Part shown: positions 1 to 64,000 of the stretch, piece by piece
Numbering within the stretch: the first letter of the stretch is position 1
How the letters are laid out: each line of letters begins with the position of its first letter
Origin: Frankia alni ACN14a
Lineage (GTDB): Bacteria; Actinomycetota; Actinomycetes; Frankiales; Frankiaceae
Reading direction: 5' to 3'
DNA length: 64,000 bases
Assembly (NCBI RefSeq): GCF_000058485.1
Contig: NC_008278.1
Location: forward strand, 1,296,962-1,360,961
Made by a program: the position numbers and the translations under genes
The notes under the pieces: generated by a model
What the model saw: the letters and a program-made list of their open reading frames with translations, nothing else
Databases searched by the model: none
Told to the model about the DNA's origin: nothing

Positions 1-679
1 CCGCGGCCGGTTGCGCGTAGCCACCCGGCGGTGGGTATCCGGTGGGTGGGTAGCCGGGTGAGCCGCCGTAGCCGCCGCTGGCAGGACCGCTCGGGCCGCC
101 GGCCCCCGACGCCGCGCCGTAGCCCCCTGCCGGCGGGTAGGCGGCGGTCGGCGGGTACTCCTCCGGAGCCGGGCTTCGACCCTGTCCGGCGGACGTTCCC
201 GGCGGCCATCCACTGCCCGCGCCGTCAGGAAGTATCCGAGTCTGCGCCTCTTCGCCGTATTCGTCCTCGCCCTGTTGGGGCCCGCCACGACCGTAGGGAT
301 CCGGGCCACCTTGGGGATCGTCACGTCCGTAGGGATCCCGGTGGCCGCGGGGATCTGCCGGGCCGTAGGGCGCCGTCTGGCCGTAGGGGCTGGCCGGAGC
401 GTGGGGCTCCGTCTGGCCGTAGGGATCGTTGCGCGGGCGGCCCGCCGCGACGGGCGGGAATCCCGGGCCCGCGGGCGGCTGGACGACCGTCGGCCAACCA
501 TCAGCCTGGCCCGGTCGTTGGCTGCCGGAATCCTCGCCGGCCAGACGAGTCCGCTCCGCGTCGTCGTACGGCGCGGCGCCGCCCGGGTCAGCCGGGTCCG
601 GGTGGAAACCGGCCGGTGTGCCGTGTACCCGCTGGGTCTCGGCGTCCGGGTCCTGGGGGCCTAGGCCCGGTGACTGCAT
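1..679 (-). CDS. Unknown protein, Pro/Gly/Tyr-rich N-terminal region (partial)
   Basis: The reading frame is open on the minus strand from an ATG at 679 to the window edge, so only about the first 226 residues are visible. An AGGAGG-like ribosome site lies 5-10 nt upstream of the ATG. The visible part is low complexity: acidic/polar at first, then repeated PYG, DPYG and YPP motifs. This resembles the disordered cytoplasmic leaders that precede membrane or kinase domains in actinomycetes. No catalytic domain is visible, so function cannot be assigned; the identifying domain lies outside the window. Confidence 0.7.
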   Translation of the reverse strand, partial: MQSPGLGPQDPDAETQRVHGTPAGFHPDPADPGGAAPYDDAERTRLAGEDSGSQRPGQADGWPTVVQPPAGPGFPPVAAGRPRNDPYGQTEPHAPASPYGQTAPYGPADPRGHRDPYGRDDPQGGPDPYGRGGPQQGEDEYGEEAQTRILPDGAGSGWPPGTSAGQGRSPAPEEYPPTAAYPPAGGYGAASGAGGPSGPASGGYGGSPGYPPTGYPPPGGYAQPAA

Positions 680-1041
680 GAGATCCTCCTGTGCCGCGCG
701 AAGGCGCCCCCGGCGTCGCGCCCCGTCCCTGCCCGCCAGCGGTCGGGGCAGCCCTGTGTTGGCCGGTCCCCTCGCTCCGCCCGCGCCCACCGCGGCTGGG
801 ACAGGATAAACCGCGACTTCCGCCCCAGATCGGGCCCGCTGCTGATGGTAGGGCCTTTGCTGCTGGAACGAAGGGGGGGTCGCCTTCTCGACAGGCCCAC
901 GGGGTCGGGTCGCCCCCTCCCGCCCTCGTGGAGGCGATCGCCGGCGGCGGTCCGCCCGACCGCGGGACTCACGCCGGTTCACGTGGGCCGGCCGGGGTGG
1001 ACCGGTGGTGCCGGTGCAGTCCCCCGGCGCTGTGGATGGGA
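680..1041. other. Intergenic region upstream of the Pro/Gly-rich gene
   Basis: No convincing gene. On the minus strand a TATCCT hexamer (803-808) could be a -10 box for the gene starting at 679, giving a 5' leader of roughly 115 nt. No clear -35 box or terminator was seen. Confidence 0.4.
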
Positions 1042-1638
1042 TCAGGCGGCGTAACGGATGACGATGTCGTCCACGATCGATTCCAGGAACGGCCGGTCGA
1101 CAGTCTCGCCGGTGAGGAGCACACGCTGCAGGATGATGGCGGTGCCGATCTCCATGAGTATCGCGTGATCGATGTCCGGGCGGAGTTCCCCGCGGGCGAT
1201 CGCGTGCTCGACGATGGCGTGGGAACTCGCCTCGCGTTGTGTCCAGAGCCCGCCACGCAGCGCGTTTCGCAGATCGGGATTGCGGGGCATCTCCGAGATC
1301 AGTTCGGCGATGATCCGCCCGCGGCCGCCCCGGATGGCCTCGTGAAAGGAAGTCAGGAACTCGACGATGTCGAGGCGCAGTGAACCCGTGTCGGGAGTCG
1401 GCATGCGTTCCTCGGCGAAGGCGTTGATCGCGTCCATCACCATCGCCAGTTTCGACGGCCAGCGGCGATAGATCGTGGCCTTGCCGGCGCGGGCGCGGGC
1501 GGCCACCCGGTCCATCGTCACGCCGTCGTAACCGAGTTCGGCGAGCAGGTCCAGGGTGGCCGATCGGATCGCGTGGTCCCGGCTCTCGTCGCGAGGCCGG
1601 CCGCCCGGGCGCGGCGACGCGAGCGAGGACTGGGTCAC
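1042..1638 (-). CDS. TetR/AcrR family transcriptional regulator
   Basis: A 198-residue one-component repressor. The N-terminal helix-turn-helix reads VTMDRVAARARAGKATIYRR, with the family's typical YxxWPSK continuation. The C-terminal ligand/dimer domain is all-helical and specific to this subgroup. The start is a GTG at 1638 because GGGAGA sits 7 nt upstream; the frame stays open further upstream but lacks a site there and enters non-conserved sequence. It lies alone, 362 bp from its downstream neighbour. The target genes and ligand cannot be told from sequence. Confidence 0.88.
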   Translation of the reverse strand: MTQSSLASPRPGGRPRDESRDHAIRSATLDLLAELGYDGVTMDRVAARARAGKATIYRRWPSKLAMVMDAINAFAEERMPTPDTGSLRLDIVEFLTSFHEAIRGGRGRIIAELISEMPRNPDLRNALRGGLWTQREASSHAIVEHAIARGELRPDIDHAILMEIGTAIILQRVLLTGETVDRPFLESIVDDIVIRYAA

Positions 1639-2154
1639 GGCATGTTCTCCCGACGGCTGCGGGGCGGCCGGCGCCTGCCGCGTGCGTTCCGAGAGTCGAA
1701 CAGTGACGCATGGTAGATGACCGCGAACGCGCAGCACCGGTTGGGCCCGCAGAGCGTAACTCACCAGGGATGCTTCGAGTACGGGTTGGCACGTGCGCGG
1801 ATGGAGCTTCCCGGTGTCCGGACGGGACCAGACGTGCCCTTCAGTCGGGCGGCCGGCCTGCGACGTACAACCATTCGTGGTACCCACCGGACGTGCGGTG
1901 GGACGCGTCGAGGCCGAAGCGGCGGGTCCGGATTGGGGTGCCCATCGGTGGGCCGTCCCGAGCCGAGCCGGGAGCTCCGAGCCGAGCCGGGATTGTCCCG
2001 CCGCGGCCACGCCCGCCGGGCGGTAGGGCCTACAGGCATGATCAACTCTGGTGGGCGATGCCAGCTGACGGACCGCCCGTGCGGCATCGCGGTCCTGGAT
2101 GGTGACGCACGGCAGTCGCCTCGGAGCAGGCCGGCTACCGGGGTGGGACGGCGG
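1639..2154. other. 516-bp intergenic region upstream of TetR
   Basis: No supported gene; the reading frames here have poor codon patterns. It holds a 16-bp direct repeat (1958-1973 and 1977-1992, period 19). A TetR operator would be expected near 1640-1720, but no convincing palindrome was found. Confidence 0.4.
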
Positions 2155-2664
2155 TCAGAGCCGGCCGGCGTGCTCCGGGATCGGACGGTGGTTCTCCTGG
2201 TCGGCGCCGGTGTTCACGACGGCCTTGGGGTGGTCGGGGTGTAGGAACACCCACTTCTTGTACGCCCAGAAGCGGAACACCGTGCCCAGGCCGGTGCCGA
2301 TGACGTTGCCGAACAGGTTGAAGGCGAGCACGCCTCGCAGGTCCAGCACGTACCGGGCGAACCCGAGGCAGCCGAGCGCGATCAGCAGTCCGACGGTATT
2401 CAGGATCACGAAGAGGGTGTACTCGCGGCGCAGACCGGTCCGGGCGCGGTGGTTGAAAGACCACTGCCGGTTTCCGATGTACGAAAAGGTGGCCGCAACC
2501 ACCGTGGAGACGGTCTTCGCGCTGAGTGGACCCATTCCGAGGAGCGTGTGACACAGGTTCGAAACCAGGAAGTCGATGGCATAGCAGACGCCGCCGACCA
2601 GCCCGAACTTGCCCATCTCGTGGATGAGTACCTGCATCGGCGAGCGTGACTGCCGGTGCCTCAC
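2155..2664 (-). CDS. GtrA family membrane protein
   Basis: About 169 residues with four predicted transmembrane helices and the GtrA signature: FGLVGGVCYAIDFLVSN in helix 1, NRQWSF after helix 2, and RFWAYKKWVF near the end. GtrA proteins are thought to help flip or position polyprenyl-phosphate-linked sugars for surface glycan modification. The start chosen is a GTG at 2664 with GAGG about 9 nt upstream; an internal ATG at 2637 (160 residues) is the alternative. No glycosyltransferase partner is adjacent, although the window holds many. Confidence 0.85.
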   Translation of the reverse strand: MRHRQSRSPMQVLIHEMGKFGLVGGVCYAIDFLVSNLCHTLLGMGPLSAKTVSTVVAATFSYIGNRQWSFNHRARTGLRREYTLFVILNTVGLLIALGCLGFARYVLDLRGVLAFNLFGNVIGTGLGTVFRFWAYKKWVFLHPDHPKAVVNTGADQENHRPIPEHAGRL

Positions 2665-3035
2665 CACACGCGACCTCGTTCGATTCTTACCACCCGAGGA
2701 GAGTACCGGCTGCCTCCCCCTGGGTTCGGGGCCACCCCCTCGGACGGGGTTGGCCCGGCGACCCTCGCCGGGACCGGGGCCGGGACCTCGACTGCGAGCG
2801 GTGACCGAAAACTTACCGAGGTGTGGTGGGGGCACTGAGGAGGTGTTCCCCGTCCTACGATGAGTGATGCGACCGTCTCGCTGCGACCGGCAACGTGAGT
2901 GGCGCAACCTAGCCGAATGTGGGGAACATCGACGAAGGTGGGTAGGTGGCCGGCATCCTGACAACACGGCAGTTGACAACACGGCAGTTGACAGCACGGG
3001 AGCACGGTCACCATCGATCGGGAGGATGGACCACC
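2665..3035. other. Divergent region between gtrA-like gene and carbonic anhydrase
   Basis: It separates the minus-strand GtrA gene from the plus-strand carbonic anhydrase. A TACGAT hexamer (about 2855-2860) and the 15-bp repeat array (2960-3004) are the only marked features. No further gene is supported. Confidence 0.4.
2960..3004. repeat. Three tandem 15-bp repeats upstream of carbonic anhydrase
   Basis: Unit TGACAACACGGCAGT occurs at 2960-2974 and 2975-2989, with a diverged copy at 2990-3004. Each unit junction creates a TTGACA hexamer (2973-2978, 2988-2993), the -35 consensus. No good -10 lies 17 nt after either one. Iterated 15-bp sites in a promoter region could be operators, but nothing in the sequence proves this. 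Confidence 0.7.
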
Positions 3036-3068
3036 ATGATCTCCTTCACCAGTCGGTCGCGCGGCTGA
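3036..3068 (+). CDS. Putative 10-residue leader peptide ORF
   Basis: ATG at 3036 follows GGGAGG (3020-3025) at good spacing and encodes MISFTSRSRG. Its TGA (3066-3068) overlaps the ATG of the carbonic anhydrase (3068) in a TGATG arrangement. The best ribosome site in the region therefore serves this mini-ORF and not the enzyme, suggesting translational coupling or attenuation. It is very short, so coding status is uncertain. Confidence 0.4.
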   Translation: MISFTSRSRG

Positions 3069-3676
3069 TGACGACGTCGACCGAGTACCAGAGCCCAGCC
3101 GAGGCGGCCGAGGCGGCCGCCGACGCGCACGCCGACCGGGTCCGTCCGGCGGGACCGGTGGGCGGCACGGCCACCGTGACGGAGCTGCTGCTGACCCACG
3201 CGGCCGGGAATCCGGCCCGGCGCCAGGAGGCCGGGCTGCCCGCCTCCCCGGCAGCGCGTCCGCGCCTGGGCGTCGCGGTCGTCGCGTGCATGGATGCCCG
3301 GATCAACGTCGAGTCGCTGTTCGGCCTGACCGAGGGGGACGCGCACATCCTGCGCAACGCCGGCGGCGTCATCACCACGGACGTCGTGCGCTCGCTCGCG
3401 GTCAGCCAGAACGTGCTTGGCACCACGGAGATCATCCTCCTGCACCACACCGGGTGCGGCCTGGAGAAGATCACCGACGACGGCTTCCGGGACCAGTTGG
3501 AGCGGGACACCGGCGTGCGTCCCGAGTGGTCGGTCCAGGCGTTCGCCAACGTGGAGGACGACGTGCGCCTTTCGCTGCGCATCCTGCGCTCCTCGCCGTT
3601 CCTGCAGTCCACGACCTCGGTGCGCGGCTTCGTCTACCAGGTCGAGACGGGTGGGCTGGTGGAGGTCCCGGCCTGA
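3068..3676 (+). CDS. Beta-class carbonic anhydrase
   Basis: A 202-residue zinc enzyme interconverting CO2 and bicarbonate in the cytoplasm. The zinc site is visible: C74 in CMDAR (with the D76/R78 dyad), and H127 and C130 in HHTGCG. The motifs RNAGG and RSLAVSQ are also typical. Length and motifs match the small actinobacterial beta-CAs related to M. tuberculosis Rv1284. The start at 3068 gives the expected N-terminus and overlaps the leader ORF stop. The frame is open upstream to 2864, but starts there lack properly spaced ribosome sites. Its 3' end is 28 bp from the convergent dehydrogenase. Confidence 0.93.
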   Translation: MTTSTEYQSPAEAAEAAADAHADRVRPAGPVGGTATVTELLLTHAAGNPARRQEAGLPASPAARPRLGVAVVACMDARINVESLFGLTEGDAHILRNAGGVITTDVVRSLAVSQNVLGTTEIILLHHTGCGLEKITDDGFRDQLERDTGVRPEWSVQAFANVEDDVRLSLRILRSSPFLQSTTSVRGFVYQVETGGLVEVPA

Positions 3677-3704
3677 CCGCGCGGCGCGAGGTGATCGGTC
3701 ACGG

Positions 3705-5039
3705 TCATCGTGGCGGCCGGCCCAGGGCCCGGTAGGTCCAGCCGGCTGCCCGCCACCGATGCGGATCGAGGGCGCCGCGCCCGTCGATGACGACGGGTCG
3801 CGCGACGTGTGGTCGCAGCACGGCCGGATCGAGCTCCCGGAACTCGTGCCACTCGGTGAGCACGAGCACGACCTCGGCACCGGCCACCGCGCCGACCACC
3901 GAGTCGGCGAAGCACAGGTTCGGGTGACAGGCCCGCCCGTTCTCCACCGCGGCCGGATCGTAGACCGACACGTGGGCTCCGGCCCGGCGCAGCGCCTCGG
4001 CCACCTCCAGGGCGGGCGAGTCGCGGATGTCGTCGGAGTTGGGTTTGAACGCGGCGCCGAGCACCCCCACCGTCCGGTTCGCCGGCGAGTCGCCCAGGAC
4101 CTCCCGGGTCAGCGCCACCGCGCGTGCCCGCGCCCGGATGTTGACGGCGTCGACCTCGCCGAGGAATGCCAGGGCCCGGCCGACGCCCAGCTCGTCCGCG
4201 TGGGCCTGGAACGCCCGGATGTCCTTGGGCAGACAGCCGCCACCGAATCCGATGCCGGCCTGCAGGAAGCGGTGCCCGATCCGGGCGTCGTGCGCCAGTG
4301 CACCGGCCAGTTCGACGACATCGCCGCCGGTCGCCTCGCACACCTCGGCCATGGCGTTGATGAAGGAGATCTTGGTGGCGAGGAAGGCGTTCGCGGCGAC
4401 CTTGACAAGCTCGGCGGTGGTGAGGTCGGTGACGACGACCGGGACATCGTCGCCGATCATCTGGGCGTAGACCGCTCGCAACCGTCGCTCCGCCATGCCC
4501 CGTGGGGCGACCCCGAAGACCAGCCGGTCCGGCCGTAGGGTGTCGTCGACGGCGAAGCCCTCCCGGAGGAACTCGGGATTCCAGGCGAGCTCGGCGCCGG
4601 GCGCGCCGGCCGCGAGCCTCGCCGCGAGGCGGGTGGCCGTTCCCGCGGGCACCGTCGACTTGCCGACCACGAGGTCGTCCGGACCGAGCCCCGCGGTGAT
4701 CAGGCCGCTCACCGCCGCGTCGACGTGGCGCAGGTCCGCCGCGCCGCTGTCGGGCCGCTGGGGCGTGCCGACGCAGACGAAGTGCACGTCGGCCCGCTCG
4801 ACCGCCTCGGCCAGCGAACCCGTGAACGTGAGCCGGCCGGCCTCGAGGTTCTTGCGCAGCAGCGCCTCGAGACCCGGCTCGTAGAACGGCACCTCCCCGG
4901 CGGACAACCGCCGGACCCGGCGGGTGTCGATGTCGACGCCGATGACGTCGAAGCCCAGCTCGGCCATGCACACGGCGTGGGTCGCACCGAGGTAACCCGT
5001 GCCGATGACGCTGATCCGCGGATCAGTGGACCTGCTCAC
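3705..5039 (-). CDS. UDP-glucose 6-dehydrogenase family protein
   Basis: 444 residues. Oxidises a UDP-hexose, most likely UDP-glucose to UDP-glucuronate, using two NAD+; the product feeds acidic surface polysaccharides. The N-terminal Rossmann motif GTGYLG is at about residues 14-19. The catalytic cysteine is C269 in GGGCLPKD. The C-terminal UDP-binding domain (FKPNSDDIRDSPAL) is complete. Of two GTG codons, 5039 is chosen because GGAGG is 8 nt upstream; for the GTG at 5048 the same GGAGG is immediately adjacent. The gene stands alone, convergent with the carbonic anhydrase. UDP-ManNAc dehydrogenase is a less likely alternative. Confidence 0.92.
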   Translation of the reverse strand: MSRSTDPRISVIGTGYLGATHAVCMAELGFDVIGVDIDTRRVRRLSAGEVPFYEPGLEALLRKNLEAGRLTFTGSLAEAVERADVHFVCVGTPQRPDSGAADLRHVDAAVSGLITAGLGPDDLVVGKSTVPAGTATRLAARLAAGAPGAELAWNPEFLREGFAVDDTLRPDRLVFGVAPRGMAERRLRAVYAQMIGDDVPVVVTDLTTAELVKVAANAFLATKISFINAMAEVCEATGGDVVELAGALAHDARIGHRFLQAGIGFGGGCLPKDIRAFQAHADELGVGRALAFLGEVDAVNIRARARAVALTREVLGDSPANRTVGVLGAAFKPNSDDIRDSPALEVAEALRRAGAHVSVYDPAAVENGRACHPNLCFADSVVGAVAGAEVVLVLTEWHEFRELDPAVLRPHVARPVVIDGRGALDPHRWRAAGWTYRALGRPPR

Positions 5040-5170
5040 GATCGGCACCTCCGCTGCGCAGGGGATCGGCGTGGATCCCCTGCGCCCCGCTGTCGCGCAC
5101 CGGGAGCCACCGGCTGGCGAGAGTAGTCACTACCCTGCGGTGTCGGCGGCCACGTCGGCCCGAGCGGGCA

Positions 5171-6112
5171 TCACCCGAGGTGGGGGAGCTGGAGTGTCCG
5201 CACGCCCGGGCCCGTGGGTGGGTTGGCCTCGGCGCCGGCCCCGTCCCCGGCGCCGGCCGCCCCCGGTCCGCCGATCGAGGCTGGTGCGGCGGCGATGGCG
5301 GTGATCCGCTCGCTGTCGATCCGACGGGTGAGCGCCGCGGGGTCGAGGTGGCGGCAGAGCACCATCGACGCGCCCGCCACCAGCGGGGCGAGCAGCCCGC
5401 CGAGGAGCCCCTCGGCCGTGGCCGGCGGCGCGGTGGACAGGACCCGGTCGGCGGGACCGAGTCCCCAGGCCGTCGCGACCCGCGCGCCGGCCCGCAGCAG
5501 TTCGGCCTGCTCCGGTGGGGGCGGCGGCGGAGCGAACCGGTCGCCGTGCGGGGGAACCTCGGCGGAGTAGTCCAGCACGCCGGGGACGGGTCGTAGCATC
5601 CGGCCGCCCAGCGGGCGCAGCGACAGGGCCACCGTCTCGTCGACCACCAGGCCTGCGGTCGCGTCGAGCCGGTCCTCGGCTACGAACAACGCGCCGAGGC
5701 GGGTCGCCGGTGGCAGCGACGCGTCCGCGGCCAGGGCACGCGCGCCGGCGTCGGCGAGGACGACCTCCAGCCCCGCCAGCCAGCCGGCGAGCGGGATGAC
5801 CAGGCCCAACCAGTGGGTCGGCAGGTCGACGCCGATGCGGTCGCCGGCACCGAGGCCGAGGGTGTCGACGAGCATGTTCGCGGTCTTGGCGATCCAGTTG
5901 TCCAGGGTGATGGCGGAGAACTCCACCCGCTCGCCGGTCGCGTCGTCGTAGAAGGTCACCAGCGGCCGGGCCGGGTCGGTGGCGAGCCGATGGGCGAGCA
6001 GTCCGGCGATGCCCCGCACTCCCGCGGGAACGTCTCCGTCCGGCGTGCCGGCCGCGCCCGCCGATCCCAGCAGTCGGGCCGCGGGCACCAGCCGCGGTGG
6101 CGCCCCGGTCAC
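5171..6112 (-). CDS. TIGR03089 family protein (AMP-binding-like)
   Basis: 313 residues. It resembles the N-terminal part of acyl-CoA synthetases (FSAITLDNWIAKTANML, GAGDRIGVDLPTHW) but lacks the C-terminal catalytic domain. This matches the actinobacterial family TIGR03089, whose function is unknown. The GTG start overlaps the stop of the upstream LCP gene by 4 bp (GTGA), so the two are co-transcribed and probably translationally coupled. As I recall, the mycobacterial homologue (Rv3268) also sits next to an LCP gene. The C-terminal 40 residues are Ala/Gly-rich and probably disordered. Confidence 0.82.
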   Translation of the reverse strand: MTGAPPRLVPAARLLGSAGAAGTPDGDVPAGVRGIAGLLAHRLATDPARPLVTFYDDATGERVEFSAITLDNWIAKTANMLVDTLGLGAGDRIGVDLPTHWLGLVIPLAGWLAGLEVVLADAGARALAADASLPPATRLGALFVAEDRLDATAGLVVDETVALSLRPLGGRMLRPVPGVLDYSAEVPPHGDRFAPPPPPPEQAELLRAGARVATAWGLGPADRVLSTAPPATAEGLLGGLLAPLVAGASMVLCRHLDPAALTRRIDSERITAIAAAPASIGGPGAAGAGDGAGAEANPPTGPGVRTLQLPHLG

Positions 6113-8043
6113 GGCGTGCAGGAGGTGTTGACGGGCGCCGGCGTGGCCGTGCCGACCGTGCCGCTGCCCGTCGTCGTCGGGACGGCACCCGTCCCCACCG
6201 AGCCCGGAGCAGCCGGCGTGGCTGCCGCCAGCCCGGCGAACGCGGTGCCGAGGACGACGACGAGTCCGTCCCCGACCCGGGCGGGGTCCTCGACGGGCAG
6301 GGCGCCGGGCAGCCGGGCGGCCAGGGTGCGTGCCGCGGCCTGGTGGCCCGGAGGGTAGTGAATCTCGGTCGGTTCCTGACCGGTCGTCGTCGCCGTCGTC
6401 ATCGCTCCAGTGAATCCGAGCGACCGCAGTGCGTCGACTGTGGCGGCGGCGAGCCCCGTCCGCCCCGAGGCGTTGCGGACGGCGGCGACGCTGACATCGG
6501 CGGGTCCGACGCTGACACCGGCGGGTCCGACGCTGACACCGGCGGAGCCGACGCTGACATCGGCGGGTCGGACGCCGATGTCGGCGGGGCTGATGGTGGT
6601 CCCTGCGGGGCCGGCGGCGGTCCCGGCTGGTTCGGGGGGCGGCGCCGTGGCCGGCCGGGTCGTACCCGCGGGCCGCAGCGGCGCCAGCACCTGGGCGAGG
6701 CCGGCCTGATCGGCGACCAGCACGGCGCCGTGTGGTGGGACGGTCCCCATCCCGTCGACGGCGCCGTCGGCCGGCAGGGCCACCCGGGTGGGGACCGTGA
6801 CGAAGCGGACCCCGCCGGAGCTCAGCCCGCTGGCTCGCTTCGCGAGGGTGAGCAGAGCGGTCTGGTCGAGTCCCGCGTCCACCCTGAGCGCCCCGCCGAC
6901 CGCGCCGAGCAGGGCGGTGATCTTCGCCGGGTTGGTGAGCACGCCCGCGCCGGTCGCCGTCGCCAGGAGCTTGGCGAGGAACTGCTGCTGGCGCAGGACT
7001 CGCAGCCGTTCGTCGCCGAGGGCGTAGCGGGTGCGGACGAAGGCGAGCGCCTGCTCGCCGTTCAGACGGTTCTCCCCGAGATGACCGTTCCAGCCGGACA
7101 TCGCGTCATGCAGGTTGCGGGTGCTTCCGTCGGGCAACGGCGTCACGCAGACGGTGACGCCGCCCACCGCGTCGGTCATCGTGCGGAACCCGGCGAGATT
7201 GATCGAGATCGTGTGATCGATCTTCAGGCCGGTCAGCGACTCCAACGTGGTGACCAGGCCGGGCACGTCGGCGAGCTGGAGCACCTCGGTCAGCTTCGCT
7301 CGACCGTCCCGGGCCTCGGCCCGTTCGGGGGGCACGACGGGCACGAGCATGTCGCGGGGGAAGGACAGCAGGGTCGCGGAGCCGTCCCTGGCGAAATGGG
7401 CGATGATCGTCGTGTCCGACCGCACCCCGTCGACGACGCCGTACTCCCCGTCGGTGCCCTCCCGGCTGTCGTCGCCGAGCAGCAGGATGTTCTCCTCGCC
7501 GGCCGCGCCCGCCGGCCGGGCGCCGTCGATGTTCCAGTTGACCCGGGTGATGGCGCCGTCGAAGTGCCGGTAGGCGGCCCAGCCGAGCGAGCTCAGTGCC
7601 AGGACGAGCACGGACAGCAGCCCGGTCACGGTAAGCGACAGCCGGCGCAGGAACGAGCGGTGCCGGCGCGGGCGGCGGGGATCGAGCTCGGGTGGCAGCG
7701 GCAGTGGCCGTTGGCGTGCGGGCCGCCCGCGCGGGCTGCTCGGGCGGTACAGCCCAGCCGGCCGAGCTGGGCGGGGCTGCGATGGCTGGGGTGGTGCCGG
7801 GCGTGGTGGTGCTGGGCGTGGTGGTGCTGGGCGCGGGGGTGTTGGCCACCGGGGTGCTGGGCGCGAAGGTGCTGGCTGCGGAGGTGCTGGCTGCCGTGGT
7901 GCTGGGCGCGGCGGTGCCGGCCGTCGCGGCCGAGCGGGCGCCGCGGATGGATCCGGCGCCGGCGCTCCCTCGTGCCAGCGCCGCAGATCGGGCGGGGTAC
8001 GCGGAGCAGGTGGCGGCGACGCCGGACGGGCGTGGGGGCTCAC
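6109..8043 (-). CDS. LytR-CpsA-Psr (LCP) family protein with LytR_C domain
   Basis: 644 residues. LCP enzymes transfer polyprenyl-pyrophosphate-linked glycans onto peptidoglycan outside the membrane. Order: a Pro-rich cytoplasmic leader of about 125 residues (PAPPRP repeats), one transmembrane helix, the LCP core (LLLGDDSR, RSDTTIIAHF, SFPRDMLV, GGVTVCV, FVRTRY), a linker of VSVGPAG heptads, then a LytR_C domain. The start is a GTG at 8043 with GAGGAGG about 13 nt upstream, which is long spacing. It overlaps the downstream TIGR03089 gene. A second LCP gene lies at 11859. Confidence 0.9.
   Translation of the reverse strand: MSPHARPASPPPAPRTPPDLRRWHEGAPAPDPSAAPARPRRPAPPRPAPRQPAPPQPAPSRPAPRWPTPPRPAPPRPAPPRPAPPQPSQPRPARPAGLYRPSSPRGRPARQRPLPLPPELDPRRPRRHRSFLRRLSLTVTGLLSVLVLALSSLGWAAYRHFDGAITRVNWNIDGARPAGAAGEENILLLGDDSREGTDGEYGVVDGVRSDTTIIAHFARDGSATLLSFPRDMLVPVVPPERAEARDGRAKLTEVLQLADVPGLVTTLESLTGLKIDHTISINLAGFRTMTDAVGGVTVCVTPLPDGSTRNLHDAMSGWNGHLGENRLNGEQALAFVRTRYALGDERLRVLRQQQFLAKLLATATGAGVLTNPAKITALLGAVGGALRVDAGLDQTALLTLAKRASGLSSGGVRFVTVPTRVALPADGAVDGMGTVPPHGAVLVADQAGLAQVLAPLRPAGTTRPATAPPPEPAGTAAGPAGTTISPADIGVRPADVSVGSAGVSVGPAGVSVGPADVSVAAVRNASGRTGLAAATVDALRSLGFTGAMTTATTTGQEPTEIHYPPGHQAAARTLAARLPGALPVEDPARVGDGLVVVLGTAFAGLAAATPAAPGSVGTGAVPTTTGSGTVGTATPAPVNTSCTP
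6486..6569. repeat. 21-bp in-frame tandem repeat in the LCP gene
   Basis: Four near-identical 21-bp units (6486, 6507, 6528, 6549) encode VSVGPA(D/G) heptads between the LCP core and the LytR_C domain. They look like a slippage-expanded flexible linker. Confidence 0.85.
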
Positions 8044-8437
8044 GGGGTCGCGGACCCTCCTCGGTCAGGCGGTCCTCGTCGTTGCTGCCGTCGGAACGCG
8101 CGCCGCGGCCGTTGTGATGATGACGTCGTGGCGATGAGGTTTAGGGACTGGTTCATCTATTAGACCGTTCCCGGTGGGTTGTGCGTTGGTGGGTGAGCAC
8201 CAGTGGGCCTGGTGTGGGGGAGAGCTCGGGGTTGCGCGTTGCCCCGGGGCGCGCCCGCGGCGACCGGCGGTCAGCCGCGAGGCCGACCGGAGGATCCGCC
8301 CGCGGGGCAGGTGGCTGCGAAGTGGGACCCGGCGTGGCTCCGGCCGGTCCGACCGGGTTGCCGCATCGGGGGGCGAGGCGGCAGGAACGGCACTGTTCAG
8401 TGCACTCCTGCAGCAGTCGTTTACCCTGACGTCAACC
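8044..8437. other. Divergent intergenic region, LCP gene / membrane glycosyltransferase
   Basis: No gene supported. It contains an AT-richer patch (about 8140-8165) on the LCP side. On the other side are a 14-bp palindrome (8390-8403) and a TACCCT hexamer (8422-8427), 10 nt before the ATG at 8438, a plausible -10 box giving a very short leader. Confidence 0.4.
8390..8403. promoter_or_regulatory. 14-bp palindrome upstream of membrane protein gene
   Basis: GCACTG-tt-CAGTGC is a perfect inverted repeat lying about 18 bp before the TACCCT -10-like hexamer, so in the -35 region. This is a candidate operator; the binding protein is unknown. Confidence 0.35.
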
Positions 8438-10357
8438 ATGGATGAACCGGAGACGACGCCCACCGAACGCACCGGCACCGCGGAACCGGCCGCTGCCGGC
8501 ACGACCGGGCCGAGGCCGAGCCGCCTCGCGCGCCTCGCGCGGCGGGGGCCGCTGCTGCTGGTGCTCATCACCGCGGTCCACCTGGCGATGTTGCTCAGCT
8601 ACGCCTTCGTGTACCCCACCTGGACGGGCTACGACGAGGCCCAGCACGTCGACATGGTCTACGGGCTGCAGCACGGAGCCGGCTGGCCCGCCCCCGGCGA
8701 GAAGATGATCGCCACCGGGGTGGCGGCGACCTCGGACGACTTCGACCGGGGCCGCTACCAGGACATGTTCCAGTCCGGGGGAAAGCGGCGCGGGGCCGCG
8801 CCGTTCGCGGAGATCGACCCGACACCGCGCGACCAGCGGAAGTCCTTCGACGCCCTCGGCGGCCCGACGCCGGTCGACGACGGGCGTCTGTCCAACCAGA
8901 TGGTGCAGCATCCACCCCTGATCTACGCTGTGGGGGCGGTGGTGCTGCGCGCCCTGCCCGGCTCCGGCGACTGGGCCTATGACCAGCAGGTCTTCGTACT
9001 GCGTCTACTGAACATCCTGGTCGTCGCGCCGCTGCCGTTGCTGGCCTGGCTCGCCGCCCGCCGCTTCGGTCTCGGAGAGCCCTCGGCACTCGCCGCGGCC
9101 GCCCTCCCGCTGGCGATTCCGGGGTTCACCCGGGTCGGCGCCACCTTCAACAACGACGGCATCCTCATGCTCACCACCGGCGGGCTCACCGTGGTCCTGG
9201 CCGGGGTGCTGCGGGGCGACCTGCGTCGGCGCACCGCCCTGTGGGCCGGGCTGTGGCTGGGGCTCGCGCTGCTGTCCAAGGCGTTCGCGCTCACCCTGCC
9301 AGCCATGATCGTCGCGGCCTACCTGGTCGGATGGTGGCGCGGTCGGGCGGCGGGCGCGGCCGACGCGGCGGGCGCGGCGGAGACCGGCGTGCGCGGGTGG
9401 CGTCGGCTGCGGATCGTCGTCGGCTCCTTGCCATGGATTCCCGCGCTGCTGGCCGTCGGCCTCGGTCTCGCGCTCGGCGGTTGGTGGTGGGTCCGTAACT
9501 ACCTGCTGTACGACGCCGTCCAGCCCAACGGCTGGGCGACCAACCCGCCGCGGCGGGAGCCGCTGCTGCTCCCCGACTCGTTCCTGACCTGGTTCTGGTA
9601 CTTCTTCCGCACGATGATCTCGCGGTTCTGGGGCGGCCTGGGACTGTTCGAGCCGCCGCAGCTTTCCCCGATCGCGATCGTGCTCGCCACCGTCGCCGTC
9701 GTCGGGCTGAGCGTGACGGCGGTCGTCGGCCGTCGGCGATCCGCCCGGCCCGAGCGCCTGTCGCTCGCGGCCGGGGTGGTGGTCCTGCTGCTGCCGGTCG
9801 CGTTCGCGTACCTCGAGGTCGGCCAGCGCAGCTGGGCGGAGTACCAGCGGTACACCCGTGGGATCGCCGTCCAGGGCCGTTATCTCTACCTCGGTCTGGT
9901 CGGGCTGGGGGTCGTGGTCGCCCTCGGCCTGCGCCGGGCGTTGCCCGGCCGTGAACGGCTGGCCCCGCTGGTCCTGCTGGTCGGCGCGCTGCTCATGCAG
10001 GGCGCGGCGCTGCTCGCGATCTGCTCCTACTACTGGTTGCCGCGCCGGGTCTCGTTCACCCCGGCACGGATTCCGGACGTGGTGTCGGCGATCGGCCGGT
10101 GGGCGCCGTTCCCGGTTGGGGTGACGATCGCCGTGTTCGTTCTGGCCGCGCTGCTGTTCGCCGGCACGATCGCCGGCGCCGGCGCCGGCGCTTGGCAGCG
10201 ACCGGCCGCCCCCGCCTCCGACTCCGCAGCCGGCCCTGACTCCGACTCCAAGGTCGCCGCGGTCACCCCCACGCAACCGTCGGCCGCCGCCGTCGACCCG
10301 ACCGCGGCGACGTCCCCCGGCGGCCCCGTCACGGCGCGGTCGGGCCCGCAGGACTAG
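8438..10357 (+). CDS. Polytopic membrane protein, GT-C / DUF2142-like glycosyltransferase
   Basis: 639 residues with about 11-12 membrane helices. The first long extracytoplasmic loop carries D66-E67 in YDEAQH, the acidic motif typical of GT-C enzymes using lipid-phosphate sugars, and resembles DUF2142 proteins. The N-terminus (about 45 residues) and C-terminus (about 60) are Ala/Pro/Ser-rich. ATG 8438 is chosen because it begins the conserved protein and has a -10-like TACCCT just upstream; there is no strong ribosome site. Two relatives sharing the DE-(A/P)-(Q/N)-H motif are at 19392 and 36559. The substrate is unknown. Confidence 0.8.
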   Translation: MDEPETTPTERTGTAEPAAAGTTGPRPSRLARLARRGPLLLVLITAVHLAMLLSYAFVYPTWTGYDEAQHVDMVYGLQHGAGWPAPGEKMIATGVAATSDDFDRGRYQDMFQSGGKRRGAAPFAEIDPTPRDQRKSFDALGGPTPVDDGRLSNQMVQHPPLIYAVGAVVLRALPGSGDWAYDQQVFVLRLLNILVVAPLPLLAWLAARRFGLGEPSALAAAALPLAIPGFTRVGATFNNDGILMLTTGGLTVVLAGVLRGDLRRRTALWAGLWLGLALLSKAFALTLPAMIVAAYLVGWWRGRAAGAADAAGAAETGVRGWRRLRIVVGSLPWIPALLAVGLGLALGGWWWVRNYLLYDAVQPNGWATNPPRREPLLLPDSFLTWFWYFFRTMISRFWGGLGLFEPPQLSPIAIVLATVAVVGLSVTAVVGRRRSARPERLSLAAGVVVLLLPVAFAYLEVGQRSWAEYQRYTRGIAVQGRYLYLGLVGLGVVVALGLRRALPGRERLAPLVLLVGALLMQGAALLAICSYYWLPRRVSFTPARIPDVVSAIGRWAPFPVGVTIAVFVLAALLFAGTIAGAGAGAWQRPAAPASDSAAGPDSDSKVAAVTPTQPSAAAVDPTAATSPGGPVTARSGPQD

Positions 10358-10483
10358 GACGGATGACGGCCAACGCGATGGCAGGAGGTTGTCGACCGGC
10401 TCCGACACCGCGGGCGCACCCAGCCTCCCGCAACCGGCCGCCGAGCCCGGACGATGCCACCAGGGTGTGAGACCGCGGCGGGG

Positions 10484-11560
10484 TCAGGTGCCCGTCGTGG
10501 CGACCGAGACACGGGAGTGGTCGCCCAGCATGAGCCGGTGCGCCTTGGGCAGGGCGGCCGAGGGCACGACCTCGACGTCCCGGCCGATCAGTGAGTCCTC
10601 GATCCGCCCGATTCCGCGGATGGTCGCCCGCTCCAGAACGATCGAGTACTCGATCTCGGTGCGTTCGATCGTGCACGAATGGAAGATCGAGGTAAACGGG
10701 CCCACGTACGTGTCGACCAGGGTGGTCCCACGCCCGATGATGGCCGGGCCGCGCACGGTGGAGCGGACGAGCGAGGCGCCGTCCTCGATCACGACCCGGC
10801 CCACGATCGAGCTGTCGGCGTCCACGGTGCCGTGGATCGCCGGCTCGATGGACTCCAGCAGGTGCCGGTTGGTCTCCAGCATGTCGGCCAGCCGGCCGGT
10901 GTCCTTCCAGTAGCCCTCGACGAGGTGGGAGGCGACCTCGTAGCCGCCGTCGACCAGCCACTGGATGGCCTCGGTGATCTCCAGCTCACCGCGGGCCGAC
11001 GGTTTGATCGCGCGCACCGCCTCGTGCACGGCGGTACCGAACATGTAGACGCCGACGAGCGCGAGGTCGCTCGGCGGGACCAGCGGCTTCTCGACGAGCC
11101 GAACGATGCGGCCCTCCGCGCCGAGCTCCGCGACGCCGAAGGCGGAGGGATTGTCCACCTTCGTGAGGAGAATCAGCGCGTCCGGGGTGTTACGTCGGAA
11201 CTCCGAGACCAGGCTGGCGATGCCGCCGATGATGAGGTTGTCCCCGAGGTACATGACGAACGGTTCGTCGGCGAGGAAGTCGCGGGCGATGAGAACCGCG
11301 TGCGCGAGTCCGAGGGGCGCGTCCTGGTGGATGTAGGTCACGCGGATCCCGAACGCCGCGCCGTCGCCGACCGCCGCCTCGATCTCGGCGGCGGTCTCGC
11401 CGACGATGATGCCGACGTCCACGATCCCGGCATCCCGGATGGCCTCAAGGCCGTAGAAGAGCACCGGTTTGTTCGCCACCGGGACCAACTGCTTGGCGGA
11501 CGTGTGCGTGATCGGCCGCAGACGCGTTCCCGAGCCACCGGCGAGGACGAGGGCCTTCAT
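10484..11560 (-). CDS. rmlA: Glucose-1-phosphate thymidylyltransferase, long form
   Basis: 358 residues. Makes dTDP-glucose from dTTP and glucose-1-phosphate, the first step to dTDP-rhamnose. The N-terminal nucleotidyltransferase core has GGSGTRLRPIT and the YLGDN metal-binding motif. A C-terminal left-handed beta-helix of hexapeptide repeats (about residues 250-345) marks the long (TIGR01208-like) form. ATG 11560 starts exactly at the family N-terminus MKALVLAGG. It has no ribosome site but a TAGGGT hexamer 8 nt upstream, suggesting a leaderless mRNA. rmlD is nearby; rmlB and rmlC are not in the window. Confidence 0.9.
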   Translation of the reverse strand: MKALVLAGGSGTRLRPITHTSAKQLVPVANKPVLFYGLEAIRDAGIVDVGIIVGETAAEIEAAVGDGAAFGIRVTYIHQDAPLGLAHAVLIARDFLADEPFVMYLGDNLIIGGIASLVSEFRRNTPDALILLTKVDNPSAFGVAELGAEGRIVRLVEKPLVPPSDLALVGVYMFGTAVHEAVRAIKPSARGELEITEAIQWLVDGGYEVASHLVEGYWKDTGRLADMLETNRHLLESIEPAIHGTVDADSSIVGRVVIEDGASLVRSTVRGPAIIGRGTTLVDTYVGPFTSIFHSCTIERTEIEYSIVLERATIRGIGRIEDSLIGRDVEVVPSAALPKAHRLMLGDHSRVSVATTGT

Positions 11561-11568
11561 GATCCGAA

Positions 11569-11574
11569 ACCCTA
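11569..11574 (-). promoter_or_regulatory. -10-like box, leaderless rmlA
   Basis: TAGGGT ends 8 nt before the rmlA ATG, with no ribosome binding site between. Confidence 0.42.
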
Positions 11575-11858
11575 TCGCGTCGCCCCCGAAGTGACCGAAA
11601 GTAACAGCAGGTGTGGCGGCTGTCATCGGATGGGACTGATCCCCGTTGCCGGTCCCCTTTGCCCGGTTGGCGGGTCGTAGGTCCCCCGCGGTGGCCCGTC
11701 TTTCCTACGCAACGCGTTGGTGACGAGTGTGCGCCACCCGATACGGGTACGTTGAGTAGTCGAAGGGTTCGCTACGGCCAGCCTGGCCGGGACGCTGACC
11801 GGCCGGCTGATCGAGCCATGCCCGCGAGAAATCTCCGGCCGCCTGGGAGGGGGACACG

Positions 11859-13508
11859 GTGACCGAGGCGCCGCCGCGTCCACCGGGCGATCCGCGGGCG
11901 GAGGGTCGTGCCGCGCGGACCCGCCGGGGGTCCCGGGCTCGCCGATCCCCGGGCTCTCGCCGGGCCGCGTGGGCGGGACACATCGTGCACGACGCTCGGC
12001 GGGAGCGCTCACCGCTCGGTCGACTGGTCATCCTGCTCGCCGCCGCGCTTTCCGCCCTGATCCTGGTGACCACGGTGGGCGGCTGGACCGCCTACGAGTA
12101 CTTCGGCGCGCAGATCCACCGTATCCGGCTCGGCCTCGGCGACGACCGGCCGGCGGACGCCGCCTCCGGTACCCGCAACTTCCTGCTGGTCGGTTCGGAC
12201 AGCCGGGCCGGCACCGGCGGCGAGTACGAAAGCCAGGGTGCGGTGACCGACGAGCGGTCCGACACCACCATGCTGGCCCATCTCGACGCGAACGGTACGA
12301 CGACGATGGTCTCGTTTCCCCGCGACACCCTGGTGCGCATCCCCGGGCACGGCCGCGGCAAGATCAACTCGGCGATCACCATCGGTGGCCCCAGTCTGTT
12401 GATCAGGACGATCGAGAACCTCACCGACATCAGGATCGACCATTACGTCTCGATCGACCTCGCCGGCTTCAAGGAGATGACCGACGCCGTCGGCGGGGTC
12501 ACCGTGTGCGTCAAGCCGTTGCCCGGCGGGGGCCGGTCGAACCTGTACGACCCGTGGTCGCAGTGGCGTGGCCGGATCGGCGAGAACCGGCTCTCGGGGG
12601 AGCAGGCGCTGGCGTTCGTCCGGCAGCGCCACGGCCTGCCGGACAACGACTTCGACCGCATCCGCCGTCAGCAGCAGTTCATCGGCGCGGTGTTCACCCA
12701 GGCAACCTCCTCCGGCGTGCTCACCAACCCCGTGCGGCTGGAGAACCTGCTGCACGCGGCGACGAAGGCGCTCACCGTCGATGACGGGACGAGCATGAAC
12801 GATCTGCGCGCGCTCGCGACGCGGCTGCGCGGCATGTCCGCCGACCAGATCCGGTTCGAGACGATCCCGGTGCACGCGCCCACCCCGGCCGAGGGTGGCA
12901 ACGCCCTGGGCGAGCTGCCTCGCTTCGGCTCCGTGCAGCTTTACGAGCCCATCGCGCTGGAGAGGTTCCTCGCTCCGCTGCGCGGCCGGCCCGGCCGGAC
13001 CGCGGCCCCGGCGGTGAGCCCGTCGCCGACGGTGCTCCCGGCGACGGTGCCCCGGGCGACGGTGACCGTCGACGTCTACAACGGCGCCGGGATCGGCGGC
13101 CTGGCCACCTCGGCCGCCGCCGCGCTGGACCGGGCCGGCTTCCAGGTCGGGCCGGCGCGAACCTGGCCCGCGGGCGTCCAGCGCATCACGCAGGTGCGGT
13201 ACCACCCGGGTTCGGCGCAGGCCGCGCGGACGGTCCAGGCCGCCGTGCCCGGCAGCCGGCTACAGCAGGACGCCGCAGTTCCCGCCGGCCGGGTGCACCT
13301 CGTTCTCGGCACCTCCTTCGAGGTGGACACGATCACCGCTGCCCCGACGTCGGCCGCCGGCGGCACCGCGGGGCCGACCACTGCGGGCTCACCCGCGGGC
13401 GCGTCCGTGGGCGCCGCCTCCGGCGGGCCCACCGCGCCGGCCGACACCGCCCCCGCCTCGGCCCCCGTCTCGACCGCCGCGGAGCTCACCTCGCGGTGCA
13501 CCTACTAG
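11859..13508 (+). CDS. LCP family protein with LytR_C domain
   Basis: 549 residues. Likely ligates lipid-linked glycan to peptidoglycan. Order: a basic cytoplasmic tail of about 55 residues, one transmembrane helix, the LCP core (about 105-300: FLLVGSDSR, RSDTTMLAHL, SFPRDTLV, GGVTVCVKPLPGG), then LytR_C (about 405-490, DVYNGAGIGGLA) and an Ala/Ser/Thr-rich tail. The start is a GTG at 11859 with GGAGGGGG about 6 nt upstream. It lies between divergent rmlA and rmlD, as in mycobacteria where an LCP gene neighbours rmlD. A CAACGCGTTG palindrome (11710-11719) lies in its promoter region. Confidence 0.9.
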   Translation: MTEAPPRPPGDPRAEGRAARTRRGSRARRSPGSRRAAWAGHIVHDARRERSPLGRLVILLAAALSALILVTTVGGWTAYEYFGAQIHRIRLGLGDDRPADAASGTRNFLLVGSDSRAGTGGEYESQGAVTDERSDTTMLAHLDANGTTTMVSFPRDTLVRIPGHGRGKINSAITIGGPSLLIRTIENLTDIRIDHYVSIDLAGFKEMTDAVGGVTVCVKPLPGGGRSNLYDPWSQWRGRIGENRLSGEQALAFVRQRHGLPDNDFDRIRRQQQFIGAVFTQATSSGVLTNPVRLENLLHAATKALTVDDGTSMNDLRALATRLRGMSADQIRFETIPVHAPTPAEGGNALGELPRFGSVQLYEPIALERFLAPLRGRPGRTAAPAVSPSPTVLPATVPRATVTVDVYNGAGIGGLATSAAAALDRAGFQVGPARTWPAGVQRITQVRYHPGSAQAARTVQAAVPGSRLQQDAAVPAGRVHLVLGTSFEVDTITAAPTSAAGGTAGPTTAGSPAGASVGAASGGPTAPADTAPASAPVSTAAELTSRCTY

Positions 13509-13592
13509 CCCGGCCTGATCGTCCAGACCCGGCCTGATCGTTTCCTGGCGCGGCGCGGCCGAGGTAGCCGCGAGGGACGCGGGTTGATCTGC

Positions 13593-13598
13593 CAGACT
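13593..13598 (+). promoter_or_regulatory. -10-like box, leaderless rmlD
   Basis: CAGACT ends 7 nt before the GTG of rmlD; no ribosome binding site. Confidence 0.5.
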
Positions 13599-13605
13599 CG
13601 GGGCC

Positions 13606-14514
13606 GTGCGCGTTCTCGTGACCGGTGCCGCCGGACAACTCGGCGCCGACCTGTGCCGCCTGCTCGAGGCCCGAACGGCCGAACCGGATTCTCCCGTGCG
13701 GGCCTGGGCGGGGCTCGGCCGGGCCGAGCTGGACATCACCGACCCTGCGCGGGTCCGCGCCGTCCTGCGTGACCAGGCTCGGCCGGCGAAGATCCAGGGC
13801 GGTCTGGTTGTGATCAACACCGCCGCCTGGACCGACGTGGACGGTGCCGAGGCCGACGAGGCCGGGGCCTACGCCGTCAACGCCACCGGACCCGCCCACC
13901 TGGCCGCCACCTGTGCCGAGCTCGACGCCACACTGGTGCAGCTCTCGACCGACTACGTCTTCGACGGCCGGGCGACGAAGCCCTACGAGACCGGGGACGA
14001 GACCGACCCGGCCGGCGCATACGGCCGCACCAAGCTCGCGGGCGAGGAGGCCGTGCGGGCGCTGCTACCGGCGTCCTCGTACGTTGTCCGGACCGCCTGG
14101 GTATACGGCGCGACGGGTCGTAACTTCGTCAAGACGATCAGTCGGCTGGCCCGGGAGCGTGGCGCGGTCTCGGTCGTCGCCGACCAGACCGGTTCGCCGA
14201 CCTGGTCGGCCGATCTGGCCGCCGGCCTGCTCGACCTCGTCGCCTCCCCGGCGCCGCCCGGGGTCTACCACTGCACGAACACCGGCGAGACGACCTGGTA
14301 TGGATTCGCCCGTCGGATCATGACCGAGATCGGCCTGGACCCGGCCACGGTCAGCGCGACGACCACGGACGCCTTCCCTCGGGCCGCCGCGCGGCCGGCC
14401 TACTCCGTGCTGTCCACGCGGTCGTGGGCGGACGCGGGTCTCACCCCGCTGCGTCCCTGGCACCGGGCGTTGCAGGACGCCTTCGCCCGCTCCGGCGAGG
14501 ACCTGCGCGGCTGA
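13606..14514 (+). CDS. rmlD: dTDP-4-dehydrorhamnose reductase
   Basis: 302 residues. NADPH-dependent last step of dTDP-L-rhamnose synthesis. The Rossmann motif GAAGQLG is at residues 7-13, the LSTDYVFDG active-site strand is present, and YGRTK supplies the Tyr-x3-Lys pair. The GTG at 13606 starts right at the conserved MRVLVTG and has only the CAGACT box upstream, so the mRNA is probably leaderless. The rhamnose it makes would be used by the WbbL-like enzyme at 46704. Confidence 0.93.
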   Translation: MRVLVTGAAGQLGADLCRLLEARTAEPDSPVRAWAGLGRAELDITDPARVRAVLRDQARPAKIQGGLVVINTAAWTDVDGAEADEAGAYAVNATGPAHLAATCAELDATLVQLSTDYVFDGRATKPYETGDETDPAGAYGRTKLAGEEAVRALLPASSYVVRTAWVYGATGRNFVKTISRLARERGAVSVVADQTGSPTWSADLAAGLLDLVASPAPPGVYHCTNTGETTWYGFARRIMTEIGLDPATVSATTTDAFPRAAARPAYSVLSTRSWADAGLTPLRPWHRALQDAFARSGEDLRG

Positions 14515-14850
14515 GTCGGCCCCTCGCCCCGTTCACGGGCGGACCCTGCCTCGTCGGGCCGACGTTCTCGTCCTGCATCGCTGCCGGACGCCGCTGTCAT
14601 CCCGTATCGGCGACGGGCGCCGTCCCTGTCCTGCGCCGCTGACGGAACGCCTTGTCCTGCGCCGCTGACGGGACGCTGCGCGACTGATGGTGTGACCGGA
14701 TCGGTCCGTCGACGGCTGATCCGCACGCTATGAGGCTCGTCTGTGTGCAGTCCGTCACTTCCAGAAAGAATTTTGCAGAGCAAGAATAATTCTAGGGACT
14801 ACAAGGTTGTAGCTGCTGCAACGGTTTGACGACGGGTGAGGGAGAGGGCG
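14515..14850. other. Intergenic region between rmlD and tetR
   Basis: It contains a 19-bp direct repeat (14627-14645 and 14653-14671). An unusually AT-rich stretch (about 14755-14815) includes the tetR promoter and operator-like palindrome. No gene supported. Confidence 0.5.
14799..14812. promoter_or_regulatory. Operator-like palindrome upstream of tetR/MFS
   Basis: CTACAA-gg-TTGTAG is a perfect hexamer inverted repeat about 40 bp before the TetR ATG, inside an AT-rich block. Position and symmetry suit autoregulation by the TetR protein. Confidence 0.5.
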
Positions 14851-17476
<2,626 letters not shown>

Positions 17477-17483
17477 CCGGACC

Positions 17484-17507
17484 TCGGGCACGGGCGGCCG
17501 TGCCCGA
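17484..17507 (+). terminator. Hairpin terminator after MFS gene (first)
   Basis: A perfect 10-bp stem, TCGGGCACGG / CCGTGCCCGA, with a 4-nt loop, 7 nt after the stop codon. No U-tract follows, as is common in high-GC actinobacteria. Confidence 0.65.
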
Positions 17508-17535
17508 CCTTCCTGCCCCCTCATCGGCTGACCAG

Positions 17536-17568
17536 GAGGTGCCCGCGCCCTGACGGCGCGGGCACCTC
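17536..17568 (+). terminator. Hairpin terminator after MFS gene (second)
   Basis: A 14-bp perfect stem beginning GAGGTGCCCGCGCC with a 5-nt loop. Together with the first hairpin it isolates the tetR/MFS unit from the glycan genes that follow. Confidence 0.7.
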
Positions 17569-17618
17569 TGCTGCACGTCAGCGCCGGTCCGGTGAAGGGC
17601 GGCAGGTCGCGGTCCTGC

Positions 17619-17624
17619 GAGACT
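17619..17624 (+). promoter_or_regulatory. -10-like box, leaderless membrane protein gene
   Basis: GAGACT ends 7 nt before the ATG at 17632; no ribosome site. Confidence 0.45.
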
Positions 17625-17631
17625 GGGGGCG

Positions 17632-19302
17632 ATGGGTAGCGTCAGCCAGGTTCCCGGCGAGGCCGTGGACGCCGACAGTGGCAGCCCCGGCCCGCCGTCC
17701 GTCCATTCCGGGCAGCCCGCCACACCGTCATCGGTGCCAGCCCAACCCTCGTCGACACGGCCACGGTCGCGCCGGCCGGCCGGCGCTCCCTTCGCGGGGG
17801 CCGGCTCCGGGATGCGAGCGGCTTTCGGCCGAGGCCGGCGGGGCGTGCGCAGACACGTGGTTTTCGCCGTACTGGTCGTCGTCGCGGTCGCCGCGCGGGT
17901 GCTCGTGCTGGTCGCCTACCCGCCGGCGCTGATGTACCTCGGGGACTCCGCCGCCTATCTGGACCAGGCCTGGCGCGATCTGTGGCCGGGGGACTGGCGG
18001 CCGTCCGGCTATCCGATCTTCCTGCGAATCCTCGACGGCCCCAGCCACGTGACCCGGATCGTGGTCGTGCAGCACCTGCTCACCCTGGCCGTGGCGGTGG
18101 CGCTGTACGCGGTGGCGGTGCGGGCGGTCCGCCGGCCCTGGCTGGCCGCACTCGCCGCGGCCCCCGCGTTGCTTGCGCCGTGGGTGCTGGACCTGGGGCA
18201 GTTCGTGCTGGCGGACAGCCTGTTCGGGGTGCTCGTCTCGGCCGGCGTCGCGGTGCTGGCGGGCTGGCGGCGCCCGCGGGCCGTTGCGGCGGCGGGTGGC
18301 GGGCTGCTGCTGGGCGCGGCGCTGTGCGTGCGCACGGTGGGCTACGGGCCGCTGGCGGTCGCCGTCGTCGTGCTGGTGGCCGACGCGGTCGCCGCCCGCG
18401 GCGCGCCGGGTGCCCGCGGGCGGCGGGCGCCGCTGCGGGTGGTCGCCCCCGTCGCCGCGTTCGTGGTGGCGGCCGCCGTCCCGGTGGGTGCCTACGCCGG
18501 CTGGAGCGCGGCCGAGGGCAAGGGCTTCGCGGTGTCCGCCCATTCCGGCTTCTTCCTGTACGGGCGGGTGGCGACGTTCGCCGACTGCTCGACGATCTCC
18601 CGCGCGGACCTGCGTACCCTGTGCGACCCGCGGCCGGTGAACCAGCGCGGCGCCCCGGTCCGCTACCTGTGGCCCGCCGACTCGCCGCTGCGCCAGGGCC
18701 ACCGGCAGATCCCGCCGGGCCGGGAGGACCTCGCGGGGACGTTCGCGCACGAGGTGGTGCGCGAACAGCCGTGGGCGCTCGTCACGTCCTCGGCCCGCTA
18801 CCTCGCCGGCTACCTGGACCCGGTGCCGTACGAGACGCCGCAGACGTCCCGGGCGGACACCTGGGAGCTGCCGACCCGCACCACCAACGTGCTGCCCCCG
18901 GAGGACGCCCACGCCGACGACGGCTACTTCGTCGCCACGGCGGTGCATGCGCCACCGGCCGGTCTGCTCGCCGCCTGGTCCCGGCTGTCCTACGCGCCGA
19001 TGCCGCTGGTCGGCCTGGGCCTGCTGGCAGGCCTGGCGGCGTCGCTGCTCACAGCGGGCCGGACGATCCGGGCCCGACGGTCGCCACGACGGGCGCCGCC
19101 ACCCGACGACGCCGCCCCCGCCGGGGTCGGGCGGGTGTTCTGGCTGGCGGCCGGGTCCGGGGTGTCGACCCTCGTGCTGTCCTCGGTCACCTCCGGCTTC
19201 GACTACCGCTACCTCGGCGCGGTCATCGGGCCGATCGCCCTGGCCGCAGTCCTCGGTGTGGGCGCGTTCGCCGACGCGCTGCGGGGACGAACCGCCGGAT
19301 AG
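17632..19302 (+). CDS. Polytopic membrane protein, probable GT-C glycosyltransferase
   Basis: 556 residues. A disordered Pro/Ser-rich leader of about 75 residues is followed by about 10 membrane helices. D105 in YLGDSAAY, in the first extracytoplasmic loop, fits the metal-binding Asp of GT-C enzymes. A soluble segment (about 300-420) sits between helices. The ATG at 17632 is preceded only by a -10-like GAGACT, so translation is probably leaderless. It lies 89 bp before another GT-C-like gene, likely one transcription unit. The sugar and acceptor are unknown. Confidence 0.75.
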   Translation: MGSVSQVPGEAVDADSGSPGPPSVHSGQPATPSSVPAQPSSTRPRSRRPAGAPFAGAGSGMRAAFGRGRRGVRRHVVFAVLVVVAVAARVLVLVAYPPALMYLGDSAAYLDQAWRDLWPGDWRPSGYPIFLRILDGPSHVTRIVVVQHLLTLAVAVALYAVAVRAVRRPWLAALAAAPALLAPWVLDLGQFVLADSLFGVLVSAGVAVLAGWRRPRAVAAAGGGLLLGAALCVRTVGYGPLAVAVVVLVADAVAARGAPGARGRRAPLRVVAPVAAFVVAAAVPVGAYAGWSAAEGKGFAVSAHSGFFLYGRVATFADCSTISRADLRTLCDPRPVNQRGAPVRYLWPADSPLRQGHRQIPPGREDLAGTFAHEVVREQPWALVTSSARYLAGYLDPVPYETPQTSRADTWELPTRTTNVLPPEDAHADDGYFVATAVHAPPAGLLAAWSRLSYAPMPLVGLGLLAGLAASLLTAGRTIRARRSPRRAPPPDDAAPAGVGRVFWLAAGSGVSTLVLSSVTSGFDYRYLGAVIGPIALAAVLGVGAFADALRGRTAG

Positions 19303-19391
19303 CCGACGAGGACCGGGCGTTACCGTCGTATCGGCGGAGACGGTCGGGGGGCACCCGTGCGCCGCCGGTTGATCGGCGTGGGGGGTGCGAG

Positions 19392-21374
19392 ATGGGACGG
19401 CACCGCTCGGATGACCCGGACGGCGACGCCGATCGCCCGGCCACCCTGGCAACCGCCCGGTGGCTTGTGCTGGGGGTCGCCGCGGCCGGGCTGATCTTCA
19501 GTTCGCTGGGGCTGCTGGTCGCCGCGGTGGTCCCGCCGTTCACCGGGGCCGACGAGGCGCAGCACACGGCGTACGCGCTCGAGCTCGCCCACGGCTCGCT
19601 GCCTCGGCTCGACACCCCGGTGCGCTCCCGGGTACCCGGCATGCCGGGCCTGCCGGCGAGCTGCCGGGCCGCACCCGCGCAGACCAGAGCCGCGGTCGAC
19701 GCGCATGCCGACGGGCTGTGCGGGGTGCGCCTCGGTCGGGGACTGTCCAACTTCGACCTGGTCTACACCGCCAACCACCCGCCGTTGTTCTACGTGGTGG
19801 AGGCGGTGCCGCTGGGGGCCGGCGAGGCGGCGGGCCATCCGCTGGCCGGCTTTCGTGCCGCCCGCGCCGTCAACGTGCTGCTCGGTGTGGGCGTCGTCGT
19901 CGCGACGGCGGCGTTGTGCCGCGGGCTGCTGCCGGACCGGCCGGGCCTCGCGGTGGGGGCGGCGGCGGTCATCGGGGCCGTCGGGCTCGTCGTCGTCACC
20001 TCCGGACAGATCTACAACGACACCCTGGCGATGGCGACCGTGACGGGGCTGCTCGCGGTGACCGTCGCCCTCGCCCGCGGTGGGCCGCGCCCGCGGATCC
20101 TCGTGGGTCTCGCGATGCTCGGGCCGGCCGCGGCGGCCAGCCGCGCGAGCGGCGCGGTGGCGCTCGCCGCCGTGGTGCCCGCCGTCGCCGCCGCCGTGGC
20201 GCTGCACACCACGGGAAGCCGCACCCGCCGGGCCGGCCGGGGCCTGGCCACCGCTGGTGCGCTGCTCGCCCTCACCGTCGCCGCCGTCGGCTGGTTCTAC
20301 CTGCGTAACCAGCGCCTTTACGGCGATCCCACCGCCTCCGGGCGGATCGCGCAGATGTTCCCGCTCGGCGGGGCGCACCCCTCGGTCTGGCAGGTGCTGC
20401 GCGACGGTGATCTGTGGTGGTACGTCTACCGCGGGTTCTTCGGCCGGCCCACACTCGTCACCGGTCACGCCGAGCAGGTCGCCGTCGGCGTCGCGGTGGT
20501 CACCGGCGCCGGTCTGGCCGCAGCGGCCCTGCGCGCGGCCACCCGGCGCCGGTCCGGAGAGGCTGCCCCCGGACCGTCCGCAGCCGGCCCGGGCGGCAGC
20601 AGCGAGAACGGCAGCAGCGGGAACGGCAGCAGCGGGAACGGCAGCAGCGGGAACGGCAGCAGCGGGAACGGCAGCAGCGGGAACGGCAGCAGCGGTGGCG
20701 TGGTCCTCGGGTGGCTCCTGGTGGCCGCGCACTGTTTGCTCGTCGTCGCCACCCTGGTGGGTTACGTGGCCGCGGGTGGGGCGTCGTTCACCCGTTACCT
20801 GCTGCCGATGGCACCGGTGCTCGCGATCGGTGTCGCCGCGTCCTGCCGAGCCCTGCCGCTGGGTCGGCGCGGGCTGCCGACGCTGGCCGTCGTCGCGGCG
20901 ATGACGGCCTGCACGGTGGTGCTCGTCGGGCGGGAGCTGGCCTGGAAGCGGCCTGCGCTGGCGCCGCTCGCCCTGCCCGACCGGCTGCGCGCCGGCTGGG
21001 CGCTGGGCGGACCCGGCTCGGCGCGGGTGGGCCTGGTGGTCCTGGCGAGCTGCGCGGTCGCGGGCGGGGCGCTGCTCGCCGCCGCCCTAGGGAAGCTCGG
21101 CGACCCGGCGGTAGACGGCCGCGGTCAGCTCCGCGGTGCGCCGCCAGGTGAAGGTGCGGGCGTGGGCGCGGCCCGCCTCGACGTCGCCGGGGGAGGCGAG
21201 CAGGGCGAGGATCGCCTCGGCGAGCTCGTCGGCGAAGGAGTCCCGGCCGGCCTGACGGACCAGCCGCACCGGGCTGCCGACGGCCTCGACGAGGGCTCCG
21301 GTGACCTCGCGGACGGTCGGGATGTCGGCGGCGACGACGGGGGTACTGGCGGCGAGCGCCTCCAGGGGCGGTAG
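19392..21374 (+). CDS. Polytopic membrane protein, GT-C / DUF2142-like
   Basis: 660 residues as the frame runs. About 11-12 membrane helices, with D54-E55 in ADEAQH in the first extracytoplasmic loop, the same motif as the proteins at 8438 and 36559. A cytosolic or loop linker holds seven GSSGN pentapeptide repeats. The ATG at 19392 has GGGGG 6 nt upstream. Oddity: the hydrophobic protein ends near codon 565 (about 21086), but the frame continues 288 bp as a polar tail antisense to the next glycosyltransferase gene. The tail may be a lost stop codon. Confidence 0.75.
   Translation: MGRHRSDDPDGDADRPATLATARWLVLGVAAAGLIFSSLGLLVAAVVPPFTGADEAQHTAYALELAHGSLPRLDTPVRSRVPGMPGLPASCRAAPAQTRAAVDAHADGLCGVRLGRGLSNFDLVYTANHPPLFYVVEAVPLGAGEAAGHPLAGFRAARAVNVLLGVGVVVATAALCRGLLPDRPGLAVGAAAVIGAVGLVVVTSGQIYNDTLAMATVTGLLAVTVALARGGPRPRILVGLAMLGPAAAASRASGAVALAAVVPAVAAAVALHTTGSRTRRAGRGLATAGALLALTVAAVGWFYLRNQRLYGDPTASGRIAQMFPLGGAHPSVWQVLRDGDLWWYVYRGFFGRPTLVTGHAEQVAVGVAVVTGAGLAAAALRAATRRRSGEAAPGPSAAGPGGSSENGSSGNGSSGNGSSGNGSSGNGSSGNGSSGGVVLGWLLVAAHCLLVVATLVGYVAAGGASFTRYLLPMAPVLAIGVAASCRALPLGRRGLPTLAVVAAMTACTVVLVGRELAWKRPALAPLALPDRLRAGWALGGPGSARVGLVVLASCAVAGGALLAAALGKLGDPAVDGRGQLRGAPPGEGAGVGAARLDVAGGGEQGEDRLGELVGEGVPAGLTDQPHRAADGLDEGSGDLADGRDVGGDDGGTGGERLQGR
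20595..20699. repeat. 15-bp tandem repeat encoding GSSGN
   Basis: Seven 15-bp units (GGCAGCAGCGGGAAC; first and last diverged) in frame within the membrane protein gene. Near-perfect identity suggests recent slippage expansion and likely strain-to-strain length variation. Confidence 0.92.
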
Positions 21375-22223
21375 GCCGAAACCCTCGTAGCGGGAGGGGA
21401 AGCACAGCACGCCGGCGCCCGCGACCGTCGCCCGAAGCTGCTCGGCGTCGAGGTAGCCGGCGGTGACGACGCTGCCGGCAGGCAGTCCGGCGAGGTCGAG
21501 GGTCGGTCCCCACCCCGGCGGTCCCACGAGGACGAGCGGGGGAGCGCCGAGCTTCGCCGCGTGCAGCCGGCGGACGGCCTCCAGCAGGACCGGGAGGTTC
21601 TTGCGGGGCTCGACCGAGCCGACGAAGAGCAGGTACCGCTCGGGCAGGCCGTGGGCCCGCTTCCAGGCGGCCGTCGGCGCCGGGGTGGTGAACCAGGCGT
21701 CGTCGACGCCGAGCGGGGTGGGGGTGACCAGCGCCGGGTCCAGCCGGTAGGCGGTGATCACCTCGTCGGCGACGGCCCGGCTCGGCGTGAGCACGGCGTG
21801 GGCACGGCGCAGCCCGCGGGGAACGAGATCGCTGTAGCGGGCGGAGGCAGCCGTGACCGTGTCCGGGGTCCGCAGGTAGGACAGATCGTGGATGGTGAGC
21901 ACGCCGCGGGCACGGCGCAGCGGCGGCAGCACGAAGTTGGTCCCGTGCACGACGTCCGCGGCGCCGGTCAGCCATTCCACTGGTGGCTGCTCGCCGCGGA
22001 TCCAGGCGTCCTGGAGCAGCCGCGCCGGCGCCCGGCGGGCCGCGGGGCGCACCCCCGCCGGCAGGCTGGCGGCGAGCTCGTCGAGCCCGCGCCAGGTGAA
22101 CGCCGTCGCCGCCAGCTCCCAGGACGCGTCGAGCCGGGCGAGGCCGGCCAGCAGGTGCTCGGTGTAGCGGCCGACGCCGGTGCGCCGCCCGAGCAGCGGC
22201 GTGCCGTCGAGCACGATCCTCAT
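21087..22223 (-). CDS. Glycosyltransferase family 4
   Basis: 378 residues, GT-B fold. The N-terminal acceptor domain starts DGTPLLGRRTGVGRYTEHL. The C-terminal donor domain has VGSVEPRKNL and the retaining GT4 motif FPSRYEGFGLPPLEALA. It probably adds mannose, rhamnose or a similar sugar from NDP-sugar at the inner membrane face. ATG 22223 has GGGAG about 8 nt upstream. It follows the 22274 gene on the same strand by about 50 bp and overlaps the tail of the convergent membrane gene by 288 bp. Confidence 0.88.
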   Translation of the reverse strand: MRIVLDGTPLLGRRTGVGRYTEHLLAGLARLDASWELAATAFTWRGLDELAASLPAGVRPAARRAPARLLQDAWIRGEQPPVEWLTGAADVVHGTNFVLPPLRRARGVLTIHDLSYLRTPDTVTAASARYSDLVPRGLRRAHAVLTPSRAVADEVITAYRLDPALVTPTPLGVDDAWFTTPAPTAAWKRAHGLPERYLLFVGSVEPRKNLPVLLEAVRRLHAAKLGAPPLVLVGPPGWGPTLDLAGLPAGSVVTAGYLDAEQLRATVAGAGVLCFPSRYEGFGLPPLEALAASTPVVAADIPTVREVTGALVEAVGSPVRLVRQAGRDSFADELAEAILALLASPGDVEAGRAHARTFTWRRTAELTAAVYRRVAELP

Positions 22224-22273
22224 CCGCCCGCTCCCGCCGCCGTCACGTCGATGCCCGCACCTTCGCGTCCCGG

Positions 22274-23893
22274 TCAGCCCTGGTAGAGCCGGCGGCGCTC
22301 GGCGATGTCGCGCCACTGGTCGGCGAACGCGTCGTCCGAGAAGGTCTGGGCCCGCTCGACCGCCGCGGCCGCGAGCCGGCCGCGCAGGCCGTCCTCGGCG
22401 GCGAGCCGGCGGGTGAACGAGGCGACCTGCTCCGGTCCGGTCCACCGGTAGCCGTCGACGCCGTGGCGGACGATCTCCCGCTGCCCGGCGCGGTCGATGA
22501 CGACGGGCACGCAGCCGCCGGCCATCGCCTCGACGGTGGTCATCCCGAAGTGCTCCGCCGTCCAGGGCCGGCGTCGGTCGTCCTCGCCGTACCCGGTCGC
22601 CGACCAGAACACGGAGCTGGTCGACAGCAGCTGCTCGACCTGAGCTCGCGGGGCGTTCGGGTGGACCTGCACCGGCAGGCCGGCCCCGGCGGCGCGGACC
22701 TGCTCCAGGTAGGGCCGCTGGGACTCCTCGCAGCCGCCGACGACGTGCATCGTCCAGCCCGGCAGGTCGCCGGCCCGGTAGAGCTCACCGAACCACTGCA
22801 CCATCTCGAGCTGCCGCTTGGCGTGCCCGAGGCCCGGCATGAAGAACCGCCCGACGGTGACGACGGCCTTCTCCCGGGCCGGCGCCGGGTGCAGCCGCTG
22901 CACCTGGATCGGGGGGAAAAGCACGTCGGCGTCGCGCTTCCACAACCGCCGGATCCAGCCCCGGGTGAACTGCGAGTTGGCCATGACCACGTCGTAGCCG
23001 TCGAGGTAGGCCAGGTCCGCCGGGTCGCGCAGCAGCCAGGGGAAGCGCAGCGGCAGGCGGGCGATCGGTCCCTCGTCGCCGTCGGTGACCCGTGGCCGGC
23101 TCACCGCGACGCCGAGTTCGCGCACGTCCGCGGCACCCGGCGAGAACGCGTCGCTGACCAGGGTGAGCTCGGTGCCGTCGGTGGTCGGCGGCAGCGGCAC
23201 CTCGAACGGGGCGAAGTCGGCGCCGATCTCCAGCTTGGCCAGCACCCCGCCGCCGGCGTCGAGGACCCGCAGCGACGTGCCGGCGGGCGCGCCCGGACGG
23301 CCGATGTCGGCGCGCAGGGTGCGCCGCTGACCCGGGCTGACGGCGAGGATGCCCGACCCGTTCGTCCAGGTCCACTGCCGGCGACGGCCGCCCTCCGGCG
23401 GGTACCAGCCCTGGCCGAAGCTGACCGCCGGGCGGACCCCGCGCAGCAGGGGGCCGGCGGTGCGCACCGCGGCCTTGCGCCAGGCCGCCATGTCGTGGTC
23501 GAACGGAGTCGGGAAGAAGCACAGGTACGCCGAGCGGCGGGACTGCGGCGCGATGCGGCTCATGTACGAGCCGTTGACGAACAGGTCGTAGCTCGCGGAC
23601 AGTGCCGCGATGGCCTCCTCCCCGCGGTCGGGCAGCCGGACGTAGCGGCAGCCGGCGAGATCCAGGCCGAGATGGCTGCCGAGCTGGTCGAGGTCGACCT
23701 CGGAGTGCCCGAGGATGTCGACACTCGCGCCCTCGGCCGCCAGCACCTGGGCGATCATGCCGTTGTGGCGTTCCCCGCCGCCCATCGAGTGCCAGAACCG
23801 GTTGTAGACGGCGGCCCGCACCCCCCGCGCCGGCCGCTCGTCGGGGCCGACGGCCGCGGCGGGATCCGTGGCGCCGCTCGCGCGTTCGCTCAT
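22274..23893 (-). CDS. Glycosyltransferase (GT4-like) with inserted beta-rich domain
   Basis: 539 residues. The N-terminal Rossmann part (RAAVYNRFWHSMGGGERHNG) and the C-terminal donor domain (VGRFFMPGLGHAKRQLEM; EHFGMTTVEAMAGGCVPVV) are GT4-like. An insert of about 105 residues (about 160-265) has W/T-rich beta strands and ends in DVRELGVAVS. Its ATG overlaps the stop of the upstream GT2 gene (ATGA), so the two are translationally coupled. It probably extends the glycan exported by the neighbouring ABC transporter. Confidence 0.87.
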   Translation of the reverse strand: MSERASGATDPAAAVGPDERPARGVRAAVYNRFWHSMGGGERHNGMIAQVLAAEGASVDILGHSEVDLDQLGSHLGLDLAGCRYVRLPDRGEEAIAALSASYDLFVNGSYMSRIAPQSRRSAYLCFFPTPFDHDMAAWRKAAVRTAGPLLRGVRPAVSFGQGWYPPEGGRRRQWTWTNGSGILAVSPGQRRTLRADIGRPGAPAGTSLRVLDAGGGVLAKLEIGADFAPFEVPLPPTTDGTELTLVSDAFSPGAADVRELGVAVSRPRVTDGDEGPIARLPLRFPWLLRDPADLAYLDGYDVVMANSQFTRGWIRRLWKRDADVLFPPIQVQRLHPAPAREKAVVTVGRFFMPGLGHAKRQLEMVQWFGELYRAGDLPGWTMHVVGGCEESQRPYLEQVRAAGAGLPVQVHPNAPRAQVEQLLSTSSVFWSATGYGEDDRRRPWTAEHFGMTTVEAMAGGCVPVVIDRAGQREIVRHGVDGYRWTGPEQVASFTRRLAAEDGLRGRLAAAAVERAQTFSDDAFADQWRDIAERRRLYQG

Positions 23894-25329
23894 CGCGAGA
23901 CCAGCCAGCTCTGCAGGCTCGAGCGCCGCTCGGCGGCGGTGCGGCCGATCTCGCGCCGGGCCCGCAGCATCGTGGGCAGCAGCCGCAGGTACGAGCCGCA
24001 CACCCGCAGCCGCAGCAGCGTCGGGCGGATCGCCGGCCGGCTGCGGCCCCGCCACGCCTGGCGCAGGGTGCGCAGCGCGATGGAGGCGGTCGTTGCCGGG
24101 TAGCGCAGCACCGCGGACAGCGCCAGCGCCGCCGTCGCGTCCTTGGTGAGCATCAGCAGCCGGTTGCGGTCGGTGTGGAAGACGAACAGCGGCGACCACT
24201 CGACGCTCGACGCCGAATGGATGTGCCGCAGCACCGCGCCCGGCACGTAGCGGATCGTGTACCCGCGGGCCCGGATCCGCCACGACAGGTCGGTGTCCTC
24301 GTAGTAGAGGAAGAACGCGTCGTCGAACCAGCCGAGCTCGTGGCCCAGCGACGACCGGATGGCCATCCCGTTGCCGCAGGCGGTGAACACGTCCTCCGGC
24401 TGGTCGAACTGGCCGGTGTCGACCTGCTGGTAGCCCCGGTCCGCGCCGTAGCCGTCGGTCAGCACGATCCCACCGACGTTGTTGACCACGTCGACGCGCG
24501 GCGCCTCCCCGCCGACGGTGAGTGTCACCGTCGTCGACTCCGGGCCGACGGCCAGCTCGGCCCGGCCGCCGTCGGTGGAGCCGGTCGGGCCGTCCCAGCT
24601 CAGCACGACCTGCTTGCGCGACTCCGCCGCCCAGGTGAACCCGAGGGTGACCGGCCCGCCGTCCGGGATCGGGACGCACAGCTCGCCGTCGCCGCGGGTC
24701 CAGAAGTACGGGGCCTTCGCCGGCCCCTCGGCGCCGTAGGTCAGCTTCTCCCACAGCACCTCGCGCAGCGCCTCGCGCCCGTCCACGGTCACCGACGACA
24801 CCCGCACGCCCAGCTCCCGGGAGTCGTGCGGGCCCGGCACGAAGGTGGGCGTGCTCAACCGCATCCGCAGGAAGCGGGGCAGGAACACGACCTTGCCGGT
24901 GGCGGCGCCGAGGTGCTGGCCACCGGGCTCGCCGAACGGCGCCAGCAGGGCCGCCAGCCAGCTTGGTTCGGGGACGGCGTCGTTGTTCACCAGCACCGCG
25001 TACGGCGTGGTGACCTGGCGCAGGGCGAGGTTGTTGCCCCCGGCGAAGCCGAGGTTGCGATCCGAGGGCACGACCCGCACCCAGGGGTATCGCTCGGCGA
25101 GCAGCTCCCGGGAGCCGTCCGCGGAGGCGTTGTCGACGACCCAGGTCTGGAAGGCGAAGCCGGCGTCCTGCTTGGCGATGCCGTCGAGGCAGGCAGGCAG
25201 CAGGTGTGCCCCGTTCCAGTTGACGATCACGATGGTCGCCAGCGGCTCGGCGGCCGCGCCGCCGCCCGGCCCGGCCGCGCCGCCGCCCGGCCCGGCGGCG
25301 GTGGTGCCCGTCTGCTTTCGCTCCGTCAT
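23890..25329 (-). CDS. Glycosyltransferase family 2 with inserted beta-rich domain
   Basis: 479 residues. The GT-A core begins IVIVNWNGAHLL; the donor metal motif is VNNDA and the base region is YYEDTDLSWR. These are typical of rhamnosyl- or related transferases. Between them lies an insert of about 135 residues (about 155-290) with DSRELGVRVS at its start and YFWTRGDGEL later. It contains the same two signatures as the next gene's insert, but in the opposite order. The ATG overlaps the stop of wzt (ATGA) and its own stop overlaps the next ATG, indicating one tightly coupled operon. Confidence 0.9.
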   Translation of the reverse strand: MTERKQTGTTAAGPGGGAAGPGGGAAAEPLATIVIVNWNGAHLLPACLDGIAKQDAGFAFQTWVVDNASADGSRELLAERYPWVRVVPSDRNLGFAGGNNLALRQVTTPYAVLVNNDAVPEPSWLAALLAPFGEPGGQHLGAATGKVVFLPRFLRMRLSTPTFVPGPHDSRELGVRVSSVTVDGREALREVLWEKLTYGAEGPAKAPYFWTRGDGELCVPIPDGGPVTLGFTWAAESRKQVVLSWDGPTGSTDGGRAELAVGPESTTVTLTVGGEAPRVDVVNNVGGIVLTDGYGADRGYQQVDTGQFDQPEDVFTACGNGMAIRSSLGHELGWFDDAFFLYYEDTDLSWRIRARGYTIRYVPGAVLRHIHSASSVEWSPLFVFHTDRNRLLMLTKDATAALALSAVLRYPATTASIALRTLRQAWRGRSRPAIRPTLLRLRVCGSYLRLLPTMLRARREIGRTAAERRSSLQSWLVSR

Positions 25330-26876
25330 CCGCGCAGCCTCGCCTCGTAGTCGACCTTGAGAAGCCCGTCCGCCTGCGGTCCGCTGACGCCGAACAGCTC
25401 CTCGAACCGGCGGGTCGTCACCGGGGCGCCGGTGGTGGCGTCCGAGACGTGCACCTTGACCGCGAACGCCCCGAGCAGTTCGGGCAGGTGCGGAACGGAG
25501 AAGTCCACGATGTGCCGGCCGGGGCCGACGGCGAGCCCGCCGGGGGGCGTCTCCATCATCCAGATGGGCACCTCGCTCTGCCCGACGATGTAGGTGTGCA
25601 GGTAGATCCGCTCCGGCGCGCCCTCGGTGACATCGAGCTCGACGCTGACCGTGAGCCGCTCGCCCGGGTCGTACTGCACCAGCGGCAGCCCGCCGGGATC
25701 CGGGCTGAAGGCCACCGACTGAGGGCGGACGGTGGCGTACTCCCACGACACCGGGCCCTCGGCCGGCAGGCTGCCCAGCTTCTGCCGCAGCAGCTTCGTG
25801 CCCACGGCGGGGTTGCCGTCGTAGATCAGCGAGCCCGACTCCAGCACCAGGATCCGGTCACACATGCTCTCGATGAGGTCGAGGGAGTGGGTGACGAACA
25901 GGATCGTGCGCCCCTGTGCCCGGAACTCGGCGATCTTGGCGAGGCACTTGCGCTGGAATGCCTCGTCACCGACGGCGAGCACCTCGTCGACGAGCAGTAC
26001 GTCCGGATCGACGTGTACGGCCACGGCGAAGCCGAGGCGCACGTACTGGCCGGACGAGTAGTGCTTCACGTCATCGTCGATCTTGTGTCGCAGCTCGGAG
26101 AAGTCGACGATCGAGTCGAACAGGCGGTCGATCTCCCGCTTGGACAAGCCGAGCAGCGAGGCGTTGAGGTAGACGTTGTCCCGCCCGGACAGCTCGCCGT
26201 TGAACCCGGCGCCGAGCTCCAGCAGCGACGCGATCCGGCCCTGCACCGAGACCTCGCCGCTGGTCGGACGCAGGATGCCGGCGAGCACCTTGAGCAGGGT
26301 CGACTTCCCCGAGCCGTTCGCCCCGGCGAGCCCGACCGTCTGGCCGCGCCCGATCGTCACGTCGACGTCGCGCAGCGCCCAGAAGTCGTCCCCGGCGGGG
26401 CCGCCACGGCGGACGAACCGTTCCTTCAGGCTCGTCGCCCGGTTGCTGTACGAGACGAACCGCTTGCTCACCCCGGTCCCCTGGATCACCACCGCCGAGC
26501 CGGGGGCGACCTCCCCGGGACCAACCTGCTCGGGGGCGCCGAGGGAATCGGGCGCGCCGAAGGGATCGGGAGCGCCGAAGGGATCGACTGCCCCGAGCCT
26601 GCCGGCCGGCGCCGCACCGTCCGCGCCGGAATAGCCCCAGGAGTCCGACCGACCCGGCGCCGTGGCGGCGACCTCCGGGTAGGACGGCGTGACGGGGTCG
26701 AGCGTGGCGGGGTCGAGCGCTGTCGGATCGAGCGCGCTCGGGTCCGGCGCGGTCGGGTCGAGTGCGGCGGGGCCGGCTGGCGCGGCGCCGTCGACCGGGC
26801 CGCGCGGGGCCGCGGGACGCCGCCCCCACGGCGGGGAGGCCGCACCGCGCTGGTACGCGGACGAGTGTCGGGCCAC
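25326..26876 (-). CDS. wzt: ABC transporter ATPase for polysaccharide export (Wzt type)
   Basis: 516 residues. Order: an unusual disordered N-terminal extension of about 115 residues, the ABC ATPase, then a Wzt_C-like beta domain (about 380-510). ATPase motifs: Walker A GANGSGKST, signature YSSGQYVRLGFA (modified LSGGQ, as in Wzt/TagH), Walker B VLLVDEVLAVGD, H-loop VTHS. The C-terminal domain in Wzt proteins reads the non-reducing end of the glycan. The GTG at 26876 has AAGGAG 5 nt upstream. It lies 116 bp after the permease gene. Confidence 0.93.
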   Translation of the reverse strand: MARHSSAYQRGAASPPWGRRPAAPRGPVDGAAPAGPAALDPTAPDPSALDPTALDPATLDPVTPSYPEVAATAPGRSDSWGYSGADGAAPAGRLGAVDPFGAPDPFGAPDSLGAPEQVGPGEVAPGSAVVIQGTGVSKRFVSYSNRATSLKERFVRRGGPAGDDFWALRDVDVTIGRGQTVGLAGANGSGKSTLLKVLAGILRPTSGEVSVQGRIASLLELGAGFNGELSGRDNVYLNASLLGLSKREIDRLFDSIVDFSELRHKIDDDVKHYSSGQYVRLGFAVAVHVDPDVLLVDEVLAVGDEAFQRKCLAKIAEFRAQGRTILFVTHSLDLIESMCDRILVLESGSLIYDGNPAVGTKLLRQKLGSLPAEGPVSWEYATVRPQSVAFSPDPGGLPLVQYDPGERLTVSVELDVTEGAPERIYLHTYIVGQSEVPIWMMETPPGGLAVGPGRHIVDFSVPHLPELLGAFAVKVHVSDATTGAPVTTRRFEELFGVSGPQADGLLKVDYEARLRG

Positions 26877-26992
26877 TACAACTCCTTGCTGGCCGCCGGC
26901 GGACGTCTCACCATGATCGCACCGCGGTCGGCGTGCTGGCTCCAGGGCTCGCGGCGGCGGACGACGACGTCGCCGGGCCGCCGGGAGCCCAC

Positions 26993-27934
26993 CTACAGAT
27001 CCTCGGCGAAGTCCGCCTGCATGGTGCGGAACACGTGGAAACCCAGCCAGAGCAGGACGAGCGAGATCGCCCCTGCGACGGCGAGATGTTCCAGGTAGAA
27101 CGTGTATCCCGGATCCGCCTGGACGGGGGTCGAGCCGGTGGAGCCACCCCCAGGATCGTAGATCGCGCGCTGGAACGTGATGACCACCACCGCCATCGGG
27201 TTGAGCAGGTACACCCAGGTCCACTCGTGCAGCCGGTTCTGGATGAGGCCGAAGGCGTAGACCATGGGGTTCAGCCAGAACCAGGCGAGCAGGGCGACGT
27301 CGAGCAGGTGGGAGGTGTCGCGGTAGCGCACGTTGAGGGCGCTGACCAGCAGCGACAGCGCGACCGTGAACGTGATGGCGACGGCCCCGGCGGGCACGAG
27401 CAGCAGCAGGTCGGCGCCGAGCAGGTTGTAGCCGAGGATCAGGATCACCACGAAAAGCACGAGCAGCTGGAGCAGGAAGTGCACGGCGGCGAACCCGACC
27501 GCCGACAGCGGGAGCACGGCGAGCGGGAACCGCACCTTCTTGACCAGGTTCGCGTTCGCGACGACGCTGCCGCACGCCGACGACACGCTGCCCGAGAAGG
27601 CGTTCCAGATCAGCAGCCCGGACATCAGGTAAATGCCGAACCGCGGAATTCCGGACTTGAGGACGATCTGGAAGACGAACGTGTAGACCACGAGCAGGAG
27701 CATCGGGTTCGCCAGCGACCAGGCGAAGCCCAGCGTGGAACCCTTGTACTTGACCTTCAGGTCCTTGCGGATGAGATTGCGCAGCAGTTCCCAACGCACC
27801 CGCGTCTGCGCCCGGCTGCGGCGGGCCAGCCGGCTCGGGTCCATCGCGTGCTGCCCAGGGCCGGGGCCCGTCGGCGGCGGGGACGGGGCCGTCGGAGCAC
27901 CCGCCGGCAGCGGAGCGTCAGCCAGATGTGACAC
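26993..27934 (-). CDS. wzm: ABC-2 polysaccharide export permease (Wzm type)
   Basis: 313 residues. A cytoplasmic N-terminus of about 55 residues is followed by about six membrane helices. Family motif KDLKVKYKGSTLGFAWSLANPM precedes helix 1 (written here as its two parts, KDLKVKYKGSTLG and FAWSLANPM). NPMVYAFGLI and YLLNPMAVVV occur between later helices. It forms the channel that moves a lipid-linked glycan across the membrane with the ATPase downstream. The GTG at 27934 has GGGGAGG upstream; the longer in-frame start at 27982 lacks a site. Confidence 0.93.
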   Translation of the reverse strand: MSHLADAPLPAGAPTAPSPPPTGPGPGQHAMDPSRLARRSRAQTRVRWELLRNLIRKDLKVKYKGSTLGFAWSLANPMLLLVVYTFVFQIVLKSGIPRFGIYLMSGLLIWNAFSGSVSSACGSVVANANLVKKVRFPLAVLPLSAVGFAAVHFLLQLLVLFVVILILGYNLLGADLLLLVPAGAVAITFTVALSLLVSALNVRYRDTSHLLDVALLAWFWLNPMVYAFGLIQNRLHEWTWVYLLNPMAVVVITFQRAIYDPGGGSTGSTPVQADPGYTFYLEHLAVAGAISLVLLWLGFHVFRTMQADFAEDL

Positions 27935-28424
27935 GGCCGGCCCTCCCCGTCCCCCGGAGATCAGGCCGCCGGTCCTCGGCACGGCGTGGCTGGAGCTGCA
28001 CCTGTCCGCTCCTCACTCGACACGACAGAGATCTGACAGTACCGAGAACCGTCGCCGGCCCGGCACGCCCCCGGGCCGGGGCAGCGCCGGGACACGCCCG
28101 CCGGACGATGCGCCCACCGACGGTGATGCGCCCACCGAGGGGTGATGCGCCCCACCGGGGGTGTCGTCCCGGTCGCGGGTGAATGGCCGACGGAGCGCAA
28201 CGGCGAACCGGACCGCTTCTCGGCAGAATCGTGACGGTACCGTGCCCGGACCGAGCCGGCGCCGCCACCCGGTCCGGTGGCCGGTGTCCGGAACGGGGTT
28301 CATAGTATCGACCCGTCCATCTGGCTTCGGCCGGCCGATGCCGCGTGGGGGATTCCCGACGTTTGGCGGCCGTCGGGGCCGACCCGGCGGAGGCGGCCAT
28401 ACCGGTCGCATGGAGAGGACGGCC
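27935..28424. other. Divergent control region between the export operon and HAD/methyltransferase pair
   Basis: 490 bp without a supported gene. On the plus strand TAGTAT (28303-28308) could be a -10 box for the HAD gene. On the minus strand TACTGT (28036-28041) could serve wzm. Three imperfect copies of GATGCGCCCACCGA lie at 28107, 28125 and 28144, spaced 18-19 bp, on one DNA face roughly every two turns, which would suit cooperative regulator binding. Confidence 0.45.
28107..28158. repeat. Three direct repeats in the divergent promoter region
   Basis: GATGCGCCCACCGA at 28107-28120 and 28125-28138, and a variant with one inserted C at 28144-28158. Candidate binding sites for a regulator of both operons. 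Confidence 0.6.
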
Positions 28425-31013
28425 GTGTTCACCGACGTCCGACTACGCGAAGTGTGGTCGCATCTGGAGTCGGGCGGGGCACAGGCCCTGACTCTCGATG
28501 TCTTCGACACCTTGTTGTGGCGCATGGTGCCCGAACCCACCCACGCGTTCGTGTTGCTGGGCCACCGGCTTGCCGACGCCGGCCACCTGCCGCCCAGCGT
28601 CTCGCCCGGGGAGTTCGCCCGGCTGCGCGTGCACGCCGAGCATGTGGCGCGGCTGCACGCCCACGACACCCGCGGCACCCACGAGGTGCGCCTGGACGAA
28701 ATCTGGCAGGTGCTGGCGCCCGCGTTGCCGGGCACCGCCGGGGTGCAGGACCTGATCGACGCCGAGGTCGCGGTCGAACGCGAACTGTGCCGGGCCGACC
28801 TCGCCGTGGTCGAACTCGCCGAACTCGCCATGACCAAGCTCGGTCTGCCGGTGTACCTGCTGTCGGACACCTACTTCTCCGCCAGCCAGCTCGAACGGCT
28901 GCTGAACCGGCCGGAGCTCTCGGGGGTGCCGTTCACCCGGATCTTCACCTCCTCCGATGCCGGGACCTCGAAGAGCGACGGGCTGTTCCAGCACATGCTG
29001 GCCGCGTCCAACCTCCAGCCGTCCCGGGTGGTCCACCTCGGCGACCATCCCGTCGCCGACGTCGAGGGCGCCCGCGAGCACGGGCTCGTCGCCATCCATT
29101 ACCCCAAGTACGCCGGATCGCTGCGGCAGACCCTCGACCTGGAGGGACTGCGCAACCAGCCCGGCGACGACGTCCCCATCGACCCGGTCGACGGCGACTT
29201 CGGGATGACGGCCCTGCGCGCCCGGACACTGCACCGCGCGGACGCCCTCGCCGTGCCCGCCGGGCTGCGCCGCTACTGGGAGACCGGGGCCACGGTGTTC
29301 GGCCCGGTCTTCGCCGGCTTCGCCGAATGGGCGGTGGAGCGGGCGCGGGACTTCGGCGCCGACCACATTTACTGCCTGATGCGGGAGGGGGACTTCCTGT
29401 CCCGCCTGCTCGTCGACCCGGGCGAGGACGTCGGCGTGTCCGTGTCGACGATGTGGGCGTCCCGGCAGGTGTGTGCGCTGTCCAACGTGTTCGAGGGCAG
29501 CCCGCAGGAGCTGAAGAGCTTCCTGGTCCGCCGGCACGCGCCGAGCGTCGGCCAGCTCCTGCGCCAGCTCGGCGTCCGGCTGGAGCACGTCGCCGGCATC
29601 TCCGCGCTGGCCGACCGGCGCCTCGACGTGCCGGGCCTGCTCGACGACACCCTCGAGGAGCTCTGCTCGGACGAGCGGATCCGCAGCGAGATCGTGCTGA
29701 CCGCCACCCGGCTGCGCGAGCGCTACGTGCGCTACCTCGACAGCCAGCTGCCGGAGACCGGTCGGGTCGTCTTCCTCGACCTGGGCTGGGGCGGCACCAT
29801 CCAGGCGCTGCTCACCCGGCTGCTGGCCTCCACCGGGCGCAAGCTGGACATCCTCGGCCTGTACCTGGCGACGAACCAGGCGGCGATGAGCCACCGGCTC
29901 GCCGGCATGGAGCTGGAGGGCTACGTGGCCTCCGGCGGGCAGCCGGAGACGATGGCCAACCAGCTCATGCGCAGCCCCGAGGTGCTCGAACAGCTCTGCA
30001 TGCCCGACGTCGGGTCGCTGGTCTCGTTCGACGAGATGAGTAACCCGGTCCTCAGCATCGACCGGACCTCGCGCACCCAGGTCGCCCAGCGCGCCGCGGT
30101 GCAGGACGGCATCCTCGCCTTCCAGCGGGAATGGCTGCGCTACCGGCGCTCGGAGACCCCGATGCCGTCGCTGGCCTCCGCCGGGGCGCGCCGCGCCGGG
30201 CTGCGCATGCTGACCCGCTTCGTCGCCCGCCCCACCGCCGCCGAGGCCGCCGCGTTCGGCTCCTGGGCCCACGACGACAACTTCGGCTCCGACGCCACCG
30301 AGGGTCTGCTGCCGCCGGAGCTCGTGCGCCGGATGCCCTACCTCACCCCGGCCGACATCGACCGCATCTCCATGCGGGAGCTGTACTGGCCGGCGGGCGT
30401 CGCCGGCGTCGCCAACCGGCCGCTCGCGGTCATCAGCGGGCTGGCCGCGGCCGCCGGCGTCCCGCCCGAGGAGGTCTCGCCGGAGGCCGCGGCCGGGCCC
30501 GTCGAGGTCTACGTCGACACCGGGGCCGACTTCGTCAACGGGGTGAAGGAGACGGCGCTGACCCGGTCGGCCCGCGACGGGCTGTCGCTCGTCCGGCTCA
30601 GCGTGGAGGCCGTCGGCGCCCGCCGCATCCGCATCGACCCGGCCGGCCGGCGCGGGCTGCTGCGGCTGGACTGGCTGACGCTGTCGTTCCACATCAACAA
30701 CATCGCCGAGCCCTACAAGGTGACCATCACCTCGCTGGACGACCCCGCCCAGCAGCTCGCGCTCGTCGGCCTGCGGCTGCTGCAGCCGAACCTGGTGGAG
30801 ATCCTCGGCGACGACCCCCAGTTCGTCTACACGATCGACCTGGCCACCCAGCCGCACCTCGCCGGGGTCTACGCGCTCGAGGTCGAGATGGCGTTCGGCT
30901 GGATGGGTATCCGGGGTGACGCGCTGATCCTGCCGGCCGCCGGCCCGGCCCGGGACGGGCTTCCCGTCCGGGCGGCCCGCAAGATCCGGCGCGAGCTCGG
31001 AGGACTGCGGTGA
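28425..31013 (+). CDS. Large HAD-superfamily protein of glycan locus
   Basis: 862 residues. The N-terminal HAD domain has motif I LDVFDTLLW (nucleophile and acid/base Asp), motif II LLSDTYFS, and motif IV HLGDHPVADVEGA. A middle domain (about 290-560) contains CLMREGDFLSR and FLDLGWGGT. A C-terminal beta-rich domain (about 680-830) is probably carbohydrate-binding. Such proteins occur in polysaccharide clusters as phosphatases or phosphotransferases of unknown substrate. GTG 28425 is preferred because GGAGAGG lies 7 nt upstream; an ATG at 28410 is possible. Its stop overlaps the methyltransferase start. Confidence 0.82.
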   Translation: MFTDVRLREVWSHLESGGAQALTLDVFDTLLWRMVPEPTHAFVLLGHRLADAGHLPPSVSPGEFARLRVHAEHVARLHAHDTRGTHEVRLDEIWQVLAPALPGTAGVQDLIDAEVAVERELCRADLAVVELAELAMTKLGLPVYLLSDTYFSASQLERLLNRPELSGVPFTRIFTSSDAGTSKSDGLFQHMLAASNLQPSRVVHLGDHPVADVEGAREHGLVAIHYPKYAGSLRQTLDLEGLRNQPGDDVPIDPVDGDFGMTALRARTLHRADALAVPAGLRRYWETGATVFGPVFAGFAEWAVERARDFGADHIYCLMREGDFLSRLLVDPGEDVGVSVSTMWASRQVCALSNVFEGSPQELKSFLVRRHAPSVGQLLRQLGVRLEHVAGISALADRRLDVPGLLDDTLEELCSDERIRSEIVLTATRLRERYVRYLDSQLPETGRVVFLDLGWGGTIQALLTRLLASTGRKLDILGLYLATNQAAMSHRLAGMELEGYVASGGQPETMANQLMRSPEVLEQLCMPDVGSLVSFDEMSNPVLSIDRTSRTQVAQRAAVQDGILAFQREWLRYRRSETPMPSLASAGARRAGLRMLTRFVARPTAAEAAAFGSWAHDDNFGSDATEGLLPPELVRRMPYLTPADIDRISMRELYWPAGVAGVANRPLAVISGLAAAAGVPPEEVSPEAAAGPVEVYVDTGADFVNGVKETALTRSARDGLSLVRLSVEAVGARRIRIDPAGRRGLLRLDWLTLSFHINNIAEPYKVTITSLDDPAQQLALVGLRLLQPNLVEILGDDPQFVYTIDLATQPHLAGVYALEVEMAFGWMGIRGDALILPAAGPARDGLPVRAARKIRRELGGLR

Positions 31014-32767
31014 CCGACCAGCGGGACCCCGAACCCGCTGCCATCGGACCGCTGAACGGCGCTGATGCCCCGAGAGCCCGGGGCGTACGGGGCGAGGGTG
31101 CCGAGCCGGACGAGCCCGCGGTGCGGGGCCCGTTCGAGGTGCGCGGTGGTCCGTCCCGCCAGTCCAGCACAGCTCCGTCCGCGGCGCCCCCGGCGGGGAT
31201 CTCCCCGGTGGCGTCCGCGACGGCGACCGACGTGGCGACACCCGCCGCGGCCGAGGCCGGCCCCGGTCCCGCGGCTGGCCCCGATCCTGCGGGCGGCCCC
31301 GATCCTGCGGGCGGCCCCGATCCTGCGGCTGGTACCGGTCCCGCGGCCGGGACCGGATCGGTGGATCCGGAGGAGCACGGCGCCGTTCGGGACAGCTTTG
31401 CCGAGCTCGCGGCCATCGCCGCCGGCCCCAACCGCGCCGGCGATGATCCTGCCGGGGCCGATCCTGCCGGGACCGATCTCGCCGGAAGCGATCGTGGCCG
31501 GACGGGGCCGGGGTCGGGCCTCGCCCGCAAGGACGATCATGCCCTCGACGTGGGCGACGCCGCCGAGCCGACGCTCGCGCCGTTGCTGCTGCACTCCCTG
31601 TCCGACCTGCGGGAGATCTGGGTTCCGCTGATCGAGGCCGCCGGCGCGCGCAGCGTGGCGGAGATCGGCTCGGAGAGCGGGGTGACCACCTCCCTGCTCG
31701 TCGACCTGCTCCGCCGCGGCGGCGGTGGTCGGCTCGTCGTCGTCGACCCGGACCCGGGGGTGGCGCCGACCTCCGGCGGCGGGCTCGACGTGCAGGTCAT
31801 CCGCGGCTACAGCCCGCAGGCCCTCGACGGCCACGCGCCGACCGACGCCTACCTCATCGACGGGGATCACAACTACGCCACCGTGCACGGCGAGCTCACC
31901 GCGATCGCCGACGCGGTCGCCCGGTTCAGCCGCTCGTACTTCCCGCTGGTGGTCCTGCACGACGTCGGCTGGCCGGCGGGGCGGCGCGACCAGTACTACA
32001 ACCCGGACCGGGTCCCCGCGGACGCTCGCCAGCCGCACTCGTGGGACGTCGGCGTCGAAATCGACGATCCCGGGGTGGTTCGCGGGGGCTTTCGCGGGAT
32101 GGGGGCGTTCGCCTGGGCGCTGACCGAGGGCGGACCGCGCAACGGGGTGCGCACGGCGATCGAGGACTTCGTCGCAGAGCATTCCGACCTGCGGTTCTTC
32201 ACGGTGGCGCCGATCTTCGGGCTGGGTGTGGTGGTCGACCGTCGGGCGCCGTGGGCCCGCCGGATCGCGGACCTGCTCACGCCGTGGGTCTCCAACCGAC
32301 TGCTGTCCCGGATGGAGCGCAACCGCGTCGACCTGTACCTGCACGTGCTGCGGTTGCAGGACGCGGCGGCGGCGATGGCCCGCGCGCGCCAGCGGGAGTG
32401 GTCCCGGCTCGACGACGAGCGCAGCCGGCTCGCCGCCCTCGAACTGGAGCACCTGCACCGCATCGGCCAGTTGGAGCACGAGCTGGCCGCCCTGCGTCGG
32501 CGCGAGGCCGAGGACGCCGAGCGCGCTGTCCACGGCCACCGACCGGCCGCCGACGCCGACGAGCCGAGGCTCCGACAGGTCGCCCGGATCGCAGGCTCGG
32601 CGCTGCGGTCCCGACTGGGCCCGACCGGGCAGGAACGGCTGGCACGGGTGCAGACCCGGATCGCCGACACCGGCACCGCCCGCACCGCCCTGCCCGCCCT
32701 GCGCCGCCGGCCGAGTGCCCCGGCGCGGGGTGGCCCGAGCGATCCGGGCGCACCCCCGCCCGGGTAG
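31010..32767 (+). CDS. SAM-dependent methyltransferase with C-terminal coiled coil
   Basis: 585 residues. A disordered leader of about 185 residues carries PDPAGG repeats. It is followed by a class I methyltransferase (about 200-400; motif I VAEIGSESGVTTSLL, and YLIDGDHNYATVHGEL typical of the CmcI/TylF-like Methyltransf_24 group). A heptad-rich coiled coil of about 75 residues (about 435-510) and a basic tail complete it. The GTG overlaps the HAD gene stop (GTGA), so the pair is coupled. Divergent from the Wzm/Wzt operon, it may modify the exported glycan. Confidence 0.83.
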   Translation: MTDQRDPEPAAIGPLNGADAPRARGVRGEGAEPDEPAVRGPFEVRGGPSRQSSTAPSAAPPAGISPVASATATDVATPAAAEAGPGPAAGPDPAGGPDPAGGPDPAAGTGPAAGTGSVDPEEHGAVRDSFAELAAIAAGPNRAGDDPAGADPAGTDLAGSDRGRTGPGSGLARKDDHALDVGDAAEPTLAPLLLHSLSDLREIWVPLIEAAGARSVAEIGSESGVTTSLLVDLLRRGGGGRLVVVDPDPGVAPTSGGGLDVQVIRGYSPQALDGHAPTDAYLIDGDHNYATVHGELTAIADAVARFSRSYFPLVVLHDVGWPAGRRDQYYNPDRVPADARQPHSWDVGVEIDDPGVVRGGFRGMGAFAWALTEGGPRNGVRTAIEDFVAEHSDLRFFTVAPIFGLGVVVDRRAPWARRIADLLTPWVSNRLLSRMERNRVDLYLHVLRLQDAAAAMARARQREWSRLDDERSRLAALELEHLHRIGQLEHELAALRRREAEDAERAVHGHRPAADADEPRLRQVARIAGSALRSRLGPTGQERLARVQTRIADTGTARTALPALRRRPSAPARGGPSDPGAPPPG

Positions 32768-32966
32768 GACCATGGCTCCTCGACCGACAACGGCTTCCCG
32801 ATCCGGAACGGCCCCGGCCTCATGGCCGGCTCCGGCAGCGGCCGGTTCGCCGCTGGTGGAGCCGCGCTCGCCGGGGTGCTGGCCGTGCCGGTCCTGCTCG
32901 ACCGGTCCGGGCGGCTCGCCGCCATCATGAGGCCGTCCGTATCGCCGCCGTCCCCTGAGGTGGATC

Positions 32967-33323
32967 ATGGCTGTTCTCCGGATCGTCGCCGACCTGCCGT
33001 CCCGCTCCCTGCCGGCCGCCCGGCGCTTCTACGCGGCCGTTCTCGGGCTTGAGCCGATCATGGACCACGGCTGGGTCGTGACGCTGAGCGATCCCGATCG
33101 ACCCGGCCCGCAGCTCACCCTGCTGACGCACGACCTCACCGCACCGGCCGTCCCGGCCGTCTCGGTCGAGGTCGACGACGTCGACGCCGCCCATGCCGCG
33201 GCTCTCGCCGCCGGTGCCGGCATCGTCCACCCGCTCACCGACGAGCCGTGGGGCGTGCGCCGATTCTTCGTCCGGGATCCGGACGGCAACGTCGTGAACG
33301 TCCTCGGCCACGCCCGGGCGTGA
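32967..33323 (+). CDS. VOC (glyoxalase/bleomycin resistance) family protein
   Basis: 118 residues with two beta-alpha-beta-beta-beta modules. Motifs: RFYAAVLGLEP in the first half and FFVRDPDGNVVNVL at the end, with the usual terminal metal-ligand-like region (here Asn rather than Glu). This resembles PhnB/glyoxalase-like proteins of unknown substrate. The ATG has GAGG 6 nt upstream. It is convergent with the WD40-kinase gene, 15 bp apart, and shows no evident link to the glycan genes. Confidence 0.85.
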   Translation: MAVLRIVADLPSRSLPAARRFYAAVLGLEPIMDHGWVVTLSDPDRPGPQLTLLTHDLTAPAVPAVSVEVDDVDAAHAAALAAGAGIVHPLTDEPWGVRRFFVRDPDGNVVNVLGHARA

Positions 33324-33338
33324 CGACCGGCCCCGCGG

Positions 33339-36300
33339 TCAGCAGACCGGCTGGTAGGGGACATCGGCGATGTGCCGCTGCCATTCGGCGTCGTCGATCT
33401 GTTTCGACGGGTCGGCGCAGGCGGCGGCGATGAGGCTGGCGTCGTCGATGCGGCTGATCCGCACGGTGTAGTCGTCGCTGGCGGTGGCGATCCCGCTGCC
33501 GTCCGGTGTCCAGGCCAGGGCCTGGATCCAGTCGCCGTGCCCGTTGATCGTGCCGACCGACGCCGGTCGGCCGGTGCCGGAGACGTCCCACAGGTGCACG
33601 GTCGTGTCCCAGCCGGCGGTGGCCAGCGTCCTGCCGTCCGGGCTGAAGGCCAGGTCGAACACCCACTTCTCGTCGGCGGGGAAGGACGCGGTGGCCGCCG
33701 GGCGCGACGGGTTGGTGATGTCCCAGAGGCGGGCCGTGCCGTCGTAGGCGCCGGTGGCCAACCGCCGCCCGTCCGGACTGAACGCCACCGTCCAGACGTA
33801 GTCGGTGTGCGCGGTGATCGCCGCCAACGGCCGCGGCCGGCGCGGATCGGTGATGTCCCACAGCCGGGCGGTCCGGTCGGCGCTCGCGGTGGCCAGCAGG
33901 TGACCGTCGGGGCTGAAGGCGACCTCGTTGACCCAGCTCGTGTGCCGGTCGAGCACGGACAGCGCGGTGGGATGGCGCGGATCCGTCACGTCCCACAGCC
34001 GGGCGGTGTTGTCGTAGCCGGAGGTCGCCAGCGTCCGGCCGTCCGGACTGAACGCGGCGTCGAGGACCCAGCCGTTGTGCCCGTGGATCACGGCGAGCTC
34101 GGCGGGATGGCGGGGGTCGCTGATGTCCCACAGGATCGCCGACCGGTCGTAGCTGACCGTGGCCAGCGTCCGGCCGTCCGGGCTGAACGCCGCGTCGAGG
34201 ACCCAGGATGTGTGCCGGGTCAGGGTCGACAGCTTCACCGGATGCGCTCGGTCGGAGATGTCCCACAGCTGGACGAGGTCGTCCGCGCCGGTCGAGGCGA
34301 GCAGCCGCCCGTTCGGGCTGATGTCGACGCCGAGCGCGGAGGCCGTGTGCCCCGTGAGGACGCTGGCGGTCGCCGCGGCGAAGGAGGTGCGCAGCGCGGC
34401 GCGGGCCTCGCGCACCGGGCTGATGCGGTAGGCGGCCAGCGACAGCCGGGCGGCGAGGTCCGCGTCGGAGTTGCGCACGGCCTCGGCGGCCAGCGCCACG
34501 CGGGCCGCGGTCTCCTCCCGGCTCGGCCGCTGGCCGCCGCCCGTGGTCAGCGCCAGCGGCATCAACGCCGCGATCAGCAGCACCGCAAGGATGGGCGCGG
34601 CGAGCAGCGCGATGCGCCGCCGGTCCCACCGGCCGCGGCGCCGGCTCGGCGCGCCGGGGTCGTCCGCGGCGCCCGCACCCGCCGGGCCGGCGTCGAGGCC
34701 GCCCCGCGCCGGATCGCCGACGGCCGGGCCACGGTGGCCAGGGCCGGCGGCGGATGGCGGGCCGCCCCGATCATCGGTTGGCGGCGGCCATCCTCCCGCG
34801 GCGCCGAGGTCCGCACGTGCGGCGGCGGGGTCGCCAGGCCAGCCCTGCGCCGCCGCGCCGGGGGAGCGGTCGGGCGTGTCGAGGGCGTGGTCGGGCGACG
34901 TGGCGGGGCGGGCCGGATCGGCAGGCCGAGGCCGCACCCGGCCGGTCGGCTTGGCGCCGAGCGACGATCCGCCGCCGTCGGTCCCGGCGCGCTGGGGCGG
35001 GGCCAGCATCGGCGCCGCGGACCGGATGACGCGGGTCACGTCGGGATCGGGATGGGTCGAGGGTCCCATCCCGACCAGGCGCAGGAACAGCTCCTGCGCG
35101 GTCGGCCGGGCGGCCGGGTCCTTGCGCATCGCCTCCTCGACGATCGGGCGAAGCGCCGGGTCGAGGCCGTCGAGCAGCGGCTCGCGATGCACGACCCGGT
35201 AGAGCTGAACCGGTGTCGGGCCGTCGCCGAAGGGGAACGACCCGGTCCCCGCGTAGGTGACCAGACCGCCCCAGGCGAACACGTCCGCCGCGGCCGACAC
35301 GGGTTCGCCGTTGGCCTGCTCGGGCGCCATGAACGCCGGGGTGCCGACCCGTTGGATCTCCTGGCTCAGCATCGTCTGGGCGTCCAGCGCCCGCGCGATC
35401 CCGAAGTCGATCACCCGTGGGCCCAGGGAGGACAGCAGGACGTTGGACGGCTTGAGATCGCGGTGCACGAGACCCGCGCCGTGGATCGACGTCAGCGCCG
35501 CCGCGACGCTCACCGCGAGGCGTTCCAGGTCGGCCGAGCGCAGCGGGCCCTCCGCCGCCACGCTCTGGGCGAGGGTCAGTCCGTCGATGTACTCGGTGAC
35601 GAGGTACGGCAGCCCGTCCGGGGGGTCGACGACATCGAGCACCTCCGCGGTGCAGAACCGGGCCACCCGGCGGGCGATGTCGGCCTCGCGGCGGAACCGG
35701 GCCCGGAACTCGGGCACCCGGGCCAGGTCCGGCCGGATCACCTTGACCGCGACGAGCCGGCCCGCGTACCCGGTCACACCGGGGCGGCCCCGCCCGAGGT
35801 AGACGGTGCCCATCCCGCCCTCACCGAGCCGGCCCAGCAGCTCGACGTGGACGAGTTCCCGCGGGTCGTCGCGGTCGAGGGGCGCGACCGGGCCGCCCGG
35901 TCCCGACCCGCCCGCGGCAGCCCCGTCGGCCGCCGACGGGAGGCTCACCGGGCCGCGTGGCGCGGCCTGCGCGCCACTCGGCGGCGAAGAAGGCGCCCCG
36001 GGTGGCGGGGACGACGCCCCGGGCGGTGGCGGGGACGCTACGCCGGACGCCCCGGCGGATCCCGCACCGGCGGCGCTCGCCAACCCGGTCGCGGCGGCCA
36101 GGGCGGCGTGCGGCAGCAGGTTCGGGGGTAGCGGTGGGCTCTGGGACGGCGAGGAACGGGGCACCGGCCTGGGGGCCGCCGGGGTGGCGGGCGCTACAGC
36201 CTGAGGCGGTGTTCCCCCGACGGGCGCGGGCGTTCCCTCGAGCGGTGGGGGCGGGAACGGCACCGCGGTGGGCTGCGGCGTGGCGGCCGGGCCCTGGCCG

Positions 36301-36362
36301 GGCGGCGGCGCGGGCTGGGGTGTCTCCCCCCGCGCCCTGCCCGTCTCCCGCTTGCGGCGCAA
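33339..36362 (-). CDS. Ser/Thr protein kinase with WD40 beta-propeller
   Basis: 1007 residues. A Pro/Ala/Gly-rich leader (about 160) is followed by a complete Hanks-type kinase (about 170-430). Its motifs are GEGGMGTVYLG, VAVKVI, HRDLKPSN (about 297), DFGIA (about 317) and MAPEQ. A linker and one transmembrane helix (about 600) follow, then seven WD40 repeats ending LWDI(S/T), enough for one seven-blade propeller outside the cell. The propeller probably senses a ligand or protein. The start is the only in-frame candidate, a TTG at 36362 with GGGGGG just upstream, so the N-terminus is uncertain. Confidence 0.9.
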   Translation of the reverse strand: MRRKRETGRARGETPQPAPPPGQGPAATPQPTAVPFPPPPLEGTPAPVGGTPPQAVAPATPAAPRPVPRSSPSQSPPLPPNLLPHAALAAATGLASAAGAGSAGASGVASPPPPGASSPPPGAPSSPPSGAQAAPRGPVSLPSAADGAAAGGSGPGGPVAPLDRDDPRELVHVELLGRLGEGGMGTVYLGRGRPGVTGYAGRLVAVKVIRPDLARVPEFRARFRREADIARRVARFCTAEVLDVVDPPDGLPYLVTEYIDGLTLAQSVAAEGPLRSADLERLAVSVAAALTSIHGAGLVHRDLKPSNVLLSSLGPRVIDFGIARALDAQTMLSQEIQRVGTPAFMAPEQANGEPVSAAADVFAWGGLVTYAGTGSFPFGDGPTPVQLYRVVHREPLLDGLDPALRPIVEEAMRKDPAARPTAQELFLRLVGMGPSTHPDPDVTRVIRSAAPMLAPPQRAGTDGGGSSLGAKPTGRVRPRPADPARPATSPDHALDTPDRSPGAAAQGWPGDPAAARADLGAAGGWPPPTDDRGGPPSAAGPGHRGPAVGDPARGGLDAGPAGAGAADDPGAPSRRRGRWDRRRIALLAAPILAVLLIAALMPLALTTGGGQRPSREETAARVALAAEAVRNSDADLAARLSLAAYRISPVREARAALRTSFAAATASVLTGHTASALGVDISPNGRLLASTGADDLVQLWDISDRAHPVKLSTLTRHTSWVLDAAFSPDGRTLATVSYDRSAILWDISDPRHPAELAVIHGHNGWVLDAAFSPDGRTLATSGYDNTARLWDVTDPRHPTALSVLDRHTSWVNEVAFSPDGHLLATASADRTARLWDITDPRRPRPLAAITAHTDYVWTVAFSPDGRRLATGAYDGTARLWDITNPSRPAATASFPADEKWVFDLAFSPDGRTLATAGWDTTVHLWDVSGTGRPASVGTINGHGDWIQALAWTPDGSGIATASDDYTVRISRIDDASLIAAACADPSKQIDDAEWQRHIADVPYQPVC

Positions 36363-36558
36363 GATTCCCCCCGAGCTGAGATGGTCGACACCGCGGACCT
36401 CGTGTGCACGATCATCATCTCATGGTCCGTTGGGCCCGGCTGGTGCCGTCTCGGTCGGTCCGGGCTCCTTGCCAGTGTGCCGCTGCGCGCGTGAGCGCGC
36501 ACGCTGTGCAGTGGATATCGGGTCCTATGCCGGCGGTCGCCGGTCCGCCGGTCGCGGG

Positions 36559-38919
36559 TCAGCGGGGCTGGGGATGGCGGGCGCCATCGACCTCGGCGGT
36601 CGCGGTGTTCAGCGGCGGTTCCGTCACCGACGGCGACATTGCTGCGGCTGCGGCTGCGGCTGCGGTCGGCGACGTGGACGTTGAGGTCGGTGCCGATCCT
36701 GGTTGGGCCACTGCGGGTGTTTGGTTCGTCGTGGCCGGGGTCTGTGGCTGGGGCCTGGCCGAGGACCGATCCGGCGGCGGCGGGTCGCCGTGCGCCGGCG
36801 GGGATGGCGGCTGCGCGCCCTCGGCGCCCTCGGGGCCGGTGGGGCCGGTGGGGGCGTCAGGGGCGTCGGCGCCCTCGGGCCGGGGCTGCCCGCTGGCCAG
36901 GGTGTCGCGGTGCAGCCGGGCGGCGCGGTTGTGGGCGGCCTGCCGTAGCCCCTGGCTCCGGGGGTCCGACAGGACGACCGCGCGGCCGGACCGGGACGGG
37001 CGGGCGTCGCGCTCGCCGATGACCAGCACCCACAGGCAGCCGGCCAGGGTCGTCACCGCGAGCGCGCACACCGCGACGGCGATGAAGACGAGCGTTCCCT
37101 CCGACCACGGCGACCAGGCCGTCATGTCGTCCCACGCGTCGCCGAGGTCACCGTCCCTGGGCCGCCAGAAGTGCGGGAACACCATGCTGATCGACCAGAC
37201 CTGCAGGGTGACGGCGCCCGCGAGGAACAGCAGCGGCATGACTCGTGCCAGGTAACGACCGGTGGCCGCCGCCCCCAGCCCGATGCCGATCGCCAGCGCC
37301 ACCAGCCCGGCGTACAGGTAGCGGCCAGAGATGCCGCTGACGTGGAACTGCTTGTCGAAGTTCTTGGCGGACTGCACCGTCATCAGCCCGAACAGGCCCC
37401 AGGTGACCCACAGCAGGAGCAGCAGGTCGACCCGGATGCGCCAGTTGCGGGCCCGGATGAGCGCGAGAGCGAAGAAGAAGACGACCAGGGCGGTGCCGGT
37501 GCGGACCGGGATGGTCGTGAGGTTGACCTCGAACCAGCCGAACGATCCCCACCAGCGCAGGATCGTCCCGTTGATCAGGATTTCCCAGTAGGCGTCCCAG
37601 TCGTCACCGAGGTACTGGCCCAGCGGGAAGCCGGGTGTCTCCGGCTGGAAGGCGCCCCAGCGCACCACGTTGACGATCCACCACCAGCCACCCAGGGCAA
37701 CCATGAGCGCCCCGCCGAGCAGGATCTGGCGCCAGGGGGGTCGCTGGGCGGCGGCCGAGGGCCCGGCCGGTCCAGCGTCGGCGAGCCGAAACGGCCGGAT
37801 GTCGGCCCGGCCGCCGCCCGATGGCAGCGCACCGCCCGCACCGCCCGCACCGCCTGCACCAGCCGCGTCATCGGTACTCGCCGCGTCATCGGTACTCGCC
37901 GTGCCGCCGCGGCCGGTGCTCGCCCCAGGTGGAGGTGTGCCGGCCGGGTCCGCCGCGGGCGCGCGCACCCGCAGCGCACGGGCATCCCGCCGGGCCCGGG
38001 ACCAGGCCAGCACGTAGGCCAGCGCGGCCATCGGGACCAGCACGATCGCCAGCGATTTCGTCATCAGGGCGAGACCGACGAAGCCACCCGTCCACGCCGC
38101 CGTGCGCAGCGAGGTGTCCCCGCGCAGCACGTAGACGATGCTCACGGTCGCCAGCCCGCCGGTCAGGACCAGCAGGTTGTCGTTGTTGACGCTGGAGCCG
38201 ATGTGGGCCAGCTCCGGGATGGCCAGCGGGACCAGCGCCGCGCAGGTCCCCGCCACCCGGCTGCCGTCGGACAGCCGGTGCGCCCCCGCCCAGGCCAGCA
38301 GCGGCAGCGGGGCGACCATCGCCACGCTGACCAGTCGAAGGATGCCGATGATCTCGTCCCAGCGCAGGTCGTCGCCCCCGCCCGGGATCGCCTTGAGGAT
38401 CACCGCGTTGACCCAGTAGTACAGCGGCGGGTGCTGGACGATCTGCTGGATGCCGCCCCTGGGCGCGGGCGTCCGCTCCAGTTCCTCCCAGCTCGGCCGC
38501 TCGTCCCGGGGCATCGCCTGCGCGGCGGTGAAGGGCCCGGCGGACAGGTCCCGCGGCCGCTTGTCGGTGCCGTAGGGCGCGGCCATGATCGCGCCCACCC
38601 CGCCGCGGGTCACGATCACGTGCCCCGGGTGGGGCCAGCCCTTGCCTTCGACCAGGCGCATCACGGCGTCGACGTGGTTGGGCTCGTCGGGCGCGTGGTA
38701 CTGCGGCATCATCACCGACCAGCCCGCCAGCACCGCCGTGAACAGCAGGGTGATCGCCCAGATGGTCGCAGGCGCGGTGCGCAGGATGCGCCACGGTCGA
38801 AAGCGGGTCCCGTCGGGGATCACTGCCGGGGCGGGCGTGGTGGCGGCGCGGGCCGCTGCGGTCGAATCCACGGAGTCACCCAAGCTCTGCACGGTCCCAT
38901 CGGACGGAGGTGCTGTCAT
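36559..38919 (-). CDS. Polytopic membrane protein, GT-C / DUF2142-like
   Basis: 786 residues with about 12 membrane helices. D78-E79 in APDEPNH in the first extracytoplasmic loop is the DUF2142/GT-C signature shared with the proteins at 8438 and 19392. A long low-complexity linker (about 310-400, Gly/Ala/Asp-rich) separates two helix bundles, and the last 140 residues are Pro/Thr/Ala-rich and disordered. ATG 38919 is used; there is no strong ribosome site. It is flanked by the kinase gene and an acyltransferase gene on the same strand. Substrate unknown. Confidence 0.8.
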   Translation of the reverse strand: MTAPPSDGTVQSLGDSVDSTAAARAATTPAPAVIPDGTRFRPWRILRTAPATIWAITLLFTAVLAGWSVMMPQYHAPDEPNHVDAVMRLVEGKGWPHPGHVIVTRGGVGAIMAAPYGTDKRPRDLSAGPFTAAQAMPRDERPSWEELERTPAPRGGIQQIVQHPPLYYWVNAVILKAIPGGGDDLRWDEIIGILRLVSVAMVAPLPLLAWAGAHRLSDGSRVAGTCAALVPLAIPELAHIGSSVNNDNLLVLTGGLATVSIVYVLRGDTSLRTAAWTGGFVGLALMTKSLAIVLVPMAALAYVLAWSRARRDARALRVRAPAADPAGTPPPGASTGRGGTASTDDAASTDDAAGAGGAGGAGGALPSGGGRADIRPFRLADAGPAGPSAAAQRPPWRQILLGGALMVALGGWWWIVNVVRWGAFQPETPGFPLGQYLGDDWDAYWEILINGTILRWWGSFGWFEVNLTTIPVRTGTALVVFFFALALIRARNWRIRVDLLLLLWVTWGLFGLMTVQSAKNFDKQFHVSGISGRYLYAGLVALAIGIGLGAAATGRYLARVMPLLFLAGAVTLQVWSISMVFPHFWRPRDGDLGDAWDDMTAWSPWSEGTLVFIAVAVCALAVTTLAGCLWVLVIGERDARPSRSGRAVVLSDPRSQGLRQAAHNRAARLHRDTLASGQPRPEGADAPDAPTGPTGPEGAEGAQPPSPPAHGDPPPPDRSSARPQPQTPATTNQTPAVAQPGSAPTSTSTSPTAAAAAAAAMSPSVTEPPLNTATAEVDGARHPQPR

Positions 38920-39111
38920 GTTACGGACACCCCCACTCGGTTGACTGTCCGGGTATCGGCGTATCGGCCCTGGTCGCGGACGGTGGCGAGGCGCTTCCCG
39001 GCATGGCGCAGCTCACCGTCCGCAGCATTCCCCCGAGACTGGCGTCGCAGACCGGTGGCCTCAGCGGTAGGTCCGCCCCTGGCCGCACGCCTCAGCCCGG
39101 AGCCCGCCCCT

Positions 39112-39195
39112 CAGCGCCGGGAGTTGCCCCAGCGCCGGGAGTGCCTCAGCGCCGGAGTTGCCTCAGCGCCGGGAGTGCCTCAGCGCCAGGAGTCG
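39112..39195. repeat. 17-bp tandem repeat spanning an acyltransferase stop codon
   Basis: Five CAGCGCCGGGAGTGCCT-like units start at 39112, 39130, 39147, 39164 and 39181, with a diverged relic around 39092. The acyltransferase stop (39180) lies at the last unit, so the array has grown into its 3' flank. Confidence 0.8.
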
Positions 39196-39854
39196 ATGTG
39201 GCCGACGACCTTCGCCGGCGACCCGGCGACGACGGCCTTCGGCGGGACGTCGCGGGTGACCACCGAGCCCGCCGCCACCACCGCGCTCTCGCCGACGGTG
39301 ACACCCTTGAGCACGATCGCGCCGGTGCCGATCCAGGCCCGGTCCTCCAGGATGATCGGCCCGCTCACCGGCTGCTCGACGCCGTCGACGACCATGGGAT
39401 GGAAGTCGTTGTCGAGGAGCTGGGTGTTCCACGAGACGTTGCAGTAGGCCCCGATGGAGACCCGTTCCCGGACCAGGATCTTGGCGAACCCGTTGACGTT
39501 CGCGCCGGGGCCCAGCTCCAGCACGCCGGAGTCGACGACGATCCGCACGCCCCGCTGCAGCGAGACGACTCCCTCGCAGCGCAGCCGGCCCTCCGGATGC
39601 ACCCGGATGATCGAGGTGTCGCGCTTCGTGGACAGGCCGAACCCGCCGAGGCCGACCCGCAGCGCCGCGCCCTCGGCGAACTCGATGCGCTCCCGGCCCT
39701 CGATGACGGTCGGCGAGCCGAGCCAGATCGGCTGCTTGTGGGCGAGCGGGTAACGCAGGCCCGCGACGAACGAACGGGCCGAGGTCTCCCGTGCGGCCCG
39801 CAGCGTCCGCACGTGCCGCACGTATTCACGTAGATCACTTCTGAACGCAGCCAC
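39180..39854 (-). CDS. Hexapeptide-repeat (left-handed beta-helix) acyltransferase
   Basis: 224 residues. A helical N-terminus of about 40 residues leads into hexapeptide repeats. The C-terminal half has the WbbJ/maltose-acetyltransferase pattern: GAYCNVSWNT, DRAWIGTGAIVLKGVTVGE, AAGSVVTRDVPPKAVVAGSPAKVV. It probably O-acetylates a sugar using acetyl-CoA. The catalytic His of the family is likely within NDFHPM. The GTG at 39854 is preceded by TACTGT 7 nt upstream with no ribosome site, so it is probably leaderless; longer starts upstream are unlikely. Confidence 0.87.
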   Translation of the reverse strand: MAAFRSDLREYVRHVRTLRAARETSARSFVAGLRYPLAHKQPIWLGSPTVIEGRERIEFAEGAALRVGLGGFGLSTKRDTSIIRVHPEGRLRCEGVVSLQRGVRIVVDSGVLELGPGANVNGFAKILVRERVSIGAYCNVSWNTQLLDNDFHPMVVDGVEQPVSGPIILEDRAWIGTGAIVLKGVTVGESAVVAAGSVVTRDVPPKAVVAGSPAKVVGHIDSWR

Positions 39855-39861
39855 GGTGCAA

Positions 39862-39867
39862 ACAGTA
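39862..39867 (-). promoter_or_regulatory. -10-like box, leaderless acyltransferase gene
   Basis: TACTGT ends 7 nt before the GTG at 39854; no ribosome site. Confidence 0.5.
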
Positions 39868-40076
39868 GGCGCCGAGGTGGGCCGGTCGTCGGCCCGGTCG
39901 TCGGACCCCGGGGCGGGACGTGCCACTCTAGAACGGCGCGCCTGTATGGACGGACCGCGCATCACCGCCACGGACCGGCGATCGGAGTGGGGACGACGTC
40001 GGGCCGCGCCATGCACCGGCCCGCCGCCCCGCAGCGGCGATCACCGCCGGGAACGACGACCGGGAGCCACACCGAC

Positions 40077-41060
40077 GTGAGTGTCAGCGCCATCCACAAG
40101 CCCGACCATCCGGAGGGCAGCACCCCGACGCAGCCCGCGGCCGGCGACGACTTCGTCGCGCTCGCACCCGACGTCCCCTATGTCACCATCGTCCTGCCCT
40201 GTTACAACGAGCAGGATCACGTGGTGCGCGAACTGGAGCGCATCACGGCGGCGATGGACGCCAGCGGGTACGCCTACGAGATCCTCGCGATCGACGACAA
40301 GTCGACCGACAACACCCTCGCCGTCCTGCGCGACGCGGCCCCCCGCTTCCCCCGGATGCGGATCATGCCGTTCCGCCGCAACGGCGGCTCGGGCACGGCC
40401 CGGCGCATCGGCACCCAGGAGGCCCGGGGAAAGATCGTCGTCTGGACCGACGCCGACATGACGTATCCGAACGAGCGCATCCCGGAGTTCGTCCGCTACC
40501 TGGACGACAACCTCGACGTCGACCAGGTCGTCGGGGCCCGGCTCACCGAGGAGGGGACCCACAAGTGGGCCCGGGTGCCGGCGAAGTGGCTCATCCGGAT
40601 GATCGCCCAACGGCTGTCCGGGATGAAGATCCCGGACCTGAACTCCGGTCTGCGTGCCTTCCGCCGCGAGGTCTCCCTGCCCTACCTGCGGTTGCTTCCG
40701 CCCGGCTTCAGCTGCGTCACCACGATCACGATGTCGTTCCTGTCCAACCAGCACCCGGTCGACTACATCCCGATCGACTACGCGAAGCGCGCCGGGACGT
40801 CGAAGTTCCACCCCTTCCGCGACGCGCGCCGCTACATCCTCCAGGTGCTGCGGATGGTCATGTACTTCGACCCGCTCAAGGTGCTGATGCCGATAGCCCT
40901 GTGGATCATGGGGCTGGGCTTCGTCAAGCTGATCGTGGACCTCGTCCGCTACGACTTCCACGTGGCGACCTCGACCCTGCTCGCGATCCTCGTCGGCTTC
41001 CAGATCGCCGTGCTCGCCCTGATCGGTGACCTGGTCGCCCGTTCCCGCAGCAACACCTGA
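40077..41060 (+). CDS. GT2 polyprenyl-phosphate glycosyltransferase (DPM1/ArnC-like)
   Basis: 327 residues. The GT-A domain starts VTIVLPCYNEQDHV, with the donor motif VWTDADMTYPNE and NSGLRAFRR. Two C-terminal membrane helices follow. Such enzymes charge polyprenyl phosphate with one sugar (mannose, glucose or GlcNAc), the donor used by GT-C enzymes. The three GT-C-like proteins in the window are candidate consumers. GTG 40077 is chosen at the family N-terminus; GGGAG is 11 nt upstream. It ends 2 bp before the next ATG, so the pair is coupled. Confidence 0.9.
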   Translation: MSVSAIHKPDHPEGSTPTQPAAGDDFVALAPDVPYVTIVLPCYNEQDHVVRELERITAAMDASGYAYEILAIDDKSTDNTLAVLRDAAPRFPRMRIMPFRRNGGSGTARRIGTQEARGKIVVWTDADMTYPNERIPEFVRYLDDNLDVDQVVGARLTEEGTHKWARVPAKWLIRMIAQRLSGMKIPDLNSGLRAFRREVSLPYLRLLPPGFSCVTTITMSFLSNQHPVDYIPIDYAKRAGTSKFHPFRDARRYILQVLRMVMYFDPLKVLMPIALWIMGLGFVKLIVDLVRYDFHVATSTLLAILVGFQIAVLALIGDLVARSRSNT

Positions 41061-41062
41061 CG

Positions 41063-42256
41063 ATGCGTGTCGCGGTCATCGGCCCGACCCACCCCTACAA
41101 GGGCGGGATCGCCCAGCACACGACCGAGCTCGCGCACCGGCTGGCCGCCCGGGGGCACCAGGTCGTGATCGAGTCCTGGTCGGACCAGTACCCGGCGCGG
41201 CTCTACCCGGGCGTGCAGCGTGTCGCCGAGCCGGAGATGGAACCGTTCGGCGCGACCCGCTATCCGCTGTCCTGGCGTCGGCCCGACGGCTGGGTCCGGC
41301 TGGGCCGGCGGCTGGGGCGCGAGGCCGACGCGGTGGTGCTGGTCGTCGTCAGCCCGATCCAGGCGCCCGCCTACCTGGCCATCCTCGCCGCCCTGCGCGG
41401 CCGGGCCGGGGGTCGTGGCGGCGGCCCGCAGGTGCTGGCGCTGTGCCACAACGTCCTGCCACACGAGCGGCGCGCGGTGGACGAGCCGCTGATCCGGGCG
41501 GTGCTGCGGCGGGTGTCCGCGGTGCTCGTGCACACCCCGGCGCAGGCCGAGCTCGCCGCCACGCTCACCCCGGTGCCGGTGGTGGTGGCCGAGATGGCCC
41601 CGCACCTGTGGTCCTCGCCGACCCGGCGGCGCCCGGAGACACCCGAGCTCGCCGCCCAGGCCGAGTCCGCCGCCCAGGCCGCGGCCGGCACGCAGGCCGC
41701 GGCGGATGACCGGCCGCGACGCAGTCTGCTGTTCTTCGGGCTGGTCCGGCCCTACAAGGGGCTGGACGTGCTGCTGCGGGCGCTGGCCCGCGGCCCGGCG
41801 GACGTCCGGCTCACCGTCGCGGGGGAGTTCTGGGGCGACGCCGCGCAGACCACCCGCCTCATCGCCGAACTCGGCCTGACCGGCCGGGTCGACGTGCGGG
41901 CCGGTTACGTCGACGCCGCCGAGGTGCCCGGACTGTTCGCGGGTGCCGACGCCCTCGTGCTGCCCTACCGGGCGGGCACGGCGTCGCAGAACGTCGATCT
42001 CGCGCACCTGCACGGCCTGCCCGTGATCGCGACGACCGTGGGTACCCTGGCCGCAGCGGTCCGCGACGGAGTCGACGGCCTGCTGGTCCCGCCGGACGAC
42101 GTCGACGCGCTCGCCGCGGCCCTGCGCCGCCTGTACGAGCCGGGCGTGCTCGCCGACCTCCGAGCGAAGGTCAGCCCGCCCGACCCGCAGGCGGCCTGGG
42201 GGAACTACCTCGACGCGGTATTCGGCGCGCTCGTCGCCGGATCCGGCGGCGGATGA
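41063..42256 (+). CDS. Glycosyltransferase family 4
   Basis: 397 residues, GT-B fold. The N-terminus has IGPTHPYKGGIAQHTTELAHRL. The donor domain has FFGLVRPYKGLDVLL and an ending of the form LPYRAGTASQNVDLAHLHGLPVI (given here only as LPYRAGTASQ and LHGLPVI). The classic E-x7-E is altered, as in some mannosyltransferases. An Ala/Gln-rich insert (about 195-215) separates the domains. It begins 2 bp after the GT2 stop, indicating translational coupling, and ends just before a 40-bp palindrome. Confidence 0.88.
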   Translation: MRVAVIGPTHPYKGGIAQHTTELAHRLAARGHQVVIESWSDQYPARLYPGVQRVAEPEMEPFGATRYPLSWRRPDGWVRLGRRLGREADAVVLVVVSPIQAPAYLAILAALRGRAGGRGGGPQVLALCHNVLPHERRAVDEPLIRAVLRRVSAVLVHTPAQAELAATLTPVPVVVAEMAPHLWSSPTRRRPETPELAAQAESAAQAAAGTQAAADDRPRRSLLFFGLVRPYKGLDVLLRALARGPADVRLTVAGEFWGDAAQTTRLIAELGLTGRVDVRAGYVDAAEVPGLFAGADALVLPYRAGTASQNVDLAHLHGLPVIATTVGTLAAAVRDGVDGLLVPPDDVDALAAALRRLYEPGVLADLRAKVSPPDPQAAWGNYLDAVFGALVAGSGGG

Positions 42257-42267
42257 GGCGTCCAGGC

Positions 42268-42307
42268 GGCTCCGGCCGGCGATCGGGCCCGATCGCCGGC
42301 CGGAGCC
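42268..42307. terminator. 40-bp perfect palindrome, probable terminator
   Basis: The 20-bp arm GGCTCCGGCCGGCGATCGGG is followed directly by its exact reverse complement, with no mismatch. It is located 11 nt after the GT4 stop. The folded RNA would be an extremely stable hairpin. There is no U-tract. Termination is the simplest reading; a protein-binding or cruciform site is possible. Confidence 0.75.
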
Positions 42308-42461
42308 GACCCGGTCCGGCCGTGGTCCGGCCGGCAGCCCGGCTCGTCGCGTCGCGTCCGGCAACGACCACGCGAGGTATATCTGACGGGTCCAGGCGCG
42401 AACGCTGCCCACATGGCGGGCAGACTGTCCGTCAACAACGGCCGGAACGGAAGGCGGACTG

Positions 42462-43175
42462 GTGAGCCCCGTACGTGACGATGCCCTCGCCTTCGTGGGT
42501 CACCAGGTCCACGTGATGCGCCGCCGCGAGGTCGGCACCCTGCTGGAGTGGGCAGGCGAGCTGACCGGGCGCACGCTGCTCGACGTGGCCGGTGGTGACG
42601 GCTACTGGGCCGGGCAGGCCGCCCGCCGCGGGGCCCGGGCCGTCTGCCTCGACCTGGCACGGCACAAGCTGGAGTTCGGCCGCCGGCTGCGCGGTCATCC
42701 GGGACTCGTCGAGGGTGACGCGCTGGCGCTGCCCTTCGCGGCGACCACCTTCGACGTCGTCATGTCGGTGTGCGCGATCGAGCACTTCGACGACGGTCCG
42801 GCCGCGCTCGCCGAGATGGCCCGGGTGCTGCGGCCCGGCGGCGACCTGGTGATGTCCGCGGACGCGCTGACCCGGGCGACCGCCTGGCCGGACCTGTTCG
42901 ACCGCCATCGCGCGCGCTACCACGTCAAGCACACCTATCCGGGTGAGCACCTCGCGAAGCTGCTCGACGACGCCGGGCTGGACGTCGTCCGCCAGACGTA
43001 CATGTTCCGCAGCGAACGCGCCGAGCGGCTGTACCTCACGTTGTCCGCGAAGGGCGGCCGGGCCGGGTGGAACGCGGCGGCGGTGCTCTCTCCGGCCGTC
43101 GCGCTGGCCGACCGCCGCGCCCCCGACACGGCCGGCAGCGTGGTGCTCACCCACGCCCGCAAGCGGGGGAGCTGA
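42462..43175 (+). CDS. Class I SAM-dependent methyltransferase
   Basis: 237 residues, Methyltransf_11 type. Motif I is LLDVAGGDGYWAGQAA (about 39-54), motif II GDALALPFAATTFDVV, with CAIEHFDD and MARVLRPGGDLVMS following. It is full length with no extra domain. The GTG at 42462 has GGAAGG at good spacing. It is followed 4 bp later by a small membrane protein gene. The location suggests methylation of a glycan or lipid-linked intermediate, but the substrate is not visible. Confidence 0.87.
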   Translation: MSPVRDDALAFVGHQVHVMRRREVGTLLEWAGELTGRTLLDVAGGDGYWAGQAARRGARAVCLDLARHKLEFGRRLRGHPGLVEGDALALPFAATTFDVVMSVCAIEHFDDGPAALAEMARVLRPGGDLVMSADALTRATAWPDLFDRHRARYHVKHTYPGEHLAKLLDDAGLDVVRQTYMFRSERAERLYLTLSAKGGRAGWNAAAVLSPAVALADRRAPDTAGSVVLTHARKRGS

Positions 43176-43179
43176 GTCG

Positions 43180-43560
43180 ATGGCCCGGCGCTCCCGGCCC
43201 GGTGAGGGGCCGCGTCGCACCCCGCCGCGCACCCCACCCCCGACCGGCACCACACCCCAGTCCGGAACCACACCCCCGTCCAGAACCACACCCCCGCCGG
43301 GCACCACGCCCCCGTCCCGTACCCCTCCCTCGCGCCGCACCCCACCCCCGCCCCGCACGGGCCCGCCCCCGCCGCCGAGCTCCCGCCTCGCCCAGCGGGC
43401 GGTCGCCGCGCTGCTCACGGTGCTGCTGTTCGGTCTGATCATTTTCGGCGGTGGCGCCGCGGCCGACGCCGCCGACGGGGAACGCTGGTGGGGGTATCTC
43501 CTCGGCGGGTTGTTCTGCCTGATCATGGTCGTCGCCGCCCTGCGCGGCCGGCAGCGCTAG
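43180..43560 (+). CDS. Small Pro/Thr-rich membrane protein
   Basis: 126 residues. The first 65 are Pro/Thr/Arg-rich with TTPPSRT-type repeats; the last 60 contain two hydrophobic helices joined by a short acidic loop. ATG 43180 has GGGGGAG 8 nt upstream and lies 4 bp after the methyltransferase stop, so the two are co-transcribed. No family recognised. Confidence 0.65.
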   Translation: MARRSRPGEGPRRTPPRTPPPTGTTPQSGTTPPSRTTPPPGTTPPSRTPPSRRTPPPPRTGPPPPPSSRLAQRAVAALLTVLLFGLIIFGGGAAADAADGERWWGYLLGGLFCLIMVVAALRGRQR

Positions 43561-43688
43561 CCGAGCGCCTCCGATCTGCTCGGGGTCGCTGCCGCCTGCC
43601 GGGCGCCGCCTGCCGGGTGGCCGGGGCTCGCCTCGTCTCGGTGTTCGGTCGACCGCCCCCCGAACCGGGCATCGCCGAAGGGCAGGGG

Positions 43689-43694
43689 CAGACT
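43689..43694 (+). promoter_or_regulatory. -10-like box, leaderless GT4 gene
   Basis: CAGACT ends 7 nt before the GTG at 43702; no ribosome site. Confidence 0.5.
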
Positions 43695-43701
43695 GTGACC
43701 C

Positions 43702-45162
43702 GTGCGTGTGGGCTTCCTGGTCGAGCAGTTGCTCGCGCCGGTTCCGGGTGGGACCGGCCGCTATTCCGCCGAGCTCGCGACCGCCCTCGCCCGTCGCGCC
43801 GCGCCGGGGGACGGGGTGGTCGGCTGGTGCGCCGCGCGGCGCGGCGTCGAGGGCGCGGGGCTGCCGGGCGTGCTCGGCCCGCTGCGCCTCGGCCTGCCCC
43901 GCCGGGCGTTGGCCGCGGCCTGGTCGCGTGGCGTCGGCCCGGCGCCGACCGGTGTGGACGTCATCCACGCGCCGACCCTCCTGCTTCCGCCCGCGGGCGG
44001 GACCGCCGGCCGGGTGACCGGCTCGGTGGTCGAGACCCTGCGCGGCTCGGGTCGAGCTGGCCCCTCCGACCGGTCGCGGTCCCTGCGCCGCGAGACCGAC
44101 CCGCCCGGCTCCCGTGGCGACGGCTCCCTGGCCGACGGCTCCCTCGTGGGCTGGTCCGGCTCGTCCCCGGCCGACCAGCCTCGGTCGTGGCCCTCGTCGA
44201 ACGACTCCACCGGCCGGCCGGCGGGAGGTCCGGCGCGGCCGCCCCTGGGCGCGTGGGCCGCGCACAGCGTCGCGCCGGCGCTCGGCGACGCCCTCGACCG
44301 ACGCCGCCCTCGGCCGAAGCTGGTCGTGACCATCCACGACGCGGTCCCCTGGACCCATCCCGAGACGTTGACCCCACACGGAGCGCGCTGGCACCGGCTG
44401 ATGGGTGAGCGCGCCGCCCGGCACGCCGACGCGGTGATCGTCCCCACCCTGGCCGTCGCCGCCGAGGTGGCCCGGCACCTGCCGATCCCCCCTGAACGGC
44501 TGCACGCCATCGGCGAAGGGGTGGCCGAGGCGGTCGTCCGCGTGCCGGCCGACGCCGATGCCCGCGCGGCCCGGCTGGGCCTGCCCCCGCCGGGTGGCTA
44601 CCTGCTCACCCTGGCCACGCTGGAGCCGCGCAAGGGGCTGGACACCGCGCTCGCCGCGCTGCGGCGACCGGACGATCCGGGCCTGCCGCTGGTGCACGTC
44701 GGGGCGGCCGGGTGGGGCGGACTCGATGTGCGCACCGAGGCGGCACGGCACGGTCTGGACGGCTCCCGGGTCCGCACTCTTGGGCGGATCAGTGACGAGG
44801 ATCTCGCGGTCGTGCTCTCGCGCGCCGGGGTGCTGCTGGCGCCGAGTCGGTCGGAGGGCTTCGGCCTGCCCGTGGTGGAGGCGATGGCGCACGGGGTGCC
44901 GGTGGTGATCTCCGACGCTCCGGCGCTGGTCGAGGTCGCGGGGGACGCGGCGCTGGTGGTCGGCGTCGGCGACGCCGCCGCGCTGGCGTCCGCGGTGGCC
45001 CGGATCGTCGGCGACGCGGACCTGCGGGGGCGGCTGTCGGCTGCCGGACGCACGCGTGCACAGGCATTTACCTGGAATGCGGCGGCGGAGGCGACGTGGG
45101 CGCTCTACCGTCGAGTCGGCGGCTCCCCTGCCGTGTCCGTCGCCGCTGACGGGCGGGCGTAG
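43702..45162 (+). CDS. Glycosyltransferase family 4 with low-complexity insert
   Basis: 486 residues, GT-B fold. N-terminus FLVEQLLAPVPGGTGRYSAEL; donor domain TLATLEPRKGLDTAL and PSRSEGFGLPVVEAMAHG (retaining E-x7-E). An extra disordered segment of about 85 residues (about 112-200, Ser/Arg/Asp-rich with DGSLADGSL) interrupts the acceptor domain, making it longer than its paralogues. The GTG at 43702 has only the CAGACT box upstream. It is 82 bp ahead of a similar GT4 gene. Confidence 0.87.
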   Translation: MRVGFLVEQLLAPVPGGTGRYSAELATALARRAAPGDGVVGWCAARRGVEGAGLPGVLGPLRLGLPRRALAAAWSRGVGPAPTGVDVIHAPTLLLPPAGGTAGRVTGSVVETLRGSGRAGPSDRSRSLRRETDPPGSRGDGSLADGSLVGWSGSSPADQPRSWPSSNDSTGRPAGGPARPPLGAWAAHSVAPALGDALDRRRPRPKLVVTIHDAVPWTHPETLTPHGARWHRLMGERAARHADAVIVPTLAVAAEVARHLPIPPERLHAIGEGVAEAVVRVPADADARAARLGLPPPGGYLLTLATLEPRKGLDTALAALRRPDDPGLPLVHVGAAGWGGLDVRTEAARHGLDGSRVRTLGRISDEDLAVVLSRAGVLLAPSRSEGFGLPVVEAMAHGVPVVISDAPALVEVAGDAALVVGVGDAAALASAVARIVGDADLRGRLSAAGRTRAQAFTWNAAAEATWALYRRVGGSPAVSVAADGRA

Positions 45163-45205
45163 TGTTGCCCCCGTTGGGAAGCAAGCGGTCACCGTGAAGC
45201 AAGCG

Positions 45206-45225
45206 GCCACCCCTGCCAGGGTGGC
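45206..45225 (+). promoter_or_regulatory. Small hairpin just before a GT4 gene
   Basis: GCCACCC and GGGTGGC form a 7-bp stem with a 6-nt loop, 10 nt before the AAGGAG ribosome site of the next gene. A direct repeat, GAAGCAAGCGG, precedes it. It could be a weak terminator for the previous gene or an RNA control element. Confidence 0.3.
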
Positions 45226-45244
45226 GCGTCAGGGAAGGAGCGCC

Positions 45245-46375
45245 GTGGGACCCCGGGTGCTCGTCGACGCGACTTCGGTCCCGGCCGACCGTGGTGGCGT
45301 AGGGCGTTATGTCGACGGGCTGGTCGCGGCGCTGGGCGCGGCCGGTGCGGACATGGCGCTGGTCTGCCAGCGGTCGGACGAGGAACGCTACAGCCGGATG
45401 GCTCCACATGCCACCGTTCTGTCCGGGCCGGCGGCCATCGCCCACCGGCCGGCGCGGCTGGCGTGGGAGCAGACCGGACTGCCACTGGTCGCGGAGCAGG
45501 TGAATGCCGATGTCATCCATTCACCGCACTACACGATGCCGCTACGGGCCCAGCAGCCCGTCTGCGTGACCATCCACGACGTCACCTTCTTCACCGAGCC
45601 GGACATGCACACGGCCGTGAAGGGGACGTTCTTCCGCTCGGCGATGCGCACCGCGGTGCGCCGCGCCGCCCGGATCATCGTCCCGTCGAAGGCGACCCGG
45701 GACGAGCTCATCCGCGTGCTCGACGGGGAGTCGACCACCACCGACGTCGCCTACCACGGCGTCGACACGTCGACCTTCCACCCGCCGACCGAGGAGGACA
45801 AGCTGCGGGTGCGCCGCCGCCTCGGCCTGGGCGACGCGCGCTACGTGGCCTTCCTCGGGATGCTGGAGCCGCGCAAGAACGTCCCGAACCTGATCCGTGG
45901 CTGGGCCGAGGCGGTGCACTGGCGGGACGAGCCGCCCGCCCTCGTGCTGGCCGGCGGTTCGGGCTGGGACGACGACGTCGATGCGGCCGTCGCCTCGGTG
46001 CCCAGCCACCTGCGGGTGATCCGGCCCGGCTATCTGCGATTCTCCGACCTGCCGGGGTACCTGGGCGGGTCGTCGCTGGTGGCCTACCCCTCGCACGGCG
46101 AGGGTTTCGGGCTGCCCGTGCTGGAGGCGATGGCCTGCGGCGCGCCGGTGCTGACCACGCCGCGGCTGTCGCTGCCGGAGGTCGGCGGGGACGCCGTCGC
46201 CTACACCCAGCCGGACCCGGACTCCATCGCCCGCGAGATGGGCGCCCTGCTCGACGACGCCGAGCGGCGTGACCAGCTCGGGCAGGCGGGCCTCGCGCGG
46301 GCCCGGGAGTTCACCTGGGCGGCGAGCGCCGAGGCCCACCTGGCGAGCTACGCGCGGGCCGTCGCCGAGCGCTGA
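45245..46375 (+). CDS. Glycosyltransferase family 4
   Basis: 376 residues, GT-B fold, closely patterned on mannosyl- or rhamnosyltransferases of wall glycans. Motifs: VLVDATSVPADRGGVGRYVDG, TIHDVTFF, FLGMLEPRKNVPNLI, SHGEGFGLPVLEAMACGAPV (retaining E-x7-E). GTG 45245 has AAGGAG 4 nt upstream. It is adjacent to the GT4 at 43702 on the same strand, and the two share architecture, suggesting an old duplication. wbbL follows after 328 bp. Confidence 0.9.
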   Translation: MGPRVLVDATSVPADRGGVGRYVDGLVAALGAAGADMALVCQRSDEERYSRMAPHATVLSGPAAIAHRPARLAWEQTGLPLVAEQVNADVIHSPHYTMPLRAQQPVCVTIHDVTFFTEPDMHTAVKGTFFRSAMRTAVRRAARIIVPSKATRDELIRVLDGESTTTDVAYHGVDTSTFHPPTEEDKLRVRRRLGLGDARYVAFLGMLEPRKNVPNLIRGWAEAVHWRDEPPALVLAGGSGWDDDVDAAVASVPSHLRVIRPGYLRFSDLPGYLGGSSLVAYPSHGEGFGLPVLEAMACGAPVLTTPRLSLPEVGGDAVAYTQPDPDSIAREMGALLDDAERRDQLGQAGLARAREFTWAASAEAHLASYARAVAER

Positions 46376-46703
46376 GCGGCCCGAGGGCGGCGCGCCCGGC
46401 CCACCGACCGCCGACCGACGGCGGCCCCTGGGCGCGAGCCTGCCCGTCGGCCCCGTGCCTCGTGATGGGCTTCTCGCGGGAAGCCGGCCCGGGGCGAAGA
46501 CCGCCACAAAGGGCGCGCTACGGTTTCCTCGGCACCGATGCCGCTCGCCGTCACCACGGCGGCGCGGGCCGTGTCGGTCGGACGGATGGCGGGCCGGCGC
46601 GGTGAGCGGCCGGCTCGGCCGGCCAGGCCGGCGCGGCGGGCAGGCCGGCGGGCAGGGGTGGTCGGTGGAGTCGGGTGGGTCGGTGAGACGGGTGGGCGAG
46701 GAC
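46376..46703. other. Intergenic region before wbbL
   Basis: No gene supported. A TACGGT hexamer (about 46519-46524) is a possible -10 element for wbbL. Several in-frame GTG codons (46683 onward) could lengthen WbbL slightly. Confidence 0.35.
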
Positions 46704-47624
46704 ATGGGTGTGGAGCCGGAGATTCGGGTCGTCGTCGTGACCTTCCGGTCCGGGGAGATCATCGGAGCGTTCCTCGACTCCGTGGCCAAGGCGACGACCC
46801 GGGCCTACGAGGTCGTCATCGTCGACAACTCCCCGAAGCTCGACGCGGGCACCCGCGCGGCGGGGGAGCGCGCCGAGGCGCGGCTGCTGCGCCCGGGCCG
46901 CAACCTCGGCTACGGCAGCGCCGTCAACCGGGGTGCCGCCGGCGCCGCAGCGCCCTGGCTGGTGATCTCCAACGCCGACATCTCGTTCCAGCCGGGCGCG
47001 CTGGACGAGCTGATCGCCGCGGCGGGGCGCTGGCCCGGCGGCGGTGCCTTCGGCCCCGGGATCACCAACCCGGACGGCGCCCTCTACCCCTCGGCCCGCG
47101 ACCTGCCCTCGTTGGGGCGGGGGATCGGCCACGCGCTGTTCGGCTGGTGCTGGCCGACGAACCCGTGGACGGCCTCCTACCGCCGGGAGCGGGGTGCCCC
47201 GCGGGAGATGACCGCCGGCTGGCTGTCCGGCTCCTGCCAGCTTCTGCGCCGGGAGGCGTTCGAGGCGGTCGGCGGTTTCGACGAGTCGTACTTCATGTTC
47301 ATGGAGGATGTCGACCTGGGCCGGCGGATCGGGGCGGCGTCCTGGCAGTCGGTGTACGTGCCGTCGGCGGTCGTCGAGCATCTCGGCGGGCACTCGACGA
47401 AGCGGTCGTCCCGGCGGATGGTGGTGGCCCACCACCGCAGCATGTTCCGCTACCTGTCCCGGCAGTACCCGGGGCCGGCACGCGCGCCCCTGCGGCTGCT
47501 GCTCGGCGCCGGGCTCGGGGCCCGGTTGCTGCTCGCCCTCGCCTTCGCCAAGGACAGCGCCGGGGCCAGGGCGACCCGGTCGGCGGACCTGCTCACCGAC
47601 CGCGGGACCACCGCCGGGGGGTGA
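46704..47624 (+). CDS. wbbL: Rhamnosyltransferase, WbbL type (GT2)
   Basis: 306 residues. In mycobacteria WbbL transfers rhamnose from dTDP-rhamnose to decaprenyl-PP-GlcNAc, building the linker between arabinogalactan and peptidoglycan. Matching motifs: VVVVTFRSGEIIGAFL, LGYGSAVNRG, SNADISFQPG, YPSARDLPSLGRG, GWLSGSCQLLRREAF, YFMFMEDVDLG. ATG 46704 is used; the upstream GTG at 46683 would add seven residues. manB follows on the same strand, the order seen next to Rv3264c-Rv3265c. The rhamnose supply comes from rmlA and rmlD here. Confidence 0.9.
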   Translation: MGVEPEIRVVVVTFRSGEIIGAFLDSVAKATTRAYEVVIVDNSPKLDAGTRAAGERAEARLLRPGRNLGYGSAVNRGAAGAAAPWLVISNADISFQPGALDELIAAAGRWPGGGAFGPGITNPDGALYPSARDLPSLGRGIGHALFGWCWPTNPWTASYRRERGAPREMTAGWLSGSCQLLRREAFEAVGGFDESYFMFMEDVDLGRRIGAASWQSVYVPSAVVEHLGGHSTKRSSRRMVVAHHRSMFRYLSRQYPGPARAPLRLLLGAGLGARLLLALAFAKDSAGARATRSADLLTDRGTTAGG

Positions 47625-47748
47625 GCCGCGGCGGCGGTCGGGCGCGCGCGGTGACGGTGGGCTAAACAGAAAGTATCGGGCCCATGGCGGCACGTTCGGG
47701 TAGTGGTCCCGCTGCCCATCCGTCTCCAAGGGCTACCCCATGCCCTGC

Positions 47749-47754
47749 GACACT
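47749..47754 (+). promoter_or_regulatory. -10-like box, leaderless manB
   Basis: GACACT ends 8 nt before the ATG of manB; no ribosome site. Confidence 0.4.
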
Positions 47755-47762
47755 GACTGTCC

Positions 47763-48836
47763 ATGGACGCAGTGATGCTTGTCGGCGGTCAGGGGACCCG
47801 TCTACGACCACTCACGATGTCGGCCCCCAAGCCGATGTTGCCGGTCGCAGGGGTGCCGGTCACCGCGCACATGCTGGCCCGGGCGCGTGACGCCGGGATT
47901 GATCGGGTGGTGCTCGCCACCTCCTACCGCGCGGAGGTCTTCGAGGAGTACTTCGGGGACGGGTCCGCCCACGGCCTCGAGCTGGAGTACGTGACCGAGA
48001 CGGAGCCGCTGGGCACGGGTGGCGCCATCCGCAACGTCGCGGGGAGGCTGCGCGGCGGCCCGGACGACCCGGTCGTGATCTTCAACGGTGACATCCTGTC
48101 CGGCCTGGACATCCAGGCCCTGATCCGCCGGCACGCCGCGGCGGACGCGGCGGTCACCCTGCACCTGACCGAGGTGTCCGATCCGCGGGCCTTCGGCGTG
48201 GTGCCGGTGGACGCCGACGGTCGCGTCACCGAGTTCCTGGAGAAGACGCCCGACCCGCCCACCAACCTGATCAACGCCGGCTGCTACGTGTTCCGTCGCT
48301 CGGTGATCGACAGCATCGCCGTGGGCCGGCCGGTGTCGGTCGAGCGGGAGACCTTCCCCGCCCTGCTGGCCGCCGGCACGCCGGTCATGGGCTACCCGGA
48401 CAGCACCTACTGGCTCGACCTCGGCACGCCGGCGGCGTTCGTCCAGGGCAGCCGCGACCTGGTGACCGGCCGCATGGCCTCCTCGGCGCTGCCCGGACCG
48501 GTCGGGGACTGCCTGGTCCTGGCCGGAGCCGTCGTGGCCGCCGACGCCAAGATCGGCGGCGGCGCCACCGTGGGGGCGCGCGCCCGGGTGGGCGCGGGCG
48601 CCGCGGTCGACGGCGCCGTGCTCTTCGACGGTGCGGTCGTCGAGTCGGGAGCCACCGTGCGGGACAGCGTGATCGGCCGCGAAGCCGTCATCGGCCCCGG
48701 CGTCGTGCTCGACGGCGTGGTCGTCGGCGACGGCGCCGTCATCGAGCGGGGCAACGAGCTGCGGGCCGGGGCGCGGGTGTTCCCGGGCGCGGTCCTCACC
48801 GCCGGCGCGGTCCGGTTCAGCTCCGACCGCACCTGA
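47763..48836 (+). CDS. manB: Mannose-1-phosphate guanylyltransferase (ManB/ManC type)
   Basis: 357 residues. Makes GDP-mannose from GTP and mannose-1-phosphate. Motifs: VGGQGTRLRPLT, SAPKPMLPVAG, PLGTGGAIRNV, VFNGDILSG (metal Asp), FLEKTPDPPTNLINAGCYVF. A C-terminal left-handed beta-helix begins around residue 265. It is very close in pattern to M. tuberculosis ManB (Rv3264c), which likewise neighbours wbbL and rmlD. ATG 47763 is at the family N-terminus with only a -10-like hexamer upstream. GDP-mannose would supply the DPM1-like enzyme and the GT4s. Confidence 0.9.
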   Translation: MDAVMLVGGQGTRLRPLTMSAPKPMLPVAGVPVTAHMLARARDAGIDRVVLATSYRAEVFEEYFGDGSAHGLELEYVTETEPLGTGGAIRNVAGRLRGGPDDPVVIFNGDILSGLDIQALIRRHAAADAAVTLHLTEVSDPRAFGVVPVDADGRVTEFLEKTPDPPTNLINAGCYVFRRSVIDSIAVGRPVSVERETFPALLAAGTPVMGYPDSTYWLDLGTPAAFVQGSRDLVTGRMASSALPGPVGDCLVLAGAVVAADAKIGGGATVGARARVGAGAAVDGAVLFDGAVVESGATVRDSVIGREAVIGPGVVLDGVVVGDGAVIERGNELRAGARVFPGAVLTAGAVRFSSDRT

Positions 48837-48896
48837 TCCGGGCGATCCCGGCCGATTATTGCGGCCGATCGTCGGATGGGTCCTGACTCGACGGGC

Positions 48897-48902
48897 CAGA
48901 CT
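48897..48902 (+). promoter_or_regulatory. -10-like box, leaderless sensor-kinase-like gene
   Basis: CAGACT ends exactly 7 nt before GTG 48910, which is why this GTG is preferred over the ATG at 48904. Confidence 0.5.
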
Positions 48903-48909
48903 GATGTCC

Positions 48910-51666
48910 GTGCCGGTCAGCGCCTCACTCGGCGCCTCACTCAGCGCATCGGACGCGCTCACCGCCGTCGTCGTGCGCACCTTCGCCGTGCTGCGGGTGC
49001 TGAGCCTGCTCACCACGGCGCTGTACCTGGCGGTCTGGTGGTCCTGGTACGGCGGGCACCCGCTGGGGCTCGCCGCCGCGGTGCTGGAGCTCGCCTGGGG
49101 GCTCGGCTACGTGGCGCTGAGCCTTCGCCGCGGGCTCGGCCCCGGGCTCGTCCTCGGCAACGTCGGCGCGGGTGCGGCCGGGGCGCTCGCCGCCGGCGCC
49201 GCCGTTCCGGCGGTGTCCGTCGGCGGCGCGGGAACCTGGGTCTACCTCGGCTGCGCCCACGCCGCCCTGGTCGCGGGCGCGATGACCGGCCGGCGGAGGT
49301 TCGCCGTCGTCCTGATCGTGCTGTGCGCCGCCCTGGTCGGCGGGGTGGGCGTGGCCGATCGGCTCGCCGCGGCCATGCCCACCGGCGCGGGCTGGGCGGC
49401 GTCCACGGCGGCGGGCGCGGCCTCGGATCCCGGCGGCGCCTACCGCCGGGTCGCCGTCTCCGTCCTGCTCGTCACCTTCCTGTCCCTGCTCGTCCGGTTC
49501 GGGGTGGGGCGGCTGCGGGCGACCGCGGGAAGAGCCGACGGCCGGCTGCGCGCGGCGGCGGACCATGAGCGGGCCGAGACGGTCGCCGTGGCCCGTGCCC
49601 GGGCGGAGCGGGAGCGGGAACGCGTCCTGCACGACACCGTGCTCAACACCCTTGCCGGCATCGCCTGGGGCGGTGGCGACGACGCGCGGCTCGCTCGGAC
49701 CCAGGCCGAGGACGCCATCGCCGCCGTGCAGGGGCTGCTCGACGGCCCGGCCGGCGCGGCCACCCGCAGCCTCGACGCGCGGCTCGACGCCGTCGCCGAC
49801 GCCGCCCGGCTGCGCGGGCTGCGGGTGCGGCTCGGCCGGACCGGCACCGTCGGCATGCCCGGCTCGCCGCTTCCGGGCACCGCCAGTGGGCCGGACCTGC
49901 CGGCCGAGGTGGCGGCCGCGCTGGCCGCCGCGACCGCCGAGCTGCTGTCCAACGTCCGCCGGCACGCCGGCACCGGCCAGGCCTGGGTCACGGTGCACCG
50001 CACCCCGACAGCGGTCGGGGTGATGGTGCGCGACGAGGGGCGGGGTTTCGACCCGGCCGCCGTGCCCGTGGACCGGCTCGGGCTGAGCCGCTCGGTGCAG
50101 GCCCGGCTCGTCGAGGTCGGCGGCCACGTCCGGCTGTCCGCCGCCCCCGGCCGCGGCACCCGGGTCCTGCTGACCTGGGCGCGGACCGCGTCAGCCGCCG
50201 AGCCGCGCGCCGCGGGAGGGCCACCGGGACGCCCCCGGTCGGCCTCTGTCCGCCGGGCCCCGCTCGCCTGGCTGCCCCGGGCCCCGTCCGCCCGGCTGCC
50301 CGGGGCCCGGTCCGCCCGTCCGCCCGATGAACTCGCAGCCCGGTCGCCCGATGGCCGCTCCGCCCGGTCGTCCAACGAGGTGCCGGCTCGGGCGGCCGGG
50401 GAGGTGCCGGCTCGGGCGTTCACGGATGCCGGCGAGGCGGGGCCGGGCCTGGCGTCCGCCGAGGAGCTGCGCGGCGTCTACACCGCCAGCCTGCGCCGCG
50501 CCGTGGCCGTCGCGGCCGTGATCTGGTACCCGTTCACCGGGCCGGTGCTGCTCGTGCTGCCTGGCGGGCTGCGCACGTCGCCGGCCGCGATCGGGCTGTG
50601 GTTGCTACTCGGTGCCGCGGTCGTCGTGGTGACGCGGCGGATGCGCCGCCGGGCGGCCACCCGGCTCGAGTCCCTCGGCCTGGTGGCGTGCGGGCTCGCG
50701 GTGACGGTCGCCACCGCCGCGCTGGTCGGCACCGCCGATCCGGGGGCGAGTCGGGTCGCGGCCTGGCCGGTGCTGGTGTTGCCGCTGCTGCTCATGCAGG
50801 TCACGGTGTCCCGGCCGGCGGTCGAGTGGATCGCCGCCCTGGGGTGTGCGGCCGCCACGCTCACCGGCGTCGCCGTGTTCGGTGGCGTGCCGGGGCCGTT
50901 GCCGTTCGCCCAGCTTCTCTCGGCGCTCAACGCGCTGGCGGCGTTGCAGATCATGGCGGCGATGGGCGGTCCGGTGCTGCGCCGTTCGGCGGACGCGGCG
51001 GCCCGGGCGCTCGGGCGGGAGGCCCGCCTCGCGGCCGGCCGGGAGGCCGAGGTCCGGATCCGGACGGACCGGGCGCGGGCGCTCGCCATGATCGAAGGTG
51101 AGGTCCTGCCGCTGCTCGCGGCGGTACGCGACGGCCTGCTCGACCCGCGTGACCCGGCGGTGCGCGAGCGGTGCCGGCGGTTCGCCGCCATGATCCGCCG
51201 TACCCTCGTCGCCAGCCATGCCGCTGCCCTCGGTGACCTGGCGGCGGCGCTGTTCGATGCGGAGTCCCGGGGCGTCCGCATCGACGCCCAGGTCGCCGGG
51301 GATCTGCGGGTGGCCCCGGCGTCCGTGCGCGCCGGGATCGAGGCGCTGCTTCCGCGGGTGCTCCAGGCGATCCCGGGCCCTCGGGCGCTGCTCACCCTGA
51401 TCTGCGACGCCACCGGAGGCAGCCTGACGCTCACCGCGGCGGGCACGGCGATCCCGCCGGACTGGGCACGCGCGATCACCGGCCCGCCAGCCCCCGCCGC
51501 CGCGCCCCGGCCGGGCGGGACGGTGGCCGTGGCGGTCAGCGCCGACGGCGACGACGGCCGGCTGTGCCTACAGATGAGCTGGGTGGTGACCGCCGGCGGC
51601 GACACCGACCCGGCGGCGGGCGTGCCGCGCGCCGCCAGTCGGGCGAAGGCGAACACCGATCGGTGA
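48910..51666 (+). CDS. Two-module membrane histidine-kinase-like protein
   Basis: 918 residues. Module 1: about six membrane helices (1-200), a dimerisation/phosphoacceptor helix with H241 in VLHDTVLNTLAG, and a HATPase_c domain with N-box ELLSNVRRHAG (about 347) and G-box DEGRGFDP (about 375), as in NarX/DesK kinases. Module 2: a disordered Arg/Ala/Ser linker (430-505), a second set of about five helices (about 525-700), a helical segment and a degenerate ATPase-like end with no N- or G-box. No response regulator is nearby. It ends 40 bp before the dnaN-like gene. Confidence 0.78.
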   Translation: MPVSASLGASLSASDALTAVVVRTFAVLRVLSLLTTALYLAVWWSWYGGHPLGLAAAVLELAWGLGYVALSLRRGLGPGLVLGNVGAGAAGALAAGAAVPAVSVGGAGTWVYLGCAHAALVAGAMTGRRRFAVVLIVLCAALVGGVGVADRLAAAMPTGAGWAASTAAGAASDPGGAYRRVAVSVLLVTFLSLLVRFGVGRLRATAGRADGRLRAAADHERAETVAVARARAERERERVLHDTVLNTLAGIAWGGGDDARLARTQAEDAIAAVQGLLDGPAGAATRSLDARLDAVADAARLRGLRVRLGRTGTVGMPGSPLPGTASGPDLPAEVAAALAAATAELLSNVRRHAGTGQAWVTVHRTPTAVGVMVRDEGRGFDPAAVPVDRLGLSRSVQARLVEVGGHVRLSAAPGRGTRVLLTWARTASAAEPRAAGGPPGRPRSASVRRAPLAWLPRAPSARLPGARSARPPDELAARSPDGRSARSSNEVPARAAGEVPARAFTDAGEAGPGLASAEELRGVYTASLRRAVAVAAVIWYPFTGPVLLVLPGGLRTSPAAIGLWLLLGAAVVVVTRRMRRRAATRLESLGLVACGLAVTVATAALVGTADPGASRVAAWPVLVLPLLLMQVTVSRPAVEWIAALGCAAATLTGVAVFGGVPGPLPFAQLLSALNALAALQIMAAMGGPVLRRSADAAARALGREARLAAGREAEVRIRTDRARALAMIEGEVLPLLAAVRDGLLDPRDPAVRERCRRFAAMIRRTLVASHAAALGDLAAALFDAESRGVRIDAQVAGDLRVAPASVRAGIEALLPRVLQAIPGPRALLTLICDATGGSLTLTAAGTAIPPDWARAITGPPAPAAAPRPGGTVAVAVSADGDDGRLCLQMSWVVTAGGDTDPAAGVPRAASRAKANTDR

Positions 51667-51693
51667 ATGCGGCGATTTTCGGCCGTTGGCGGG

Positions 51694-51699
51694 GACAAT
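51694..51699 (+). promoter_or_regulatory. -10-like box, leaderless dnaN-like gene
   Basis: GACAAT ends 7 nt before the ATG at 51707; no ribosome site. Confidence 0.5.
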
Positions 51700-51706
51700 C
51701 GGCCCC

Positions 51707-52912
51707 ATGAGGTTCAGCGTGGAACGCGACGTGTTCGCCGACGCGACCGGCTGGGCCGCCCGGCATCTCCCGAGCCGGCCGGGGCTGACCCCGAGCGCGC
51801 TGACGGGCCTGCTGCTCGAGGCGGCGGCGCCGGCGGCTGGCCCGCAGCCGGGCGCCGGCCTGCTCGTCTGCGCCTTCGACTCCGAGGTGGCCGTGCGGGC
51901 GCCGGTGGCGGCGGCGGTCGAGGAGCCGGGCCGGGTTCTGGTGCCCGGGCGGCTGCTGGCGGACATCGTGCACAGCCTGCCCGCGACGACGGTCGAGGTC
52001 GCCGTCGACGGCGACCGGCTGGTGCTGCGCTGCGGCAGCGTGCGCTTCACCGTCCCGCTGATGGATCTCGCCGACTATCCCGAGCTGCCGCGTTTTCCCG
52101 CCCCCATCGGCGAGGTGAACACCCTCGGGTTCGCCGCGGCGGTCGGCCAGGTCGCCCCGGCGGCCGGTCGGGACGAGACGGTGCCGGTGCTGACCGCGGT
52201 CCGGCTGGAGATCTCCGGGCACGGCCTGATCCTCGCGGCCACCGACCGCTACCGGCTGGCGGTGCGCGCCATCCCCTGGCAGCCGACCGTCGATGATCCC
52301 TGGGCCCTGGCCCACGTGCCGGCGAAAGTGCTCGCCGAGGTGGCCCGCACGCCGACCTCGGCCTCCCGGATCGTGATCGGGCTCGACCTCGCCGACCCGG
52401 CGGGTGCCCGGCTGGGCCTGGCCGCGGCCGGGCGGCAGACCATCGTCCGGCTCATCGACGGCACGTTCCCCAACTACCGCAAGCTCCTGCCCGAGACGGC
52501 CGCGTACACGGTCACCGCGCAGACCGCCGCGCTCGCCGCCGCGGTCCGCCGGGTAGCCGTGGTCGCGACCCGGACCGCGCCGCTGCGTTTCACCTTCACC
52601 CGGGACCAGGTCGTCGCGGAGGCCGGCGACGGCAGCGGTGCCCAGGCCAGCGAGACGATCCCCGTCGAGTACTCCGGGCCCGAGCTGTCCGTGCTGTTCA
52701 ACCCGTCGTACCTGCTGGACGGGCTCGGGGCGGTGGAGGACGACGAGGCGACCATCGGGTTCGTGGCTGCCGACCCGGCCGAGGCCACCGCCCGGCCGGC
52801 CGTGCTCACCGGCAAGGACAGCGGCGGGGTCCGCGGTCCCGGCGGCGGGCCCGTGGACGAGGGAGCATTCCGCTACCTGCTGATGCCGATCCGCACCGGC
52901 TCCGCCGCCTGA
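51707..52912 (+). CDS. dnaN: DNA polymerase III beta subunit (sliding clamp) paralogue
   Basis: 401 residues, slightly long for a beta clamp (about 370-380). The three-domain pattern is visible: MRFSVERDVF at the start, ILAATDRYRLAVR and DGTFPNYRKLLP in the middle, and FNPSYLLDGL with the conserved YLLMPIR end. A small Gly-rich insert (about 375-385) precedes the end. dnaA, recF and gyrB, the normal dnaN neighbours, are absent, so this is probably a second clamp gene. The ATG is preceded by GACAAT 7 nt upstream. Whether it replaces or supplements the main clamp is unknown. Confidence 0.87.
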   Translation: MRFSVERDVFADATGWAARHLPSRPGLTPSALTGLLLEAAAPAAGPQPGAGLLVCAFDSEVAVRAPVAAAVEEPGRVLVPGRLLADIVHSLPATTVEVAVDGDRLVLRCGSVRFTVPLMDLADYPELPRFPAPIGEVNTLGFAAAVGQVAPAAGRDETVPVLTAVRLEISGHGLILAATDRYRLAVRAIPWQPTVDDPWALAHVPAKVLAEVARTPTSASRIVIGLDLADPAGARLGLAAAGRQTIVRLIDGTFPNYRKLLPETAAYTVTAQTAALAAAVRRVAVVATRTAPLRFTFTRDQVVAEAGDGSGAQASETIPVEYSGPELSVLFNPSYLLDGLGAVEDDEATIGFVAADPAEATARPAVLTGKDSGGVRGPGGGPVDEGAFRYLLMPIRTGSAA

Positions 52913-52934
52913 GCCGGGCCCGGGGCGCGGGCCT

Positions 52935-52988
52935 CGGTCAGGGGGCGGGCGTCGGTCAGGGGGCGGGCGTCGGTCAGGGGGCGGGCGT
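52935..52988. repeat. 18-bp tandem repeat spanning a DUF3105 gene stop codon
   Basis: Three perfect copies of CGGTCAGGGGGCGGGCGT. On the minus strand each copy contains an in-frame TGA; the first one met, at 52974-52976, is the stop of the DUF3105 gene. The other copies lie in its 3' flank, between it and dnaN. Confidence 0.92.
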
Positions 52989-53786
52989 CGGGCTGGTGGG
53001 GGACAGCGACATGGTGCCCCCGCCCGGGGTGGGCGTGGCGGCGCTCGCGCCGGCCGGGGCGGTCAGCGGGCCGTCGGCCGACACGTCGAGGGTGCCGCCC
53101 TGCGCGCCCGACTCGGGGGCGGTCGGCGAGTCCCAGGTGGCCCCGGCCGGATCCGGGTTGGCGTGCTTGGCGACGAAGTCCTTGATGACGGCCTCGGAGA
53201 CGGTGGTGCAGCGCTGGGTGCGGTCCCAGGCGGTCAGGACGAAGTGCTTGCCGTCCGGGAACGTGGACCGGGTCCAGGGGACGCCGATGAACCGCGGGCC
53301 GGCGTTGGCGGCCAGCGACCGCAGCTTCTCGACCTGAGCGGCCGGCAGGCTCTTGTCGTACCACCCGACGATGAAGCCGTGTTCGAGATTGTGCACGGCG
53401 CGCTCGACCGGGATGCCCGACGCCGGGTTGTAGAACGCGATGCCGTCGGGCAGCGGGTCCGGGTTGTGGCTGCCCGAGGACGGCGGCGACGCCTTGTAGC
53501 TCACCGCCGTGCTGATGTGCGTCGAGCCCTGGGAGGCGTCGTTGACGGTGCCGGTGCAGCCGGCCGCCGCCGCGGCCGTGGAGGCCGCCGCCACGTAGCC
53601 GACCTCACGCGTCTTGTTCTTCGAGTGGGTGTCGGCGACGCTGTAGATGATGATCCCGACCAGGAGCAGCACCACGACGAACCCGGACGTGCCATAGATG
53701 AGCAGCGCGCGACGACGTTCGGCGCGCTTCTGCTCGCGGCGCAACTGTTCGAGCCGGACGTTGCGCTCGGCGCTCTTCTTCCCCAC
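52974..53786 (-). CDS. DUF3105 family membrane-anchored protein
   Basis: 270 residues. A basic, coiled cytoplasmic tail of about 28 residues is followed by one transmembrane helix (LLIYGTSGFVVVLLLVGIII) and an extracytoplasmic DUF3105 domain. Its hallmarks are PPSSGSHNPDPLPDG, VHNLEHGFIVGWYD and HFVLTAWDR. The conserved His residues suggest metal binding, but the family function is unknown. The C-terminal 60 residues are Ala/Pro/Thr-rich. The GTG at 53786 has TAGGAT 8 nt upstream and no ribosome site. It is convergent with dnaN. Confidence 0.88.
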   Translation of the reverse strand: MGKKSAERNVRLEQLRREQKRAERRRALLIYGTSGFVVVLLLVGIIIYSVADTHSKNKTREVGYVAAASTAAAAAGCTGTVNDASQGSTHISTAVSYKASPPSSGSHNPDPLPDGIAFYNPASGIPVERAVHNLEHGFIVGWYDKSLPAAQVEKLRSLAANAGPRFIGVPWTRSTFPDGKHFVLTAWDRTQRCTTVSEAVIKDFVAKHANPDPAGATWDSPTAPESGAQGGTLDVSADGPLTAPAGASAATPTPGGGTMSLSPTSPTPAP

Positions 53787-53794
53787 GAAATCTG

Positions 53795-53800
53795 ATCCTA
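53795..53800 (-). promoter_or_regulatory. -10-like box, leaderless DUF3105 gene
   Basis: TAGGAT ends 8 nt before GTG 53786; no ribosome site. Confidence 0.45.
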
Positions 53801-53948
53801 CGAAGTGTCAGGTCAGAACTGACGGGCAGGATGCGTTCGACCCGCCGACGGACACCCGGACCGCCCGGTTACGGCGCGCTGCGTCACCTCCATACCCCCA
53901 CGTTCAGCCCGGTAACCGGGCGTAGCGGATGCTCGCGGTGCGGGGAGA

Positions 53949-55334
53949 TCACCGGCGCAGGAGGAACGGCTCCGGGTCGCGGGGGGCGCGCGGGGTGGGC
54001 GGCGCGGCGGCGTGCCCGACGCCCACCGCGCCCATCGGCACCCAGCCGGCCGGCAGGTCGAGCACCGCCCCGACCACCTCGGCGCAGAACAGCGTCGAGG
54101 AGACCCAGCAGGAGCCGAGCCCCTCGGTGGCGAGCGCCACCAGCAGGTTCTGCACCCCGGCGCCGACGGCGACGGTGAACATCCGCTCCTCGGCGGCGGC
54201 CCGGCGGGCGTCGGGGTAGGGATGCGCCCCGTCGAGGACCATGACCGGAACGACGAGCAGGGGGGCCCGGCGCAGCACGTCCCCGCGCCGCAGCCGCCGG
54301 TCCACCGCGGCCTCGTCGAACCCGTCGCGGCGCAGGTCCTCGGCCCAGGCGGCGGCCATCGCGGCGAGCAGCTCGGCCCGGCGCTCGGTGACGAGTACGA
54401 AGCGCCACGGGGTGGTGTGGTGCGGGGCCGGGGCGGTCAGGGCTGCTGCGACGGCCCGCTCGACCGCGGCCGGGTCGACCGGGGCGGCGCTGAACTCGCG
54501 CACCGTGCGCCGCTCGCTCAGCGCCGCCCGCCGTGCCTCCAGCGAACCGAGGCGGAACATGTCCTCGCCGCTGGGCCGCAGCAGCGAGCGCGCCCCCGTC
54601 CCGTCGTCGGGCAGCCGGCCGTAGCCGCGCACGACCGCCACCGGGGTGGCGCCGAGCTTGCCCTTGACCAGGTCGGCCGCGGCCGCCAGCTCGTCGGCCT
54701 CGGCGACCTCGGTCATGCCCAGCTCGTTGCCGTACCCGTCGACGTCGCCGATGTGGCTGCGCAGCGCGGCCATGCCGGCGACGCCGATGGCCATGTCGGT
54801 CAGGCCGCGCCGCCACGGCCGTCCCGCGGTGTCGGTGACGACGACCGCCACGTCCACGCCGAGCAGCGCGGCGACGCCGGCCCGCAGCCGGGCGGCGCTG
54901 GCGTCCGGATCCACCGGGAGCAGGGCGAGGGAGTCCTTGGCGATGTTCGACGCGTCGACCCCGGCACTCGCCAGGACGAAGCCGTGATGCGTCTCGACGA
55001 TCCGGGTCGGTCCGCGGCGGGCCACCTCGCGGACCGATTCGGCGTCGATCGCGGCCTGCCGGGCGGCCTCCCGATCGCCGGCCGCGGCGATCAGCCGTCC
55101 CTCGGCCTTGGACACGATCTTCGAGGTGACGACGAGGACGTCGCCGTCGGCGAGCGGCCGCCCGGTTGCGGCCGCCGCCGCGGCCACGGCGGCGGCGAGA
55201 TCGTCCCCCGGCCGGATCTCCCCGATTCCGGTCAGCCCGAACACCGTCAGCGTCCCGCTGGGCGGCCGCCGCTCAGACACCTGCGACGGCTCAGACACCG
55301 GCGACGGCTCAGACACCGGCGACGGCTCAGACAC
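53949..55334 (-). CDS. fbiB: F420 gamma-glutamyl ligase / reductase fusion
   Basis: 461 residues. The N-terminal CofE-like domain (about 25-245) adds glutamates to F420-0 using [54 protein letters not shown]. The C-terminal nitroreductase-fold domain (about 270-455: [32 protein letters not shown]) reduces dehydro-F420. The GTG at 55334 has GGAGG 6 nt upstream and overlaps the fbiA stop by 8 bp. Its first 20 residues are VSEPSP repeats made by duplication of this junction. Confidence 0.93.
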
Positions 55335-55343
55335 CGGCAACCT
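55272..55343. repeat. 18-bp tandem repeat across the fbiA stop / fbiB start
   Basis: Four 18-bp units (55272, 55290, 55308, 55326), two identical and two diverged. The unit contains the fbiA stop codon and the fbiB GTG start. Reading into fbiB, it yields four VSEPSP-like hexapeptides. Confidence 0.92.
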
Positions 55344-56397
55344 CCAGCGCCGAGCGGACGATCGCCACCGTCGCTGCCAGGTCGGTCATCAGCAGGGGCC
55401 GCGCGAGCACGGTCGCCCCGGGCACGACCGCACCGGCGTCGACCGTGTCGACCAGCCAGCCGTCGAGCAGCCCCGCCGCCGCTGCGGCGAGTCCCTCCGC
55501 CGTCCCGGCGAGTCCTTCCGCCGTCCCGGCGAGTCCTTCCGCCGTCCCGGCCGGGCCCTCCACCGACCCGGCGCCGGCCTGCGCGGGTGTCGCCGCCGCG
55601 CGCCCGCGGCCCCCGTAGTGCACCCCCACGGCCTGCGCGGACGTCTCCACGCCGATGGCGGTCAGGCAGGCGTCGGCCATCCCGCGCACCGCCGCCCCGC
55701 CGATGATCGGCGAGACCCCGACCACCGGCGCCGCGGTCTCCCGCACGGCGTCCCGGATGCCCGGCACGGCGAGGATCGTGCCGATCGAGACGACCGGGTT
55801 CGAGGGTGGGAGCAGCACGACGTCGGCCTCGCCGATGGCGTCGAGCACCCCCGGCGCCGGCTTCGCCGTCTCGGCCCGCAGCGGCACGATCGCCTGGGCC
55901 GGCACGGCGGCGCGCAGCCGCAGCCACCATTCCTGGAAGTGCACGGCCCGCTGGCCGTCCTCGTCGGCGATGACCACGTGGGTCTCCACGCGGTCGTCCG
56001 TCATCGGCAGCAACCGCACCCCGGGCTTCCAGCGCTCACACAGCGCCCGCACCACGTCCGACAGGGGGTAGCCGGCGTCGAGCATCTCGGTGCGCACCAG
56101 GTGGGTGGCAAGGTCGCGGTCACCGAGCCCGAACCAGGCCGGTCCGACCCCGTAGGCGGCGAGCTCCTCGGCCACGACGAACGACTCGCCCTCCCGACCC
56201 CACCCCCGTTCGGCGGAGATCCCGCCGCCGAGGGTGTACATCACCGTGTCGAGGTCGGGGCAGATGCGCAGGCCGTGCAGGGTGATGTCGTCGCCGGTGT
56301 TGCCGATCACCGTCACCTCGGCGTCGGGCAGCGCCGCAAGCACGCCACGCAGGAAACGGGCGCCGCCGATCCCGCCGGCCAGGGCTGTCACTCTCAC
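55327..56397 (-). CDS. fbiA: 2-phospho-L-lactate transferase (CofD/FbiA)
   Basis: 356 residues. Transfers the phospho-lactate (or phosphoenolpyruvate-derived) moiety to Fo, giving (dehydro)F420-0. Motifs: [17 protein letters not shown] at the start, [46 protein letters not shown]. Three 21-bp repeats (55489-55551) give an LAGTAEG linker near the C-terminus. GTG 56397 is at the family N-terminus, with CAGGAT 8 nt upstream and no ribosome site. It is co-directional and overlapping with fbiB, 57 bp downstream of a tetR gene. Confidence 0.93.
55489..55551. repeat. 21-bp in-frame tandem repeat in fbiA
   Basis: Three near-identical 21-bp units encode GLAGTAE heptads in a surface linker absent from shorter FbiA proteins. 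Confidence 0.85.
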
Positions 56398-56405
56398 ATC
56401 AAGCG

Positions 56406-56411
56406 ATCCTG
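56406..56411 (-). promoter_or_regulatory. -10-like box, leaderless fbiA
   Basis: CAGGAT ends 8 nt before GTG 56397; no ribosome site. Confidence 0.45.
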
Positions 56412-56454
56412 GCACCGACGCCCGCCGGGTGGGTCACCGGCCGGTCGGGACGGG

Positions 56455-57063
56455 TCAGCCGAGCCGGGGGCGGGCGAACAGCGGCGCGACCCAGCCGTTG
56501 AACTCCGGCCGGGCGGGCAGCGAGGTGTCCCGGCAGAACGAGGCCAGCAGGAAGTGCACGAGATGGCTGGTCGGCCGGCTGGGCGCGGGGTTGGCCAGGC
56601 CGCCCTCGATCGTGGCGACGACCGCGTCCGCGGCCAACGCCCGGTCGGCCTCGGGGACGTAGTCGTGCACCGCGGCCAGGGAGAGGCCGTGCAGCCAGGC
56701 GTGCAGCCGCTCGTGGTACTCCATCACCGGCTCGGCGTGCGGAGCGCGCTCGGCGACGCACGGATGCAGCGTGCGCCGGCGTTCCACCGAGTCGAGGGCG
56801 AGGAAGAGCTTGTCCGCCGGGTTTCCGGGCAGGCCCGCGATCCGTTCCACCTCGACGTCGAGCAGGCGGTTGAGCACGGCCGCGAACGCGTGGTCCTTCG
56901 ACCGGAAGTACCAGTAGACGGACCCGGGCTCGATCCCGGCGGACCGGGCGATCTCCGCGATGGACGTCCCGGCGAAACCGCGGGCCAGGAACTGTTCCTC
57001 GGCGACGGCGAGCAGCGCGTCGATCCGTTCCTCGCGGGGAACCTCCTGGCGGTTTCGGGGCAC
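56455..57063 (-). CDS. TetR family transcriptional regulator
   Basis: 202 residues. Helix-turn-helix TSIAEIARSAGIEPGSVYWY followed by FRSKDHAF, typical TetR. The C-terminal domain is helical with no recognised ligand class. GTG 57063 is preferred: it begins the conserved protein and has TACGCT 6 nt upstream; the longer frame to 57117 has no ribosome site. It ends 57 bp before fbiA on the same strand and is divergent from the small gene at 57432, so control of either is possible. Confidence 0.87.
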   Translation of the reverse strand: MPRNRQEVPREERIDALLAVAEEQFLARGFAGTSIAEIARSAGIEPGSVYWYFRSKDHAFAAVLNRLLDVEVERIAGLPGNPADKLFLALDSVERRRTLHPCVAERAPHAEPVMEYHERLHAWLHGLSLAAVHDYVPEADRALAADAVVATIEGGLANPAPSRPTSHLVHFLLASFCRDTSLPARPEFNGWVAPLFARPRLG

Positions 57064-57069
57064 CTGATC

Positions 57070-57075
57070 AGCGTA
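57070..57075 (-). promoter_or_regulatory. -10-like box, leaderless tetR
   Basis: TACGCT ends 6 nt before GTG 57063; no ribosome site. Confidence 0.4.
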
Positions 57076-57381
57076 ACGACTTCGGCTCCGGGGGAGGAGT
57101 GATTCGTATGGAAGCACACGTCGCCCGCGTGCGATACCCAGCCGGCTCCCGGTGTAAACGTCGGCACACGGCGAGTGGTGTACCTCACATTTTGGGTGCG
57201 CCGGCGGTCCGCCCTCGTTCAGTCGGAGGGTGTCCGGGCAGGTCAGGGGTCCTGCCGTGGGGGCGCTTCGCGGATAACCGGGCGGTCGTCCGGGGATGAC
57301 CGGATCGTCATCCCGCCGCCGCGCCAGGGCGCCACCCGGGATGTGTCGTCCCTCACCCGGTTTCTCTTGATTCCGGTTAGA

Positions 57382-57410
57382 GAGAGCTGTGAGAGTGAAC
57401 GTGAGCTCTC
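57382..57410 (+). promoter_or_regulatory. Stem-loop upstream of small gene
   Basis: GAGAGCT and AGCTCTC are 7-bp arms separated by 15 nt, ending 21 nt before the ATG and close to its ribosome site. It could be an operator or an RNA structure in the leader. Confidence 0.4.
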
Positions 57411-57431
57411 CACGTCGCTGGAAGGACCGTT

Positions 57432-57728
57432 ATGTCCGACGTCAGGACCACCAAGAGCCTCGAAGCCCTGTCCGCCTCCCTCAACCGTGCGCTTGCGGGG
57501 GCGCGTGCCCCCCAGGTCGTCGCCGCCCGCCGGGCGCAGATGCGGCGATCCGCGGCGATGGCCGCCGAGCCCCCCGCCGCCGGCCGGGCCGACCAACCGC
57601 ACCGCCGAGCCCAGGCCGAGACCGACGTCCTCGCCGCCCGCAGCCGGACCAACATGCTGATCGGCACGCTCGACCGGCTGCGCCGGCCGGGCACCGGCTG
57701 GCGGGCCGCCGGCCGCGCCACGCCCTGA
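57432..57728 (+). CDS. Small hypothetical protein
   Basis: 98 residues, rich in Ala and Arg, predicted mostly helical, no membrane segment and no recognised family. ATG 57432 has GGAAGGA 5 nt upstream, a strong site, which is the main support for it being a gene. It ends 309 bp before fbiC on the same strand. A role in F420 metabolism is only a positional guess. Confidence 0.65.
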   Translation: MSDVRTTKSLEALSASLNRALAGARAPQVVAARRAQMRRSAAMAAEPPAAGRADQPHRRAQAETDVLAARSRTNMLIGTLDRLRRPGTGWRAAGRATP

Positions 57729-58037
57729 TCCTCAAGCCCTGATCCTCAAGCCCTGATCCGCGCAACTCCGTGATCCGTACGAACCCATGATCCGCGCGGG
57801 CTCCCCGAGCCGCCGACATCCCCCCGCTGCCGGCGACCGGGGGTCCGCCCCCGGATCCGCCCCCGCCCCCCGCGACTCCATCCCCGAGGTGCCCCAGGTT
57901 CCGGCTCCGCTGTGGTGTCGTCGCTTCTGCTGATTGTCCGCAACCCCGTGTCCCTTCGACACCGGTGGTGACGGGCCGGGCCCGTCGACCCACCGGGCGT
58001 CGGCCGACCCGGCGCCACCGGAGAGCCAGAGGAAGCA
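57729..58037. other. Region between the small gene and fbiC
   Basis: It begins with a decaying tandem repeat (57715-57775) of CCTGATCCTCAAGC-like 14-bp units, with further GATCCG copies to about 57805. The rest shows no gene. The fbiC ribosome site is at 58026-58033. Confidence 0.5.
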
Positions 58038-60794
58038 ATGACCAGTACGGCGGCGACTCCCGACGGCGTGGGCGGCCAGGCGGCCGAGCCCGGCCACGAC
58101 CCGGGCCTGCCCCAGCCGTCGCCGGGCGCCGACGTGCCCCAGCCGTCGCCGGGCGCCGACGCCGTGCCGTCCGCGTCGGCGATGCGCCGGGCGCTGCGGC
58201 GGGCCCGCGACGGCGCCACCCTCGATGCCGTGGAGGCGGCGGTCCTGTTGGCCGCCCGCGGCGAGGATCTCGCCGATCTGAGCGCGTCGGCGGGCCGGGT
58301 GCGCGACGCGGGCCTGGCCTCCCTCGGCCGTCCGGGTGTCGTCACGTATTCGCCGAAGGTGTTCATCCCGCTGACCCGGCTGTGCCGGGACCGCTGCCAT
58401 TACTGCACGTTCGCCACCGTGCCCCACCGGCTGCCTGCGCCGTACCTCACCGTCGACGAGGTGCTCGACATCGCCCGGGCGGGCGCGGCGGCCGGCTGCG
58501 CCGAGGCGCTGTTCACCCTGGGCGATCGGCCCGAGGACCGCTGGCCCGCGGCCCGGGAGTGGCTCGACGCCCACGGCTACGACTCGACGCTGGGCTACCT
58601 GCGCGCCGTCGCGATCGCCGTGCTGGAGGAGACCGGGCTGCTGCCGCACCTGAACCCGGGCGTGCTGAGCTGGGCTGAGCTGGCCCGTCTCAAGCCCGTC
58701 GCCCCGTCGATGGGGATGATGCTGGAGACGACGGCGACCCGGCTGTGGTCGCAGCCGGGCGGCGCGCACTTCGGCTCGCCCGACAAGGAGCCGGCGGTCC
58801 GGCTGCGGGTGCTCACCGACGCCGGCCGGCTGTCGATCCCCTTCACCACCGGCCTGCTGCTCGGCATCGGCGAGACCCGGGCCGAGCGCGCCGAGACGAT
58901 CTTCGAGCTGCGGGGGCTGGCCCGCCGGTACGGCTCCATCCAGGAAGTGATCGTTCAGAACTTCCGGGCCAAGGACGACACCGCGATGCGTTCCGCGCCC
59001 GACGTCGGCGCCGAGGAGCTGGCCGCGGCCGTCGCCGTGACCCGGCTCGTGCTCGGCCCGACGATGCGGGTGCAGGCCCCGCCGAACCTCGTCGACCCGG
59101 CCGAGTGCGCCCTGCTGCTGGCCGCCGGCATCGACGACTGGGGCGGCGTCTCGCCCGTCACCCCGGACCATGTCAACCCCGAGCGTCCCTGGCCGGATCT
59201 GGACGTGCTGCGCGAGGCGACGGCCCGGGCCGGCTTCGCGCTGCGCCCCCGGCTCACGGTGTACCCGTCGCACCTGGACGAGCCGTGGATCGATCCGCGC
59301 CTCGCCGGCCATGTGCGCGCGCTGGCCGGCCCGGACGGGCTGCTCGCCGAGGGCGCCCGGCCCGTCGGACGGCCCTGGCAGGAGCCCGACGGCGGTCTCG
59401 GTGACACCGGCCGCGTCGACCTGCACACCGCGGTCGACACCGTCGGACGCCACAGCGCCACCCGGGCCGACTTCGACACCGTCTACGGCGACTGGGAGTC
59501 GCTGCGGGCGGAGGTCAGCGCGGCCGGCACGGGAGTCGACGGCGTCGTGGGCACCGGCAGCCGCGCCGTCGCGGCCCGGGCCGCCGGCCTGGCCGCCGCC
59601 GGCGCCGGCGGCGGCCAGGCCGGCGCGCCGGAGCGGATCGACTCCGACGTGCGGGCCGCGTTGCGCCGCGCCGGCACCGATCCGGCCGGGATCACCGACG
59701 CCGAGGCCCTGACCCTGTTCGGGGCCGAGGGGGTGGCGCTGGAGGAGCTCTGCTCGCTCGCGGACGGGCTGCGCCGCGACGTGGTGGGCGACGACGTCAC
59801 CTACATCGTCAATCGCAACATCAACTTCACGAACGTCTGCTACACCGGCTGCCGGTTCTGCGCGTTCGCGCAGCGCCGCGGGGACGCGGACGCGTACACG
59901 CTGTCGCTGTCGGAGGTGGGCAGCCGGGCCGCCGAGGCGTGGTCGGTCGGCGCCACCGAGGTCTGCGTGCAGGGCGGCATCCACCCGGACCTGCCCGGCA
60001 CCGCCTACTTCGAGCTCGCCCGCGAGATCAAGCGGGCGGCCCCGGGGCTGCACCTGCACGCGTACTCCCCGATGGAGGTGCTCAACGGGGTCACCCGGAC
60101 GGGGATGTCCGTCGAGGACTGGCTGGTGGCGGCGCGAGAGGCCGGCGTCGACTCGATCCCGGGCACGGCGGCGGAGATCCTCGACGACGAGGTCCGCTGG
60201 GTGCTGACCAAGGGCAAGCTGCCCACGGCGAGCTGGGTCGAGGTGGTCAGCACCGCGCACCGGGTGGGCCTGCGCTCGACGGCCACGATGATGTACGGCC
60301 ACGTGGACACCCCGGCGCACTGGGTCGCGCACCTGCGGCTGCTGCGCCGCATCCAGGACTCCACGGGCGGCTTCACCGAGTTCGTCGCGCTGCCGTTCGT
60401 CCACCACAGCTCGCCGATCTACCTGGCCGGCGTGGCCCGGCCGGGCCCCACGGTGCAGGAGAACCGGGCGGTGCACGCGATGGCGCGGATCCTGCTGCAC
60501 GGCGCGATCGACAACATCCAGTGCTCCTGGGTGAAGCTCGGCGTCGACGGCTGCCGCTCGGTGCTCGCCGGCGGGGTGAACGACATCGGCGGGACGTTGA
60601 TGGAGGAGACGATCAGCCGGATGGCCGGCTCCCAGCACGGTTCGCGGCGATCCGTGGCCGAGTTGGAGGAGGTGGCCGCCGGGGCGGGTCGTCCCGCTCG
60701 GCAACGGACGACGACGTATGGGCGGGTGCCGGACGAGCGCTTTCACGCTGCCCGAGGCGGCCCCGTCCGGACCATGCTGCCGGTGGTGTCCTGA
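58038..60794 (+). CDS. fbiC: Fo synthase, CofG-CofH fusion
   Basis: 918 residues. Radical SAM enzyme joining tyrosine to 5-amino-6-ribitylaminouracil to make Fo, the F420 chromophore. It has two radical SAM domains, each with a CxxxCxxC cluster site: C116/C120/C123 in CRDRCHYC (CofG half) and C601/C605/C608 in CYTGCRFC (CofH half). The ATG has GAGGAAG at good spacing. The N-terminal 50 residues contain a duplicated PQPSPGAD segment (27-bp repeat), and an Ala/Gly-rich linker (about 515-535) joins the halves. It complements fbiAB on the other side of the tetR gene. Confidence 0.95.
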
Positions 60795-61243
60795 CACCCG
60801 CCAAGTCGGCGCCATCAGAAACTACTCTAAGTAGTCGCGAGGGCCGGCTTGGCCGATGGCGATGCCGGGCCGGTATAGGTTTAAGACGCTTGTCTGATTG
60901 CGTCACTGCCCGTTTAGGCCCTTTATGTCCGTTAGCTTCGGGCGGCATAATGCGGTCATCGCCGTCGGACCGATTGCACACAGTTACTGATCGGAAGGCC
61001 GCCTGGACCCTCGGCGATGGTGTGCAGTGACTGTGAGCTATGGTCTCATCGCTGGTTGTAGAAGATGTTGCGCCGGTGGGGTTGACGCGACCGACTCGGG
61101 AGCGTGTAATTACCGGCGTGTCATTCCCCTCGCTGGCGGGGTTCGTGCGGTAGTGCGTCGCCTGACCGGTGTGGAACCAGTCACCTGCGCGCCGGCGCCC
61201 AGGGGGTGGCCGACCGCACCGCGACGGGTCTGGAGGAGTCCCC
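60795..61243. other. Upstream region of whiB2-like gene
   Basis: 449 bp, notably AT-richer between 60870 and 61130 than its surroundings, as expected for a heavily regulated promoter region. It contains the stem ACTACT-cta-AGTAGT (60821-60835) and several T/A-rich hexamers. No gene was supported. Confidence 0.5.
60821..60835. promoter_or_regulatory. Short palindrome after fbiC / before whiB2
   Basis: ACTACT-cta-AGTAGT, a perfect 6-bp inverted repeat 27 bp after the fbiC stop. Operator or weak terminator. Confidence 0.4.
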
Positions 61244-61873
61244 ATGGAGCACACCGACGCGGGCGTCCACACCGTCCTCGCGGACGTCGAGCGTCCCGCT
61301 GAGCATGACCCGTTCGGTGACCACTCCGAGCGGGTGCTTGCCGAACGGCCCACCCAGGCCACACCTGAGCCGCGCCCGCGGCCGGCGCTGGCCGCGGCCG
61401 GCGTCCCACCGGCCAGGTCGGGCTCGCCCGATCTGGGTACCGGTGCCACCCCGTTCGCCCCCGGCCCGCGGGCCGGGGCGGACGTCGACGTCCTCGTGCG
61501 CGCGAGCGGCGAGACCGACGTCGACGACGATCCGGCCGTCGACGATCTCGACGTCGACGGCCCGGCCCTCGAGGCCGCCGACGACCCCGCCGTCGACCTG
61601 CCGGACACCCTCGCCCCAGTGATCGATCTGGGGCTGGGTGACCTGCTCGGCGAGGCGATGGAGTGGCAGGAGCGCGCCCTGTGCGCGCAGACCGATCCCG
61701 AGGCGTTCTTCCCCGAGAAGGGTGGTTCGACCCGGGAGGCCAAGCGCATCTGTTCGGGCTGCGAGGTCCGGGCCGAGTGCCTCGAGTACGCCCTGGAGAA
61801 CGACGAGCGGTTCGGGATCTGGGGCGGCATGTCCGAACGGGAACGACGCAAACAACGGCGCCGAGCGGTCTGA
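61244..61873 (+). CDS. whiB2: WhiB family transcriptional regulator (WhiB2/WhmD-like)
   Basis: 209 residues. An iron-sulphur protein that partners sigma factor; WhiB2/WhmD proteins control septation and division. The four cluster cysteines are C147, C170, C173 and C179 (C-x22-C-x2-C-x5-C), followed by GIWGG (about 192) and a basic ERERRKQRRR tail. The N-terminal 130 residues are an acidic, Asp/Pro-rich extension; typical WhiB2 is about 90-130 residues. ATG 61244 has GGAGGA 6 nt upstream. It lies in the fbi neighbourhood, as in mycobacteria (whiB2 beside fbiA/fbiB). Confidence 0.92.
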   Translation: MEHTDAGVHTVLADVERPAEHDPFGDHSERVLAERPTQATPEPRPRPALAAAGVPPARSGSPDLGTGATPFAPGPRAGADVDVLVRASGETDVDDDPAVDDLDVDGPALEAADDPAVDLPDTLAPVIDLGLGDLLGEAMEWQERALCAQTDPEAFFPEKGGSTREAKRICSGCEVRAECLEYALENDERFGIWGGMSERERRKQRRRAV

Positions 61874-61963
61874 ACCCGGGCGGTGGGTGGCGTCCGGCGG
61901 GGTGCGGGCGGCCCGGCCGCGCCGCGCGCCCTCGCGGTTCTGCCCGGGCCACGCCCGTCGGCG

Positions 61964-64000
61964 GTGACGTCGCGGGTCGTGGTGGTCTGCGTGCAGGGCC
62001 GGCGGCCGGGTGCCGTGCAGGCCCTGCGGGCGGCGGTGTCGGCGCAGGCGCCGCCGCCCGATCAGGTCCTCGACCTGCAGGTCGTCGAGGTCCGCATCGG
62101 CGGCGGTGCCGCGGTTGCCCCATCGGCCGCCACTGCCGCCTCGGCCCCCTCGGCCCCCTCGGCCCCGGCCATCCCCCCGCTCACGACTGCGCCTTCGGTC
62201 GACGCCGCCCGTCCGGCCGACGCCTCCCCGAGGCCCGCCGTCCACCTCCCCCGGCCGCGCGACGCACCCCCGGCCGAGACGGTTGCGGTTCCCGCACGCC
62301 TCTCGGGTGACGGGACCGGCACGCCGTCGACGGCCGGGGTGGTCGACGGATCGGCGGAACCCGGCCCAGGGGGGTCCTCGGTAGTCCACCTGGCCGCCGG
62401 CACCCGCTTCGGCGTGGCGGTGGCCGCGGGCCTGGCACACCTCGGCGGGCCGCCGCGGGACGGCTACGTCTGGCTGCTCGACGACGGCGCCCTGCCCGCC
62501 CCCGACGCCCTGCGCACCCTGCTGGCCTGCGCGCGGCTCGATCCCGGCGCCGCCGTGTTCGGTCCCAAACTCCGTGCCGTCCTCCCGAGGCCGCCGGCGT
62601 CCGGGTCGCCGCCGGCGTCCGGCGCGCCGTCGCCGCCGCTCCTGCTCGAGGCGGGGGTGAGCGTCGACCGCGCGGGCCGCCGGTACACCGGTGTGCGGCC
62701 GGGTGAGATCGACCGGGGCCAGCGCGACGGGGTGCGCGACGTGCTCACCGTGGCCTGCTCCGGCATGCTCGTCCGGGCGGGCGCCTGGCGGCTGCTCGAC
62801 GGCTTCGACCCCGAGCTCGACGGCGCCCACGACATCGACCTCGGCTGGCGGGCCGCCCGGGCCGGGTTGCGGGTCGTCGTCGTGCCCACGGCGACGATGA
62901 CCGTCCCCGCCGACGCTCCCGTCCCCGCCGGTGCCCCCTTCCCCCCCGAGGTCACCGTCCCTGCGCAGGCGGAGGCGGCGGCGGAGGCGGCCGGGCCGGG
63001 GAGTCGTTCGGCGCGGGGCCCGCGGGACAGGAGGGGCTGGGTGCCGGCGGACCGCGCCGGCGCGCTTCGGGTCCGCCTGGCGAACACGGCGCGGCCGCTG
63101 CTGCCGGGGTCCGCCGCAGCCATCCTGGTCGGGGCGCTCCCGCGGATGCTGGGCCTGCTTGCGCGCGGGCACCTGCGGGCGGCGGCCACCGAGCTCGCGC
63201 TGCCCCTCGCCGTGCTGGGCCAGCCGCGCCTGCTGGCGCGGATGCGTCGGCGCGCCGCGCGTACCCGCGCCGTGTCGCACCACGCCATCCGCTCCCTGTT
63301 CCCCGCCCGGCTGCGCCGCCGGGCCGAGGCGCGGGTGGTTGCGGGCAGCGGGGCCGGCAGAGTCGGGGCGCACCGCCGCGGCTGCGCCGTGGACGACGTT
63401 TCGGCGGCTGCCCCGTCCGGCCGGCGATCGACCCGGGCGGCGGTCCTGCTCGCGGTCGTGCTCGGCGTCGTCGGCCTGGTCGCGCTGCGCGGGATGCCGG
63501 CCGACGTGCTCGGCGCGGGCCTGCCGCTGCCCGCCGGGGCCCACGACCTGTGGACGGCGGTCTGGTCCGGCCGGGTCGCCACCGCCGGCGCCCCACTCGA
63601 CCCCGCGGGGCCGCCCCCGCCCTGGACCGCGCTGCTCGCGGCCGTCGCGAGCCTGCTCGGCGGCCGGCCGGGGGCGGCGGGCTGGCTCCTGCTCGCCGCC
63701 GGGCCGGCGCTTGCCGGCCTGACGGCCCACCGGGCGCTTGCCCGGCTCGGTCCTCGCCCGGCCGCCCGCTTCGGACTCGCCGCCGCCTACGGAGTGAGCC
63801 CGGCGATGACCGGCGCGGTCGCCGCCGGCCGCGGCGACACCGTCGCCGCTCTGATCCTGCTTCCGGCCGTGCTCGCCGCCACCGACTCGGCACTGCGTGG
63901 CCATGCGCGGCCGGCGGGCGGGCGCCCGCGGGCGATCTGGATACTGGCCGTCTGCCTGGTCGGATTCGTCGCCTGCGCGCCGTCGATGGCGCCGCTGGTG
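61964..64000 (+). CDS. GT2-like glycosyltransferase fused to membrane domain (partial)
   Basis: At least 679 residues; the 3' end is beyond the window. The N-terminal GT2-like region has VWLLDDGALPAPDAL (donor Asp motif) and GFDPELDGAHDIDLGWRAA, interrupted early by an Ala/Pro/Ser-rich insert (about 45-140). Around residue 485 hydrophobic helices begin (VLLAVVLGVVGLVAL) and continue to the window end, with GRGDT in a loop. The GTG at 61964 has no clear ribosome site; it lies 91 bp after whiB2. A fused transferase/polytopic protein is likely in surface-glycan synthesis. Confidence 0.78.
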   Translation, partial: MTSRVVVVCVQGRRPGAVQALRAAVSAQAPPPDQVLDLQVVEVRIGGGAAVAPSAATAASAPSAPSAPAIPPLTTAPSVDAARPADASPRPAVHLPRPRDAPPAETVAVPARLSGDGTGTPSTAGVVDGSAEPGPGGSSVVHLAAGTRFGVAVAAGLAHLGGPPRDGYVWLLDDGALPAPDALRTLLACARLDPGAAVFGPKLRAVLPRPPASGSPPASGAPSPPLLLEAGVSVDRAGRRYTGVRPGEIDRGQRDGVRDVLTVACSGMLVRAGAWRLLDGFDPELDGAHDIDLGWRAARAGLRVVVVPTATMTVPADAPVPAGAPFPPEVTVPAQAEAAAEAAGPGSRSARGPRDRRGWVPADRAGALRVRLANTARPLLPGSAAAILVGALPRMLGLLARGHLRAAATELALPLAVLGQPRLLARMRRRAARTRAVSHHAIRSLFPARLRRRAEARVVAGSGAGRVGAHRRGCAVDDVSAAAPSGRRSTRAAVLLAVVLGVVGLVALRGMPADVLGAGLPLPAGAHDLWTAVWSGRVATAGAPLDPAGPPPPWTALLAAVASLLGGRPGAAGWLLLAAGPALAGLTAHRALARLGPRPAARFGLAAAYGVSPAMTGAVAAGRGDTVAALILLPAVLAATDSALRGHARPAGGRPRAIWILAVCLVGFVACAPSMAPLV

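Follow-up and report, generated by a model that had tools for sequence, protein, structure and literature searches.

We propose that a gene cluster of Frankia alni ACN14a probably specifies a ribofuranose-containing envelope glycan, for which a Wzm/Wzt ABC transporter would be the exporter. A two-domain protein, here called HAD-PRT, would add the ribose, and the methyltransferase encoded next to it would methylate the same glycan, most likely at its end. The cluster lies within the 64,000 nucleotides that we analyzed (the window, to which all positions refer). If true, this means that a nitrogen-fixing plant symbiont carries a methylated, ribofuranose-containing surface glycan and that actinobacteria, too, pair PRPP-dependent ribosyl transfer with a Wzm/Wzt exporter. 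Among the matches listed for open-licence PMC titles and abstract beginnings, no title dealt with this gene set in Frankia or another actinobacterium.

The putative identities of the exporter, the methyltransferase fold and the ribofuranosyltransferase are by homology. Pfam recovered both exporter components, an ABC-2 permease and an ABC ATPase. The permease gene wzm (26993..27844, minus strand; ABC2_membrane E 7.3e-17), whose start was set at an ATG, is the only match to the Wzm profile in the F. alni genome at E<=1e-15. The ATPase gene wzt occupies 25326..26492 on the minus strand (ABC_tran E 4.9e-20), with an alternative upstream GTG start at 26876; the leading NCBIfam models for its product were TagH and galactan-type ATPases, all below their own cut-offs. 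A preliminary description had assigned both Wzm and Wzt to positions 26993-32767; wzm is indeed inside this interval, and the ATPase gene is present but outside it. On the same strand, wzt is adjoined by a GT2 glycosyltransferase gene (23890..25329; Glycos_transf_2 E 3e-17), an order kept in the Frankia loci, and two genes for group-1 (GT4-like) glycosyltransferases are found at 22274..23893 (Glycos_transf_1 E 2.3e-13) and 21087..22223 (Glyco_trans_1_4 E 7.4e-21). The HAD-PRT gene (28410..31013) and the Methyltransf_24 methyltransferase gene (31010..32767; PF13578 E 2.8e-10), the latter conserved in Frankiaceae, are on the plus strand, the stop of the first and the start of the second overlapping in GTGA. 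Gene calls and Pfam matches agree with the earlier observation that wzm is divergent from this pair.

HAD-PRT had been thought to replace the kinase of WbdD, but it resembles a different kind of enzyme, and we consider it very probably a PRPP-dependent ribofuranosyltransferase that combines a predicted phosphatase with a predicted phosphoribosyltransferase. Its profile matched Hib Bcs3 (E 1.8e-20) and Thermobacillus 7shg (E 5.5e-19), the only two proteins that it matched beyond the HAD part. Bcs3/7shg also occupied the top eight Foldseek rows for the HAD-PRT model (E 9.6e-20), and VIA gave a Z of 22.8 to 7shg over model residues 24..518, compared to 17.4 for the best HAD-only row. The AlphaFold model has a mean pLDDT of 63, and its VIA superposition on 7shg gave an rmsd of 24.1 over 431 residues, indicating that the two domains are placed differently. 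On the profile match beyond the HAD part, together with Foldseek and VIA, we rejected the kinase substitute. Such a substitute would in any case not be needed, because E. coli O8 WbdD has no kinase, according to the available text of PMC3482155.

As in the CrpP-CriT part of Hib Bcs3, going by the available portion of PMC10299916, and in Thermobacillus composti 7shg, the Frankia protein has a phosphatase and a phosphoribosyltransferase domain. The HAD phosphatase domain (28470..29117, plus strand; motifs DVFDT, SDT, K and GDxxxxD) contains the nucleophile Asp and motifs II-IV, and D33/D36/T37, S155-D156, K191, G214-D215 and D220 were invariant in nine aligned HAD-PRT rows. Its motif I, like that of Bcs3/7shg, retains the first Asp without being DxD, as far as PMC10299916 could be compared. 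In the phosphoribosyltransferase domain (29298..29954, limits approximate, plus strand), REG, SR and DLGWGGTIQ align with REG, SR and DVGWKGTIQ of 7shg, and the PRPP-loop motif is common to both proteins. Unlike Hib Bcs3, HAD-PRT is a stand-alone protein in which Pfam found no ribitol-phosphate transferase, and its model shows an additional beta-rich region near the C-terminus (30468..30920, plus strand; AlphaFold secondary structure), with a basic tail helix behind it. These motifs are not uniform across the 22 HAD-PRT rows that we aligned. The main copies of genomes L029, L115 and L116 have NR in place of SR and the loop GAS, and the phosphatase motifs are decayed in L111-L113 and in the second copies of L115, L116 and L120. 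In L111-L113, three aligned Frankiaceae genomes, motifs III and IV are lost, indicating that the gene was retained there although its phosphatase activity is probably gone.

HAD-PRT was found in 32 of 35 Frankiaceae genomes. From 30 of these 32 we recovered one short locus each, with flanks of about 1.5 kb, some ended by a contig edge: wzm was divergent in 28 loci and the methyltransferase lay downstream in 24 (in one case via a 31-bit fragment). Where a match to either was missing, the flank reached no farther than about 0.7 kb from the HAD gene. Conservation of the HAD-PRT and methyltransferase genes spans cultured Frankia strains and Candidatus Frankia meridionalis.

The preliminary description had also linked the methyltransferase to a glycan exported by Wzm/Wzt, and this part was borne out. 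Wzm was found within 10 kb of the methyltransferase family in 16 of 32 places, whereas control Methyltransf_24 genes had it that close in 8 of 91 cases. These counts are not independent (many places belong to related genera, and the profiles were built in part from some of the genomes counted), they may include TagG-like permeases matched by the Wzm profile, and they score G528 as unlinked though a Wzt lies at the contig end near its methyltransferase. In the other 16 places, several of them on short contigs, there was no Wzm within 10 kb. The full set of Wzm, Wzt, HAD-PRT and methyltransferase turns up, with its genes rearranged, in five genomes outside Frankiaceae (G381, G436, G452, G480 and G583), including other actinobacterial families, and two distant members of the methyltransferase family, in G053 and G065, are methyltransferase-coil-glycosyltransferase fusions. 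Among the HAD-PRT-positive genomes of the class examined, Wzm was within 10 kb of HAD-PRT in 7 of 7; in G156 the distance was about 7.5 kb. The count of 11 HAD-PRT genomes includes G313, where the HAD match is weak and there is no Wzm match, and leaves out L021, an Eisenbacteria MAG with a 100-residue match. In the methyltransferase tree, the 15 sampled proteins encoded beside HAD-PRT formed one branch (94/92), and 0 of 500 shuffles were as low; this tree comprised 39 chosen rows, 8 of them from Frankiaceae and all 8 among these 15, and how its rows are labeled varies with the length of the flanks. From this linkage we infer that the methyltransferase and HAD-PRT act on a shared polymer, and the methyltransferase is likely to act on the glycan of this locus.

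The methyltransferase has a predicted class I domain (31577..32254, limits approximate, plus strand; motif DGDHN), the model of which showed a COMT-type fold (VIA Z 14.3). Its fold neighbors were mostly catechol-type small-molecule enzymes, and the sugar methyltransferase MycF was among the rows tied by Z. WbdD was absent from the best 50 VIA rows, a result that still allows kinship. Searching PDB sequences with the methyltransferase profile returned weak matches to pyrroline-5-carboxylate reductase only, which we took as chance. Pfam detected only Methyltransf_24, indicating that the protein carries no known kinase or glycosyltransferase module.

A heptad-rich coiled coil had been described at about 32315-32535. 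AlphaFold did predict one continuous 80-residue helix there (residues 430-509; 32297..32536, plus strand), but its heptad-rich character was unsupported. In the full register, 218 of 400 shuffles had an a/d excess at least as large as that of the helix, whereas three control coils were equaled by 3, 5 and 9 of 400; in the same test the best 28-residue window was equaled by 270 of 400. Single-sequence heptad scores were reached by 1234 of 5000 shuffles for the whole helix, 510 for residues 458-509 and 479 for residues 430-457, and the power at period 3.5 by 429 of 5000. Column means over 11 Frankiaceae rows gave 1418 of 5000 for residues 430-495, 364 for 430-457 and 856 for 458-495. Thus, neither the single sequence, the 11-row column means nor the control-coil test revealed a significant heptad signal, although a weak one is not excluded. 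Between the ExNR motif and the first P or GG lie 63-79 residues in the 11 Frankiaceae rows and 48 in two Saccharomonospora rows, and the G381 protein stops 40 residues after the start of the motif. We consider it unlikely that this helix is a length ruler. Behind it, within residues 518-554 (32561..32671, plus strand), are two predicted basic C-terminal helices (net +1 to +5 per 18-residue window, moment at most 0.29), possibly for membrane or protein contact; a WbdD-type terminator would have an amphipathic, polymerase-recruiting end here.

The Wzt C-terminal domain, described earlier as a beta domain of the type recognizing modified glycan ends, is a conserved domain of about 145 residues (25326..25757, minus strand; five other Frankiaceae rows are 65-83% identical to the window row), but it could not be recognized as Wzt_C. 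Only one of six Frankiaceae rows touched PF14524, at a non-significant E of 0.24, whereas Wzt_C was matched by all 4 non-Frankiaceae relatives. The Frankia profile had no significant match in the PDB, and hhalign against the C-domains of the relatives gave a probability of 5.5. A mixed profile matched solved ABC-transporter C-domains at 2.5e-4; we dropped it as evidence for Frankia, since the non-Frankiaceae rows alone give this match and the Frankiaceae rows alone do not. Recognition of the glycan by this domain is our proposal.

In the mechanism that we propose, the GT2 and GT4-like enzymes would build the envelope glycan, and HAD-PRT would move ribose-5-phosphate from PRPP onto the chain and then strip the 5-phosphate, so that chain growth could continue. 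The Methyltransf_24 enzyme would methylate this chain as well; its most likely target is a sugar hydroxyl of the non-reducing end, methylated directly, and this methyl cap would stop the chain and make it fit for Wzm/Wzt export. This is in agreement with the Klebsiella O4/O7 O-antigens, for which the accessible part of PMC11231755 describes a Wzm/Wzt exporter, a stand-alone PRPP-dependent ribofuranosyltransferase and separate glycosyltransferases, all of which have counterparts in Frankia; by analogy, the locus should build a ribofuranose-containing glycan for Wzm/Wzt. The O7 terminator of Klebsiella pneumoniae, in the same part of that source, additionally bears a methyltransferase. Unlike these systems, the Frankia one is actinobacterial, its methyltransferase is without a known kinase or glycosyltransferase module or a clear coiled coil, and its Wzt C-domain is unrecognized. 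The succession of a methyltransferase and a long C-terminal helix also recalls WbdD of E. coli O8/O9a, the O8 form likewise being kinase-free in what is available of PMC3482155; the Frankia helix is without significant heptads, and the likeness is one of architecture.

A kinase-free cap, as in O8 WbdD, is our best reading by this analogy, although the chance that the product is a terminal cap falls somewhat short of even. A serious rival, itself a tentative possibility, is that the enzyme decorates internal residues, in each repeat or on a side sugar, and makes no cap. Frankia is known for 2-O-methyl-D-mannose, which the enzyme could make in a wall glycan. That the methyltransferase branch follows the sugar-specific HAD-PRT in the tree would fit such decoration, as would the Frankia helix with no significant ruler signature. 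The same applies to two Saccharomonospora genomes in which the HAD-PRT/methyltransferase pair is present but the flanks searched gave no match to Wzm, Wzt or a window glycosyltransferase; each has one weak Wzm-like match (E 2e-16 and 7e-17) outside these loci. However, 11 of 17 rows in the neighboring tree group are near Wzm/Wzt without HAD-PRT, which ties the linkage partly to export, and the fused relatives in G053 and G065 look like terminators.

Should the target of the pair not be an exported glycan but, for instance, a small molecule or a ribose intermediate linked to lipid, the catechol-type fold neighbors would fit. The Saccharomonospora loci point the same way: the called neighbor genes look metabolic by eye, with no glycosyltransferase among them (gene calling left the first 4.8 kb of L019 empty). 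This reading is nevertheless very unlikely: in Frankiaceae and five other genomes the pair sits in a glycan cluster, and MycF is among the tied rows. Hardly credible is the complete model put forward earlier, in which the methyltransferase works with a coiled-coil ruler and a HAD protein replacing the WbdD kinase. It correctly anticipated the long helix and the linkage to Wzm/Wzt, but HAD-PRT matches ribofuranosyltransferases past its HAD part, the helix failed the heptad test that control coils passed, and the stretch behind the ExNR motif varies in length and is short in the G381 protein.

Returning to the terminal cap, we put forward, tentatively, that capping precedes export in an actinobacterial system of this kind: a kinase-free Methyltransf_24 enzyme would cap a ribofuranose glycan, and an unfamiliar Wzt C-domain would read the cap. 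Nearly all Frankiaceae would have this system, and two or more further families of the phylum would share it with the genes in shuffled order. The methyltransferase branch that travels with HAD-PRT is now named, and Frankia envelope chemistry becomes testable with one enzyme assay. The G053 and G065 fusions resemble the format of the Klebsiella O7 terminator, as presented in the accessible part of PMC11231755. In G272, HAD-PRT and Wzm/Wzt are accompanied, about 1 kb away, by a methyltransferase of another kind, whose coil is heptad-positive, as though the place of the methyltransferase could be taken by a substitute.

The HAD gene (window 28410-31013, plus strand) apparently encodes a HAD phosphatase joined to a phosphoribosyltransferase (HAD-PRT), a protein that should add ribofuranose from PRPP, because it matches two ribofuranosyltransferases, the Hib capsule polymerase Bcs3 and the Thermobacillus composti structure 7shg, in profile, structure and motifs. 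With a nine-row profile, Bcs3 and 7shg scored 1.8e-20 and 5.5e-19 versus 6.5e-05 for the next HAD protein, and only these two matches extended past the HAD part. The top eight Foldseek rows for the predicted structure (mean pLDDT 63) were Bcs3 and 7shg proteins, 7shg reaching a Z of 22.8, and the motifs of both active sites were invariant across the nine rows. In HAD motif I of Bcs3, the first Asp alone is retained and serves as nucleophile (PMC10299916), and the Frankia motif, DVFDT, agrees with this pattern. The Klebsiella O4 and O7 counterparts are stand-alone proteins within Wzm/Wzt clusters (PMC11231755).

In three loci of genus group g330 (L111, L112 and L113, from G690, G688 and G685), representing 3 of the 7 g330 genomes with a HAD-PRT match, the phosphatase lacks motifs III and IV, and RSG stands in place of REG; the gene, still in place, is possibly a pseudoenzyme retained in synteny. 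L029, L115 and L116 carry NR instead of SR, and GAS in the loop. Decayed second copies adjoin intact ones (L115 ~10248-11891, L116 ~6471-8051, L120 11106-13562).

In the single-contig genome (7,497,934 bases), the Methyltransf_24 gene (31010-32767, plus strand) overlaps the HAD gene by GTGA. On the minus strand, wzm (26993-27844) and wzt (25326-26492 or longer) share a run with one GT2 and two GT4-like genes; by eye, the GT2 and one GT4-like protein (22274-25329) each seem to contain an inserted beta-rich segment. The named close relatives of the HAD gene belong to Frankia and Parafrankia, and gene order is the same wherever the loci of these two genera are long enough to reveal it. The HAD gene was found in 32/35 Frankiaceae genomes (E<=1e-20), one of the other three being only 63% complete. 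Of 30 short loci, drawn from 30 of these 32 genomes, 28 have a divergent wzm and 24 the methyltransferase downstream (one as a 31-bit fragment), misses coinciding with the end of a flank or contig; all parts are present in the longer flanks of G688 and G685. A Ser/Thr kinase-like gene with WD-like repeats (by eye; window 33339-36362), downstream of the methyltransferase, is frequently retained nearby in Frankia loci.

Across the phylum, the HAD profile was found in 5/396 genomes (E<=1e-20) and the methyltransferase profile in 11/396 (1e-15), both counts including the Frankia alni genome itself. Among 299 genomes of the class to which G381 belongs, the methyltransferase occurred in 25 (1e-25) and HAD-PRT in 7 (1e-40; G381, G272, G436, G452, G480, G583 and G521); all seven carry Wzm within 10 kb of HAD-PRT and five also the methyltransferase. 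The methyltransferase family is enriched near Wzm: 16/32 of its places have Wzm within 10 kb versus 8/91 control Methyltransf_24 genes in that set of 32 genomes (Fisher p 2.7e-6, optimistic because the sample contains related genomes), and 9/32 versus 5/91 within 5 kb. Among 11 HAD-PRT genomes outside Frankiaceae (these seven, G156, G313 and two Saccharomonospora), Wzm lies within 10 kb in 8, the methyltransferase is present in 7 and both in 5; the two Saccharomonospora genomes keep the pair with no exporter found nearby. In a 39-row methyltransferase tree, the 15 rows beside HAD-PRT form one side of a branch (94/92); in the adjacent group of 17, 11 lie near Wzm/Wzt without HAD-PRT and 6 have neither in the flank.

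The methyltransferase domain is class I with a COMT-type fold, the sugar methyltransferase MycF being among the rows tied by Z in this model comparison, and the fold suggests Mg dependence. All 13 rows compared share D284-G-D-H-N288 and H317-D318; residues 1 to ~190 are modeled with low confidence and vary in length. The 80-residue helix predicted after this domain had been proposed as a coiled-coil length ruler, which is not supported, because the Frankia helix (430-509; 218/400 shuffles) and those of two relatives, L115 (300/400) and L029 (323/400), fail a heptad test that accepted three control coils (3, 5 and 9 of 400), and the G381 protein ends 40 residues past the start of its ExNR motif, though modeling one chain and testing composition do not suffice to exclude a ruler. 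Residues 458-509 alone scored better, still not significantly (510/5000 and 100/400).

That the enzyme caps the chain terminus is a tentative reading, with a little under even chances, and it draws on the linkage to the exporter, on a Methyltransf_11-coil gene neighboring the G272 locus and on proteins of G053 and G065 in which a methyltransferase, a coil and a GT are fused. The coils of these fusions pass the heptad test, but no Wzm lies within 10 kb of them (about 1.04 Mb and 13.8 kb away). Methylation of internal glycan residues is a strong alternative, somewhat less likely than a cap; it would fit the tie to a single sugar transferase, HAD-PRT, the Saccharomonospora pairs and the missing coil signal in the Frankia helix. 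The terminal cap had also been linked to a glycan-end-recognizing domain at the Wzt C terminus: this domain is conserved among Frankiaceae but gave no recognizable match there in profile and structure-database comparisons, and in four relatives outside the family it is Wzt_C.

Several glycan-cluster proteins in L027, L029, L049 and L115, by eye methyltransferases, HAD-PRTs and sulfotransferase-like proteins, finish with a helix and an S..W(R/K)-type basic tail, perhaps a common docking module. In G521, genes that we take to be UbiA-like, DprE1-like and DprE2-like (L139 6308-9785, by eye) adjoin HAD-PRT and Wzm/Wzt, which suggests a lipid-linked pentofuranose route alongside the PRPP-direct one.
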